NCBI GenBank assembly: GCA_020055645.1
Contig: CM034546.1
Span: 39,494,001 to 39,558,000 of the forward strand
DNA length: 64,000 nt
Source of the DNA: Tomocerus qinae
Taxonomy: Eukaryota > Arthropoda > Collembola > Entomobryomorpha > Tomoceridae
Direction: 5' to 3'
Below, piece after piece: positions 1 through 64,000 of the stretch (its first letter is position 1; every line of letters starts with the position of its first letter). The position numbers and the translations under genes are program-made. The notes below the pieces were generated by a model. That model was not told the DNA's origin. It ran no database searches and saw only the letters and a list, made by a program, of their open reading frames with translations.

Positions 1-689
1 ATTAAGTATTTTTATATTTTATTTACTTAATTAGTCTAAGTCTTTGCAATTTTTGGAAAATTTGGCCAGGGGGACTGGTAGATTTTCCAAAAAGGCAAAA
101 TTTATTCGACCCTATAATTTATTTTATAGAGAAAAGAAAACATTTATTTAATTTATTAGATATTTTTCGACTTCTTAAATATTATTTAAGGTTTTTTTTA
201 AAGAATAGGTAACTCTCCAGTCACCCTTAATTGCATATAATTAATTTTAGAATTAATTTTAATATAATTTTAGCGAAAAATAATAGATTTATATTTTTAG
301 GTGAATTCTCAGATGACCCCAACCCTAAAATTTAATTTTAATATAAATTATCAGTGTTTCTGAAAAATTGGAAATTTGGGCAGAGGCTCCCGCTCTCCCG
401 AAGGATTTCCAAAATTTTTTTACGCTTTTAGCGCTGCTTGGGCAACAGAAACAAAAAAAATTCCAAAATATTTAATAATTAGGTAATTTTAATGTATATA
501 AATGTATTTAATTTAATGCAATCGGACTAAGTGCCGTGCCTGGCGTGGCCAAATGAAATATTTTTTCTATGGCCTGTAAATCAATAAATATTTCATCAAT
601 AGTTGGCTAAGTTGTATATTAATGTACCTAAATTATTTCTTATATTATTATTTATTTTTAGGTTAGGTATAAATATATGTAAATAAAAG
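1..689. other. AT-rich stretch, no gene recognised
   Basis: The stretch is AT-rich with no convincing ORF. Two short stretches around 60-110 and 360-415 share a pattern of a purine/pyrimidine-rich GC patch next to a TTTCCAAAA-like run, which may be transposon remnants. Nothing can be named. Confidence 0.4.
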
Positions 690-1321
690 GAAAGAAATGA
701 CCCGATCCGAAGTTGCCCGGTTTTCCTGTAAACGGTCGCCAGTGTGGGAATAAGGAGTACTTGCTTGCCACTCTCCCTATTACCCGGTCATCCGATGTGC
801 CATGTAGCGACTTGAGTCCACTACGTGTGGGGATGGCAGTCGGAGAAAGAGGAGAGAAGGACGGCGATTGGAGTCGGTTGGGATAATTATCCCGGCTGGT
901 TCCTGACCTGTCCTGCTGTCCCTTGTGTCACTCCCGGATGTGACACACTTCCCGGAATGTGACCGAGGAACGTCCTGCTCGGAATGTGACCGAGTCTATC
1001 CCAAGTCCTCGAATCCGGTGGTATGCGATTATGCAATCGCGAGAGCCGTAGTGTGACTCGTAGTATGACTGCCCATGAGTGAGAGTGTGTGTATGTGAAC
1101 TCGGAGTGAATGTCTAGAGATCGGTTTATCCGTAAACCGATTTCGGGCAGTGTATGTGTGCAGCTTGAATGAGAGTGTGAATGATACAACGAGTAAATGA
1201 GAACGAATGTATTTATTATTAGTTCCTCTCAGTTCAATAGTCCAGCAATGAATGTCTTACAATTGGTAATTACCTGGCTATTGGATTGGGAGGGAGAAAG
1301 ATCGGAGGACAATAGTTTGCC

Positions 1322-1355
1322 CAGAGCAAGTATGGTTTGGACCATGCTTGCTCTG
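1322..1355. repeat. Hairpin, 15-bp stem with 4-nt loop
   Basis: An inverted repeat has arms CAGAGCAAGTATGGT and ACCATGCTTGCTCTG (one mismatch) around TTGG. It is followed by two more stem-loops: a short GAGTC/GACTC pair at 1370-1383 and the stem at 1414-1440. Confidence 0.7.
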
Positions 1356-1413
1356 CACTTATTATGGTTGAGTCTAAGGACTCTACGTGGCGGTGAATGC
1401 CACTGCTAGATTG

Positions 1414-1440
1414 TTGTAAGAGTCAGGAGGACTCTTACAA
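1414..1440. repeat. Perfect 11-bp hairpin
   Basis: TTGTAAGAGTC (1414-1424) and GACTCTTACAA (1430-1440) form a perfect 11-bp stem with a 5-nt loop. TGTAAG..CTTACA could also be facing transposon ends, but no element boundaries were identified. Confidence 0.7.
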
Positions 1441-4400
1441 AATACAGAAATATGTATCAATTTTAAGTTTCAAACGATGATATCTTCAAGCCAGAGACAA
1501 AAATGTGAAGTTTTCAAAGTATAACCTCAAGAACAAGTTTTGAAGAATCTTTTTTACATTTACTACATGGGTGTAGGATCAGTAATCTCAGATCCTTTAG
1601 GACTTTCCCAAAAAAGTACGAATTTCCCCTTCACCCTCTATGATAATTTTTGCTGGTTACCTAGCAGCGTCCCTATTTGTGGCAAAAGCAGTCTTTTGAA
1701 ATCTGCATCACTGCCTTAAACGGTGCAAAATTTGCTTTACAGAATCGAAAACTGACTCACTTTTTTGGAAATCTAACTTTTATTAAACCAATTCAAAATT
1801 CAAAACATCAATTTTAATGTCCAAATTGAATATTCCCGCACTTGAAGTAATAGAAACCTTGAGCGCACTGAAAGCTGGAATTTTTTTATACAGAATGCAT
1901 GCATTGTTCCTGTTATGAAATTTTTTGTGCCTTGTAAGTCGTAGGAGACTATAGACCGCGCAATGTACGATTGTGTAGTGCCACCAACTGTTCTGCTTTG
2001 GACGTGTTGGAATTTGCCCCATTATGTGTGTTATTGTGTGCTTGGCTGCGTTTTAGAATTACGGCAAATCAACACGCGGAAGTACAAACATACAAACGGA
2101 ATTGTCACGTGACTGACTTTTGCCGTTTATCTAATAGTAGTGATAAGCTAGGCTAAGTTATTGTTGCAAACTTTAGATTAAAATATTGTAAGCTAAATTA
2201 TATTGCTATTTGAGAAATGGACTATTCTGGTCTGGCTATAAACACTTAAACAAGTGCATCAGCAGTTTATCTTTAACCACATATAGCGACTCATATGAAA
2301 TGAAAGTTAAAATTTTCCCACTTTATAATGCTATAATTGTTTTAAGTGGACTATAGTAAATGACGTTTCGTTTTTAAAATACCCAACAAAAAAGAGTAAA
2401 AGCATTAGTTTGGTTTGCAAAAAAGAATTTACTGATTATTAGGCCTATATGTCTCAAAATATAAAGTAAACATATTATGGTTTTAGATGTTTTTGCAGGC
2501 ATGTAATTTATTTTCTATGATAAACATATACCTATACGTACCATGCCTTAAATTGACACATTAATGTTTTAAATGACTTAACCATACCTTCCCATCAGCG
2601 ATTCTTATATCGTGAACAAAGATCCATCTAAAAAATAAAATTCCGATTTTGTACCTCTTAAGTAACTTTTTATAGTCAGCAAATTTTTTATTTAAAGCCG
2701 CTGTGGCTGTGACAAATTTTGAAAGGTAATTATTTCTTGACTAAAAGTACTGATATTCACATTGACATTTGATATTAATTGTAAGTTACTGTATATACCC
2801 CTTTCAGGGAAATTTGGCAATTAATATTATACGTGCATGTGTTGCTGGTGGTCAGACTGGTGCATGTATTTGGTTTTTCATATTAAAGCTAATGGTTAAA
2901 AAACAATAAAACCACTTTTTAACTTTATTCATATAAATCATGGTTTTATTTAAAAAATGTTTCTGCTCTACGCTTTTATAGTTTTATTTTTTTAACATTT
3001 GCATCATCTTGCATCACTACCGAAGACATTATTGTTTTCTTCTTTGAATTAGTAGATGCATTCGCTTTCATCTTCTTTTTAACTACAAAATGTTGAGGTA
3101 GATTCAATATTGAAAAGTATTTCGAATTCGAGTGACATTGAGTAATATTTCAAATGAACAAAAATTAGAAGCAAATCAATATTTACAATACCAAAAACAA
3201 AAGAATTTAAAATTATAAAATTTGATAATTAAAATAAGCAGAAATGGTATGCAGATAAATAGATTAACAACAAATATGAACAATAATGAATTTAGAGGCA
3301 AATTTTAGCCAGATCTGCAATAGATATAAGATATTTTTTTAAATCATTAAAAAAATCGGCATTTGACCGATGAAAGCCATTTATTTTGAGAAAGTGACCG
3401 CGACCGCCGAAGTATAGATACTCCCTTAGTTATGAATGTAGGTCGATTTGGCAAAAGTCATTTTGGCAAAAGCAAAAAAACCTTAAAAATTAACCCCTGT
3501 GGATAAATTGCCAAATGTCGTTTTTGACCGTTCGGAGAATTTGGCAAAAAAAGTATGTACGGATTATTTGGCAATAGCATTTGGAACCAAAAGCATCTTA
3601 GTTTTACTGTCGGGTATGTATCCAGTGTAGTGATGTAGCGAAGCATTCTATTTGGTAATCCATGGAAATCGAAAATAGTCAAATGTAAATGCAGAAATGT
3701 CTTAGATGGCTTCCCTCAATAAACTTGAGTTCAACTGTCAGGTACCTTCAGACAATGCCCAAGCCTTCATATACTAATGAGGACTTAAAGCCTTGCCTTA
3801 CTAAAGTGCCCGAGTATTTTGAAGATATTTATATATAGGTAGAGACTGGCCACCAGCTCAATATTCATTCAAATTATGCAATGCAAGAGATCGCCGTAAT
3901 GATGCTCCAAGGACCTCAAAATCAATGGAAGGGTTGCATAATCGCTTTCATATTAAAACGGGCTGTGAAAAACCCCCTTTGTGAAGATTTATTTTAATAA
4001 TGCTTAAAAATAAACAACGAACAGAAAACGGTCTTCTGGTCTTCTTCGTATTTTAAATGGTACCTTTACAGCGCGAAAGAAGGCTTTGTTGGTCAAAATT
4101 AACAAATAACAACAGACTTAGAAAAACTAGCAGAAACTACGGAAAGAAACGTTTGCCATTTTCTAAATTCATCAAAATTAATGCCATGAATTTGAAATTA
4201 TTTGAATTACCTATTATATTCATTACTTTTTGCCAATTTGACTTTTTCCAAATTGACGGGCATCCCTTAGTTATTATACCCTGCTCTCGAGATAAAAATT
4301 ACGCAAAAATTGTCTGAAATGGTTGGATCGTTCAGTTTCCACTCCAGGTCTGAAAACTAAGTAGCAGACAGTTTGAAGCGACATTCATTGCAGAACACAC

Positions 4401-4800
4401 AGACTTAAAAACAAACTAATTGTGGCAGTTAGGTATGTGAGAGGCGGCAGCATATATAATGGCTAGTCCACAGTGTAAAAAATTGGAATTAAAAGGATCC
4501 TAAAATCCTAATTGGTTAAAAATAAAGGATTCGATCTGCTATTATTATCATACGTATATGGAATAACTGAATTAAATTTAGTTAATAATTTCATTAATTA
4601 TTTGTGTGTAGCATGAGATTAGTTCTCAAAAAAATTAAACCTATAATGAATGACCGTAAATGAAGATACTTAAAAATAAAAATTAGGAGTTCTTGTCTCG
4701 GACAGTTTTGACTTTTTGACTAACCCCAGGCGCGCAGGCCAGAAAATAAGACTTCCCAAACATACGAATCACGTTAATTACTACCACATAATTGGAACTA
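1441..4800. other. Gene-free AT-rich region
   Basis: No ORF with protein-like composition and no RNA gene was recognised. Between 3450 and 3600 the decamer-like motif TTTGGCAAAA or its complement recurs about five times in both orientations, suggesting a decayed repeat. Two stretches, 4737-4785 and 4985-5025, resemble each other, which looks like a partial duplication of the region just downstream of the first IR gene. Confidence 0.4.
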
Positions 4801-4805
4801 CATAC

Positions 4806-4997
4806 GAACCAAGCACGTATCCAGGAATTTGAACTAGGGGGCTCACAAAAACATATTAGTAAAAATGTAACATTTAAGCTAAGCGCAAATTTTTTTTGGA
4901 TTTGTAACCTTTTTTGACAAAAATGTCTTTTTCTGGAAACTTAGGTGCGTGCCAGGGGCCCCCTGTCATCCCTCTTACCCCGGGCCGGGAAATGAGA
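4806..4997. mobile_element. Relic of a hAT-like MITE overlapping the 3' end of IR copy 1
   Basis: The stretch starts with CAAGCACGTATCCAGG, closely matching the start of the complete small element at 21223-21360 (CAGGCACGTATCCA). It runs through a shared middle and ends in a GC-rich tail like that of the second copy. No target duplication was recognised. It includes the stop codon and last residues of the IR copy 1 ORF. A decayed version of the same tract lies downstream of IR copy 2 (about 12320-12380). Confidence 0.45.
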
Positions 4998-6926
4998 CTT
5001 TCTAAACATAGGAATCACACTATTTGCTCTTCGAATATCATTGGCGACGATTGTTAGTTTGCTTAGAAGATTTACGACGTGTATTTTCAGCTTCAATCTA
5101 GAGTGCCACAAGCATTCCAGAAGAAGAGTGATGAATGATCCAAGTAGAAAGTATCCACAAACGAAGAAAATTGTATGGATTTTCATGGACAGACTAATAG
5201 GCAATATCTGAGATTCTTTATGCTTCAGTTTTGAATGCGATTTTATAGATTTCAAATTACGAAAGAAATCCCATTGTTGCTTGAAATATTTTAGAAAACC
5301 TCTCTCTTGCATGACTTGGATATAGGATTTAAATTTAAAACGGTAGCAAAATTTGAATTCATAAGACCTAGGGTCAGCGATGCCTGTTTCCTTCACAGTC
5401 ATGCAAATTTCGTCCGAAGATGCTTCGGATGGCATTAAGGGTACAACGTGTTGACTTTCCTTTGCATAATACAAACTGAATAGCTTCATTGAGAAGTTGG
5501 TCAACATTTTAAATTTGAACATCGAGCGGGGCATTTCATTGTGCTTAGATGTTGCATCGGTTTGCCAATCAAATCTGAAGACACTTGAATTCCTCTTGTC
5601 CAGAATCTTATATTTTTCGAACATTTGTATTCCCCATTGGTTTTCGTCCAAATCTCGCAGTTTGTCTTTCTGTAACATCATCTTAAATCCATGATCCACA
5701 AGATCTTTAAAGTCAGCAAATTGATTTCTGTCTGGCGGAGCAATAATCTCGCTTGTTATCCACGTTTCATATAGATTAGCAATTACAAATCCCATCGACA
5801 CAATTACCAAATACAAAATGTTTCTCTTTTTAGTGGAAACTTCTTGATATAAAAGGACGGCTATTGTGGATACAAAAATAAACTCTAATTTCTTGTAGAA
5901 AGTAGAAATTTTAAAGCCTAAAGCATAAAATGAAATCGGGAATAGCGAAAATATCAGCCACCAGCAATAATCATCAAATGTATTTTGAATCAGAACTGTC
6001 AAAGGGACGTCGAAGAATCGAGGGTTGGCTTCACAGTAATACGGAATGTACTCTTCAAAGTATTCAATAAAAAGAGTTGCATACCAATCTACATTGTAAG
6101 GGTTTGCGGAAGGTGTTAGCAACGTAATGACTCCGCATCGACGATGTTCTTTGTTTAGGTCTTTATATCGCCTTGCATATATGGCAGTAAAGTTCAATCT
6201 TTCAGCCATCAATTCAAAAGCTCTCATTGAATTGAGGCAAATACTGTTTGAACGATATATTTTTATCATTGAATCAAACACTTCTTTACACTTTAGATAT
6301 TTTATAGGGCTTCTGAACTTAAATTCGCCATATAATCCAACAATATGAATGCTATGAAGATTCCCGTTTAAATCATTCCAAACCTTTTCCCATTCTTCTT
6401 CGGGGTCTTCTATTTTAATTGGATGAAGAGATAAGGACTTACTCGTCGGATTGTAGAGAATTGTCGTGTAAATCGAATATTGATTGCCATCTTCCATTCC
6501 AAATATAAAGAGAGGAGCCACCAAAAAACTAGTGACATATGCTCCGAACTTTGGATTCATCCATTTGAATTCATCTTTGATGACGATTATGAATCTCGAA
6601 TCGCGACGATTTATTTCTTTGCCAACGTTGAGAAACCTCAAAGCAGGGTCTGGCTCTATTAGAATATTTACAGTGCAGAAGCTTCTTGAGAGATCCCGTG
6701 GATTTTTTTCATGACGACCGAAGAGAGTTTTATTATAGTCTGATGTTGCCAAGGTCCATGGTTGGCCATTTTGGTTAGACAGGATAAAATCTCTCTGCCA
6801 TTCGGATTGATTGAAAGTATACATGTTAAAATCACAATTACTATAGAACGACAGATTTCGAAAGCAGTTGATGTTGTTTATAATTATAGAAATTAAAAAT
6901 GCTACAATTGGGTACTTGGAATACAT
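4941..6926 (-). CDS. Divergent ionotropic receptor (IR), copy 1
   Basis: A probable ligand-gated cation channel subunit of the variant ionotropic glutamate receptor family, expected in the dendrite membrane of chemosensory neurons. It is a single exon of 661 aa from the ATG at 6926; a GTG six bases upstream is in frame but unlikely to be used. Order: signal peptide (about 1-22); a divergent extracellular region with conserved Cys pairs; ligand-binding lobe S1 (about 195-310); M1 (about 320-338, rich in W and F); a pore-loop/M2-like segment (348-362); M3 (369-398) ending in YETWITSEIIAPP, the counterpart of the iGluR motif after the pore; a second lobe S2; and M4 (about 598-622). The canonical SYTANLAAF signature is absent, as in divergent IRs. 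The last ~22 residues, RG-rich, are missing in copy 2 and appear to come from the transposon relic at 4806-4997. Ligand unknown. Confidence 0.88.
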   Translation of the reverse strand: MYSKYPIVAFLISIIINNINCFRNLSFYSNCDFNMYTFNQSEWQRDFILSNQNGQPWTLATSDYNKTLFGRHEKNPRDLSRSFCTVNILIEPDPALRFLNVGKEINRRDSRFIIVIKDEFKWMNPKFGAYVTSFLVAPLFIFGMEDGNQYSIYTTILYNPTSKSLSLHPIKIEDPEEEWEKVWNDLNGNLHSIHIVGLYGEFKFRSPIKYLKCKEVFDSMIKIYRSNSICLNSMRAFELMAERLNFTAIYARRYKDLNKEHRRCGVITLLTPSANPYNVDWYATLFIEYFEEYIPYYCEANPRFFDVPLTVLIQNTFDDYCWWLIFSLFPISFYALGFKISTFYKKLEFIFVSTIAVLLYQEVSTKKRNILYLVIVSMGFVIANLYETWITSEIIAPPDRNQFADFKDLVDHGFKMMLQKDKLRDLDENQWGIQMFEKYKILDKRNSSVFRFDWQTDATSKHNEMPRSMFKFKMLTNFSMKLFSLYYAKESQHVVPLMPSEASSDEICMTVKETGIADPRSYEFKFCYRFKFKSYIQVMQERGFLKYFKQQWDFFRNLKSIKSHSKLKHKESQILPISLSMKIHTIFFVCGYFLLGSFITLLLECLWHSRLKLKIHVVNLLSKLTIVANDIRRANSVIPMFRKSHFPARGKRDDRGPLART

Positions 6927-6969
6927 TTTCACATTAATTTTGTTCAGTGGTGCGATGTCAAGTAAGAAG

Positions 6970-7075
6970 AATGATGTTCTGTTTTAAATAACGTCGCAGT
7001 ATAATATGTTGTATACCTACAATACCTAGCCAGTGAGGCTCCAACGAAGTAGTCAAGACTGGCAGTTAATAGCAA
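6970..7075 (-). promoter_or_regulatory. Promoter-proximal block shared by the IR paralogues (copy 1)
   Basis: Read on the minus strand, this shares ordered blocks with the DNA just upstream of IR copies 2 and 3: CTGCCAG..CTTGACTAC, then GCCTCAC, then TAxACAACAT, then ACTGCGACGT followed by TATTTAAAAC. Conservation outside coding sequence at the same distance from all three starts suggests the core promoter or 5' leader. The alternative is simply retained duplicated DNA. Confidence 0.6.
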
Positions 7076-7079
7076 AATA

Positions 7080-8340
7080 GCCACAAGGGACAACCAACTA
7101 TAACTTCAGATTATAATTCATGCCATGAAATTCAAAATAGTTCTGAGTTATTTCTTTCAAAGAGGCCTGAAATGGAAATGCAATGCGGAGAATAGTTTCA
7201 AGGGAATGGTAGTATGTAGCATCAGTAGCTTAGCTAATATTTATTTCTTACGGCTATTTGTATCTAAATTTGTAAAGGTGATTTATTTTTGTGGTAATAA
7301 TACAATGTGGAGAAAGAGGAATAATTTTAGTTCTAAATATACAATATCAGTTTTCAGCAGAACACTTGATCTATGTTAAAGTACTGCAATTGTTTATATC
7401 ACTACAAACCTTACATAGTTATTGGTAAAATGAATCAATTAGACAATTTGGTGTAGAAAATTAAAATAAATTACCAAAGGTGAAACTGCTGACCAATAAG
7501 ACACCAAATTACACGCAAATATGTCAATATATGATCACCATTGCGGTTGTCATATTATAACCTTTTAAAATGTGCAAAAGACCAATTTATTTACGTTGAC
7601 AATAAAGATATCAAATTTTCCATGCCCTCCAACTTCAATCTACATTTATTCCTTTTATCCATTCACACAAATTGACAGAGAAATCCTATGAGGCAATAAG
7701 GCAACACAAGACTGATTTTGAAAATATGTGATATGAAGTTATATGCAACATTGTTAAATTTATGTGTGCAGTTTAAAATTTGAATAACAGTGGAGCATAA
7801 ATGAATAGCGCATAATATAAAATAACAGAACTGAAATAATATAAACCTTTAAATGTTTTAAATCATAACATTGCGATAAAATAGTTTTCCTTTTACAATT
7901 CAGTTTTAATTCAATCTGTCTCATTTTTAGGTTTCGTTAGCTTAAAACACGGAAAATATCAATTAAAGTTAATTTTTTGGTTTTCATCAGATATAATTTC
8001 TGGTTATAAAAAGTTTCTAGTTGCTTCGGATTTGATGAACATACCTATTTTCAATACACACTGTCACAAGCAGACAAATGGGAGTTGGTATAAAAGGAAC
8101 AATGATTTCTTATAACTGGGATTCCTTGAAAGTAAATAGCATTTTAGTTTAGCTTTTTTTAGTTTCAAGGAGATGCCTATTTGGTCACTTATGTTTAGAC
8201 TTGCATGGAACGGTCAAATTAGACATAAACAGAAAACATTTTTTTTGAATTTAATGTTATTTAAATTTATTGAATATTTAAAATGTTTTTAAAAGAAATT
8301 CACCCATAAGCAAATTTATTATTGTGAACAATAAAACTAG
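7080..8340. other. IR copy 1 upstream spacer
   Basis: AT-rich, no gene. Scattered blocks match the corresponding spacer of IR copy 2: 7045-7140 matches 15052-15150, and 8040-8130 matches 16500-16600. This shows that the whole region belongs to the duplicated unit. Confidence 0.6.
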
Positions 8341-8344
8341 AATA

Positions 8345-8530
8345 CAGAATAAATTTGGCATTCACGGTATTATTTTGCAGACAGAAGTCACGCAAATAAT
8401 ATTACCTATATGTGGCCTCTAACTAAAGTCAATACGGAACACAACTAATGGAAAAATATATTCATACACGAATACTCACGATAATATATATACATTGGTA
8501 TGATATTGTGATACCGTGTATAGTTCGTGT
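8345..8530 (-). promoter_or_regulatory. IR upstream module B, copy 1
   Basis: This noncoding block matches 17010-17180 (IR copy 2) and, in reverse orientation, 47875-48045 and 48655-48860 (IR copy 3). Read toward the gene, shared words include TATTATCGTGA, GTGTTCCGTATTGA and AATACCGTGAATG. It lies about 1.4-1.6 kb upstream of IR copy 1. Confidence 0.6.
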
Positions 8531-8560
8531 CTAGCAATTACCAGCAACATTTAACATAAT

Positions 8561-8909
8561 CAGGGCATGAAAAAGGTTGCCTTTTTGCTAGCAAAAAGGC
8601 AAAAAGCCACCTTTTTGTACCTTTTTGCCTTTTTGTGCCTTTTTGCCTTTTTCCTACGACATTTGCTACATGTGAAGCTGATTTATAATTAAATTTGAGG
8701 TTGTTACAAACCTCGTTTTTACATTACACCATTATATTGCCATTTTTTATGACTTTTATACCGTATAACATGGAAATTGTAATTTATTTCATTTATTTTA
8801 ATATAAGCAAAAAGGAAAAAGGCAAAAAGGTCGCCTTTTTGCTAATTTTGCTAGGCAAAAAGGCAACCAAAAAGGCAAAAAGGTAGCTTTTTGCCTTTTT
8901 CATGCCCTG
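8561..8909. mobile_element. hAT-type MITE, 349 bp, with 8-bp target duplication
   Basis: Terminal inverted repeats start CAGGGCATGAAAAAGG and end CCTTTTTCATGCCCTG. The element is flanked by a perfect 8-bp direct repeat AACATAAT (8553-8560 and 8910-8917), the hAT signature. Both ends are filled with tandem AAAAAGGC / GCCTTTTT words in both orientations. The equivalent spot in the paralogous unit (about 17190-17230) is empty, so this insertion postdates the duplication. It has no coding capacity. Confidence 0.92.
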
Positions 8910-9132
8910 AACATAATATCAATGTATGTGAAGATTTAAGATCGTGGGAATTGAGTTCATTAGTATTTGAATACCAGTAAAGATAGAAGAATTGAGGGGG
9001 GAATTAGATTGCTAGGTCATAGTTAAATTACCATTCTTCAGTAATTGTGATTACGTACACTACAATAGGTGATGTCCCGGCACAATAAGTAATCCTTTCC
9101 CCTTCATCATTAGCGGTTTCTTATTATCAGGA

Positions 9133-9285
9133 AGCAATCCTATAGAAAATGTTTCCGACAGAAGTATCAAGGTTCATCATCAAATATTCATATCATACGT
9201 GTGTGTCTTGGCTCGGAAGGTTTTGCTCCCATGAAATGAAAAACTTTGCTGATGTCAATCGATTTCTATAAAATACAATGTGAGT
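9133..9285 (-). promoter_or_regulatory. IR upstream module A (CRE-containing), copy 1
   Basis: A conserved ~150-bp noncoding block. Read toward IR copy 1 it carries a CRE-like word (TGATGTCA on the plus strand at 9250-9257, one change from the palindrome TGACGTCA), then TATGATATGAATATTTGATG, then GTCGGAAACATT. It matches 17350-17502 and three blocks between 47505 and 48610. A further short shared block (A', about 9005-9060) lies between A and B. Confidence 0.62.
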
Positions 9286-9609
9286 AATCATACGTTACAG
9301 AGTGAAATAGTGTTGATGGAAGGAATAGAATTTAATAATATTATGTACATTACTAATACTCCGTTAAAGTAGACACATTAGATTCCAAAATATGCAGATT
9401 ATGTACTAAAACCCCCAAATAGATTCCAGTAGCATAAGAGCGCACACTAAGATATACTATTGGTATAAGTTCTTGAGCCCTTCGTTTTATGACTTGTGAA
9501 AATTCAGTATATTGATGAATTTCCATGAATAGGAATGTATATGTGCGCCTTATTGAAGAAGAGAAATGACCAAAATTATTAAGGGGACGGATAAAAATGA
9601 CATGGTGAG

Positions 9610-11895
9610 CAGTGGCGGCCCTAGGGTTTGCGGGGCTGGGTGCAAGAGGTGAAAACATTTTGATACCTGTGTAATGTGCACTTGTGCTTGCAAGGTTGCA
9701 AGTACTAAAATTCGTATACAAATATCATAGCGTAAGTATTCAATTAAAATCACGTATTAAGTATAAATTATTTATTTTGTTCAAGATGGCAATTTAATTT
9801 TGGACTGTGTTAACTAAATACGCTTTGGACTCCAATTAGCTACAAATTAGTATTTTATATTGGTTTTAATTATCAGAACAAGGCTTTTCTGGCTTTTTTT
9901 TCACTGAATGTTTTAATTACATCGTTAAAATCCAGGTGTTCAGCAATATCATTTTCGATGGAAAGAACCGCTAAACCATTTAATCGCTCCTGAGACTTTG
10001 TTGATCGGAGATATGTTTTTATTAGCTTCAATTTTGAAAAACTTCTTTCCGCCGACGCAACTGTTACTGGAATGGTTAGAATAATTTGAAGAGCAATTCT
10101 TACATTGGGGAATTGATTGAACATGTTTTTTTCATATAAATAGCATAAAGTGCCAAATACAGCGAGGTTTCCTAGGAGTAATATGGCAAGTGCCCTAATT
10201 TCATTACATAATTCATTTCCATCAACATCAGAAATTGAATTATCACTGCTATCTGTTAAATTTTCTTCCAAATTTTTACAAAACGTTAAAATAATGTTTG
10301 AACTTTCTGTCTTCATTTTAGGAATATCGTAAAATGGCCCAAATAGATCCTTATGAATTTTCAACTCCTTAAACCTTTGATCTAAAGACAGGCTGCATCG
10401 ATTAAGGTTAAAAAGAATTGTATTCGGAAGCGTTCTTTTTCGTCCTCTACAGGACAGTCGGTACTTTCATGAGAAACAAATTTTCTTTTCTTCTGTATTC
10501 TCTTTTTCTTGAATTCCCTCTCTATTTCAAGCTCATCGCATATTTCTCTGGCATCAATCTCGGCAGACGTCATTCCTTGTATACGTTGCTCCACAAAGTA
10601 TTTACGTATCTTGTCTATTTGCGACAGTGCTTCATCCAATTTAAAGTCTTTCTGTTCAATGATCCAAAATTGTACGGTTATTGGTAATTCTTTTTCTTAA
10701 ATCAATCCACTTTTGCATGGAAAGTATGTGTACTCCGGAAACTTCGTGGCTTTTAACAGTTCTACTTAAATGTTGCCAATCTGAAAGTCCTTGTCCGGAT
10801 AATTTGGTGTCAGCCGAATCAAACAATTTGCATGCAAAACAAAATACTACATTTCCTGTCTCCGAATATATTAACCAGTTTCTGTCTATCATTTCCCCGT
10901 TTTTCAATTTCCTTTGAAAAAAGTATGAAGAGAAGCTTCTTTGAAGAGTATCTTTAGGGAAAGTAGTCATCTGAGTCTTGTATGGCCCGTGGGTAACAAT
11001 TGAAGCACGCATCTCATTTGTCAATAAATGGCGGCCAGGTTTTAGGATCTTTTAGATTGTATTCTACGCTGGAAACATCTCTGCAAACTAATTAAATTTG
11101 GGCTTAAAAATTCACATTCCTGGGTATTTTGATAACTACAATCCACTGCGATACTTTCTGCCAAAGGTGGTGAACATGGTGACTGAAATGCTAAAACGCA
11201 ATCGAATATTAACTAAATTTTAATACCAATCATAATGGCTTGCCATCTGTACATCCAACACTGAACGGTAAATAAAAGCAACCAAATACAATACTCTAAA
11301 TATGCTTACTGCTGTTTAGATTTTCGATTTTGTCATTGTCGTTTGTGTTGTCATTAGTCCGAATAACTGGAGGAATAGCAACCACATATTTCATCAAAGA
11401 CCCTTGTAATTTTTCATCTTCTTTTCGTCCTAGATCTTGTTTTCGTCTTTTAGCTTGCCCGGATTGGTATTTTCTTGCAAAATCTCGTTCTCGTGATGTC
11501 ATTTCTCTTTTAATGGGCGAATTTTTAAAAATATATCAGAAATAAGCTTATGAAAGACATTTATGAGCTTGATCTTACGTGACTAAACTACATGTCCAGT
11601 AGTTTTGTGAGTTGAATAATAAATTTCATGCATAGCCGCTTTATTTTACATTACATTCCTTGATAATGGTCTAATGTAAATGTGCTACTTGAGCAATGCG
11701 TATAAAACCAAGTTATAGGCGTACAGCAAAACATAATTCATCTACACGGACACATATTATGCAAGCTTCATTTTGCAATACACATGAAAATAACATGCCT
11801 ATTGCCTACTACTTAAATTGTCACAAGTGCGGGGCCCCCCTGAGCGCGGGGCCCGGCGCGACCGCTCCATCCGCTCCATAGGCGGGCCGCCACTG
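9610..11895 (-). mobile_element. hAT DNA transposon, internally deleted, 8-bp TSD
   Basis: The element is 2286 bp. Its ends are inverted repeats (CAGTGGCGGCC at the left, GGCCGCCACTG at the right) flanked by perfect 8-bp target duplications ATGGTGAG (9602-9609 and 11896-11903). It carries remnants of a ZMYM1-like hAT transposase on the minus strand. The insertion lies within the GR pseudogene A reading region. A short GC-rich patch with a CGGGGCC-type sequence sits inside each terminus. Confidence 0.95.
9873..11502 (-). pseudogene. hAT transposase (ZMYM1/TTF-zinc-finger type), broken
   Basis: Pieces in order on the minus strand. 11502-11296 encodes a basic N-terminus (KYQSGQAKRRKQ) followed by a GSLMKYV segment typical of this transposase group. 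11024-10656 encodes a TTF-type zinc-finger region including VFCFACKLF. 10639-10382 encodes a linker with a KKKRIQKKRKF basic patch. 10364-9873 encodes the C-terminal hAT dimerisation domain with the conserved SAERSFSKLKLIK and RLNGLAVLSIE words. The central catalytic region (DUF4371-type, with the acidic triad) is missing between about 10660 and 10640, and the remaining pieces are frameshifted. An active enzyme cannot be made. A gap between the first two pieces may contain an intron. Confidence 0.9.
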
Positions 11896-12000
11896 ATGGT
11901 GAGGTAGAGTGATCTTTTAATAATTCCCTTCAGTTTGATAGATTCACAATTACCGAAAATATCATTCTATATTTACATGATTTGTGAAATGAATGCCATG

Positions 12001-12388
12001 TGCTTAATGAAATAAAGTAAACCTGAAAGTAATATATGTCCAGGGTGGTAATGAAGTAATACTGGTTGGTCAATGGGCATGCTTAAGCCCTTTTTAATGG
12101 TTTGGGTTTATTTAAAAATTTGTAAAGGAATAGTTTTGTACGTTATTGATCTTGATTAATTTGAGCATTGTCTTTATTTTTTAACAAATGATATCATGAG
12201 ATCATATTACATGGTATTACAACTGATTTTTGCAAACATTAGGAACTTAATTAACTTCTTGTCAGAGCTTTATCTTTAAATTAGGTCTACTCTTTCGTCC
12301 CACTACTCTACTTAAAAGATTTATAAAACCTTTTGACAAAAAAATCTTTTTTTCTGGAAACTTAGAGGGTACTTCTTTTGGATACCTG
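12001..12388. other. Intergenic remnant downstream of IR copy 2
   Basis: No gene was recognised. The last ~70 bases (12320-12385) resemble the transposon-derived tract downstream of IR copy 1. Confidence 0.4.
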
Positions 12389-14311
12389 CTAAATACGAAT
12401 CACACGATTTGCTCTTCGAATATCATTGGTAAAAATTGTTAACTTGTTTAGAAGATTGACGACGCGTATTTTCAGCTTCAATCTAGAGTACCACAACCAT
12501 TCCATAAGAAGAGTGATGAATGATCCAAGTAGAAAGTATCCGCAAACGAAGAAAATAGTATGGATTTTCATAGACAGACTAACAGGCAATGTCTCAGATT
12601 CTTCATGCTTTAGCTTTGAATGGGATATTGTATCTTTCAAAATATAAATGAATTCTATTTGTTGCTTGAAATATTTTAGAAAACCTCTTTCTTGCATTAT
12701 TTGAAAATATGATTGGAATTTATAACGATAGCAATCATAGAATGTATAAGACATTGGATTATCGATATCTGTTTCCTTTACAGTCATGCAAATTCCGTCG
12801 GAAGATACTTTAGATGGTATTAAGGGCACAACGTATTGACTTTCCTTTGCATAATACATACCAAATAGTTTCATTGAGAAATTGGTCAACATTTTCCAAT
12901 TGAATGTCCAAGTGTCCAATTTTTGGAGTTCTGCTGTTGCATCGGATTGCCAATCAAATCTAAAGACACTTGAATTCATCTTGTCCACAATTTTATATTT
13001 TTCAAAATATTCGATTCCTTGATCGTCTATACTCCGCCCTATGTCTTTCTCCAATAACAACTTATATCCATTTTCGACGAGATCCTTAAAGTCCACAAAC
13101 TGCTTTCTTTCTGGCGGAGCAATAATCCCACTTGTTATCCACGTTTCATATTGAATATTGACAAGGAACCCAAAGGATACAATTATCAAGTACAAAATGT
13201 TTCTCCTTTTATTGGCAACCTCCTGATTTAAAAGGACGGCTATTGTGGATACAAAAATAAACTCTAATTTCTTGTAGAAAGTAGAAGTTCTAAAGCCTAA
13301 AGCATAAAATGAAATCGGAAATAGCGAAAATATCAGCCACCAGCAATAATCATCAAATGTATTTTGAATCAGAACTGACAAAGGGATTTCCACCAATCGA
13401 GGATTGGCTTCACAGTAATATGGAATCAACTCTTTAAAGTATTCAATGAAAAGATTTATATACCATTCCAGAATATAAGGGTTTATGTATGACGCTAACA
13501 TCCCAATAGTTCCACATCGACGATGTTCTGTTTTAAGATCGTCATATCGCCTTGCATATGTGGCAGTGAAGTTCAATCTTTCAGCCATCAATTCAACAGC
13601 TCTTACTGATTTAAAACAATTTCTTTTTAAACGGTTAGTTTTCACGATTGAATAGAGCTCCATTTTACACTCAGGCAATTGTTTAGGGCTAGTGAACGAA
13701 AATTCTCCATATAGGCTTCCAATATGAAGCCCATGAAGATTGCCGTTTAAATCATTCCAAACTCTTTCCCATTCTGCTTCAGAGTATTTTGTTTCAATTG
13801 GGTGAAGAGTTAATGACTTACCCTTTGGATTGTAGAGAATTGTCATGTAAATCGAATATTTGTTTCCAACTTTCATTGCCAATATAAACAGGGGAGCTAC
13901 TAATTCATAAAGGAGGTTTGATTGCCAATCTGGATTCATCCATTTCAATTCATCTTTGATGACGATTATGAATCTCGAATCCCGACGATTTATTTCTTTT
14001 CCAAAATGAATGACTAGCGTCTTTAAGTCAGGATCTGGTTCCATTAGAATATTTACAGTACAGAAACTTCTAGAGAGATCCCGTGAATTTTGTTCATTTC
14101 GACCGAAGAGAGTTTTATTATATTTGGATGTTGCCAAGGTCCATGGTTGGCCATTTTGGTTAGACAGGATGAAATCTGTCTGCCATTCGGATTGATTGAA
14201 AGTAATCATGTTAAAATCACAATTACAATAGAACGACAAATTTCGAAAGCAATTGATGTTGTTTATAATTATAGAAATAAAAAATGGCACAATTGAATGC
14301 TTGGAATACAT
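12389..14311 (-). CDS. Divergent ionotropic receptor (IR), copy 2
   Basis: Intronless paralogue of IR copy 1, 640 aa from the ATG at 14311. In-frame codons extend upstream to a TTG but contain no other ATG, and the chosen Met aligns with that of copy 1. It has the same architecture: signal peptide (SIVPFFISIIINN), Cys-containing extracellular part, S1 lobe with the shared RAVELMAERLNFTA and RRYDDL words, M1 starting DYCWWLIFSLF, pore-loop/M2, M3 ending YETWITSGIIAPP, S2 and a C-terminal M4 (FFVCGYFLLGSFITLL). It ends RRANRVIRI without the extension of copy 1. No frame break was seen, so it is probably functional. Its ligand-binding lobe differs from copies 1 and 3 mainly around the segment before M1. 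Confidence 0.88.
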   Translation of the reverse strand: MYSKHSIVPFFISIIINNINCFRNLSFYCNCDFNMITFNQSEWQTDFILSNQNGQPWTLATSKYNKTLFGRNEQNSRDLSRSFCTVNILMEPDPDLKTLVIHFGKEINRRDSRFIIVIKDELKWMNPDWQSNLLYELVAPLFILAMKVGNKYSIYMTILYNPKGKSLTLHPIETKYSEAEWERVWNDLNGNLHGLHIGSLYGEFSFTSPKQLPECKMELYSIVKTNRLKRNCFKSVRAVELMAERLNFTATYARRYDDLKTEHRRCGTIGMLASYINPYILEWYINLFIEYFKELIPYYCEANPRLVEIPLSVLIQNTFDDYCWWLIFSLFPISFYALGFRTSTFYKKLEFIFVSTIAVLLNQEVANKRRNILYLIIVSFGFLVNIQYETWITSGIIAPPERKQFVDFKDLVENGYKLLLEKDIGRSIDDQGIEYFEKYKIVDKMNSSVFRFDWQSDATAELQKLDTWTFNWKMLTNFSMKLFGMYYAKESQYVVPLIPSKVSSDGICMTVKETDIDNPMSYTFYDCYRYKFQSYFQIMQERGFLKYFKQQIEFIYILKDTISHSKLKHEESETLPVSLSMKIHTIFFVCGYFLLGSFITLLMEWLWYSRLKLKIRVVNLLNKLTIFTNDIRRANRVIRI

Positions 14312-14374
14312 TTTAACACGAATTTTACTGTAATTTCTTCTCGAGTGAACGATCAAAAGTAAGAGAAAGAATGT

Positions 14375-14442
14375 TTAGTTTTAAAGTACGTCGTATTAAA
14401 TGTTGTATACCTAGGCAGTGAGACACCAACGGAGTAGTCAAG
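14375..14442 (-). promoter_or_regulatory. Promoter-proximal block shared by the IR paralogues (copy 2)
   Basis: This matches the block upstream of IR copies 1 and 3 (TAGGTATACAACATTTAATA, ACGACGTACTTTAAAAC, GTCTCACTGCC, all read toward the gene). The block is interrupted at its distal edge by the MITE at 14443-15040; the continuation CTGCCAGC..GCTATTAG is found beyond it at about 15052. Confidence 0.55.
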
Positions 14443-15040
14443 CAGGGTTGTTAGACGGGTTTTTATGGATTGAGGATTTTGGGAAAAACCACTTAAAACC
14501 ACTTAAAACCCCCGTGGGTTTATTTTGTTTTTTTGCAAAACTTACGACAATGTGCACTAATACTGCATCTTAAAACGTACTAATGTCCTTATAATTCTAT
14601 TCAAAAATAGAAATAAACATAATAGAATCCGGTGGAAAAATAATTTTACTTGGTATTTGTAATAATTATTACTTATAAAGTAGATGACGACTATTATTAT
14701 AGCTTTATGTATATTTTAATCGTTGTGAATATAATAGTTTTATCTAAATATATTATATTGTTATTTTGTTATATTGATAATTAGGCTCAATTTTAATTAA
14801 TAATCTACATAATCGTACAGCGTCACATAAACGAATTCCACATTTACGGTGGATTTTGAAATTGGCATTAATCAGTGTGCTTTATAACAAAAGTATTAGA
14901 TGTTTGTTCTTATAATAAAATAGTAAAAATTATATGATAGGCTTGCAATTATGCCTATAATTATGTTGAAAAACTCTTAAACTGTAAAATCCTGTGGTTG
15001 AAGGTTTTTTATAAAACAGGCATGGTTTTTCGACACCTTG
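14443..15040. mobile_element. Decayed hAT-like MITE inserted in the IR copy 2 promoter region
   Basis: About 598 bp. The left end CAGGGTTGTTAGACGGG pairs poorly with the right end (reverse complement CAAGGTGTCGAAAAACC). It is flanked by imperfect 8-mers TAGTCAAG and TAGGGAAG. The continuous sequence in IR copy 1 (GTAGTCAAGACTGGCAG) shows where the interruption occurred. No coding capacity. Confidence 0.62.
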
Positions 15041-15249
15041 TAGGGAAGGGAAGGCTGGCAGCTAATAGCAAAATAGCATCCAGCGATAACCAACTGTAAA
15101 CGGTAACCTGAAATTATACATCATATACCATGAAATTCAGAATAGTTCTCACCAGTATTGTTTTTAATCGGTTTCCCTATTACTTGTTCATAGTTCAAAG
15201 TATAAGGCTTATTATAGGTAATGACAAAAAAGACATACCGTAAACATCG

Positions 15250-15365
15250 ATATAATTCCGCGGGGAATTATTGTTTCAAAGGCACAAATAAAAGGGTGAA
15301 TAGACGAAATAGTTCCGCAGCTGCGGAATTATTTCGATAGGCGGAATTATTTTTCATACAGTCAA
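15250..15365. repeat. Palindromic cluster of AATTCCGC words
   Basis: A near-perfect 32-bp palindrome at 15305-15336 is centred on TTCCGCAGCTGCGGAA. It is preceded by AATTCCGCGGGGAATT at 15256-15271 and followed by GGCGGAATTATT at 15340. It looks like the end region of a small repeat element. Confidence 0.6.
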
Positions 15366-15425
15366 TTTTTATTTCATTTTCAATGCAAAAGTTAAAAATG
15401 AAAAAAAGTTTAATAATAAATGGAT

Positions 15426-15548
15426 TTATATTTCATCTTCTGAAGACAGTGATATATCCATCGGGTCCACAAGATGGAGGTCCATGTCTTCGTCGTCCGA
15501 AGGCAGTAAAATATCATCCTCATGGATCAGGGGCTGTTCCAATTGCAT
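15426..15548 (-). CDS. Short acidic ORF, possible transposon-protein C-terminus
   Basis: A 40-aa frame starting at the ATG at 15548 and open a few codons further upstream through a poly-Gln run. It is rich in Asp/Glu (HEDDILLPSDDEDMD, then SSEDEI at the end). Its composition and position next to the palindromic cluster at 15250-15365 suggest the last exon of a transposon or other protein. It may equally be chance. No family recognised. Confidence 0.3.
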   Translation of the reverse strand: MQLEQPLIHEDDILLPSDDEDMDLHLVDPMDISLSSEDEI

Positions 15549-17000
15549 GTACTGCTGCTGTATTCAACAACAAATAAATTCACAAGCAAAACTCAGCTAA
15601 CATATTACTGCGACTGTTCCTTCCCAATTAGTCGTTAGTTGGCGATTTAAAGTTAGACTTAGTAATGTCTTTAACACACACAGCCAAAAATTTGCTTTCT
15701 GCGCCAATATTTATTTTTTCCAGGTCATTCGTAATTAAAATTTGTAAAGAAGTTTAATTTTTTGTAATAACAAATTTACAGTTCATAAACATACATCTGT
15801 TTGCAGTAGAACATTTGTCTGATTACTTGTGTTTATAATTAGTGTCAATAAAAATCAATTAGATACCCTCGTATATACAGGGCCGCAGCCAGAAAAAATT
15901 TTGGGAGGGGCACCGAGAAAAAACTACCAAATTTTTGCGCTTCGCGAGAAAATTTTAGCGATTTTTTGCAATTTTAGACAAAAATTTCTTTATTTTTTCG
16001 ATTTCTCGGGGGGGGGGGGGCACGCGACCCGGTGCCCACCCTCGCTGCGACGTATATAGGGAATTGGAATGTATCAAACTGTCAAAGGTCAAACTGATCA
16101 ATATAATATCACTATGACCACAGCTACAGTTGCCAAATAATCTTTTAGAATTTCGAGGTGACTAATTTATTATTCTTATTTAAATTAGAAATGAAAAACA
16201 AACTTTTATTTTCCAATTCCCCTGAATTGTGGAAAATAGAGCAAAAATTGCGCTTTATTTCAGTTTTTGGGCTTACTTTAACACTAATTGCCACTACTTC
16301 CTATTTCCCACAATTTTCCGCAATTCCTGGATGTCCAAAAAAGTGGGAAGGGAAATGGAAATATCCGAAACTCTGTCAAACATATCATTCCGCCCTGTCG
16401 ATGGAAGAACTTTTTTTAATTTTCGTCAGATACTACTTCCTGTCTCAGAAACAATTTCATTTACTTGGGTGTAAAAATCTTCTAATTGCATCTAATTTGG
16501 CATACATACCAATTTTCCACAAACACTGTAACATGCAGACAAATGAGAGTTGGGCTACAAGGAATATGGAAAATTATTTCCTGTAACTGGGTTTACATAA
16601 AGGCGGATAGCTTTTGTAGTCGCCTTTGGTGAAGAGTCTCCTATTTGGTCACTTATCTTTACTCTACATAAACGTAAAGTGGGACATGCGCATGAAATTC
16701 TTTCACTATTCTTGTATAAACGTTTGTATATATGTCCGTAATATTTTGTAATTAATGAGAGGACTAGACTATCAGTACTGAGTCTAATCAACGGTCTATG
16801 AAATTCAAGCCAATGCGCAGTCGCTAGAAATTTACTGATTTCAACATTTCCTAGCACACTTTATGTGTTAGGATTCAACTAGTCGTAAATAAAACTTGCG
16901 TGGAACGACCGAATAAGATATAAAAAAAGATTACATTTTTTGAAATTAAATGTTTTAAAAGACATTAACCAATAAAGAAATAGATGTTTAAAATTAAAGC
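15549..17000. other. IR copy 2 upstream spacer
   Basis: Mostly AT-rich without genes. It holds the MITE at 15878-16050 and blocks matching the IR copy 1 spacer. Short ORFs at 16158-16586 and 16555-16857 fall in these duplicated noncoding blocks and have no protein-like features. Confidence 0.5.
15878..16050. mobile_element. Small hAT-like MITE with 8-bp target duplication
   Basis: 173 bp flanked by a perfect 8-bp repeat CGTATATA (15870-15877, 16051-16058). It starts CAGGGCCGCAGCCAG and ends CTCGCTGCGA, sharing a degenerate CGCAGC inverted word. It contains a poly-G run near 16009-16020. A fragment of the same start (CCACAGCCAGAAAAAAA) lies inside the minisatellite at about 58405. The target repeat is AT-rich, so chance is possible. 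Confidence 0.6.
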
Positions 17001-17009
17001 TAGAGTACA

Positions 17010-17180
17010 GAGTGATTTTGACATTCACGGTATTATTGTCCGGACAAAAGTCACGCAAATAATTTTACCTCTATGTATGGCCTCTAACTACAATCAATAC
17101 GGAACACAACTTATTCGGAAATATACACAAATACTCACGATAATATATAAATTGACATGATATTATGATGCCACTTGTAT
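17010..17180 (-). promoter_or_regulatory. IR upstream module B, copy 2
   Basis: Counterpart of 8345-8530, upstream of IR copy 2 and collinear with it. It keeps the ATTCACGGTATTATTG and TACGGAACACAACTTATT words on the plus strand. Confidence 0.6.
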
Positions 17181-17349
17181 TAGGTTGTATCCAGCACTAA
17201 CCAGCATTGTAATCATTTATTCCCAGTGAAGGCGGAAGGCTTGAGGGGATAATTAGATTTCACGATTGCAGATAAATTATCATTATTCAGTAATTGTGAT
17301 CTAACTCCTTCAGGTCCCTCACACTACAATACTTCATTATTATCAGGAA

Positions 17350-17502
17350 CCAATGTATTAGACAATGTTTCTGACAGAAGTATCTTTCAAGGTTATCATC
17401 AAAATATTCATATCATACGTATGTGTTTAGGCTTGGCAGTTTATGCTTCTGAGAAATGAAGAATTTTGCTGACGTCATTCGGTTTGTACAAAATACAATA
17501 TG
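17350..17502 (-). promoter_or_regulatory. IR upstream module A (CRE-containing), copy 2
   Basis: Counterpart of 9133-9285, with a perfect CRE palindrome TGACGTCA at 17470-17477 and the ATATTCATATCATACG word. The A' block lies at about 17240-17300 between A and B. Confidence 0.62.
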
Positions 17503-17579
17503 TGTCCTACTTTACAGCCTGAAGTAACTTGGTTGAAATGTAGAAAAATGTAACAGAATATTGTACATTACTATATACC

Positions 17580-19391
17580 CCAGGAAGGAGGAAGCATTAA
17601 ATTCTAAAATATGCAGGCATTTATATGCAACAAAACCCCCAAATAGACACTACAATAGGTACGAAAAATTATCAAAATAACTACTTTCCCAGACAAAATC
17701 CAATTTTCAGTTTGTTTATGTATACTAACAAGTATCATAAATGGGACTTTGATCAATGCATGTGTTTATGCCATCACCAATTCACCATTAATGCATTTAA
17801 GACATCCCTACCAATCTTAAGACATTTTTCGGGGCATAGCGATCTACTCGAGCCATTCGATTAATGAAATTGCTTTAGTGACATTTTAGTGTTTGGATAA
17901 AGCTTGAATAAGAATAAGTGCGCTTTGCTGAATAAGAAGAATGCCCAAAATTATTAAGGCGACCAATATAAATGACTTATAGTGAGATAGATAGGTCTTT
18001 CAATAATTGCTTGAAAAATGGCCTTTCCGTGCTCTAATCTGTAGATATTGCTGTACCTGTCCTTTATACCCATCAAATCATTGTTTACATAATAAATAAC
18101 TAACTGCGATTTAGTTTATTTAAACACTACAGATAAAAGACAAATATTAATATTGTGTCTTTCTAAAGTATTTTATTGGTTTTAATTAGGTACATATCCT
18201 AAACATTTCCAATAAATATTTATTTAAATACAATGTATTTTTTATTGTTTACAATTTTTTGAATATGAAAGTAACAGACACTCTCTACATGGACATTATA
18301 GTGGCATCGTGAGTTATTCTATCAACAATTAAATAACTTCAATCATCTTCAAGGCAATTATGATACAAGCATGTATATATACAGAACTGAGTTTCGGAGG
18401 GAGCTAAGATTTCCGATAGATATTTTATTGATATTTATTCGCACGTTTGGAATTTTTTGACGGAAATAGGTCAAAAAGGCCTAAAAAATGGCTGTTTTTG
18501 CTATTTCGAGAATAAATTCCCCTTTTCTTGGATTTCTTGGAGCTTTTAGAACGTAAAGTCCTTGTTATGATTCACAAACTTTATTTTTGCTTCGTCAGTT
18601 CATAACCAAAAGACTTGGAGCAACTCTAACGTAGGTAATTGTTCCTTGCCATATAACCTTTTAGAATGTGGAGGTGACCAATTTATTTACGTTGACAAGA
18701 ACGTAAATGTTTATACGACTCCAATCACATTATTAATGCATTTTCTATTTCTATGGAATACTTGGCCAATATCTATACCGTCAATTTTTAATTATCATTT
18801 GATTAGATCCGTTTCCTAATTTATCATCCGCACATCATCCTAAATATTTAATTTAGTCCAGGGAACTTGAGCTGTCAATAAAATGTCAACTTCATTAAAT
18901 ATTTAATTGGACTCCATTTTCTGACAACTTTAAGGAATTACGATAACCGAATAATTAGGTTGAAAATAGTTCACGGTAGCCAATTATTGACCTGTATAAT
19001 TTAAAGCCTCTAATAGAATAAAATGATTTACCCTCAAACCTTTTATCCAAACGAATCACGATCGCGGAACCGCGCGTCAACCTTAGTCTACAATCTAAAA
19101 GTGCAACATTTAATGCAACAGACAGGTTCAGAATTGCAATACCAGGAGGAAACGTTAACATCACCACCGGGTAACATAACCAGTATTTGTATGGTAAACA
19201 ACTAATTTGTTGAGATAAAGGAAACTGTACAAGTTCAGCAGAGCCTCAACGGCACATTTGACTTTGTTCCATTTTTCCGACTGATGGATGCAACATGTGA
19301 ATTGAAGTTTCATTGGAAAAGGAGCAAATCCCTAATTTCCAAACAAAACCATTACCCATCCAACCAATAAATACATTGAATCAGTAATCAA
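17580..19391 (-). pseudogene. Gustatory receptor pseudogene B
   Basis: The decayed GR of the second IR unit. The 3' part (about 18000-17580) encodes a hydrophobic segment (VALIILGILLIQQSALIL) like FTIIVTILLLQQGALMN of the intact GR. The 5' part (about 19391-18950) is clearly related to exon 1 of GR pseudogene C (37766-38088): shared words include CTTTTATCCAAA, AGTGCAACATTTAATGCAAC and CATTGAATCAGT. The expected ATG has become TTG at 19391, and frames are broken throughout. Confidence 0.75.
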
Positions 19392-19669
19392 CGTTTCTTT
19401 GATTTTTGTCACAGCTGTACAATGGTAAATCCTTCAAAAAAAACTAAACAAAGAATCATGAATGGAAAATTTATTTGCCAACCAATAATGACGAATTCTG
19501 CAATTATAAACCTTGATTCCCAACCTATCTATATTTATTGTTTGCCAAAATAGCAACAGAATCCAAACCATGAAGACAGACGGCTAATACGCCAAAAGGA
19601 TGACGAAGACATACCATATAGCGATTGCTCTTCAATAAGTCACATTAAAGCTAGGCACATTCTAGTAAT

Positions 19670-20760
19670 AGTGCAACTGCACCGATATGAATATTCACAC
19701 TGGTGAAAAGTCTTATTCGTGCAACTTTTGTTTAAAAACTTTTGCACTCTAATAGGGCTGTGAAACCCTATCCCACACGGTCAAGGACGTATTTGGGGGG
19801 GGCGGTGCTGGGGTGATGAAGCATTCCCTTAATTTCCCAAAACTACACTAGATATTTTCTCAGAATTAGTTAAAAAAAAGTATTTTATGCATAAGACATA
19901 ACTTGCAAATTGTAGTGAATTATATGCACATATGTTGGAATTTACACCGGAGGAAAACCTTAATTTGTGAATAAGACTCTTGTAGGCTTGAGTAGTGTAC
20001 ATATAATATTATGACAAGAAGACATAAAAATATAGTTCATATTGGAGAAATCCTGTTGGAATGCAAAATTTGTAATACAAAATTTACATTAAAAACAGAT
20101 ATCAAACAACATAGCCGAGACAAAAGAAAAAAAAGTCCATATCAAAACAAATGTAATTTCGGCTATTAATTGTTTAATAGCAAGTCAAATTAGGGGAATT
20201 ATATAGAAGTTCACGAACAAAGTCACACTAAAGAATACCCATAATATAAGTGCTTATTATGAGGTAAAACATTTGAAAATATAGGAAGAAGGAAATTGCA
20301 TAATATTGTGACTAGACTTCATACTGATGAGGCAGTATAAAAAATAATACCAACAAATAATCGTGTTTTACCAGCTCAAAAGTACTGTCTTCAAAATAAA
20401 TCTATAATTAATCTATAAAATTCCATTTAAAATTTAATTTAAAAACTATGAACAAATTCATTCATGGGAAAAGCCACATAAATGTTCATATTGTTGTAAA
20501 GCACTTTATACTAGAAATAACATTACATTCCGTTTAGGTCATCAAAGAATTCACACCAACACATGTTAAAAGCTCACATTAAAAGAATAACAAACCATAT
20601 AAGTGAGGGACGTTGCGGAATTTATTTTGCTCTGAAATCAATCAATAATTTCGAATGTAATTTTCTTGCAAAGGGTTTTTCTGTAAAATATTCGACTTCA
20701 AGCTCATATTCGTGTTCATACAAAATTAAACAATTTCAATTATGCAAGAAAAGCTTGGCG
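19670..20760 (+). pseudogene. C2H2 zinc-finger pseudogene
   Basis: Scattered, frame-broken C2H2 fingers on the plus strand. The stretch 19688-19745 gives NIHTGEKSYSCNFCLKTFA; about 20050-20110 gives ECKICNTKFTLKTDIKQHS; about 20460-20560 gives EKPHKCSYCC and, further on, GHQRIHTN. There are many stop codons. A partial transposon end related to the element at 35009 interrupts it from about 19774. The TGEKPY-type linker identifies the family. It is not functional. Confidence 0.8.
19774..19895 (+). mobile_element. Partial hAT-like MITE end (family of 35009-35761)
   Basis: Starts CAAGGACGTATTTGGGGGGG and continues with GGTGCTGGGGTG and ACTAGATAT words in the same order as 35009-35090. The other end and a target duplication were not found. 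Confidence 0.6.
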
Positions 20761-21222
20761 CCGCAATGGAGTTAAACAAGTCATTTGAAGGTAAGATTAC
20801 GCGGAAACGTGTTAATAATCCCAAGAAATATTATTTATTTACAGTCTTGTGGAGTGGTTAAAACCACTAGTGGTCATTATTCCTAAAATGGTCAAATTGG
20901 GCTGGTCAAAATGGTCAAAATGTAATTTGGGGTGAAACTATATTAATACCAATGAGGCTATGTAGCTACGCAGATGTAATTGCTGTATTCAGTTTGCAAG
21001 TACTTTTTAAGACCAGTATAGTATGACAACAATTCATCTTGTGGCTTTCGATATTTAAAATATCATATATCAGTATAATTTATGACGGGTACGTTAAATA
21101 ATAAAAAATAAATCGAAAGAGGTATTCTTAAAATATTTCTTACGTCCCACCTGCGACGTACGTTCAGAGAAATGTAAAATATCTAATTATATATTACGTT
21201 ATAAAAAATCTCATTTTGTAGC

Positions 21223-21360
21223 CAGGCACGTATCCAAAAATTTGGTCAAGGGAGGCGCAACCATAAATTATGTCAAGAATTATTGAGATTTTTGAGGAAA
21301 ATCTTCTCTTTTTCTCAGATTTGGGGTGGCGCTGCGTCCCCCGCCCCTTACTGGTGCTTG
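21223..21360. mobile_element. Small hAT-like MITE, 138 bp, 8-bp TSD
   Basis: Starts CAGGCACGTATCC, ends GGTGCTTG (short CARGCAC inverted ends), and is flanked by perfect TTTGTAGC repeats (21215-21222 and 21361-21368). Related to the relic at 4806-4997. Confidence 0.75.
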
Positions 21361-21384
21361 TTTGTAGCCTTTAAGAGGAGGCGT

Positions 21385-21900
21385 ACAGGTCTGTCTATCT
21401 GTCTAGTGGTCTAAACAGCCGCTTCTCATGCTTAAGTCTGTAGTTCGAATCTCTGGAGCGCCGCACGTCTCTAAGGTAGTTAGTCTGGAACTGGGAGAAA
21501 TGCCCTGTCTGTAGTGTATGGATTGTTCTGCTGGTCTGTATACGTGCTACGAGTTCTACCTAGCACAAGTCTGGACAATGGGATGCACATGAGGTGATAA
21601 GGTGGGTTGAAGTAGACAAGTAGAATGCCATAAGTGATTTGAAGGTGGTCACAGGTGGTCGGCTTACATGTCCCGGTCCCTCTCTGCCTGCTCACCAGAT
21701 CGAGTTGCGGGACAGTGTTAAGTCGTTCCGTATCATGGTTCAGTACTCTTCACTAAGTCTCTTCGTGTAAGTCTGTACACTTAGTAAAGTTGTTCCGGGA
21801 GTCACTGCAAGTAAGCCCTCGCGGCTTGAGCGGTAGCATAGCTCTACTAATCAATAGTAGCTGTCATAGTCTTCCTCTAAGACTTCTTTAAAAGGACATG
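21385..21900 (+). repeat. tRNA-like segment, possible SINE head
   Basis: Contains an A-box-like TAGTGGTCTAA (21404-21414) and a B-box-like AGTTCGAATCT (21442-21452) about 38 bases apart, the arrangement of an RNA polymerase III internal promoter. The cloverleaf stems do not pair well, so it is not a working tRNA gene. The GC-richer tail to about 21900 may be the SINE body; its 3' end is undefined. Confidence 0.4.
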
Positions 21901-22144
21901 TAGTGCAGAAAAGTGCAGATATATTAATGTAGTCATATATTAGATCGTCTTACTATTAAAATATTCGATAATTTGTATAGTTAGGTACGTATTGTTATTT
22001 AAAACAAGTGGTAAAAGTTTAAGTAGTTAAAAAAGATACGGGTCAAATGTGCATGTGCAAGTTATCACGCGCATTTTGACCATTTTGGCCAGTAGTCTGG
22101 TAGAAATGCAAAAAAGTGATCAACTGTGCAACACTGATTATTTA

Positions 22145-23264
22145 CATTAAATCAATTTATCTGGAAAAAATTTTCGTCTAGCCTAGCCATCACACTGTAT
22201 TAAGTGACGTCTATGAAACCAAGTAAACAACTCACAGAAGCTGTCTATTCCCTTCAGGAATAATTGATAATGAGCAGTCTCTGATATGCCCAAAATGATA
22301 CTATTTAATGATTGAATGTATTTAAAATTTATACAATGTGAAAATAGACCAAAAGTAGTTAATAATTTTGACACACCACGCTGCTTAAGAATATTAAAGT
22401 AGATAATATTGAGAGAATCTATTTTATAATTTAGCAACCACCAAATGAAAAGGTTTGGAACGGAAGCAAGTTTTTCAGAATCGAATGAGAAAGAAATAGT
22501 ACTGAATAGGAAAAAGGAAATATCTTCTGGTTATATAATCATTTACCTGAAATACAACAACTTTCATTCAAGTATATTGTGTAGAATATCATTTGGCAAC
22601 CATTTGTATGTCAAAGCTTCACAAAGCCTGTTCCTTCTGAAATATCAGTGACTTCCATTGAAGACTACAGTTAGCTTAACAATTTTTTATCATCATGCTG
22701 TTCTTTACTTTGCTTAGCAAAGTGTCTGACGTAGTTATTATTTGTGTTACTTAAAACATGATATTATCCTTTTGGTTTTCGGAAAAATTAAGCCAAACAA
22801 ATTAAAATAAGTTCATTTTAGTAATTAAAAAATTATTTTATGGAATCAAAATATTCCATTCTTAATCCTGTCATTCTGTAAGAAACTGAGAGACCGCTTG
22901 TGGGTTTGATGAATTGACACTAAATTTAATATAAACCAATAAATAAAATATAACAAGAAAATGTCAAAGCAGGAACTACCGAAAATATTATTAAAATTTT
23001 ATGAATGTGTTTGGAGCAAGGTTTTAATAACTATTTTAGTCAAAGCTGTTGTGATAGTCAAGGGTGTGGGTGGAAATGCGGAACTATATATTTTATTATA
23101 GTAAACTATACATTTGGTTTGCAAGTTTTTAGTCTCATTTATTTTGAATTTTTCTTTTGTGCCTATCTTTACAAAAAGAATACTTAAATCCTATCAATAA
23201 TTTTCAAATGGTGCCCCAGGTTTATATTCACTTTGTTTGTGTGAAGTAAAATATGGCTGCATAC
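22145..23264. other. Gene-free AT-rich region
   Basis: Only short ORFs without protein-like character. Nothing identified before the LTR element. Confidence 0.45.
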
Positions 23265-24215
23265 TGTCAGGCAGATTTATGTAAACATAGGAAAAAGCTT
23301 CGCTTTTTATAGGCCTATTCTTATAGCAAACTATGCTTCGCCTTGCTGCTTTACGCTAGGTTATTCACCTGCACATTTCCAGAATCATTGTATTTGTAGA
23401 ACGATAGTAAGCATTAGAAGCGACCTAATAATAATAATATGTTAAATTCTATGGAAATGAAGCTGAGACTAGCGATGAAGGCAGATAAGCGATAAGAAAT
23501 AGTTAGATAGTGAGTGAAGCTTGAACTTTTGTTGGAGTCGGGAGCTGGAGAATTCGCTCCGACGTCCTATATTGAAAAGATTGGTCTTGAACTTTGAGTC
23601 AGCAACAAGCCTGGCTGACATTTTGTAGGTTTCCCCAAAACGCTATTTTTACGATTCCCACATCACTTTTTGTCATCTCGAATCAACAGATTTGTAACTT
23701 TGATCCATATATCATTGTCTCCCAATCTCTATCTAATTAATAATTCATTCCCATTCCACACCCTGTGTTTAATATACCTATTGATTCAAATCATTTTGTA
23801 AACTGCTAACTTACAACACTATAACTGTGCTCTTTAAACACATTTTTGTACATAAGTTTCTTTCACACTTGTTTTTTTACCATACGTCAAATTTGGTTTT
23901 TCAAGTGTGTGTATAATCTCTACAAAGTTGCTCTCAAAACATTAAATATAATTCTTCATTCCAATAAACTCAATTTATCCAGCATTCCAAAAATACATAC
24001 ACAGTGAATCATCTTCGAGTTTCTTTTCACATAATAACATCCAAACTCCATTTGATCATCTCCTAATCCCACTCGCCATATCCGAACGGAACGGATATTG
24101 GTCACCACACATCTCTCAAATCATCCCGTTAGCTACGCGCTCACTCACAATCCGAATCACTCACAATCCGAATTAGTACGAAAAATAGTATGAAATAAAT
24201 AATAATTCCGTAAGA
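23265..24215 (+). repeat. 5' long terminal repeat
   Basis: Direct repeat of 28163-29123. Contains an AATAAACTC word at about 23964 and ends TAATTCCGTAAGA. Confidence 0.85.
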
Positions 24216-25281
24216 AGATAAAGGTCCTGAACCCCGCCTGAATCGGCTTGCCCGGAGAACCTGAACTAAGCACTCTCCCGCTTACGTCACCGTTTCCTTG
24301 GACAGATAACCAAGTACTTCCTGGCCGTGTTGCAGAATCCGCCACGTCTCTCTCTTCTATATAACAGGTATAAAGAGTAAACTATTCTATCTTACATATT
24401 ATGTAATCTATCCTATCAATGAAAATAACCAAGTAATGAAATGAAATCTGTCCCTGTGCAAAATTTATCCGGCGGTCGTACTCACAACTAAGCAGTGCAT
24501 TATTATATGATTTATGTAAAGCAATAATTCAATTGCAATTTAGGGCCACTGTCCGAGTATCTAAATCTACCGTTTGAGTTACATTATTCACTTCCCCACC
24601 CCCTTTTGTCAAATGATACTTCATTACCTCACAATTCCTTAAATAATCATGTATAATATTTTGATTTAATTTTCTACTCTTTTAATCATTCTCTAGTAAT
24701 CTGAACACGTCAGTTTTCATTCTAAATGTATCGCAACTCATTTCTTTGATCTTAAATTAACTTAAAACATTTCTTGAAACACTGGAAAGAGATTCAGACA
24801 TATTATTCGATACGTAACGATCATTTTCTTTGCTCCCAGCCAATCCGCATTTCCTTTGTCTAAAAGTTAGTTGACCCCACATTCTCTTTTCGTCAAAATA
24901 CGTACCTACCTAATAAGCATAAACCGTCACAGATTAGCCACTGCTAAATATAGCGACTATCATTTGAGTCATCGTCATAGTCATTACGTTATATACTGCA
25001 TTTCAGTTAGGTACATTATACAAGTACATAATAGATTATCGTAAAGTCAGCAATGAAAATAACTTTTTATTATTTTTCTTGAAATTCTGTATACTTAAAC
25101 TGAATGTTCACAAAGTCAAATCAACAGTTCCTTTCTATTCAAATGAATTTAATTCCCCTCCTGTTTCAGTTCACTCAAGTTAACAATTTACATTACATAC
25201 TTTATTCTCCATAAACTTTCAAAGTATTATTCCGAATATACCATGAGTACTCTTTATCATTAATACCTGAACTGCTACAAT
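24216..25281 (+). other. LTR element leader
   Basis: Pyrimidine-rich, low-complexity leader between the 5' LTR and the ORFs, with no coding sequence on the plus strand. Long C/T-biased composition continues across the whole interior. Confidence 0.5.
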
Positions 25282-25509
25282 ATGCAATGGTCTATATCTC
25301 TTAACTTTCAAGTACCAGAATTTGCTGCATATAGTCAACTCACAACTAGAGACTCTTTGATAAATTTAGTTGCTCATGCCGTTTCTTTAGTCTCCGATGC
25401 AGAAGTCATTCCGTCAGGCACAGCGACAAATTTAAATATCTCTGCACAATATTTTGACACAGAAAGTTCATATGCTACCTCACAATTAATACAATCTGTC
25501 ATCAAATAG
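25282..25509 (+). CDS. Small ORF of the LTR element, unknown function
   Basis: A 75-aa frame from the ATG at 25282, upstream of and separate from the main ORF. It has a balanced composition without low complexity (for example RDSLINLVAHAVSLVSD). It may be an upstream ORF or a spliced accessory exon. No family recognised. Confidence 0.35.
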   Translation: MQWSISLNFQVPEFAAYSQLTTRDSLINLVAHAVSLVSDAEVIPSGTATNLNISAQYFDTESSYATSQLIQSVIK

Positions 25510-25622
25510 ACTTACATTACCCTATGGAACACGACGCACGTATTTTCAAAGTCACCCATCATCAGCAGTAGATAAATAGTAGTTTCTCATTCTCATTTTC
25601 TAACTTTTCATATCTACCTACC

Positions 25623-27221
25623 ATGGCCACCGCCACTAATACAAACCCACACTTGCAACAGCTATTTTCTAAACATAGTACCCTAACTTCTACTGATCTA
25701 CTCCAGGCCATCACAGTAATATGTCACAAATTATGTTCATCTAAAACGATAGTCGTAGACACCAAGCATTTTGATGCTGTCACTCAGGTTATTTCACATT
25801 TCAATAACATCATAGAATGCGTGCTTCACCAGCAACGTAACGAAAATTTAGACATATTCACACAACAGCAACCAATATCAGAAGAAAAAGTTGAAATAAA
25901 TGAAGAAATCAATTCTCACCAACAAGAGCCAGTACTTATCAAAGAAAATACTGTTACAACACCAATAATACCCAATCACACTATTGCTGATGTACCGAAG
26001 ACAAATCCAAACAATCGTCGATCGTTTTTCAAAACTAGGATCTTCCTTAATTCAAAGTTTAAGAAAAATCAACCTATCAGCAAGGAAATCAATTCCTCCC
26101 AATCCCAACCATACCACTTTAGCAATAATTCTCATACATTCTCAAATCCCATTGATTATGCACATACGAATTCTGTTAATATCACTCATTCTCACAACGT
26201 CTCAGCAGCAGACCCATTTCCTTCTCATAACGTCTCAACAGCAGACCCTTTTCTTTCTCATAACGTCTCAGCAGCAGACCCTTTTTCATTTTCACAAGTT
26301 CCCCTGGATTTAGCCAATTCACAAATTGACCCAGGAACTTTCCCACATACACAAATTCCACATCACGAAACTTTTAATCTATATCACAATCAACCAAGCA
26401 ACCCATTTGCAAACACTGAAACTGAATTTGATCCCGCTACGCCACCTACCGACAACCCAGTCGTAACACAAACCATTATTCCCTTTGCCATTCCACAACA
26501 GGAAGAAGCAAACAATGTCCTTGAATCTACAATCACCATCAATCATATTTCTAACTCCCCCTGTACACACACAGAAGAAGTACTTACTTCAAGAGACAAT
26601 TTTAATTTAAACTTAGAAGAATTCCCAAAATTATCACTCACTCAACCTTCATATAATCCCTCTTTACATGCTAGTCTCAACGACATTCACTCAGACTTCG
26701 AATATATTCCCAATACATCAGATGTTGAAGAATCATATAGGAAAAAGAAGTCTTGGTACCCTGTTCCCATAGAAGATACGCCCTTCTATACCCGTAAAGG
26801 CACTGTAAAGAAAGTCAAATTCAAAAATTTACATTTGAAAGTATTTTATGCTAACAAAGTTAAGGAATCAGCAATTAATGTTAGAACTATCAGCAGATTT
26901 AAAGATGAAAACATTCCATGTCAATCTTATCATTTCTTTAAATTTTCTCAATTTACATTTCCAATTGCTAACCAGGAGATAACGTTAGATTGTCATAATC
27001 ATAACGATTTGCCTTACGACCTTTTCATTGGTTTAGATGCCCAAAAGTTAGCCTCAATCTCCAAGATACTTCAAAAGCATCATAGTAACGAATCGACAAT
27101 TTCTTTACACTCCCATTATCATCAGTCAGATAGTGCAATAGGATCATCTACCAAAACTTCATCTTCAACCACATCTTGGTCCCAGGAGAGAGTACAAGCA
27201 TACATAAATTCCCTCCCCTAG
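25623..27221 (+). CDS. 532-aa protein of the LTR element, unknown (gag-like position)
   Basis: The ATG has good context (ACCATGG). Residues 1-80 are predicted helical and could be a capsid-like N-terminal part. About 80-360 is low complexity, rich in N, Q, H, S, T and P, with three tandem copies of a SHNVSAADPF unit (about 194-226). Residues 385-490 look folded. The phrase PYDLFIGLDAQKL near 470 resembles the C-terminal part of retropepsin-like domains (YDxILGxDxL), but no DTG/DSG active site is visible before it. The tail is Ser/Thr-rich. There is no Cys-His zinc knuckle. The position fits gag, or a remnant gag-protease. The long intact frame in a recent insertion suggests it is or was maintained. 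Confidence 0.6.
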   Translation: MATATNTNPHLQQLFSKHSTLTSTDLLQAITVICHKLCSSKTIVVDTKHFDAVTQVISHFNNIIECVLHQQRNENLDIFTQQQPISEEKVEINEEINSHQQEPVLIKENTVTTPIIPNHTIADVPKTNPNNRRSFFKTRIFLNSKFKKNQPISKEINSSQSQPYHFSNNSHTFSNPIDYAHTNSVNITHSHNVSAADPFPSHNVSTADPFLSHNVSAADPFSFSQVPLDLANSQIDPGTFPHTQIPHHETFNLYHNQPSNPFANTETEFDPATPPTDNPVVTQTIIPFAIPQQEEANNVLESTITINHISNSPCTHTEEVLTSRDNFNLNLEEFPKLSLTQPSYNPSLHASLNDIHSDFEYIPNTSDVEESYRKKKSWYPVPIEDTPFYTRKGTVKKVKFKNLHLKVFYANKVKESAINVRTISRFKDENIPCQSYHFFKFSQFTFPIANQEITLDCHNHNDLPYDLFIGLDAQKLASISKILQKHHSNESTISLHSHYHQSDSAIGSSTKTSSSTTSWSQERVQAYINSLP

Positions 27222-28162
27222 TTTCTCTAAACCTTATCCAACAAGTCAAATGCGATATTACGTGAAATCCTTACCATCGACATGAATTAATGAAACTCTA
27301 ATTTTCACCATGCATTCTTTTTCAGCTTAAAACAAGAAAAATCAACCAGTCATGTCAAACTAACAAAACAGAACTTTGCACGTTAATCTTAAGCATAAAA
27401 AGTAATTCATTATACTAATCTTTGTTGTTCAAACCAACAGGCACTGTTCCGGCTCTCTAGACACGTTACCCATTCTTTACCCATGGCAAGACCTAGTCCG
27501 GATGCTGCTGTTGGAGAAATTGCAAAATATCGTGCGAAATTTCCTGTGCAGACACCCTAAACTTCACACTACCAACCAAAGTATCGCAACTCCACTTGTA
27601 ATCGTCACCAGACTCAACATACAAGTCAAGCATTCGCCATTTCACTCACTTCACCCTATCACCTACCTTTCCCACCCATTCTTCTCTTCAAAATAGTTGG
27701 CAACGGCCGTAATACTATTGTTTTAATACTCCACCTCATCTCTACACTACATTCTACACTTTCACACCCTATTCCACCCTATAAATATTTTTGTTAAAAC
27801 TTTGTTATCCAATTTTACTATATATCATTTACATCATTTTCTCTGTTATCGCCAATAATTCACCCTTATCATGTATTCTCCCTTTACTAAATATTAATAT
27901 TAGATCATAAACTCTATCAATAGCAATTATAATATGTATTCCTTTCATCTGTAGCATTTAGTATTATTTTCTCCTCCCTTAGCAGTATTCCCCCATTCTT
28001 TTGTACAAAGATTATATATCACCCACTCTTGTATTCCCTTACATTATAAACCTAAAACACTACTAGTATCTACCCTTTTCCCTCACTCTTTTATTAAAAA
28101 GAGACGACTATAAGTATCAAAATGCAGAAAAATTGCAAAAATATAGGAGGGACCGCAGAGGA
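27222..28162 (+). other. LTR element 3' untranslated region
   Basis: Low-complexity C/T-rich DNA. A 64-aa frame at 27502-27696 has no recognisable features. Ends in a purine-rich stretch at about 28140-28162 that may act as the polypurine tract. Confidence 0.5.
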
Positions 28163-29123
28163 TGTCAGGCAGATTTATGTAAACATAGGAAAAAGCTTCG
28201 CTTTTTATAGGCCTATTCTTATAGCAAACTATGCTTCGCCTTGCTGCTTTACGCTAGGTTATTCACCTGCACATTTCCAGAATCATTGTATCTGTAGAAC
28301 GATAGTAAGCATTAGAAGCGACCTAATAATAATAATATGTTAAATTCTATGGAAATGAAGCTGAGACTAGCGATGAAGGCAGATAAGCGATAAGAAATAG
28401 TTAGATAGTGAGTGAAGCTTGAACTTTTGTTGGAGTCGGGAGCTGGAGAATTCGCTCCGACGTCCTATATTGAAAAGATTGGTCTTGAACTTTGAGTCAG
28501 CAACAAGCCTGGCTGACATTTTGTAGGTTTCCCCAAAACGCTATTTTTACGATTCCCACATCACTTTTTGTCATCTCGAATCAACAGATTTGTAACTTTG
28601 ATCCATATATCATTGTCTCCCAATCTCTATCTAATTAATAATTCATTCCCATTCCACACCCTGTGTTTAATATACCTATTGATTCAAATCATTTTGTAAA
28701 CTGCTAACTTACAACACTATAACTGTGCTCTTTAAACACATTTTTGTACATAAGTTTCTTTCACACTTGTTTTTTTACCATACGTCAAATTTGGTTTTTC
28801 AAGTGTGTGTATAATCTCTACAAAGTTGCTCTCAAAACATTAAATATAATTCTTCATTCCAATAAACTCAATTTATCCAGCATTCCAAAAATACATACAC
28901 AGTGAATCATCTTCGAGTTTCTTTTCACATAATAACATCCAAACTCCATTTGATCATCTCCTAATCCCACTCGCCATATCCGAACGGAACGGATATTGGT
29001 CACCACACATCTCTCAAATCATCCCGTTAGCTACGCGCTCACTCACAATCCGAATCACTCACAATCCGAATTAGTGCGAAATAGTACGAAATATAGAGAC
29101 GAAATAAATTTAATTCCGTAAGA
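28163..29123 (+). repeat. 3' long terminal repeat
   Basis: Direct repeat of 23265-24215. It ends at 29123, followed by the putative target duplicate ATAC, and stops 157 bp before the start codon of the next GR gene. Confidence 0.85.
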
Positions 29124-29279
29124 ATACTTTAGATGTTTACGGCTAAGTCAATAATCAATATTTAAATGCAAGAATGCCAATAAATATTAAATAATGCTAT
29201 TTTTGCCACAAGGCAGAACAGTTTGTTGTTTGTTCCACAATACCAGGACGTTTTCTCTTGAACATTATCCCAAGGAAGG

Positions 29280-30973
29280 ATGTATTCCAAAGAAGTACTC
29301 CGCTTGATTGGGTTTCAAGTAAAATTGGCACAAATTTTTGGATTTGTACCATTTCTATGGGATTCCAAGGCGAATAGATTAATATATATTCGAACTAAAA
29401 AACATACAAGTCATTGGAGAATAAATTCAGGGATATTTTTGCTGCATTTTTTCTTCGTCCTGTTTAGACTGCAAAAATCTATTGATAACCCACAAGATAG
29501 TTCAGGGATGGACAAATATTTCCACTGGTTTTGGCTATCATGCATTATCTTTGGGGTAGTGTTCGATTTCAACATGTTTCGGAAGACACATTTAATTGTA
29601 CAATACGTAAACTCGGCAATACAAGTTGAAGATCACATTGACCGTAAGTAAAAATTACGTTTCTACACCTAGTAATTTAATTTATAATTCTCCTACCTTT
29701 ATATGAGTGTTAAAAATGAAGAAGCAAAGGCTTCTCGTACACGACACGTCTAGTATCTCGTCTCCATAATTAATTAATAGTACTTTAAGCATTTTAGATT
29801 TTACTTTGCGTATTGATAAGTAACCATTTCTTTATTTAATATAATACATTTTGAACTAGGGTACGTTCATAGATTTGAGAAGAGCGATGTTGCTGAAAAA
29901 TGGTGGAAAAATTCATTAGCAGCATATATGGTCATTTTGATACTGTCCAGTCTAGTCCTCCCGACTTTGTACGCTTCTGTTGTGTTCCAAATGCCCTGCA
30001 GTCCCAGATATTATGTCTCGCTAATCCACAACTGTCATTATATTCATCCGGGATTGTTAATGGGGAATTTTTTATTCGAAGCTTGGATGTTTCATCATAA
30101 GTGGACAACCGTTTTGTTCCAAACCTTCCCCTGTACAATGTGGCTATTCACTACATCTAGTTGGCTAACATCGATGAGGTTCATACAGTTTTACAAAATA
30201 TATAAAATATAGATTTACATATGATCCCATCACATTTAGACTTAAAAGTAAAACAAGAAAATAGCGAAAAAGTATAAAAATACTTTTTTTGGATAAATTC
30301 GATATGAAAATAATTTAAGAATGAAAAATGAATTTTGTTACGTCTATTTAATTATTCATGTCAAAGTTTTTGTACATATATTTGTATATGGCTAAATAAT
30401 TGACTAATTTCTATTCAAAAATTATGAAAATTTAATAAACTAATGAGACATCGGGGAAAGAGCCATTTAAATAAAACATTAATTACCTAATTTAACAAAC
30501 TTATACATTTATATTTTAGAATTGGAAAAATGAAAAATTGGACTGTTGCCAAACAGACGCATGTATATCGAATGTTTCAGTACTCAAATGCAATGTTCAT
30601 TAATTACGCCGAACTTCTGTTTCCACATTCGATAACTGTAATGTCAGTATTCAATATTTTGGAAAATTACATCGTCATTACAATGCACGGGAAAATCAAT
30701 TTATTATTCTATATTGGTTGGATATTTGCAGCAATAGCAACTCTCTTAGGTCTAATGTTCATGGTTCGTTTGACATCGAACGTGTACGAAACATCCATTG
30801 AATACATATTGAAACAGAAAAAACGACTGTCGAACAAGGAAGAAAGGCTAATCATAAAGTCACTACAACCTGTCAAATTTACAGTTTGGCAAATGTTCTC
30901 CTTCACAAAGGAAACATTTCCAGCTATATTTTTATCAATTGTCAACAATACTGTTAATTTAATTTTGTTGTAA
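29280..30973 (+). CDS. Gustatory receptor-like 7-TM chemoreceptor, three exons
   Basis: Exons 29280-29643, 29860-30178 and 30520-30973 join in frame (phases 1 and 2) to give 378 aa, the usual length of the arthropod GR family. Intron 1 has donor GTAAGT and acceptor ACTAG. Intron 2 has a weaker donor GTTCAT and acceptor TTTTAG. Seven hydrophobic segments are visible: two in exon 1, two in exon 2 (starting AAYMVILILSSLVLP) and three in exon 3. The C-terminus, FPAIFLSIVNNTVNLILL, fits the GR C-terminal helix, although the TYxxxxxQF signature is not intact. The N-terminus (FGFVPFLWDSKANRL) resembles that of the GR at 43540-44798. It is expected to be a ligand-gated channel in sensory neurons with its N-terminus inside. 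Ligand unknown. The LTR element lies just upstream and may have replaced its promoter. Confidence 0.85.
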
Positions 30974-31389
30974 TAGAAAACTATAATTTCTGAGAAAATG
31001 ATGGATGCTGTAAGGAAGACAAGGCTTGAATGAGGTCCGCCAGACCCTGAACTTTACCCTTGTTTTGCATGTATATGACAACTTTTGACTCTTAAGTTAT
31101 GTCATTTCAGGCAGGAGTCCCATAGAATAGAAATTCGGGGGTAAATTTCCACACTCCGTCGAAACATTATCTGCAAATTTTGTCTCTATAATTTTTGCTA
31201 AAAGTTTCAGGTTTTCGAGTTATACATAGCAAGGATTTTTAAACCCTAACCTAACTTCATACTTAGGAATTGGCAAACCTTGAGAGCAGTTATCCTGTCT
31301 CGAATATCTCCGTATGAAAAATGATTTTGTTGCAGATAATATTTAGTTGTTTTGGGTTTTCAAAACGAACTGAAGTGTTTCGAGGGTGT
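30974..31389. other. Intergenic, nothing recognised
   Basis: No ORF or repeat could be named. No AATAAA was seen close behind the GR stop. Confidence 0.4.
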
Positions 31390-31397
31390 TATATAAA

Positions 31398-32518
31398 AGG
31401 GTAAAGGTTTATGGGTAAATAGAAAAAGGTTTTTAGTCAATAAAAAAAGGGCTTTTAGTAAATAGTCCAACGGTCCATAAAAAGAAGTAACTGGGTCAAT
31501 AAAAAAAAGTACGAAAGTCAATAGAAAGAGTACAAAGGTCAATACTTAGAATGATTTTATTTAGTCAATATTAAATCACAATTATAATAACAAATGAGAA
31601 CTTTGAATGAGTTTTATAGTTAGTCAAAATTAAATCAACATTTAATTAAGTATTTAAATTAGACAATAACATTGTATCATATGAGTTAAACTTAAGTTAT
31701 GAGTTAAATTCACGGTTTCACCAGAGCTTTGGTAATTCCTGGAGGTCTTCCTGTTTTCCTTTTCACGCTAACAGGTATCTGTTTAGCCCTTGCGGGAAAT
31801 GTATGTACTTTTCTCATGCTAGCAATTCCAATTATGTTTGCACATAGTTTTTTTGATAAATTGGACAAGTACATATTGAATCCCGAAAAATTTTCGATGT
31901 TGAATATAACCTGCCATCTAGAAGTTTCGGATAACGGGAAATCGTTAAATTTTGTCCACATCGTTCGGAATTTGTGTCTGTTTCTGAATTACTGGAGTCG
32001 TAAATAAGCTGAGAAGACATTTTTTAAAGCTAACAGTCAGCCCAGACTGCCTTAACACAAATGAAATAATTCAATAGCATAGGTAAGCTCTTATCTACAA
32101 TTGATAAGAAGTTCATGCAAGGTACTTTACACATCTTATTATATTATAGGAATCGTATGACTAAGAACTCGACCTATGCCTCGACGTATGCAGCCAAGAG
32201 TAGGTTTAATAACTCATATACTCAAGTTTAACTCATAAATGATACAATGTTATTGTCTAATTTAAATACTTAATTAAATGTTGATTTAATTTTGATTAAC
32301 TATAAAACTCATTCAAAGTTCTCATTTGTTATTATAATTGTGATTTAATATTGACTAAATAAAATCATCTAAGTATTGACCTTTGTACTCTTTTTATTGA
32401 CTTTCGTACTTTTTTTTATTGACCCAGTTACTTCTTTTTATGGACCGTTGGACTATTTACTAAAAGCCCTTTTTTATTGACTAAAAACCTTTTTCTATTT
32501 ACCCGGTGAACCCTATCC
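31398..32518 (-). mobile_element. Mutator-like (MULE) element with ~310-bp terminal inverted repeats
   Basis: About 31398-31715 and 32205-32518 are long inverted repeats, nearly identical through many AAAAAGG / GGTCAATA words. The element is flanked by an identical 8-mer TATATAAA (31390-31397 and 32519-32526). The middle encodes, on the minus strand, a broken SWIM-type zinc finger (CTCPIYQKNYV, then after a frameshift a C-x-N in place of C-x-H) and a basic KRKTGRPPGITKAL tail. Both are typical of the C-terminus of MULE transposases. The rest of the transposase is gone. Confidence 0.8.
31710..32020 (-). pseudogene. MULE transposase C-terminal remnant (SWIM zinc finger)
   Basis: Two overlapping minus-strand frames (32020-31832 and 31961-31710) together cover a SWIM-like finger and the following basic tail. 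A frameshift near 31850 and loss of the final His of the finger show that it is dead. The family is known from CxCxnCxH SWIM motifs in Mutator transposases. Confidence 0.7.
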
Positions 32519-32526
32519 TATATAAA

Positions 32527-32800
32527 ATGGTAATTGTTTTTAGTTTTAAAGTTAATTGGCGTTTTTAAACTAATTTAACCAGTTCAGTTAAGTCAGTCAC
32601 CGATGTAATACGTGTAAAGATAATGGATTAGTTGTGGCGGTGTATCAAGTACGTAATCAATCATCAGAAAATAATTTGAATGGTGAGGTAATGCGTCAGG
32701 AGCAATAAAAGTTAAACATGTACAGTAAATCATGAGATCATACACTGTCCAAACAAACAAACTATCTAATCTTTGCACTGTTTATTTAAAATCTCCTCAT
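32527..32800. other. Intergenic, upstream of the subtilase
   Basis: AT-rich with no gene. It leads into the TATA element at 32813. Confidence 0.4.
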
Positions 32801-32812
32801 TCTTCATCGCTG

Positions 32813-32822
32813 TATATAAAAG
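32813..32822 (+). promoter_or_regulatory. TATA box of the subtilase gene
   Basis: TATATAAAAG, 72 bp upstream of the ATG at 32894. This places the transcription start near 32843, which fits a short leader. Confidence 0.7.
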
Positions 32823-32893
32823 GATATATTAAACATTATTACTTCACATACTGAACTGATTTACCTTTCTATACCGATTGCCAAACTTTGAAA

Positions 32894-34663
32894 ATGACGA
32901 AAATCATATTTTGTAAGCTACTATTTCTAAGTTTTGTTGTTTTCGTCAATACTTCAAAAATAGGAGACTCTGTTTTGAAATCCTTTCAATCAGAGGAGAA
33001 ATTTAATATTATGGTGGATTTGGTTTCTCCTGAAAACATTCTACGTAATTTGAACCTAACCTACGTAACAACTCGTGAACAGCAAATAGAGATTGTGGTT
33101 ACTTCACTGAAATCGCATTCAAGTTCATCTCAAACCAACGCAATAAAACTATTAGACAACCACAGAGTAAATTACCAAACTTTTTGGATCTCCAACCAAA
33201 TTTTTATCAAAGGTGCAAATTATTCCGTAGTGCAGTTGTTGAGTGAAGATCCACAAGTTGTAAACATAGGGCCAAAAACTATAATAAGATTTGGTCCGTT
33301 CGAAATAGTTGCAACAAATCCAAAGCAAGCTAATCAATCAATTCAGTGGGGTGTATCAAAAATTGGTGCTCCGGACGTGTGGAATTCATATAAAAATAGA
33401 GGAAATGGAGTTGTGGTCGGTGCCATAGATTCTGGAGTTAGATATACTCACGTAGAATTAAGAGATAATTACCGAAACGAATACGGTTGGGCGAATTTTG
33501 CTGATTACTCAATTCATAATACTCCTTTTGATGACAATGGACACGGAACACACACAATGGCAACAATCGTTGGACAAAACGGAATTGGAGTAGCCCCAGG
33601 TGCGGAATGGATTGCATGCAGAGGTTGTTTTAATTATGGGGACTTGTTTGTCTGCAACCAAAATAATCTTCTGGGATGTGCCCAATTTATGCTGTGTCCA
33701 AGTGGTAACGTAACAAATTGTCAATCCCCCCACATTATTTCCAATAGCTGGGGAAGTGGACAGAATGACAAATTTTTTAACATTGTCATACAAGCCTGGA
33801 TTGCCGCAGGTATAGTTCCTGTCTTTTCGATTGGCAACGACGGAGGTCAAGGATGTTTTTCAGCAAGCTCACCAGGGGATCAATTCGAAAATTTGCTCAG
33901 CGTGGGCTCTACTACAATATACGATACTTTGTCCGAATTCTCTAGCCGAGGTCCAAGGAAGATAGATATAGGTAATAGGTTAATCTGGAAGAGTAATAGT
34001 GTGGATGGGACGACGATAGTATGGAGATGCAACAGCGACATTTCCAAATACAATTAAAACCTACCGTTGAGCTTTTGAATTAATTGGCGCCTCCTACTAC
34101 ATAATATATGTCTCATTGAATCACATTACCAATACCCAATTTATGTTTAAAATATGTTAACTCCCGCCCAACCAAAGTCATCATAACGTTGTTTCCACTA
34201 AGTGCATAGCTCTTAACATTGTATACCTGTGGGCTGCCGAGGTCCAACTAACGTTCCAGGAATAATAAAACCCTTCATTACAGCACCAGGTGATGAAATT
34301 TATTCGGCATCTACTTTCAGTGACAAGAGTTATATCACAATGAAAGGATCGAGTATGGCTACCCCTCATGTTGCTGGTGCAGTTGCTCTACTTCTGTCTG
34401 ACATGCCAATTCGACAATCTTCTTATGACAACTTACTAAGTTCAATCAGCAAAGGTGCAAAAACTACGGGATTAACTCTCCCAAGTTTGAATTGCAATGG
34501 TAATAATAATACCCACTATCCAAACAATGCATTTGGACACGGTCGGCTAGATATTGTTGCAGCCCTTAAAGAGTGGCGCCAAACAAGGTCTTCGTCTCCT
34601 AAAAGGGATTCATTAGTTCTTCCTGTGTTTTCAATGGTTATGCTTATTTTTTTCATGAGATAA
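32894..34663 (+). CDS. Secreted subtilisin-like serine endopeptidase (S8), two exons
   Basis: Exons 32894-33950 and 34242-34663 join in frame (phase 1) to give 492 aa. A TTG six bases before the ATG is in frame but not needed. Order: signal peptide (about 1-22); an I9-like propeptide (about 30-130); and an S8 catalytic domain with Asp (AIDSGV, about 179), His (NGHGTHT, about 217), oxyanion Asn region (SIGNDGG), and Ser (GSSMATPHVAG, about 390), so the triad is complete. The FSSRGPTNVPG word is restored only by splicing from 33950 to 34242. Several Cys sit in an insertion typical of animal extracellular subtilases. The C-terminus (SLVLPVFSMVMLIFF) is hydrophobic and could be a GPI-anchor signal. 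Likely role: digestion or defence outside the cell; substrate unknown. The intron (291 bp) has a non-consensus donor GTCCAA and carries the same 12-bp word at both ends. Confidence 0.88.
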
Positions 34664-34707
34664 ACTTTGTTTTTCTAAATAATCTTTAGTTGTGTGTACG
34701 TGTATTC

Positions 34708-34713
34708 AATAAA
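34708..34713 (+). terminator. Polyadenylation signal AATAAA of the subtilase
   Basis: AATAAA about 45 nt after the stop codon at 34661-34663. Confidence 0.65.
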
Positions 34714-35176
34714 ACCAAATCTAAGCAGCAATTCATTCTTTTGTTAATTTATTCACATTTTAATATGGCAGAGGAGGCCAATTGAGTTTTACTTTTAAGT
34801 TCCTATATATTATTACATCTAATCATCATACACATACGCCTTATCAAATTTTTCACCGGCTTTATATTAAACAATACCACACAGGATGTTTCTACAGATA
34901 GCATGATTCAACCACGCGGGTTAGATAAACACATTATTTATTGGATTGGTATGTAAACACTGTCATCACATGATAAATAAATTATTCATTGAACCTTGCA
35001 TCTGAAGTCAAGGACGTATTTAGGGGGGGTGCTAGGGTGCTTAAGCACCCCCTTAAAATTTTGAAAACACACTAGATATAATCGTGTTATCACCATTTAG
35101 TTACTATTTCATTATTTAACCCCAAATTGTGAGGAACATATTTTTGATATAATAAGCCACGGCCACAATTACATAG

Positions 35177-35246
35177 CGTCTGCTTAATATTACAATGTAA
35201 CAAGCCATTTTATCATGGCGTGTTACATTGTAATATTAAGCAGACG
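35177..35246. repeat. Long hairpin inside the MITE
   Basis: Two 26-base arms are perfect inverted copies, extended inward by GCCAT/ATGGC around TTTATC, giving a ~31-bp stem with a tiny loop. It could be a nested palindromic insertion or a precursor-like RNA hairpin. Confidence 0.8.
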
Positions 35247-35265
35247 ATGTGTATCTTATTTCCGA

Positions 35266-35395
35266 GCATTTTCGAATCTGTTTGAGCATTTATTAATACG
35301 TTCGAGCGCTTACGAAAAAAGCGCTTTCGAATTGTTTGAGCGCTTTCGAAAATATTCAAGCCCTTTCGAAGATGGTCGACCATTTTCGAATTCTT
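35266..35395 (+). repeat. Degenerate ~20-bp tandem repeat with TTTCGAA
   Basis: About six units built on TTTGAGCGCTTTCGAA, each with self-complementary AGCGCT and TTCGAA words. Confidence 0.6.
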
Positions 35396-35769
35396 TTTTC
35401 CTCTATTGAACTTTGAGATTATCTTATAATATTATATGGATACAAAAGGAAATGTATCAAGCAATTTAATTGGCCCCTTATGAAATGAGGTTTTCTTTTT
35501 AAAACACTTAAAATTAAATCTGCCAAACTGAGTGGATGATGATGACAGTTAAATCCCGTATTTAGAAGGGGTAATGCAACCACTCCCTCTAAATCTCGAA
35601 AGTGGATTTTTGTAAAAGAAGATTGTTGAAATTCAAAAATTTTTTCGCGCGAAAATATCTTGTTTTTGCCAATATATTGTGGCGTTCTTATTTGTATGAC
35701 TTATGCAGTACCCATTTTAGAAATTAGCACCCCCTTGATTCAATTTCTAGATACGCCCTTGTCTGAAGT

Positions 35770-36540
35770 AACGACTACTATCTAACTATACTCAAGTGAA
35801 GTTTACCAAACTTTTCCACTCTATATATGTATTGGTATATAGTTGATTTAGTTGTATTAAATATTCCTTTTAGTCAATGAATCAATAGGATGTTACAATT
35901 TTAAACGGATATGGTTGCATACACAAATGTAAATTGAAAGTACTTATGACTACTGCTATATGCTATATTCGTCGGACATGGTTACAGTTTAATGTGAGCT
36001 CACCTAATCATACCACTATATATCATATATATATCATCTATATATATCATCCTACCACTATGCAAATATAGCCAAAAAATTTCCCATCAAAACTTATACA
36101 ATAACGAAAGATTATTACACTCGGCATAAATAGCCTACGAGTACATCAAATATATTTGTAACCTGCGTATGCAAACAGTACTATTATATTTAGACAAAAT
36201 TTGTAATGTTGGCAAATAATATTACAATGATAACTATGTGCATTATATTAGTCATTATATTATACGATATCTGTTTGAGGCTTATCTTAGCATTGGAACA
36301 ATAATAGTATTTAGCCTTCCACTATGTAAAGTACTTTGGATTTTGGCTTTAGCTGCATCAATATAATTTCTACATGGAACGGTTCAATAACTTCCTCTAT
36401 AAGTATATACGTAGTTTCTGTCTTTTTTTGTTCCGGCAGACTGCATAAAGGATAAATACTTATACTTTGTGTACTCTAGCCAGACGCGTCAAATGAGGTT
36501 AATTATAGTTTCGTATCAGTGAATGTATTTTCTGCATTCT
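35770..36540. other. AT-rich intergenic with ATATC microsatellite
   Basis: An impure (ATATATC)n tract lies at 36015-36052. No gene seen. Confidence 0.5.
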
Positions 36541-36576
36541 TCAACGCTTTACTCACGTGTAGTGATCATAAAAGTG

Positions 36577-38088
36577 TCAAAGTTGTGAAAACAATAACCT
36601 TTCCGTAATGGATCGTTTATTTTTCAGTTGATATTGTCCCATTTGTCCCGCATCATCATTTTGGGAGAGATATAAGAATGCTACACGTGTATTGATAAAT
36701 TTGGATGAATGGGAATGCATGAGTGCCCCTTGCTGAAGAAGAAGAATGACCAAAATTATCAAGGTGACGAATAAGAATGGCATTGTGAGTTAGAGTGGCA
36801 TTTCTATCATTCCTGTCATTTTGATGGATCCACAAATGCTAAAAACTCCAAGACACTGTGCTGCAACTATTAGAGTCGGCATAATGATAGAAATGTGGTG
36901 ATTGATGTACATGTTTTGTATCTTGAGCTGATTAAACATTTTAATGTTTTCAGATATGTCGTTGAATTCGGATATCCTTTTCGTCCAGTAGTTGACATAT
37001 TGAATGTAAAAGCAACCGAGAAGAATGTAAATGCTAGAAGGTGCCATAAAAGTTAATGCTAGATAAAATGTAATGCTCCCATTTATCAGCTGCCGTATTA
37101 TTTGCTCCAGTATTGAGGACGTTTCTCTTGGATTGCTAGATGTGAATACAGTCGGTATGAAATTTTCGGCGTATGTCAGTTTGACATAGCAACATACATT
37201 GAGGCCATTAAAGCAAGTAATAATTGCATTGGTATATTGACCACCATAAATATTTCAACGACAGATGGATATTTGTTCTTTTTCTTCGTCATTCCAATAT
37301 CATTTTCAATTTCTGTGGAAAATTTAACAAAAAATCATTTTTAGCAATTTTTACATCTATATTTACCTATGTTAAGATATGAAAAGTCGGTTGATTGATT
37401 TCTAACATAAAATTACATATAATTATACCATACCAAATCTAAATGTTTGGTATATTTATGCCCATACAGTAATTCCATGATTCGTACCAAATCGGTGTTA
37501 TTTTTCTAATTTTTTAAAGTTACTTTACGTGTATAATTGAAAACTATCTTGAATTACTTTTATCGCAACATTTACCACGGACAACGGTTTAATATATATT
37601 TTTTAATTAAAGGCCATGATAACACTTCAATAGAAATGCTCCATCACATTGCTCGTATTTTTAGTATCGAACAATTTAAATTGATTGACTAGGTTAATTA
37701 TTTTTCATTAAATTTTTTACCCGTAAACTTTTTATCCAAAAGAATCACGGAATTTATCAGAGCTGTCACCCGTAGTCGCAGCTCAAAAGTGTAACATTTG
37801 ATGCAACAGAGAGAGAAAGTGTAGCCATTGCGGAAGGAAGCATTAACATTGCCTCCGGATAATTTATTATTTCGCCGGTATTTGTGTAGTGAACAATCAA
37901 TTCAATGAGATAAAGGAAAAAAGAAAGTTCAGTAGAGCTCCGATTACCCAAGAGACTATTTTCCATTTCTTCTGACTGAAACATAAAACGTGGGATTTTG
38001 AATTCCATTGGAAAGGTATAAATCCCGAATTACCAAACAAAGAACCCATAGGCCACCCAATAACTGAGTACATTGAATCAGTTATCAT
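36577..38088 (-). pseudogene. Gustatory receptor pseudogene C
   Basis: Near full-length relative of the GR at 43540-44798. Exon 1 (38088 to about 37766) starts MITDSMYSVIGWP and has the shared FGNSGFIPFQWNSKSH and LSVASNVTLL words, but changes frame near 37900-38008. Exon 2 (about 37316-36577) contains matches such as YVNYWTKRISEFNDISENIK and QLKIQNMYINHHISIIMPT in one frame (37047-36790), then a stop after GMIEMPL and a shift to another frame (FVTLIILVILLLQQGALMHS). At least three frame breaks are visible, so it is not functional. Confidence 0.85.
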
Positions 38089-38099
38089 AATTGTTTAGT

Positions 38100-40570
38100 G
38101 TTTGCCACAAAACTGTTTGTGGAATTTAAAATATTGCCAATTATTTAAAAAAAACGTAATACAGTGTATTATAGAAAATGTCAATTTATCAAAGAGCACT
38201 GATGAGCCCTGCTACAACAATTTGATTTTAACATTTACCTATTGAACCAAGCAGCACAGTCATTATAATGACGACTATATGTGACGATGAAGAAAATAAA
38301 AAACTGCATACTATAAATAAATACATAGACAGTGGAGTGGGATAGTTGGATTAGGTCTGTGAACTGTCGTATTTCGCCACAATTGTAATAATCATAATCG
38401 TTATCGATTATATTGGATGCTAAACTGAACTAGTGTGAAAATGACAATTAAATTGGTACAACGAGTTTCAACAACATTTTTTGTTGATTTCTACAAAGAT
38501 AATTTTTGACGCAGTGTCGCATGTCGGCGGCGTTGAAACTATTAACACTATTAGTTATTTTTCTTGGGAAACGTTGTGTCACTTTGAAATATTTAAAAGC
38601 ATTTACCTTGGCTATGTAAATAGTTTTTTATTCAGACACAAAAAAGGTTGGCCTGTAAGGCATTATTTGTAGCTCATCTTAGGTACATAATTGAAATTGT
38701 TCACGTCGTTATATTCTATTGTTCACATCCACATGGCTGTTATTATGGTGGCCAAATTGTTAGATGGACATGTACAATCTCCAAATTCAAACGATGCAGA
38801 AAATAGTAAGCAAGGCTAGTATTTATTATTGTTTGCAAATATTTAAGTGATGACTATGTAGGTAGGTTTTACAATTTCAAGTATATATCAGATTTAGATA
38901 TATAAGTATTGACATGTATGTAATTTACATTCTTTGTTTCTTTCTACCACATCTATACTCATAGTTACCCTAATTTGCACGTGCACTGTTGTATTAATAT
39001 TTTAAATGAGTAAATCGGCACCTTTTGTAAGTACCCAAGAGTTTTCTACGTCGCACTAGCGCCCGTTATTATTTCAATTCGCCTCAGCAAATTTTATATT
39101 ATAATCAAAAAGCCCTATGACACTTTTGACATGTCAATGACAATAACAATTATTATAAAATTGGTTTCAGGAATCGTCTACTTTTAATTTGCTTACCGAT
39201 ATTTATTACTGTTATTTTATCTGGTATGAATAAATTTAGTTTGCAACAAAGTTAAAATTTTGAAAATACAAATAATTTGTTAATATGGAAATTTGATTTG
39301 ATTTGAACAAGCGATTTTGTACACTTGAAACCTTTAACACTTAACACTAATATAATAGCCACATCCTCGGCTAATTTATGCTATTATACATTTCCTAGAA
39401 AAAAGTGAGACAATCATTTTGCTCCTACTCAATGGAGTTATATATACTATGCTGAAAATAAACAGTATGATGAACTGAACTGATTTCTTGCATCATGTCC
39501 TAGATGAACCGGATGAACATGGTTACGTAATACAGATAAAAATACGCGTAGTACAAACTACTTGCGGTTTCCGCATTTCCATTTCTTGTAAGTCTGTAGT
39601 CTGTCTGGTTTACAAACAGGAATTTGCTTCAAATGCAGAGTACACTTGTACAGTGTGTCAGTAAATATAAAATATATGCTTGAGTATTACATTTCTGAAC
39701 CACATTTATTCTGATTGATTCAATTTTAATGCCTCACTAATTGAAAACAATCCGTGAAATGCTGAAATATTTCAGATCAGACAAATAATGTTGTCGACGA
39801 AACAATTAACATGTAATAGCCAAATATAGCAATGTAAAGTTTTCTTGGAATTCGATGTCATAAATTTATACTTACTTTACATGAAACTATTTCCCTATTT
39901 AATTTTTGTCTCTTCTCATAAAGAAGTAAGTTGCTGCCGTTTATTAAATTTAAACTCTATGATACTACTTAAACTGTCATTGTAATGTTTTCTATTAGTC
40001 ATAGACCTCAGACTTGATTGATTTTAGATATCTTTTCTTTAAATAAATGGTCGACATTCAAAGTTGAGTAATATTGGAAATTTTGTAACTAGTACAACTA
40101 CCAAGGTATCAAAGTACTGTACTACAATATCGAAAATATTACAAATAATGTGCGTAAGAAATACATGATATTATTATGTAAACATTTGTGAAGCTATAAA
40201 GATAAGAATAAAATGATAGCACCCACTAATAAATGTGATACACTCGGTTTAATATAAAACAGATTGCAATTGTTTGAAGATTTTGAACGGATGATTAAGT
40301 TGAAGTTATGAGATCATGGAATGATATGTATGACATAGTGTTCAGCGTTAGGCAGTCATGTTTACGTAGCAGTATTTGCGTATTTACAAATATCATACTT
40401 TTATTTATTTAGTTTTTATCTGCATTACGAAAGACGTACATAAATTTATTACATAAAAGAAATGAACAATATTTTATGTACAAGTAGTTTAGAATAAGAA
40501 TCAAGAAATGAAAAGGATGATAGTATATTATGTAGTGTCGCAAATTCGAAAAAGATATTGCACTACTCAA
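38100..40570. other. Gene-free AT-rich region
   Basis: Upstream of GR pseudogene C. No protein-like ORF, RNA gene or clear repeat was recognised. Confidence 0.45.
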
Positions 40571-40577
40571 TTGTGAA

Positions 40578-40583
40578 TTTATT
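40578..40583 (-). terminator. Polyadenylation signal of the small secreted gene
   Basis: AATAAA on the minus strand (TTTATT on plus), about 60 nt after the stop at 40644. Confidence 0.6.
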
Positions 40584-40643
40584 TTATACCATACTAAATA
40601 ATTCTTGTATATTAAATTAATGACAATTTTGCGATTTTCTTAA

Positions 40644-41264
40644 TCATTCATAATCATATCCGTTATCTCTTTCACCCCTAAATTTATTTACTACTTTATT
40701 GTATGTATTCTTGAAGAAATGTCCAACTTTTTTGTACCATGGAACTTTGCCTGTTTCAACTGCTCGTTCAGTAGTCCTATCCCCACGTCCAGTTACGTAT
40801 TCCACTTCTCGGGTCACATCCGGTTCCCTTCCATTTGGATTTGGTTGGCGATTACCCCCACGGTTTCCATAGTTAGGTGTGGTTCGGGGAGGGTCAGTTA
40901 AATGTTCTAGTTCCCACCTGTTTCTACCTTGATCTTGGTCACCTTCGACATTTTCGTCTTCGTCTCCTGGAAATGCTGGAAATTTGGGAGGACCTTGTGC
41001 GGCTGGAGATCTTCGGACCACGTCATTTCTATCGTAAACATCCTGCACATTCACGACTCATTTATATTTCTGAATATTTTTTTTAATTATTAGCTTATTA
41101 GCAAATTAGCTTTCTAAAATTCCTAGACTATAGATGAATACTAGTTAATATTTACACTATGTACTGATAATTAAGCCTACCCGATAAATTCTTCCGTCGA
41201 TTCCAACATGATTGACAATAAATAAAACGCTTGAAATGAAAAATAATTTTACGACGAAGCCCAT
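40644..41264 (-). CDS. Small secreted protein with cationic amphipathic C-terminus, two exons
   Basis: Exon 1 (41264-41181, 28 codons) encodes a signal peptide, MGFVVKLFFISSVLFIVN. A phase-0 intron (41180-41043; donor GTAGGC, acceptor TGTGCAG) joins it to exon 2 (41042-40644), giving 160 aa. After the signal peptide come a dibasic RR site, a Pro-rich stretch (SPAAQGPPKFPAFP), an acidic stretch (DEDENVEGDQDQ), an RGG-like Gly/Asn/Arg-rich middle, and a C-terminal segment of alternating basic and hydrophobic residues (WYKKVGHFFKNTYNKVVNKF) before an acidic end. The layout resembles precursors in which an acidic pro-region neutralises a cationic helix, as in some antimicrobial peptides or extracellular-matrix proteins. 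Function unknown and no homologue recognised. It stands alone, with no sequence-related copy in the window. Confidence 0.7.
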
Positions 41265-43500
41265 TGCTGCTAAATGGATTTTAGGAACCGAAGTTGAATA
41301 TACAACCAAATAAAACAGCGAACAATATTATTAATTGAAGTTTAAGTACGGGAATAGTAAATATTTTATTGAAGTTATTACAACGAGGAAAGCCAACAAA
41401 TGAGTAAATGAAATGGAATCAAAGAATAAACTTTTATAGGGATAATAGCTTTATAAAATTAAATAAATTGGTTTTCCTTGTGAAGTGAAATTAAAGGTGA
41501 TTTCATATAATCCATTTTAATAATTGGTGTCTGCACAATGTCAACAATAATAATATGGCAAAATTGGTATAAAGGGATTCTATCCCAACACGTCAAAAGA
41601 CATATCGACAATGTCAAGCATTTATCAATTAATAAATTCCTTCCTTAATATAATTCCTTGGGTATAATACTAGCATTCTTGCATTTCTTATACAAAATTC
41701 TGCACCGCTCTGAAAATTAACCGGGAATTCAATATGGAATTAGTTAGGTACTATTCCCACAAAACTAAATATAAAATAACTAGCTACAGTTAATTAGCAC
41801 CCTTAGAAATGCCTATCATTGTATTGAAAAACTGGACATATTAATATGTAGAAATAATTTGCAGAAGCTATTGAATTGCTATCAGTGTATATATATAGCA
41901 AGAAATTTTTATTCTTAAGACACTAATAACATTTGAGCATTAATGATTGTATGGACAATAATATTTTGTATTTGTCATCCTCCCCTTATTGAAGTCTCGT
42001 ATTTATAATACCCTGTCAAAATTTCCCATTTATTCGAAATTTTATTTTATTGTTGATCCAATATTTGCAAATAGGCGAAAGGTTTTTTAGGCGAAATACA
42101 CATATTATTATTATTTTAGATATTGTCACAATATGCGGTTTGGTGCTTCCTTAGTGCTAAATTCGGTATCGAAAATATGCTATGAGAAAGCCACAACATA
42201 CTCATTTAATTTTCTAAATTGATTTCGGTCTATGATGAGTGTAAAGTGCAAATAGAGTACAAGTATAATAGAACTGAAAACTTTGTTGCACTTAAACTCA
42301 CCAAATAGTACAAGGAAAGTTTTCTATTTCCCGTCTGCAGTGCAGACTGTCGTACGTCGTAAGAAGGTAAGCGAAAGTGGTTATAATAATATGTAATTGG
42401 CATAACGAGTTTTTTCAATTCAGGTCTTTATGGTTTTGGTCATAGGTCATAACAGGATTGAATCCATTAAAAATTCATTAACAACTCTTGTAATATATTC
42501 TATACGTGGGCAGAATTTTCGAGAGTTAAGACAGTCGTTGTAAATAGGCTATAATCATTGTAGCTTAAATGGAAGTATCGCTTTTAATGTTATTTGTCAT
42601 CCAGGAATGATGCTGCGAATAAAAATAACTAATTTACCCAATTGTGATATGAGCCGCAGAATGAACATCAATAATATGTTTAAATGAATTCTTACTACAA
42701 AAGATATATTATAGCAGTAATGACTTCCTTTACTGTGTAATGATTCTTGAATATGAGTTTTCAAAACACCAGAAAGACTAAAGCGTAACAATTGGGATTA
42801 TATCGAAATATAAAACTCTGGAGCTGGAGAGTAAATTCATGTACTAGTTAAACTAATTATAGACATTTAATTTATAGTAAACCAATATCGAATATATTAT
42901 TTCCGTTCTTGGAAACTGTCATTAGGGGGAAACTAATAGCCAAAATCATACCCATGTAAGTCATTGTGGTTAGAGTTAACTCAATGAACTTATTGAACAG
43001 GTTTGCTCATTCTTATGGCTAAACTGTAAAGTTCTTTGAATAGAAGAGTCATATTATTTCTCATTTCCTTTCATTGTACTTAAATTATATGATAAGTTCA
43101 GAGTAATTCGTCTGCAGTACAAGTGGTATATTTCTTACTAATCCAGTGGCTTGGTATAAAATGGTAGCTACAGACATTATAATATCTCACTTTACTTCAT
43201 TTCTTTGGTACAATATTATCTTATTATAACAATATGCATGCAATTAGATGTCATAAGATATATTAAAATTATATACACATCTATTATAATTATTATAGTA
43301 TTAAATTAGCATAAATTCTTGAGAACAGAAATTTAACAGAAAACCTTTTATTAATTTTGCAATGATTTCGCCAACAAATTCGTCTAAAATTTTTACAAAA
43401 AATGCTAGTGATTTGATAATGCTAACAAACTATTAGCCATAGTACAATACTGTAAAGCTTATAATAAGTGTAATCGAATTTTGATTTTTTCAATATTGAT
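41265..43500. other. Gene-free AT-rich region
   Basis: Upstream of the small secreted gene and downstream of the intact GR. No gene or clear repeat recognised. Confidence 0.45.
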
Positions 43501-43516
43501 GGTAAGTTAACAAACA

Positions 43517-43522
43517 TTTATT
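43517..43522 (-). terminator. Polyadenylation signal of the intact GR
   Basis: AATAAA on the minus strand, about 20 nt after the stop at 43540. Confidence 0.6.
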
Positions 43523-43539
43523 AAAAATACGTTTTACGT

Positions 43540-44798
43540 CTACTTAGGGAGAGATACAAGAAGGCTGCAAGTTTGATTTACGAGGAACATCATAAATGTG
43601 AGGACATACTGGTTATCAATATATCCAAATGGACCTAAACTGATATAAATAGGTTGAAGTCCTTGAGCAATTCGTTTTATTTCCGGATTAGTGTTGCGTC
43701 TTAATTGCTTGATAAATTTATTAGAGTAAGAGTTCATGAGTGCTCCTTGCTGAAGAAGAAGTATTGTTACAATAATTGTAAATACAAATAATAGCGGCAT
43801 GAAAAGGTAGATTGGCATTTCTATGATTCCTCTTAGTTTGATAGATCCACAAAGGCTAAATATGCTAACACACTGTGCCGATAGAATTATTGTTGGGACA
43901 ATAATGGAAATGTGTTGATTGATGGAAATGTTTTGTATTTTGAGCTGAGTTAGCATTTTAATGCTGTCAGAAATGTTGAATTTGGACAGACTTTTACTCC
44001 AATAGTTGGCATACTGGACATATAAGACACCCAGGACGACAAAATTACTACATGGAGCAATGATAGTCATTGCCAAATAAAATGTCAATAGAAAATTAAA
44101 CACGGAACGCATTATTTGATCCAATATTGTAGCTGACTCTTTTGGAATGCTAGCAGTAAATATCGAAGTAGGATAATCTTTTGAGTATGGAATTATAAAT
44201 GCTACATAGAGTGATATAAGCAGTGCTAACAATATTTGTTGAGGAATGATAAGCAACATCATTAGTTCAGCTGCGGTAAGACGTTTGTTTCCTTTCTTGA
44301 GTATACTGTTACGTATTTCCATATCTACATTACCATAAAGAAATTATGCACAAAAACACATTTTTATTATTTTATACAGTAATTACCTTCCTAAATGACT
44401 TGTTATGGCAGATATTATTGAAACTTACCATTAAATGCTTCATCTGCTTGTATACCAGTGTTGATTAGGATAGCAGTAAATTTCATTTTACCCTTTACAA
44501 GTGTAACATTTGAAGCAATTGAGAGACACAGATATGAGATGAAGCAAGGCATTATTAATATTGCTATTGGGTAGTTAGTTAAAGTTCCCTCATTTAAGTG
44601 GTAGGTGAGCACTCCGAGGAAATAAAGTAAGAAAAGCAGGTTAATCACTGCACCAATTATCCACGTCACCCATTTCCATTTTTTACTACTTAGTGAGAAA
44701 ATGTGAGATTTGACATCCCATTCGAAAGGAATGTAACCCGAAGTCCCAAATATCGTAGCAAATAAAGTAATTGACATATACATGTAATTAGTTATCAT
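43540..44798 (-). CDS. Gustatory receptor-like 7-TM chemoreceptor, two exons
   Basis: Exon 1 44798-44429 and exon 2 44324-43540 join in frame (phase 1; donor GTAAGT, acceptor ATGTAG) to give 384 aa. Seven hydrophobic segments: WIIGAVINLLFLLYFLG and PIAILIMPCFISYLCLS in exon 1; five in exon 2 including PQQILLALLISLYVAFI, FNFLLTFYLAMTI, ISIIVPTIILSAQCVSIFS, FMPLLFVFTIIVTILLLQ and a C-terminal YVLTFMMFLVNQTCSLLVS. Length and topology fit the GR family; the usual TYxxxxxQF is changed to YVLTFMMF. It is the only intact member of a subfamily whose other members here (9353, 17580, 36577) are pseudogenes. Probably a sensory-neuron membrane channel; ligand unknown. Confidence 0.87.
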
Positions 44799-44929
44799 TT
44801 TATAACTTCCACTTGGCTATAGTGCACCGAAAATATTTTTCTATTGAAAGTGTATCTTGTAACACCCCAGACACTATTAAGTAGTCACTGTCTTTAAAAC
44901 ACGATTATATTAATAATGCACTTTCTCGG

Positions 44930-44937
44930 CTTATATA
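44930..44937 (-). promoter_or_regulatory. TATA box of the intact GR
   Basis: TATATAAG on the minus strand, about 130 bp upstream of the start codon. The duplicate promoter at 54285 has a damaged version (TTTATGTAA). Confidence 0.5.
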
Positions 44938-45189
44938 CGTCGGTATTTAAAGTTTTAATGCGTGAGAATAAAATACTAAACAGTAAAAAGGTTTTATAAT
45001 AATTCCCTGTGGAAATTGGTGTTACTCCTATTGGCACAATTTTATTTCTGAAAGCAGCACAGCGTAATAGGAAATACTGAATGCTAAAATGTACAGCTGA
45101 GCCGTAATTTATTGCAGCTTAACTGGCAGAAATAAGTAACTGAGCCAAAACAAGAAAATAATGGAAATTATTTTATAACCAAAACTTGA

Positions 45190-45505
45190 AAAATGAAAAA
45201 ATATCTCGCCATAGGAGCAAAGACAAGTCACCGAGACGAGAGTTGACCATAGAGTTCCGAGTCCAAGTTCTCTCTGAAGGAATTCCTATGCCATCATACA
45301 TTATGTATGTCATGCATAGGGATACGGGTCATTTAGTGCATGCATTCAGGTAAACATACAGGAAATATGTTTGGTGGGTAGGGTCAAAAAGGAGCCAACG
45401 GTGCCCAATCCAATGAGATTGTGACACACTGGAAAGGACGCCAAAGGTCGCCCGGATCCTCTCATGCAAATGCACTCAGCTGTCTTTGCATTTCCTCTGA
45501 AAATA
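45190..45505. other. GC-richer insertion-like segment
   Basis: Composition differs from its flanks and it is absent from the duplicate copy near 54590. It contains an imperfect palindrome around 45286-45325 (CCTATGC..GCATAGG). It may be a transposon fragment, but no ends or target duplication were found. Confidence 0.4.
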
Positions 45506-45515
45506 CTAACCAATA

Positions 45516-45543
45516 AGTAGTAGTAGTAGTAGCAGTAGTAGTA
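45516..45543. repeat. (GTA)n microsatellite
   Basis: Nine or so GTA triplets with one GCA interruption. Confidence 0.85.
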
Positions 45544-46319
45544 ACAAACTTTAGTTAATACAGTAGACATATTATGTATAAGCTGATCCACGTTTAAAAT
45601 TGTCTACACAGAGTAGTAAATTATAGCTCATTTTTTTCAGGAACCTATTAATATTTCACGGCCATCAAAAAAATCAAGATAGCAAGCAATACTCTACGAA
45701 ATTATTGTTGAGCATTTTCAATTGTGAATACAGGTAATTTTATTGTATTCGTAAATAGTAATTGCCTGTACTTACCATGTATATGTTTCTACGCGACAAT
45801 TATTTTGATTGTAGTGGGAGCTCTCTGCTCTGTAAATACATGCACAGTAGTAATTATAATTTAACATCCATTAGGTGTGAGCGCATTTTACCATCTTATT
45901 TTCGTTCGTATCGAGGGATAAAAGGTTTCGCTTAGGCATATCGTTTTTAAACTTGGAATTTTAAAAGGAACATTAATTGAACGTTTTATGCACTATGGTT
46001 ACTTTAATGCTAGTTGTTCATTGTAATTCAAGCTTTAAAAGGCTTTAATTAAGTATTTAGATAGACAGTCAAATGGAGAAACTGGTAAGAGGAACGTAGA
46101 AGGTGAAAAAATAATTTGTTTTATCACTGTTATAATATTAAACTGTTCACTTAGAATAGAATGTCTAATGATGCTTACACGCCCTGAATTATCCGCTTTT
46201 AATTCAGCATTCCCAATTATCAGGCTATAAAATCAGAAACAAAATATTATGATGCGAATTACTGCATGGATGTCCAAATAAAAGTCCACTTATGACGTAC
46301 CTTGAAGAAGCATATTATA

Positions 46320-46680
46320 CTAGTAAAAATTGTAGAATACAGAATAAATGCCTTTAAACCGTATTTTCCTATGCGTATAGAATCGTAAATAAAAAACCAA
46401 AAGTGAACATTCGCAGAATAATTTTGCAATATGTAAATTAAAATGGTGTAAAAATTGTCTATAAAAAATAAGTGGACTCTGATTGCTTTATCACCATTAG
46501 GGTTTATCATTTGTATGCTTTTATGGAATTCATTTCCATTTTCGTCTTCCATTGTACTTGTTAACTTGTTCGGCATTTGTGTAGAATATCTTCCTACGTT
46601 TTGTTAAAATATATTTGGTTGCAATTGCAAATGCTTGTCCATTTAAAGTTGCTTGGGTGTAACTATGTAGCTAGTTTCCA
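46320..46680 (-). pseudogene. Zinc-finger gene 3'-end fragment
   Basis: Minus-strand copy of the 3' flank of the zinc-finger exon at 59728-60462. KSIQMINPNGDKA here matches KSIQLINPNGDKA downstream of that gene, and the bases around 46600-46625 (ATATTTGGTTG) match the end of its last finger. Only the tail is present, so the gene is truncated. A 105-aa frame here is a by-product. Confidence 0.65.
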
Positions 46681-47500
46681 AGTTTTAATTAATTTTTGCA
46701 AATGAAACAATCTAAATAACTTAGGGAACCATAATCATCCTAATACCCATTTCATTTTTTATCGCTGCAGTTAATTGTTAAATAGGGTGCCCTTGCCCTG
46801 CCCTCGACATTTAGTTAAGTAAATAAGAAGGCCGTGGGTTTTTGATCAGTTTTCCATGGTCTGTGACCGGGAGTAGATTTCTTATCAGATACCGCTATTT
46901 CCAGTCGATTTTATTTAAAGGCTAGTTCTGATATATAATTTTTGTGTTAGTATGGAATGATTTTGTAAATGCTATGAATGTAACTGCTTACCATGCATTT
47001 ATTAAAAATTACTTACTAAGTACAAGTAAAATTTGCACCATTTATCATCATAAGTGCATAATAAGCATAGCTAAGTGCGTTAAGAAAATCTAGTTATACA
47101 AATGAATCATTCGGGAAAATAGAGTCTTTTGAGTCACAAATCTAACATCATCACTTGGAACTTCATTGACAGGATCCTTGGCCAATGATAATGTTAGTCA
47201 GCTCTTTATGAAATTAATGGATATGAATGGACGGTAATGAAGCCCAAATACAGAGATATTCTTTTATAAACGGATTCAATAAAATTTTATTAGCTGTCTT
47301 AATATAAGACTTTGGACAGCTGTAAAACGTACCCTTCGTTAGGCGGGCTGTGTTAATATTAGCGGCGTCTTTCATCCAAAGTTAATGTAACCAAAAAACA
47401 CTAATCCATGCATTAGTTGGAGACAATAGTAATACATACAAAAGTATATATAAATCTATCTTTCACCTAACTTGTTATGATTTAGCAGACACTACTACAA
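46681..47500. other. Intergenic, nothing recognised
   Basis: AT-rich between the zinc-finger fragment and the IR upstream modules. Confidence 0.4.
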
Positions 47501-47504
47501 ATTT

Positions 47505-47645
47505 GTTATAGAAAATCATTGACGTCAGCAAAGTTGTTTATTTCTCAGGAAAACAACCATCAGAGCCAAAACACACAGTATGATATGAATATTTGATGAT
47601 ATAAACTTCATACATTTGCCAGAAACATTGTCTGTAGAATTTGTT
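47505..47645 (+). promoter_or_regulatory. IR upstream module A, copy 3a
   Basis: Perfect CRE palindrome TGACGTCA at 47520-47527, then AGCAAAGTT, GAGCCAAAACACACA, TATGATATGAATATTTGATG and GAAACATTGTCT. Same word order as at 9133 and 17350, in the orientation facing IR copy 3. The A' block follows at 47690-47755. Confidence 0.65.
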
Positions 47646-47874
47646 CTTATTAATAAATAAAGGAGCATTGATTAAGTGGAATGGACGCGAGTTAGATCAC
47701 AATTACTGGAGAATAATGATTTAAATATCTCCGATCTGGTAATTTTCTACCATCTTTTTCCCTTTACAACTAATGACTATTTATATAGTAATAATAAACT
47801 GAATTTACAGAATTCGTCTATTGATTTTATGTAAAATGATGTTAATTAATTGCTGGAACACATATCCTTTACGT

Positions 47875-48045
47875 CATGTCATGATGGCATTTATATCATA
47901 TATTATCGTGAATATTAGTGTCTGAATTTGTTTTTCCATAGGAATAGTGTATAGGTATAGTATAATGTATCTGCTGTAGTTAGAAATCATAAAGTAGTTC
48001 AATTCTTTGAGTTACATTTAAAAGGACAATAATATCATGTATGTC
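47875..48045 (+). promoter_or_regulatory. IR upstream module B, copy 3a
   Basis: Shares TATTATCGTGA, GTGTCTGAATTTGTTTTTCC, CTGTAGTTAG and GGACAATAATA with copy 3b. It is homologous to 8345-8530 and 17010-17180 read in reverse. Confidence 0.6.
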
Positions 48046-48092
48046 AAAATCGATCTTCATCATATTCATGTGTTATATTAAACCAATACACA

Positions 48093-48232
48093 TTATTGTA
48101 TAGAAAACTGATTGACGTCAGCAATGTTTTCTTTCTTTGGGAGCAGAAACTGCCAAAACACGCAACAAGTATGATATTAATATTAAATTTGATACGTAGG
48201 TCTGTCGGAAACATTATCTAGAGCTAATGAAG
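48093..48232 (+). promoter_or_regulatory. IR upstream module A, copy 3b
   Basis: CRE palindrome TGACGTCA at 48113-48120, followed by AGCAATGTTTTCTTTCTTTG, GCCAAAACACGCA and GTCGGAAACATTATCTA. Confidence 0.65.
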
Positions 48233-48489
48233 TAGAAAAATATTACTTATGACTTTTGAACATCATGTTTAATAGTCAATGTATTAGGTCACTTGAGTTA
48301 AAACAATAACTGACAACTAATTTTTACCCACAATTTTAAAATGCTGCATTCAAAATTATCAAGTTTGGTTATCAAAATGTAGTCCAAATGAGAGCAAATA
48401 ATTCAAAATCTTTCTCACTACATTGGAAATAATATTAAATCTCCTTATACTGTATCTGTACGGAACAAACTAAAGTGGTACATACATTA

Positions 48490-48610
48490 TATTTTGTATA
48501 AATCGATTAGCGATTGACGTCAGCAATGTTTTTCATTTCTTAGGACACATCACGCAGTCAAGCCAAAGCACACAATAATTATATGAATATTTGAAGATAG
48601 TCTAGATACT
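48490..48610 (+). promoter_or_regulatory. IR upstream module A, copy 3c
   Basis: CRE palindrome TGACGTCA at 48515-48522, followed by AGCAATGTTTTTCATTTCTT, GCCAAAGCACACA and ATGAATATTTGAAGATA. Confidence 0.65.
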
Positions 48611-48654
48611 TTAAGGAGAGTATTAATTGCTATAGTAGACAATTAACTATACAC

Positions 48655-48860
48655 CATGCCTTTATGACACATAAAATTCATATCGTGACATTCGTGAGCT
48701 TTTGTGTCTGAATTTGTTTTTCCATAAGTTGTGTTCTATAATGTCTACTGTAGTTAGGACTAGCTAGAAGTGATAAAGTAGTTCAATTCTTTGCGCGATA
48801 TTTATCTGGACAATAATACCGTGAATGTCAAAATATAGCCTTGTACTCTAACTTTTCTAT
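48655..48860 (+). promoter_or_regulatory. IR upstream module B, copy 3b
   Basis: Repeats module B words (GTGTCTGAATTTGTTTTTCC, AAGTAGTTCAATTCTTTG, AATACCGTGAATGTCAAAAT, TGTACTCTA). The last two are shared with the reverse complement of 16995-17050. Confidence 0.62.
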
Positions 48861-48869
48861 TTACAAATC

Positions 48870-51430
48870 TACTTTTTAACGGTTAATACTATCTTTCAAA
48901 AGTAACATTCACAAAAATTCAAAAAATAGAATATAACAAAATTTGTATTTTATTTCAAAATATCCATGCATGTTTAAAAAAAGTCACCGAATAGACAGCT
49001 CTGTGCCAACGTGACGAAAAATAAATAGCATTCCGCTTATAAGGGAGACTTGAGCTGCAGCATTTGGTGGCAGTAAAACAACTTTCTATCATCGACAGGG
49101 TGGAAGGAAATTTCGGTGTTGTTTTTGGTAGTGGGTATACAACCTATTAACCTATATATTGTGTGAAAAATTTAGTAATTCAATGATGAAAATGTATTGG
49201 TATTGCTATTTTAATATGGAAAAAATGGAATTCTTATGTCACCAACAGTAATTTAAGATTTTTAGAAAGAAAAAATTTTAGCAACCAGTAGTGATTTGTG
49301 TAGAAAACCGTGTGAATTTTACTGGCAGTTAAGAAAATAATATATGGTACTAATAGGAGTGGCAGGGGTAAGTAAAGAGGGTAAGTAAAGGGTTAAACAA
49401 TGTATTGAGGTATTCGGAAGGTAAGATAGGGGAGACTGAGTTTTATGGTTGTCGAATGGGTGTAGTGTAAGAAGTGTACGAAGTGTACGAAATAAAATTA
49501 ACTTTTCTGATTTCAAAAATACCCAAAAGGAAACTTTTGTCACTAAGTGATACAAATTTTTTGACGTAGAGAATAAGCTCTCTTAAATGATAGCCGATGC
49601 TTATTGAGGCCATCATTTTGAATGTTTTTCAACCATGAGTACTACATTAAACTATTAAACATCACTGAATTCCCACTATTAATTACATAAGTTAAGACTG
49701 CAAACACTTACTCGGTGGTTGTTTATGAACTATAGAAATTGCCATTTAAAAACCTCATTTGATGCATCGGGAAAAATAATTTTAGAAAAATAACGACCAT
49801 AACGATGGTCATGAAATAATAAAGATGTATCATAAAAATCATTAAAAAAATCATAAAATCATAAAAAATCATAAAATCAAAGCTTTATAGTCAAGTTACA
49901 TAAGCCGAAGCTTTTCTCCAATAGCAGACTTTATAGTAGATTTATAGTTAATTTTCCAAGTAATTTACGTATTCCGTAATTGCACCGAGCCGAATAGGTA
50001 ACTTCTTGGAGTTTCCATACGTCACGTTGTTTATAGCGCTAAGATTTATCAAGGCTAGGGCCGGAGTTGTTACTTATATGTTAGATTTAAACAGTCTGTA
50101 GTCAATCTAATCACCCATCCAAACATCGCTCAGTGTAGCTTAACCTCAGCTTCCAGTGGAATGCTTTGGATTTATATTCCTCAACGTGATTTTATACAGC
50201 CGTCTAAACGTTCGGACACTATTTCCAGTCTCCCCTACTATTGCAACTTTTACAACTATAATATGTAAATGTCTAAAAACGCAAATGAGGATGTAGGTAA
50301 GAGGAAACAGTCAACGTTCCGTTATCTAGAAATCTGAATGAAGGTATGGGATTAGCTGCATTTTTCATTTGTTTACCCCAAAAGTTTCATTATAGTAAAA
50401 GCTGTACCGCGATCCATTTTGACTGTTGAAGGTGGAAGAAAATGTCCTGCTAAATTGAAATGTGTAAAAGCAAAAGACAGCAATTTGTGACCTATTAACT
50501 GCAAATAATGTCATAATTCCGCGAGCTGTGTTAATGTACCTTTAGAGTAAAAATAATGATGACTCTAATAGCTTATCATTATCAACTACTTCATTTACTT
50601 GATTATTGAATTGACATTATTTAATTTTAATTGTTCACCTATGTTTCTTTCCTTAATTTTCTAATGCATACAGATAAAAAAATGATGTTTGCAATGACGA
50701 AATATTTACATTTTCAATGCAACGTCCACCATTATTCGTCTCCCAATACTCTTAGTAACATGCATTATTCCCTTAACTAACAGAAAAATTCACACGGTTT
50801 TCTATAACAAACCCATACAAAGTACGACTGTTTACTAATTTCATGCCATACAAAATTCCTGTGTACCTTTAACTTTAACTTGTGTAACTTTAATGTGCAA
50901 CGTTTTGATATAATTTAATGTAATTTATTACATTTAAGGCTTTTAATCATTTAGTACTATTACGATAATATAATACAGATTATCCATACATGTTACCAAT
51001 TACAATGATGTTGATATGTTAAAGTAATTTGACGATATCGTTATGCACTTATTCGAAACGACAAATGAGAATTGTGGGTTGAAGGGAATGTGGAAAAATT
51101 GAATGATGATATCTAAGTTAGATTAACCGTTATGGAAATGTATGTTTTTATTTAGAACAAAAATTGCACAACTTTAGTTTGATTGTATTACAACCACCAA
51201 AGAATTAAACTTTCCAGATTTAAATCACTAGTGAAATAAAACTTAAGGTTCGATGAAACGTTTTCTCGCATTGTATTTCCAAAAACGAGCTAAAAATTTT
51301 GGAAACACCATTTACTGCAACATTAAAGCAATATGGGTAAACCGATAAAAAGTAATAATAATAGGAACTATTCTTAATATCATGGTATATATTATGATTT
51401 GAGGTTATAGCTGGAAGTCACCGGTTGCTA
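48870..51430. other. AT-rich spacer upstream of IR copy 3
   Basis: No gene. A short tandem of ATCATAAAA units lies at about 49825-49880. Other frames have no protein-like character. Confidence 0.45.
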
Positions 51431-51439
51431 TTTTGTTAA

Positions 51440-51540
51440 ACTGCCAGCCTGGACTACCTCAATGGTGCCTCACACTCACAGGCTAGATATACATATGCAA
51501 CATTTACTGCGACGTTATTCATTTAAAACTAAATAATATT
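51440..51540 (+). promoter_or_regulatory. Promoter-proximal block shared by the IR paralogues (copy 3)
   Basis: CTGCCAGCCTGGACTACCTC, TGCCTCACAC, GGCTAGATATACATATGCAA and TACTGCGACGTTATT appear in the same order and spacing as upstream of IR copies 1 and 2, and end ~50 bp before the ATG. ATATACATA could serve as a TATA-like element. Confidence 0.62.
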
Positions 51541-51588
51541 CTAATTCTTACTTTGAATCCTTCACCGTCTACGACATAAGTGAGCAAA

Positions 51589-53571
51589 ATGCGTGTTAAA
51601 TTGTATTCCCTGTATCCAATTATAGCATTTTTAATTTCCATAATTACAAACAACGTCAACAGCTTTCGAAATTTTTCGTTCTATAGTAATTGTGATTTTA
51701 ACATGATTACTTTCCATCAATCCGAATGGCAGACAGATTTCATCCTGTCTAACCAAAATGGCCAACCATGGACCTTGGCAACATCAAAATATAATAAAAC
51801 TCTCTTCGGTCGTCATGAAGGTAATCCACGGGATCTCTCCAGAAGTTTCTGCACTGTAAATATCCTTATGAAGCCAGACCATAATTTAATAACATATCTA
51901 CTATACTATTTTGTTGGGAAAGAAATAAATCGTCGCGATTCGAGATTTATAATCATTATCAAAGGTGAATTGAAATGGATAAATACAAATGGACGACAGG
52001 CCTCATACCTCATTGAACATTTGGTGGCTCCTCTCTTTATATTTGCATTGAGAGTTGGAAACGAATACTCAATTTACACGACAATTCTCTACAATCCGAA
52101 CAGTAGGTCGTTAACTCTTCATCCAATTGAAGCAGAAGATTTTGAAGAAGAATGGGAAAGAGTTTGGAATAATTTAAACGGAAATCTTCATGGCATTCAA
52201 ATTAATGGAATACATAGTCATTTTTCGTTCGTTGGTCATAGAGAATTGCCAGAGTGTAAAATGGCGCTCTATTCAATAGTAAAAACTAACAGTTTAAAAG
52301 GTGATTGTTGGTATTCAGTGAGAGCTGTTGAATTGATGGCTGAAAGATTGAACTTCACTGCAGTATATGCAAGGCGATATGAAGATATAAATGATGAACA
52401 TCGTCGATGTGGAGTCATTAAGATGTTAAGACCTTACACTATCACTGATATTGTACAATGGCATGAAACTCGTTTCATTGAATACTTTAAAGAGTTGATT
52501 CCATATTACTGTGAAGCCAACCCTCGATTGGTGGACATCCCTTTGACAGTTCTGATTCAAAATACATTTGATGATTATTGCTGGTGGCTGATATTTTCGT
52601 TATTCCCGATTTCATTTTATGCTTTAGGCTTTAGAATTTCTACTTTCTACAAGAAATTAGAGTTTATTTTTGTATCCACAATAGCCGTCCTTTTAAATCA
52701 GGATGTTTCCAATAAAAGGAGAAACATTTTGTATTTGGTAATTGTGTCCATGGGATTTGTAATTGCTACTCAATATGAAACGTGGATAACAAGCGAGATT
52801 ATTGCTCCGCCAGACAGAAAGCAATTTAAAAACTTTAAAGATCTCGTGGAAAATGGATATAAGTTGTTGTTGCAGACAGACAGACGGCGGGGTAAGTTCG
52901 AACATGGATTTGAATTTTTTGAAAAGTATAAAATTGTGGACAAGATGAATTCAAGTGTCTTCAGATTTGATTGGCAATCCGATGCAACATCTGAGCATCT
53001 TAAAATGACTTACTGGACATTCTCTTGGACAATGTTGACCAACTTCTCAAAGAAACTATTTGATATTTATGCAAAGGAAAGTCAATACATTGTGCCCTTA
53101 ATACCATCTAAACTATCTTCTGACGGAATTTGCACGACTGTAAAAGAAACAGATATCGCTATTCCATGGTCTTATAACTTCTTTAAGTGCTACCGTTATA
53201 AATTCCAATCATATTTTCATGTCATGCAAGAGAGAGGCTTTCTAGAATATTTCAAGCAACAATACGAGTTCATTCTTGATTTGCAAGATATAATATCCCA
53301 TTCAAAACTGAAGCATAAAGAATCACTGACATTGCCTATTAGTCTGTTCATGAAAATCCATACTATTTTCTTCGTTTGTGGGTACTTTCTACTTGGATCA
53401 TTCATCACTCTTTTTCTGGAATGGCTGTGGCACTGTAGATTGACGCTATATCTAAATGTTGTTAGTCTTCTGAAGAAAATAAAAATCGCCAAAGATGTTC
53501 GAAGAGAAAAACGTGTGGTTCCTGCCGATGGCTTAAAAATCGATTTGGGTAAGACACACATTATTGCTTAA
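51589..53571 (+). CDS. Divergent ionotropic receptor (IR), copy 3
   Basis: Intronless, 660 aa from the ATG at 51589 (a GTG nine bases earlier is in frame). It has the same plan as copies 1 and 2: signal peptide (YPIIAFLISIITNNVNS), the conserved FYSNCDFNMITF and SNQNGQPWTLATS words, S1 lobe, M1 (CWWLIFSLFPISFYALGF), pore-loop/M2, M3 ending YETWITSEIIAPP, S2, and M4 (FFVCGYFLLGSFITLF). The C-terminus (RREKRVVPADGLKIDLGKTH) differs from the other copies. It lies 37 kb away on the opposite strand, so the family spread by duplication with inversion. Frame intact; presumed functional chemoreceptor subunit with unknown ligand. Confidence 0.88.
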   Translation: MRVKLYSLYPIIAFLISIITNNVNSFRNFSFYSNCDFNMITFHQSEWQTDFILSNQNGQPWTLATSKYNKTLFGRHEGNPRDLSRSFCTVNILMKPDHNLITYLLYYFVGKEINRRDSRFIIIIKGELKWINTNGRQASYLIEHLVAPLFIFALRVGNEYSIYTTILYNPNSRSLTLHPIEAEDFEEEWERVWNNLNGNLHGIQINGIHSHFSFVGHRELPECKMALYSIVKTNSLKGDCWYSVRAVELMAERLNFTAVYARRYEDINDEHRRCGVIKMLRPYTITDIVQWHETRFIEYFKELIPYYCEANPRLVDIPLTVLIQNTFDDYCWWLIFSLFPISFYALGFRISTFYKKLEFIFVSTIAVLLNQDVSNKRRNILYLVIVSMGFVIATQYETWITSEIIAPPDRKQFKNFKDLVENGYKLLLQTDRRRGKFEHGFEFFEKYKIVDKMNSSVFRFDWQSDATSEHLKMTYWTFSWTMLTNFSKKLFDIYAKESQYIVPLIPSKLSSDGICTTVKETDIAIPWSYNFFKCYRYKFQSYFHVMQERGFLEYFKQQYEFILDLQDIISHSKLKHKESLTLPISLFMKIHTIFFVCGYFLLGSFITLFLEWLWHCRLTLYLNVVSLLKKIKIAKDVRREKRVVPADGLKIDLGKTHIIA

Positions 53572-54284
53572 TCCAATTAATCCTTGTTCGTTGGTTCGGA
53601 TTTAGTTTATTAGTAACTAGGCTTCCTAGAGAGATATATTGCAATATTATTTATTCGTAACTCCGTGTTAACATTTTTTGGTTTAATTTCGAAACAATAT
53701 AAGCTGATATTAACCCAGAGTATAGGTTCGGATATTACTATTTTCCATTCCAGCAAATTTTGTTGATCACCAGGAAAACCCACCAGTTTGCAAAATGGGA
53801 TATAGCGGGAAATGAGTGTTACCATCTAGTGAATTAGGGTCTATTTTCCACTTAATTTTTCTACTTCCCATTTTCCAACCCACTTGATCTTTTTGTTTCC
53901 GACAAGAAACGGGAAATTTCTCACCTTTCATTTCCCAATCCTCACTGGAACGTTTTGGAATTTCGATTCAAACTGCCTGCTGTTAGTTTTCGGAAGTAAA
54001 AAATCGATGAAAACTTGTGTGACTTTGACTTTTGTCCTGAGAATTTCATCTTATAAAACCCTTATAAATTAGCTTATAGCTCTACTATTTTACAAATCTA
54101 CTTCATTATTGGTTACTTTATTTTAAACAAGTCATCTAACAGTCAATTTATTTTTAATTCCATTTTCATTTCAATTTCAGCAACTTGATACAGATTTGAA
54201 AATCAATCACCAAATGGACAAAGTCAGTTGATGTAATGAGCGACTATACACGCAATTTTAGTTTTCATTTTCTAATTTGTACTT
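53572..54284. other. Intergenic between IR copy 3 and the orphan GR promoter
   Basis: No gene. Around 53820-53960 the words CATTTCCC / GGGAAAT recur in both orientations, suggesting a small decayed repeat. Confidence 0.4.
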
Positions 54285-55360
54285 GGATACAGTGCACCGA
54301 ATAAAATTGTTTTTTTTAATTTTAAGTGTATCTTGCATTTTTGTAATGCCCCAGACAATATTAAGTTGTCACTTTGTGTAAAACAAGATTATATTTGTAT
54401 TCGCCTTCTCGGTTTATGTAACCTATATTTATAGTTTTACCCAATGTAGAAGAAAATAAAAATACTAACAAAAAAGTGTTATACTAATATCTGGCAATCA
54501 GTACTCGTATTGACAAAATTTTTTCCCAAAAGCAGCACAACACAGGCATAGGAAATACTGAGTATGAAAGTACAGCTTAGAAATGACAACTACTAATGTA
54601 ACAAATGTAAAGAAAAGCAGAGCACACACTACAAATATATTTTATTATGCTAACCCGCAGTATAGTAGAAATACAGGAGACATAATAATATCGTATTTAA
54701 GTTTGGAATTGCGTAGGTGTAAATATCAAGATAACCTCCAAGACTATGAAATTTTAATAATGTAAATTTATTGTTATCGGAAATAGTAATTTGGGAATTA
54801 CAATTGAATCATGTAGATATATTTTAACGCGACAATTATTTTGATTGTAGTGGGAGCTCTCTACTCTGTAAAATATAACCACAGTATTAATAAAAATTTA
54901 ACATCCACAAAGTGTAAGCGCATTTTACGATCTTATTTTCGTATTCGTATCGAGGGTCGAGAGATGCTAGGTTTCGTATAGGCTTAGCGCTTGTAAACTC
55001 GGGATTTTAAAAGAAACACTAATTGAAAGTTTTAAGCGCTATGGTTACTTTAAACAATAGTCTTTCATTGTAATTCAAGATTTAGAAGGCTGTCATTAAG
55101 AATTTAGATAGACAGTCAAAACGGAGAAACTGGTAAGAAGATTGTACAAGGGGAAAAAAATTTTTGTTCCACCTCTTTTTATATTCAGTTATAATATAAT
55201 TCTTCATTTAGAATAAAATGCCTTATGATGCTTACACGCCCTGAATTATTCGCTTTAACTTTAGCATTCCCAATTATCAGGCTATACAATCAGAAACAAA
55301 ATATTATGATGCGAATTACTGCATGCATGTCCAAATAAAAGTCCACATATAAAGAACCTA
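54285..55360 (-). repeat. Segmental duplication, orphan GR promoter (copy 2)
   Basis: Duplicate of 44815-46320, but the GR coding region that should follow at its left end is absent. The sequence diverges where the start codon would be (near 54285). TTGATTGTAGTGGGAGCTCT and ACAAAATATTATGATGCGAA are retained. Confidence 0.72.
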
Positions 55361-57165
55361 TAATTTAGTTTCTGAAATTCTAAAGTTTTGTACGTTTAAT
55401 GTATTACAGTATGGAAACCTTTATTTAAAATGACAAAAAACTAGTTTTTTCCTTGAGCAATTATTTTCACAATGAATGTGTAATTCAATATATGCCTGAC
55501 AAAATATATAACCCATCGTCATTTGCCAGAAATGTGTTAAAGTATTTATAATAGCATTTAAAAACTTCTAATACAATTTGGTTATGCTATATTGAAACAC
55601 TTATTTAATATTTTTTAGTAGAGCTGGGTTCACTTTTTTACTACCCTCTTTATTCTTGAGGCAGTTGGCACACCTTTTTGTAGAATTAAATAAACCATGT
55701 ACAAATGGGTGTAAAAAAGTGGAGTGGACTTGCCTAGAAAGTTTTATCTGATTATCTGACGTTACATGACGATTTTAGTGATGTTTTAAAATGACCTTTG
55801 ACCTTTTGACACGTGCGACTTGACGTTGACATGACCTAACAAATAACCTTTTCGAACGAGTTATCTCATGACGTTCTACAATGTCGATAACTAAAGTTAC
55901 GCCAGTTTTTAATTTTTGGACCACGCCCACAGGCAGGGGGTGTATCCGATTATGTCCATTTTCCAACTCGACCTCTCTTTTCATCCCTACATCAGAATAT
56001 AATATTAATACAACCCACTTCTAAGAATTGGATATCGTTATAAAATGAAAAGCATCTGCATCATTATAAGTTGACATAGATGACAGGTTGAAAAAGACCA
56101 TGGCTACATATAACAAAGTATGAGTACGTCCCATAAGGAAACAAATATGTAATAATATGCAGCTTGGAGCTGACACCGAAAATGTAATCTTTTTAGTAAT
56201 CCCTTATGTAAACTTTTTGGCTTTTGGCGAAAATTATTATGTTAGTACCCAAAAGCCTAACAATAAAATCTATAAAACAAAATTTGAGAAATAGTATAGA
56301 TTAATTACTAAAATTTTTGAAGTAAAATCTCGGACAACTGACAGCACTCACTCTCCGACTCTGCAGTGACAACTGCAGTAGGCGGTTGTAAAATGTCACT
56401 ACCCATAGATGTAAAACCTTAGATGTGAAAATTCCTGGATCCTGCAGATATGGTTAAGGTAAAGTTATTGTCATCTTAGATTAGAGCTCGTGTCGGTTTC
56501 TTTAGTCGACCTGGCTTTATTCGCTGATGTCCGATAGGTATTGCCTTGTCTGCCTCAGATATAATCTCTTCGTCATCTTTTAACCATAACATGGTTGAGA
56601 AAGTTAGTGACTTGCCATTTTATAGAAATATCAATGATTTTACTCTTGAAGTACATATTAATACACCTCGCGGAGTTATCATTATTAGCAGTTAACAAAT
56701 CAGAAATTTCTATCTTTTGTCATATTCTAATTTTTTATGGGTGTGAGTTGGGACTATGGGCTTCTACATTTATCCGTTTCACACCCTTATGGACTGATTG
56801 AAATTTTTTTTTACTTATTTCAGCAATTTAAAACTTGTTTTGATACAGCTTTTACAATTATAAAATTTTTGTTTAAACTACCATAATTTAATCTTATAGT
56901 ACTTTTATTATAGTATCCAGTATAGCACTGATAGTAATGTTACTTATATTACTCTCATCAAAGTTACAATTTCTCTTAGTAGCATGCATTGTTTCTAATC
57001 TTTCCATACAATACCACACGGTTTTCTATAACGTACCAGACATATGTACGATTGTTCGATGAAATTTCTTGCCATACAAATTCCTATTTTCCCTAATTTA
57101 ATTCGTAGCTGCAGCAATGCTTGACGAAATATATAACTCATCGTTATTTACCAGGAATGTATCAA
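55361..57165. other. Insertion-like stretch within the duplicated block
   Basis: Not represented in the other duplicate (which passes straight from the 46310 region to 46325). No gene recognised. It contains a perfect direct repeat TGACCT-T-TGACCT at 55792-55804 and a 7-bp hairpin CTGCAGT/ACTGCAG near 56361-56378. Confidence 0.45.
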
Positions 57166-57300
57166 AGTGTATATACTTGTACAAATAATAGAAGACAGAA
57201 GAAATGCCTTTAAACCGTATTTTCTTACGTCCTACACTAGAACCTTAATTAACTAAAGAAGCAAAAGTAACGCGAACAAAGTTTATTTCAGACTTATTTT
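57166..57300 (-). repeat. Segmental duplication, middle piece
   Basis: Matches 46310-46440 (shared GAAATGCCTTTAAACCGTAT-like core), which restores collinearity of the duplication after the insertion at 55361-57165. Confidence 0.65.
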
Positions 57301-57950
57301 CACTTATTTTTAGATGGAACATAATTATCAAAACATTAAAGGGATAAAATAACACATTTGTAGCGGTCACATACGCATTGCTTTCAAATCCCTTTTATTA
57401 AGAACATCTATATAATAATAGCTGCACAAATGTCCTTTAACATCAACTTACGACTTTCAAATTTTTACTGGATGGGGACATCATAGTCAGAACCCCAAAC
57501 TTCGAGTTTCAAAACGATATCTTTCATAGAAATCGTTTTATGATTTTTTGAATTTCGAATTTTAACATTGAAGGAGTGGGAGAAAACGCTCCGATCTGTC
57601 ACGCTTTGTCCAGATACTCCTCCTACAGTTTTCACCCGATCTTTACCAAACTTCTTCCTGACCTACTCGACTTAATAAAGAAGACGGTAGCCACTCCAGT
57701 TTTTTATTTTTTAGTAGAAAATATTTTGCCAGTGAATTTCAAAAATTTCACAAAGTCCTACTCTTTAAGCAGGCAGGCCTCCGCCATGTATAGGGATTAG
57801 TGTCCCTTTCACTTCAAACGGGGCGACCGCAGCAGAGTCAAACTATTAATAGCAAGGCAACTTAGGCAACGTATATTCAGTCAGTATCATTTGGTTGTGG
57901 ATTGAATAGGTTGACTTGACTTCACATAGAATTGGTTAATAAATGTAACG
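57301..57950. other. Unique stretch, possible transposon fragment
   Basis: GC-richer part at 57570-57850 with a 74-aa frame of no known family. Absent from the other duplicate. Confidence 0.35.
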
Positions 57951-58009
57951 GGGTAGGTAGAAAATAGAAATAACGAGGACGATTAAAGTAGTTATAGCTA
58001 ATTAAAATA

Positions 58010-59150
58010 ACAGAGCTACTAAAAAAGATGAGGTAAAAATGACGTGAATATTTAAAATAAAGAGATTATTTAAAATGACAGGCATGATTAAAACGACGAG
58101 GTTATTTAAAATGACAGGCATGATTAAAACGACGAGGTTATTTAAAATGACGAGATTTAAAAAAATGACATTTATAGATTTAAAACAACGAGGTTATTCA
58201 AAATGAAGGGGTGATTCTAAACGACGAAATTATTTAAAACGACGGGGTTATTTAGAATGACGTCTATTTAAAATGTGGGGTCATTTACAATGACGACCAT
58301 TTAAAATGTGGGGTTATTTAAAATGACGTCTATTTAAAATGTGGGGTCTTTTAAAATGACGTCTATTTTAAATGACGGGGTCTTTTAAAATGATGGTCAT
58401 TTACCGGGGCCACAGCCAGAAAAAAAATTGGGAAGTGACAGGGTTATTTAAATTAAAATGATGGCGTAATTTAAAATTACGGGGTTATTTAAATTAAAAT
58501 AATGGCGTAATTTAAAATTACGGGGTTATTTAAATTAAAATGATGGCGTAATTTAAAATTACGGGGTTATTTAAATTAAAATGATTGCGTAATTTGAAAG
58601 TGACAGGGTTATTTAAATTAAAATGATGGCGTAATTTAAAATGACGGGGTTATTTAAATTAAAATGATGGCGTAATTTAAAATGACGGGTCTATTTAAAT
58701 TAAAATGATGGCGTAATTTAAAATGACGGGGTTATTTAAATTAAAATGATGGCGTAATTTAAAATGACGTGGTTATTTAAATTAAAATGATGGCGTAATT
58801 TAAAATGACGGGGTTATTTAAATTAAAATGATGGCGTAATTTAAAATGACGGGGTTATTTAAATTAAAATGATGGCGTAATTTAAAATGACGTGGTTATT
58901 TAAGTTAAAATGATGGCGTAATTTAAAATGACGCGGTTATTGAAAATGACGGGGTTATTGAAAATGACGGGTTTACTAAAAATGTCGGGGTTATTTAAAG
59001 TGACGGGGTTATTGAAATTAACGGGGCTATTTAAAATGACGGTGGGATTTAAAACGACGGGATTGTTTAAAATGACGTCTCTTTACAATGATGGGGTAAT
59101 TAAAATTACGGGGTGATATAAATTGACGGGGGGATTTAAAATTATAAATT
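58010..59150. repeat. Minisatellite with 41-bp dimeric unit
   Basis: The whole stretch is built on an ~18-20-bp word like TTTAAAATGACGGGGTTA. From about 58440 to 58930 it is organised as roughly a dozen copies of a 41-bp unit in which ATTTAAATTAAAATGATGGC alternates with GTAATTTAAAATGACGGGGT. Flanking copies are simpler and more degenerate. A fragment of the MITE family seen at 15878 is embedded at about 58400-58435. A frame at 58928-59116 is only the repeat read through. Confidence 0.92.
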
Positions 59151-59391
59151 ATGTCCATATAATATTAATGATATAATAATAATCAGGCGCTGAAGAAAGG
59201 ACTTCAAACATTTACTTCAATTTGGTTCACTATTATTATGTTGATTCGATAAGTATTGTATTTGGTTCCCCGGACGTTGTAGCGATGCAGCAAGCAATGT
59301 TTTAAACATTTTAATCTGTTAATTTTCATACTTTTTTAATGCATAATGCATACTCATGATCTACCGTCCCCATTAAGGGGTTACCCATTTC

Positions 59392-59435
59392 CCGTTCGGA
59401 GAACGGGCCTATTACTAGTATCGAATAACTAGGCC
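59392..59435. repeat. Two adjacent hairpins
   Basis: CCCGTTC-GGA-GAACGGG (59391-59407), overlapping at its end with a second inverted pair GGCCTA (59406-59411) and TAGGCC (59430-59435). Confidence 0.65.
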
Positions 59436-59727
59436 TCCAGTGCTTCCATCAATTTCAAAATACGGCACTAATATGAATAAATACATAGAATGAAGTAAGT
59501 GAAGGTCTTTTTTTGTAATAATATGCAAAAATTGAAATGGTGTAAAACAAAATGAAGGTCAATAAAAGAAAAGTCGACTTATTTTATTAGTTGTATTAGC
59601 TTTATCTCCATTAGGGTTTATCAATTGGATGCTCTTAAAGAATTCAAGCCAATCCCGTCTTTCTTGTTCCTGTACATTTGTGTGCAATTTTTTTGTTTCT
59701 GAAAATCATTTGCCACAGATGTTGCTT

Positions 59728-60462
59728 TTATAAAGTTTTTCTCGATTCCCGACAATAAATCTTCATATGTTTGGCCAAAACATATTTGGTTGAAACTGCT
59801 TTTCCACAAATTTCACATTTGTAAGGTTTTTCACCCGTATGAGTTTCGCTGTGAGTTGTCAAAGTCCATTTAAATGTAAATTCTTTTCCACACACTTGAC
59901 ATTTATAAGGTTTGTCACCAGTATGAGTAGAGCGATGTCTTTTCAAACGCCATCTAATTGCATATTGTTTTCCACAAATCTCACATTTATAAGGTTTCCC
60001 ACTAAAGTGAATCCTGTTATGAATTTTCAAATTCCCATTACATGCAAATGCTTTTCCACAGACTTTACATTGGTAAGGTTTTTCACCAGTATGAAGCTTA
60101 ATAATATGCTTTGTCAAGCACACTTTCGTTGCAAATTGCTTTCCACAAATACCACATTTATAAGATTTCTCACTAGTAGCAGGATTGGAATGAGTTGTCA
60201 AATCATTTTCTGTTGAAATTCCTTGCTTATTTTTCATAATATGTCTTTCCGTTTTCTCTATAATATTTCTGCGGATACTAATGTTGGAAATAGGCTGTAG
60301 TTCTTCTGAATGAATCACCAATTCTTGCTCTGTCGAAAATGTTTCATTACATACATGACACTGAAAAGTTTTGTTTGTGGGTTGATTTTCATTACAGATC
60401 TGTTCTTCGGAATTATTGGCTGAGTTAGTTACAGATTGTGTTAAACCTGGTGTTGTCGACAC
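59728..60462 (-). CDS. C2H2 zinc-finger protein, 3' exon (5' end uncertain)
   Basis: An open frame of about 244 codons on the minus strand with one separate N-terminal finger (FQCHVCNETFSTEQELVIH) and five C-terminal fingers joined by TGEKPY-type linkers (HTGEKPYQCKVCGKAFACN, HFSGKPYKCEICGKQYAIR, HTGDKPYKCQVCGKEF, HTGEKPYKCEICGKAV). The last finger ends H-x4-C rather than H. Likely a nuclear DNA-binding regulator. The frame has no ATG upstream of the first finger (it opens with GTG at 60462, and the next Met is residue 75), so an upstream exon is expected. A possible acceptor ACACCAG lies near 60445. A truncated tail copy is at 46320-46680. Confidence 0.78.
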   Translation of the reverse strand: MSTTPGLTQSVTNSANNSEEQICNENQPTNKTFQCHVCNETFSTEQELVIHSEELQPISNISIRRNIIEKTERHIMKNKQGISTENDLTTHSNPATSEKSYKCGICGKQFATKVCLTKHIIKLHTGEKPYQCKVCGKAFACNGNLKIHNRIHFSGKPYKCEICGKQYAIRWRLKRHRSTHTGDKPYKCQVCGKEFTFKWTLTTHSETHTGEKPYKCEICGKAVSTKYVLAKHMKIYCRESRKTL

Positions 60463-61700
60463 ACAGAAAGAACACGGAAATATTCAGTTTATAAAGTGAA
60501 ATTCATTTATTTGTAATATTGTGAAATATTTATTTGCTACATTTTGGTATCAAATTATTTATTATCTAGCAAAAGGAAATTATTTAAATTATGAATATTA
60601 TGTATTTAAGATAATTAATTAATTTTAATGCTTTAATGTGTATTTAAAAAATATGTTTATGCAAAAACAAATACTAGAGATCATGAGGATTCGAATGATG
60701 TATAATATGTGTATGTAATGTTGTGTTTATGATGTGAAAATTAATGTTGTAGGCAGAAGTCGGTGGTGAAAAATCGTGTACTTTGTATATATAAAAATTG
60801 GGTTGTACGGATAAGGCCAGTACAGTGATCTGTAACAAGATACTTGCTCATATAAAGAGGTGTATGCCTAGAGCTGCCTTTTATTTGTTGATTTGACTGG
60901 TGACATAAGGCCTTGAGTGCCGGATCACAGTCTGACCTTACCGTACAAACCTGATTTTGTGTAAATCTGTATGGCTGTATGTGTGATTTGTATTGAGATA
61001 AAGAAATTGTCTCAGTTCCCATAACTGTCACGTGGTCTTGTGTACCTTCATTGTAGTGTAATCAACTGATAGAGATAAGTGTATTAACTCAATTAGCCCA
61101 GGTCCTCGGATCCAAGGTGAACGATTAAGCATACAACTGTCTCTGTATTTAGTTTGATTGTTAAGAATTCAATTAGCCCAGGTCCTCGGATCAAAGGTGA
61201 ACGATTCTTAGAAACAGTCTACTAAATACTATCAGAGTAGAATTGCCTTTAAGGCTGGTCCTTCGAGAAAGAGAAACGAGGCTCTATTAAGCAGACTTGA
61301 GCTTTGCGAGATAGCGTCTTACGGTTAGACAGAGAGACGTAGCTGGCCGTAACACCTGGAGTATCATCATCTTGGGACATTTCCTGAATGAGTGAAGTAA
61401 TTGGAAGGAAATTCGTGGAAATATTATGAATACGAGTAGAATCCTCCGGATTGCAACTATAATAAAAATGTGCATTTATGTTAACCATATTAACTATTAC
61501 AAACTAATATTAATTAAGTAGAATTATTTTTTATCTATTTTCAACCGTAGAAACTAATTTTGTCGCAGCAATTTCCAAACCGTTATTACCTTTTATTTTT
61601 GATTTACAAGGAATCTGAGTGGAACCTTTGGAACTATAAAAATGTGTACGGCAATGTACTACATTTGTAAGCAGTAATGCAATAGATAAATTAAATACAA
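60463..61700. other. Intergenic with LTR-like block and a 38-bp direct repeat
   Basis: 60740-61245 is GC-richer and may be a solo LTR. Just after it, GGCTGGTCCTTCGAGAAAGA at about 61253 resembles the leader of some BEL/Pao retrotransposons (from memory, unverified). Within it a 38-bp word, beginning TCAATTAGCCCAGGTCCTCG, is repeated at 61089-61126 and 61169-61206 with one difference. Confidence 0.4.
61089..61206. repeat. 38-bp direct repeat, 80-bp period
   Basis: Two copies (61089-61126 and 61169-61206), nearly identical, separated by 42 bases. Confidence 0.85.
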
Positions 61701-61709
61701 TAATCTTTT

Positions 61710-62014
61710 TTACCAATTTTTTGACGAAAGAATTTTTCTTGTATCCATAATTTTGAAGCTGCTTCCATCATCACTTTTAGTCCAGGCAGTTTCTGATTTT
61801 TTACCTCCCATGCTTTCACTGCTGGGACAATTTAAGGCATTCTGGTCATTCTCTACTAACGGGTTTCTTTGATCACTTCCATGGAAATTAATTCCTATTC
61901 CTATACATAAGAAATCAGAGTAATTATGTTGCAAGTAAAACATACTTACTTTTCAATTTCTGTTGCCAGGACAACAAAACGCAAAAGTAGAAAACAACAA
62001 GTTCTTTTTTGCAT
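61710..62014 (-). CDS. Possible small secreted protein gene (model uncertain)
   Basis: The ATG at 62014 opens MQKRTCCFLLLRFVVLATEIE, a signal-peptide-like start, ending at 61950 in a strong donor (AA then GTAAGT). A downstream frame (about 61921-61710) encodes a hydrophilic Ser/Lys/Asp-rich stretch (SESMGGKKSETAWTKSDDGS) ending SSKNW. The obvious acceptor GTATAG (about 61922) gives the wrong phase. Acceptors CCCAG or CAG near 61830 fit but have poor pyrimidine tracts. A second overlapping frame (61716-61531) also has a signal-peptide-like start but no ATG. It could be a real short gene, a decayed one, or chance. Confidence 0.35.
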
Positions 62015-62739
62015 AGTGTCCCAAGGCTTGACAAGTATAACAATAGTGTATCAACAACACATCAGATGTTTCTAAAAGGTACTAGGTTTTACTAAGTTAC
62101 CGCAGCTACAGAATTAAAAAGTTGAATTTGTAAAAGTCTATGTAGATGAAAGTCAAAGACAATTAACAAAGGCAAGGTTTATACTTTGTAAAATTTTCGT
62201 TAAAAAGTTTTAGTAAATTTACTCACTTTGAAGTTGTACCGAAGGACTAGAATTGAGTAGTTTGTCTCCCTTTGGTATTTGGTATATTTATATATATTTG
62301 GTATAGAATATACATTTCTCATTTAATACTAAATATATTTTCCTATAAATTAATAAAATGCAAATTATAACAGTTTATAATATTATAATATGTAGTCCAT
62401 TTGCTGTGGTAATTTTATTCTTAGAATTTATTTTACTATATTACTATTAACAAAAGTAGGTAACTTAACTATATACATCAATACATCATTTCAGGTTTAT
62501 TTAACAACATTCAGACGTCAAAAATTTTTATTGCAAAGCAGATGTAGTGATTAAATCATTGCTGGAACTTTAGAAATTTATTTTGAAAGCTTTATAGAGC
62601 AAGAAATAGTTCGGATGTAACAATAATGGCTTGTTACCTACGGTAAATATTGTAAAGTTTTATTAAGAATAGAATGAGTTGCAGGTTTTGGCATCTTTCA
62701 ACAACTAACACCATTTTTAAATTAAATAAAATATTTTAT
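62015..62739. other. Intergenic, nothing recognised
   Basis: AT-rich between the small gene and the reductase. Confidence 0.4.
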
Positions 62740-64000
62740 TTACTTCGTAGGTAGTATGCCCAATTGCTTTAAAATGCCTGAAGATTCGGCATATAACAGG
62801 CATTGCTCAAATCCTTTAATAGAACTGCCGATCCGTTGTGTAGCATTTGGTATAATTTGAATAACTTTGTTGCTTAATTTACAATCGCTAATAGAACCTC
62901 CCAAGAAGTGTTTTGACACTAGATTATGACTATCAGACATTAACGTCAAAAAATCTGATCCATATGACGATTTAAAAATCGACATAAATGAATTGTCGCT
63001 TTCTTGTTGGAACTTTTCCATAAATTCGTCCATGGTCACGATTGCTAATTTATAGTCAAGATTGTTAACAATATTTACAATTTCATTGACATACATTCGG
63101 TTTGGTTGGAACAAATTGTAAATTTCAGAATCAATCTGATTATTAAAGAGAAAATCGACAGTTAATTCAGCTGCAATATCAGCAGACAAAAAGGACCAAC
63201 CTGATTCACTGCCAAAAATAATACCTAATTTCAAGGACATAATTAAAATATTCATCATGAAATCCTTTTCGACACTAAAATGCCCTGTGATGCTGTTCCC
63301 AATAACATTAGGATACCTAATAGTGACACAAGGAATTCCTCTAGAAATGGCTTGTTTGATTAGTTTCTCGCCCACAAATTTCGTTAAGTAGTAACCCATG
63401 ACAATTCCTTCTCCATTATTTTTATCTTCTGGGAATTCTTCATATGCAAATCCATCGGAAGTAAACTTGTTGACGCACATCAACGTGGAGGAGAAATATA
63501 CACGTTTTGTTTTAACATTTGTAGCGAATCTTAAAATATTGACTGTTCCTAAAACATTTACTGATCTGATATCATTTCTACCTTGTGAATCAGTTTTGGC
63601 ATAATTTTCAATAAAATTCACTTTAGCTGCCAGATGATAAATGGCATCGACACTTTCAGATAATCGATTATACTCCACGTTTGTCATTCCAAATTTTTCT
63701 TGGGCCACATCGCCCTTTACTACCGAAATTTTGTCGAAATTGACTGACAATTTGTACTTTTTAATAGTTTGAGCAAGTCTTTTGCGAGCTCGTTCAACAT
63801 TCATACCTCTTACTACGCAAATTATATTAACGTTTGGTACTTTTGAAAGTTGTTCTAGGAGATGAGAACCCAAATGGCCAGTTCCACCAGTTAATAAGAT
63901 ATTTCGGACTTGACTTGCATTTACAAAGTTATTAAGACCTTTAATGTCTTCAGGTAAAATAGAATCTTGTTTTAATAATTGCTCCAAAGATTCCCCACTA
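62740..64000 (-). CDS. Thioester reductase domain protein, C-terminal part (NRPS-type), partial
   Basis: An open frame of about 420 codons ending at 62740 and running off the right edge; no ATG is present before the domain. It is the NAD(P)H-dependent short-chain-dehydrogenase type R domain that releases a carrier-protein-bound acyl or peptidyl thioester as an aldehyde or alcohol. Visible: nucleotide-binding ILLTGGTGHLGSHLL (P-loop GGTGHLG), CVVRGMNVERARKRL (the Arg after strand 2 that favours NADPH), the NAG-like IYHLAAKVNF, VNVLGTVNILRFA, and the catalytic YYLTK (YxxxK). The closest families are R domains of NRPS, PKS/NRPS and aminoadipate reductase; fatty acyl-CoA reductase is less likely by motif spelling. 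The preceding residues (SGES) may be the end of a carrier-domain linker. Springtail genomes are known to carry NRPS genes, some acquired by transfer; whether this one is cannot be told here. Confidence 0.82.
   Translation of the reverse strand, partial: SGESLEQLLKQDSILPEDIKGLNNFVNASQVRNILLTGGTGHLGSHLLEQLSKVPNVNIICVVRGMNVERARKRLAQTIKKYKLSVNFDKISVVKGDVAQEKFGMTNVEYNRLSESVDAIYHLAAKVNFIENYAKTDSQGRNDIRSVNVLGTVNILRFATNVKTKRVYFSSTLMCVNKFTSDGFAYEEFPEDKNNGEGIVMGYYLTKFVGEKLIKQAISRGIPCVTIRYPNVIGNSITGHFSVEKDFMMNILIMSLKLGIIFGSESGWSFLSADIAAELTVDFLFNNQIDSEIYNLFQPNRMYVNEIVNIVNNLDYKLAIVTMDEFMEKFQQESDNSFMSIFKSSYGSDFLTLMSDSHNLVSKHFLGGSISDCKLSNKVIQIIPNATQRIGSSIKGFEQCLLYAESSGILKQLGILPTK

Follow-up and report, generated by a model that had tools for sequence, protein, structure and literature searches.

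Our results revealed that two noncoding sequence blocks, A and B, which lie upstream of three receptor-like genes (IR1, IR2 and IR3) in a stretch of DNA of 64 kb (hereafter, the window), are, judging by their alignments, the ends of a single element of ~0.6 kb. The original prediction had treated these blocks as belonging to the three IR genes; we find that the element is not peculiar to them and lies upstream of many genes of a family that numbers hundreds. We propose that A-B is probably a distal cis-regulatory element (enhancer) inherited with the ancestral cassette of this receptor-like (IR-like) family, which is intronless and very large.

Results

The window and its three receptor-like frames

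The window (C1:39494001-39558000, 33% GC, from an assembly of 334 Mb) contains three open frames of 661-680 codons, stop to stop, that share 69-74% protein identity (Table 1). Pfam and PDB sequence searches gave no protein identity for these frames, and an AlphaFold2 model was unusable (mean pLDDT 27.5). Specifically, the label IR given in the original prediction gained no backing from 17 family members, none of which matched a ligand-gated channel Pfam family at E up to 1, or from PDB, where no sequence matched. The description IR-like, as used here, reflects that earlier reading together with hydrophobic stretches, found near residue 580 in five of five proteins and at residues 370-394 in three of five, and is meant as a putative assignment. 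Evidence for gene conversion among the three frames was mixed, with run tests over all sites giving p values from 0.0002 to 0.44 and none below 0.05 on synonymous codons.

Upstream of the frames, the ~230 bp directly before the start codon stand out as conserved across the 28 loci compared. The ~0.6 kb that interrupts the IR2 leader (Table 1) is absent from IR1 and IR3. A decayed exon, kin to a receptor-like gene at 36.7-37.3 kb, lies just distal to A at both IR1 (9353-9724, minus strand) and IR2 (17847-17986, minus strand); the grounds for calling it gustatory-receptor-like are weak, and a separate frame at 29.3 kb matches 7tm_7 below the cut-off (E 0.0067). Between IR1 and IR2 lies the C-terminal relic of a hAT transposase (9873-10466, minus strand; Dimer_Tnp_hAT, E 5.1e-14). 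Elsewhere, the window holds a direct repeat of ~0.96 kb (23265-24216 and 28163-29124, 98%) and an inverted repeat of ~0.3 kb (31413-31706 and 32504-32210, 97%), each a recent duplication or a mobile element, as well as a repeat, 81% identical, that flanks IR3 (45734-46302 and 54762-55359), where no frame of 120 codons is listed. The stretch at 58000-59150 is internally repeated, and a minus-strand frame at 59728-60483 has, by eye, the look of a C2H2 zinc finger.

Table 1. Receptor-like frames, promoters and element copies in the window, in order of position.
Feature	Position	Strand	Remarks
IR1 open frame, stop to stop	4941..6983	-	Receptor-like, intronless; no Pfam match
IR1 proximal promoter/leader, part	7055..7144	-	Conserved
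B end, IR1	8330..8540	-	Profile; exact AATACCGTGAATG at 8359
A-B connecting stretch, IR1	8974..9051	-	BLAST
A end, IR1	9107..9300	-	Profile match; core TGACATCA
IR2 open frame, stop to stop	12389..14374	-	Intronless
IR2 proximal promoter	15051..15149	-	Separated from leader by ~0.6 kb (14442-15051)
B end, IR2	16993..17200	-	Profile; exact core at 17022
A-B connecting stretch, IR2	17223..17300	-	BLAST
A end, IR2	17325..17517	-	Profile; TGACGTCA at 17470
A end, IR3 first copy	47467..47671	+	Profile; TGACGTCA at 47520
A-B connecting stretch homologue, IR3	47696..47728		
B end, IR3 first copy	47850..48072	+	Profile; core changed
A end, IR3 second copy	48085..48224	+	Profile; TGACGTCA at 48113
A end, IR3 third copy	48469..48639	+	Profile; TGACGTCA at 48515
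B end, IR3 second copy	48620..48858	+	Profile; exact core at 48815
IR3 proximal promoter/leader	51326..51580	+	Conserved
IR3 open frame, stop to stop	51580..53571	+	Intronless

A and B as one element

Self-BLAST of the window and profile searches recovered five A and four B copies upstream of IR1, IR2 and IR3, where the original prediction had placed them, and the two profiles found no further copy inside the 64 kb. As also predicted, the order of the blocks and their orientation toward the gene are alike at all three loci, which are collinear in self-comparison, and the CRE palindrome TGACGTCA is intact in four of the five A copies, the IR1 copy reading TGACATCA. All four occurrences of TGACGTCA in the window fall within A, against a shuffle mean of 0.54, and none of 100 shuffles reached four. 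The proposed B core, AATACCGTGAATG, is exact in three of the four B blocks but differs in the first B of IR3.

The sequence between A and B is homologous among the three loci too (Table 1) and is probably what had been called A'; at IR2, A and B are almost contiguous, while IR1 has additional sequence in between. We aligned 13 units chosen because their A and B lie close together, namely IR2, IR3 and 11 units from 10 of the 20 loci sampled by the B core. Identity runs at 0.59-0.77 across the whole of A-B and drops to 0.33-0.53 in the flanks: it is 0.52 over the 40 bases that precede A, 0.40-0.49 over the 160 that follow B, and 0.33-0.53 at greater distances. It is because the A-B middle is homologous, and because identity falls off outside, that we read A and B as one unit. 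These 13 units gave no coding signal, with no codon periodicity (p 0.71 and 0.12) and a longest open stretch of 41-72 codons, and the window held no Rfam or tRNA match; a coding exon was ruled out on the absent periodicity and a structured RNA or tRNA on the absent match. We also considered, by eye on an alignment of A copies, a core promoter within A, and rejected it: the spacing of the TATA-like stretch and the CRE is not constant, with 7 extra bases in the third A of IR3.

Occurrence across the receptor family

Beyond the window, the exact B core AATACCGTGAATG has 59 genome matches (5 of them one tandem array on C3) versus 12 for the reversed control, and the CRE 13-mer TTGACGTCAGCAA has 111 versus 9. 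The receptor family itself yielded 1583 candidates at first look, and the best 67 of these 1583, which were scored, are near full length and 69-77% identical (the query itself aside), some with internal stops. A coding 20-mer of the family has 196 exact genome copies and a degenerate receptor signature has 369 matches, with none for either in the control. The source of this 20-mer is a run of codons (321-337 of the IR coding sequence, ~52549-52599 in IR3) in which 15 conserved degenerate codons each use a single codon over 16 aligned copies (permutation p 0.0002), a pattern that may reflect synonymous constraint or a conversion hot spot.

Sampling from both directions linked the element to the family. 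The first 20 of 52 B-core regions were each represented by 7.6 kb of sequence. The B profile matches at 17 of these loci, and A precedes B at 13, in one case as a fragment of 60 bases. At 15, a receptor frame in the same orientation, whole or in pieces, follows within the 7.6 kb. Three loci (L009, L011 and L013) carry the bare B 13-mer and match neither profile, and two (L016 and L018) have A and B and lack a frame within 7.6 kb, L018 having a coding tag just beyond that stretch. Conversely, 8 of 12 receptor genes picked without regard to the element carry A and/or B, oriented with the gene, within 6.0 kb upstream (four with A and B, two with A only, two with B only, and four with none in that distance). 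These genes were taken from the best 67 of 1583, and the sample is biased against our claim because none has an exact B core. One locus, L029, additionally has two A copies that point away from its gene.

Placement relative to genes was assessed on C1 against a set of at least 261 receptor genes pooled from the matches listed. A co-oriented gene start lies within 10 kb of 50 of 97 CRE cores (those on C1 among the first 100 of 111 places), with 9 reversed and a mean of 9.3 (maximum 18) for shifted positions, and within 10 kb of 30 of 46 B cores, with 2 reversed and a shifted mean of 2.5 (maximum 8). The original prediction had named modules at many sites unrelated to IR genes as the finding that would speak against it. 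This is not what we see at C1 14-38.74 Mb, the stretch with a complete list of exact coding tags, where 25 of 32 exact CRE cores lie within 10 kb of a gene start in the same orientation (4 reversed; shifted 4.0, maximum 10), but at C1 7-11.2 Mb placement is within chance, at 11 of 32 (4 reversed; shifted mean 4.1, maximum 11). Within the latter stretch, at ~10.19-10.32 Mb, several cores point away from listed genes. Several exact A cores there are reversed, 1.5-6.3 kb upstream of receptor genes, and three more lie ~3,050 bases from a receptor signature on the far side of minus-strand genes (positions obtained by subtraction); a segmental repeat may account for this exception to the prevailing orientation.

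IR3 has three A and two B copies upstream, and the original prediction had regarded it as the one amplified locus. Multiple copies before a gene or core were, in fact, found at several other loci: two A and two B at L024, two B each at L023, L028 and L016, three B matches (one of 49 bases) at L022, and two A at L042. From these loci besides IR3, extra copies are, as far as the matches indicate, common in the family.

Conserved cores and a distant cluster

Core statistics were drawn from 27 A copies, after matches with fewer than 90 aligned columns (5 of 32 for A and 1 of 34 for B) had been dropped. The best-kept 8-mers of A are ATGAATAT (0.79 of 24 copies) and its neighbours, against a mean over 8-mers of 0.335, followed by TGTAGAAA (0.65 of 23) and by CGTCAGCA and TGACGTCA (0.64 of 25 each). 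The palindrome TGACGTCA thus occurs in 16 of 25 copies, ranking 11 of 157 8-mers, and is changed in 9; one of the 16 counted as intact, at L033, is interrupted by an insertion, leaving no contiguous site in that A. Conservation of the B core is partly a matter of choice because most B copies were selected by that core. We read ATTGACGTCAGCAAA in A as a putative CREB/ATF site and equally as a putative half MARE, which fits as well as the CRE because the flanking GCAA is kept too, and ATATGAATATTTGA presumably fits a POU-type site. Taken as sequence motifs, the candidate enhancer cores read as bZIP-like and AT-rich.

A can also be recognised in a distant cluster. When searched with the A profile, four 701-base stretches at exact CRE cores there reach 82, 36, 28 and 23 bits, whereas none of 400 controls containing the CRE 13-mer exceeds 14.3 bits. 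With that 13-mer masked, L043 remains clear (47 bits), L042 is marginal (E 0.0056), and L041 and L044 are not significant. B was not found in the four stretches. In three of the four, CCAAAACAC follows the CRE, and AATATTTGAT or a one-base variant is present in all four, both motifs having been picked after the alignments had been inspected.

Retention and substitution

Pairwise comparison of 23 loci (253 pairs) shows homology of the element in 226 pairs and of the proximal promoter in 223, versus 64 for the 0.4-4 kb spacer between them. The pairs are non-independent, and the 226 is partly due to selection, as each locus had been picked for having a B match ahead of its gene. The flank beyond A is homologous in 6 of 136 pairs (17 loci). 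A softly scored alignment of the spacer was discarded as too permissive. Together with its presence at 8 of 12 unselected genes and the missing coding signal, this is the behaviour expected of an enhancer, that is, of noncoding sequence kept at a distance while the spacer turns over.

Substitution rates tell a different story, as the modules are not slower than neutral sites. The median ratio to four-fold sites is 1.10 for A (65 pairs) and 1.62 for B (115 pairs), and the median substitution values are 0.276 for A, 0.399 for B, 0.373 for the promoter and 0.264 for four-fold sites. Between IR1 and IR2, the modules differ at 107 of 570 sites (18.8%) and the other alignable upstream pieces at 103 of 464 (22.2%; p 0.19). 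Of the ten pieces, two in the promoter, one of 22 bases and one that is not collinear were set aside for this comparison, which flatters the spacer because BLAST recovers its best preserved parts. Evolution no slower than the flanking spacer, the other outcome that the original prediction had set against itself, is thus what we observe relative to four-fold sites and to the alignable spacer of IR1 and IR2, but most of the spacer between loci no longer aligns. We regard retention, boundaries and cores as evidence of function of moderate strength.

Discussion

The proposal of a shared distal enhancer stands in part. The element is noncoding, shared across the family, upstream, mostly gene-facing and kept while most of the adjacent spacer has been lost, but it does not evolve more slowly, and the step from these properties to an enhancer is one that we infer. 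In the cassette as we envisage it, the element would be followed by a freely changing spacer of ~0.4-4 kb, the ~230-bp proximal promoter and the coding frame. Transcription factors would bind the short A cores TATTTTGTAGAAA, ATTGACGTCAGCAAA and ATATGAATATTTGA and the B core AATACCGTGAATGTCAAA, and the bound factors would regulate the promoter in a single cell type or state. IR3 would owe its extra copies to local duplication of the element, as would several other loci. More tentatively, A-B could be a composite distal enhancer, about one per gene, that was carried along as the family grew explosively to hundreds. Each new receptor would then have had this remote switch from the outset, and expression might be tuned by the number of A cores, which ranges from one to three per gene.

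Passive carriage is a less probable account, in which a cassette was duplicated often and fairly recently and A-B is an old piece of spacer that insertions and deletions have so far left unbroken. It is consistent with the rate of A, which is about that of four-fold sites, and the faster rate of B, with the ordinary spacer and dead exon that IR1 and IR2 share at similar identity, and with the spacer homology that persists in 64 of 253 pairs. However, boundaries are identical at many loci while the longer element-promoter spacer is mostly lost (at loci chosen for B), cores within A are conserved, and A is still recognisable in the distant cluster. Because the loci on which retention was gauged had been chosen for a B match, we have lowered the weight of the enhancer and raised that of passive carriage.

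It is also improbable, and more so, that A-B is transcribed. It would then act as an alternative promoter whose first exon is noncoding, or as an exon preceded by a 3' splice site (TTGAC branch-like site, pyrimidine tract and YAG in A), and would either be joined to the receptor transcript or yield a separate RNA. In favour of this, TTGACGTCAGCAAAG, a pyrimidine-rich stretch and CTCAG succeed one another in several copies, including three of the four distant stretches, but YAG is missing in IR1 and in the second A of IR3, no conserved donor was seen by eye in A or B, coding signal is absent, and a separate promoter-like region of ~230 bp adjoins the frame. The mostly 5', gene-facing position and the short conserved cores resembling factor sites make it very unlikely that A-B is a boundary, recombination or gene-conversion element aiding the expansion or homogeneity of clusters, despite the size and clustering of the family, the clustered site patterns among the three frames, and distances among A copies that are unlinked to those among frames (weakly linked for B; r 0.27, p 0.03). 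A mobile or satellite repeat, repeatedly inserted upstream of family genes, hardly seems credible: copies are many and some are tandem, but they face the gene in 50 versus 9 cases for the CRE and 30 versus 2 for B, a prevailing orientation that argues against a transposable element, and the homologous flanks at IR1 and IR2 fit descent with the gene.

As an enhancer, A-B would be comparable in kind to receptor-gene elements known in other animals, of which the nematode and Drosophila ones sit closer to their genes. The mammalian olfactory-receptor enhancers (the H element and the Greek islands) are distal and serve clustered receptor genes, but they are few and act at long range, whereas A-B occurs roughly once per gene. 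The reference for the E-box promoter element of Caenorhabditis elegans chemoreceptor families is reportedly McCarroll et al. 2005. As described in PMC2576165, this E-box is found in 25-50% of the srh, sri, sre and srz families and drives expression in one sensory neuron type; it resembles A-B in being one short cis element common to a large part of big chemoreceptor families, but it is a single motif scored from -200 to -20 relative to the start codon, whereas A-B is a composite of ~0.6 kb, 0.4-4 kb from the promoter. In Drosophila, the Or genes are reported to combine Dyad-1, CTA(N)9TAA, with gene-specific elements (PMC2430909) and to carry clusters of Acj6/Pdm3 Hox/Pou motifs (PMC4356613), so that receptor choice depends on upstream elements, both common ones and ones particular to a gene, some of which take POU-type input (PMC2430909, PMC4356613). 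Those elements lie in the first ~0.5-1 kb and were defined by reporter tests, with no CRE core in the descriptions consulted, whereas A-B is defined by sequence. The dipluran Campodea augens, with 2,424 IR genes, mostly intronless, offers a likeness in its very large, mostly intronless receptor family, and the term promoter does not occur in the main text of its report (PMC6938034). At the level of titles and abstract openings, our literature search returned no description of a remote element that IR genes have in common.

These findings bear on how each of several hundred recent receptor duplicates comes to be expressed correctly. The remote element seems to have accompanied the genes even though the spacer in between is otherwise scrambled, and the family thereby offers dozens of natural replicates, varying in cores, copy number and distance, that can be compared with the expression of each gene.
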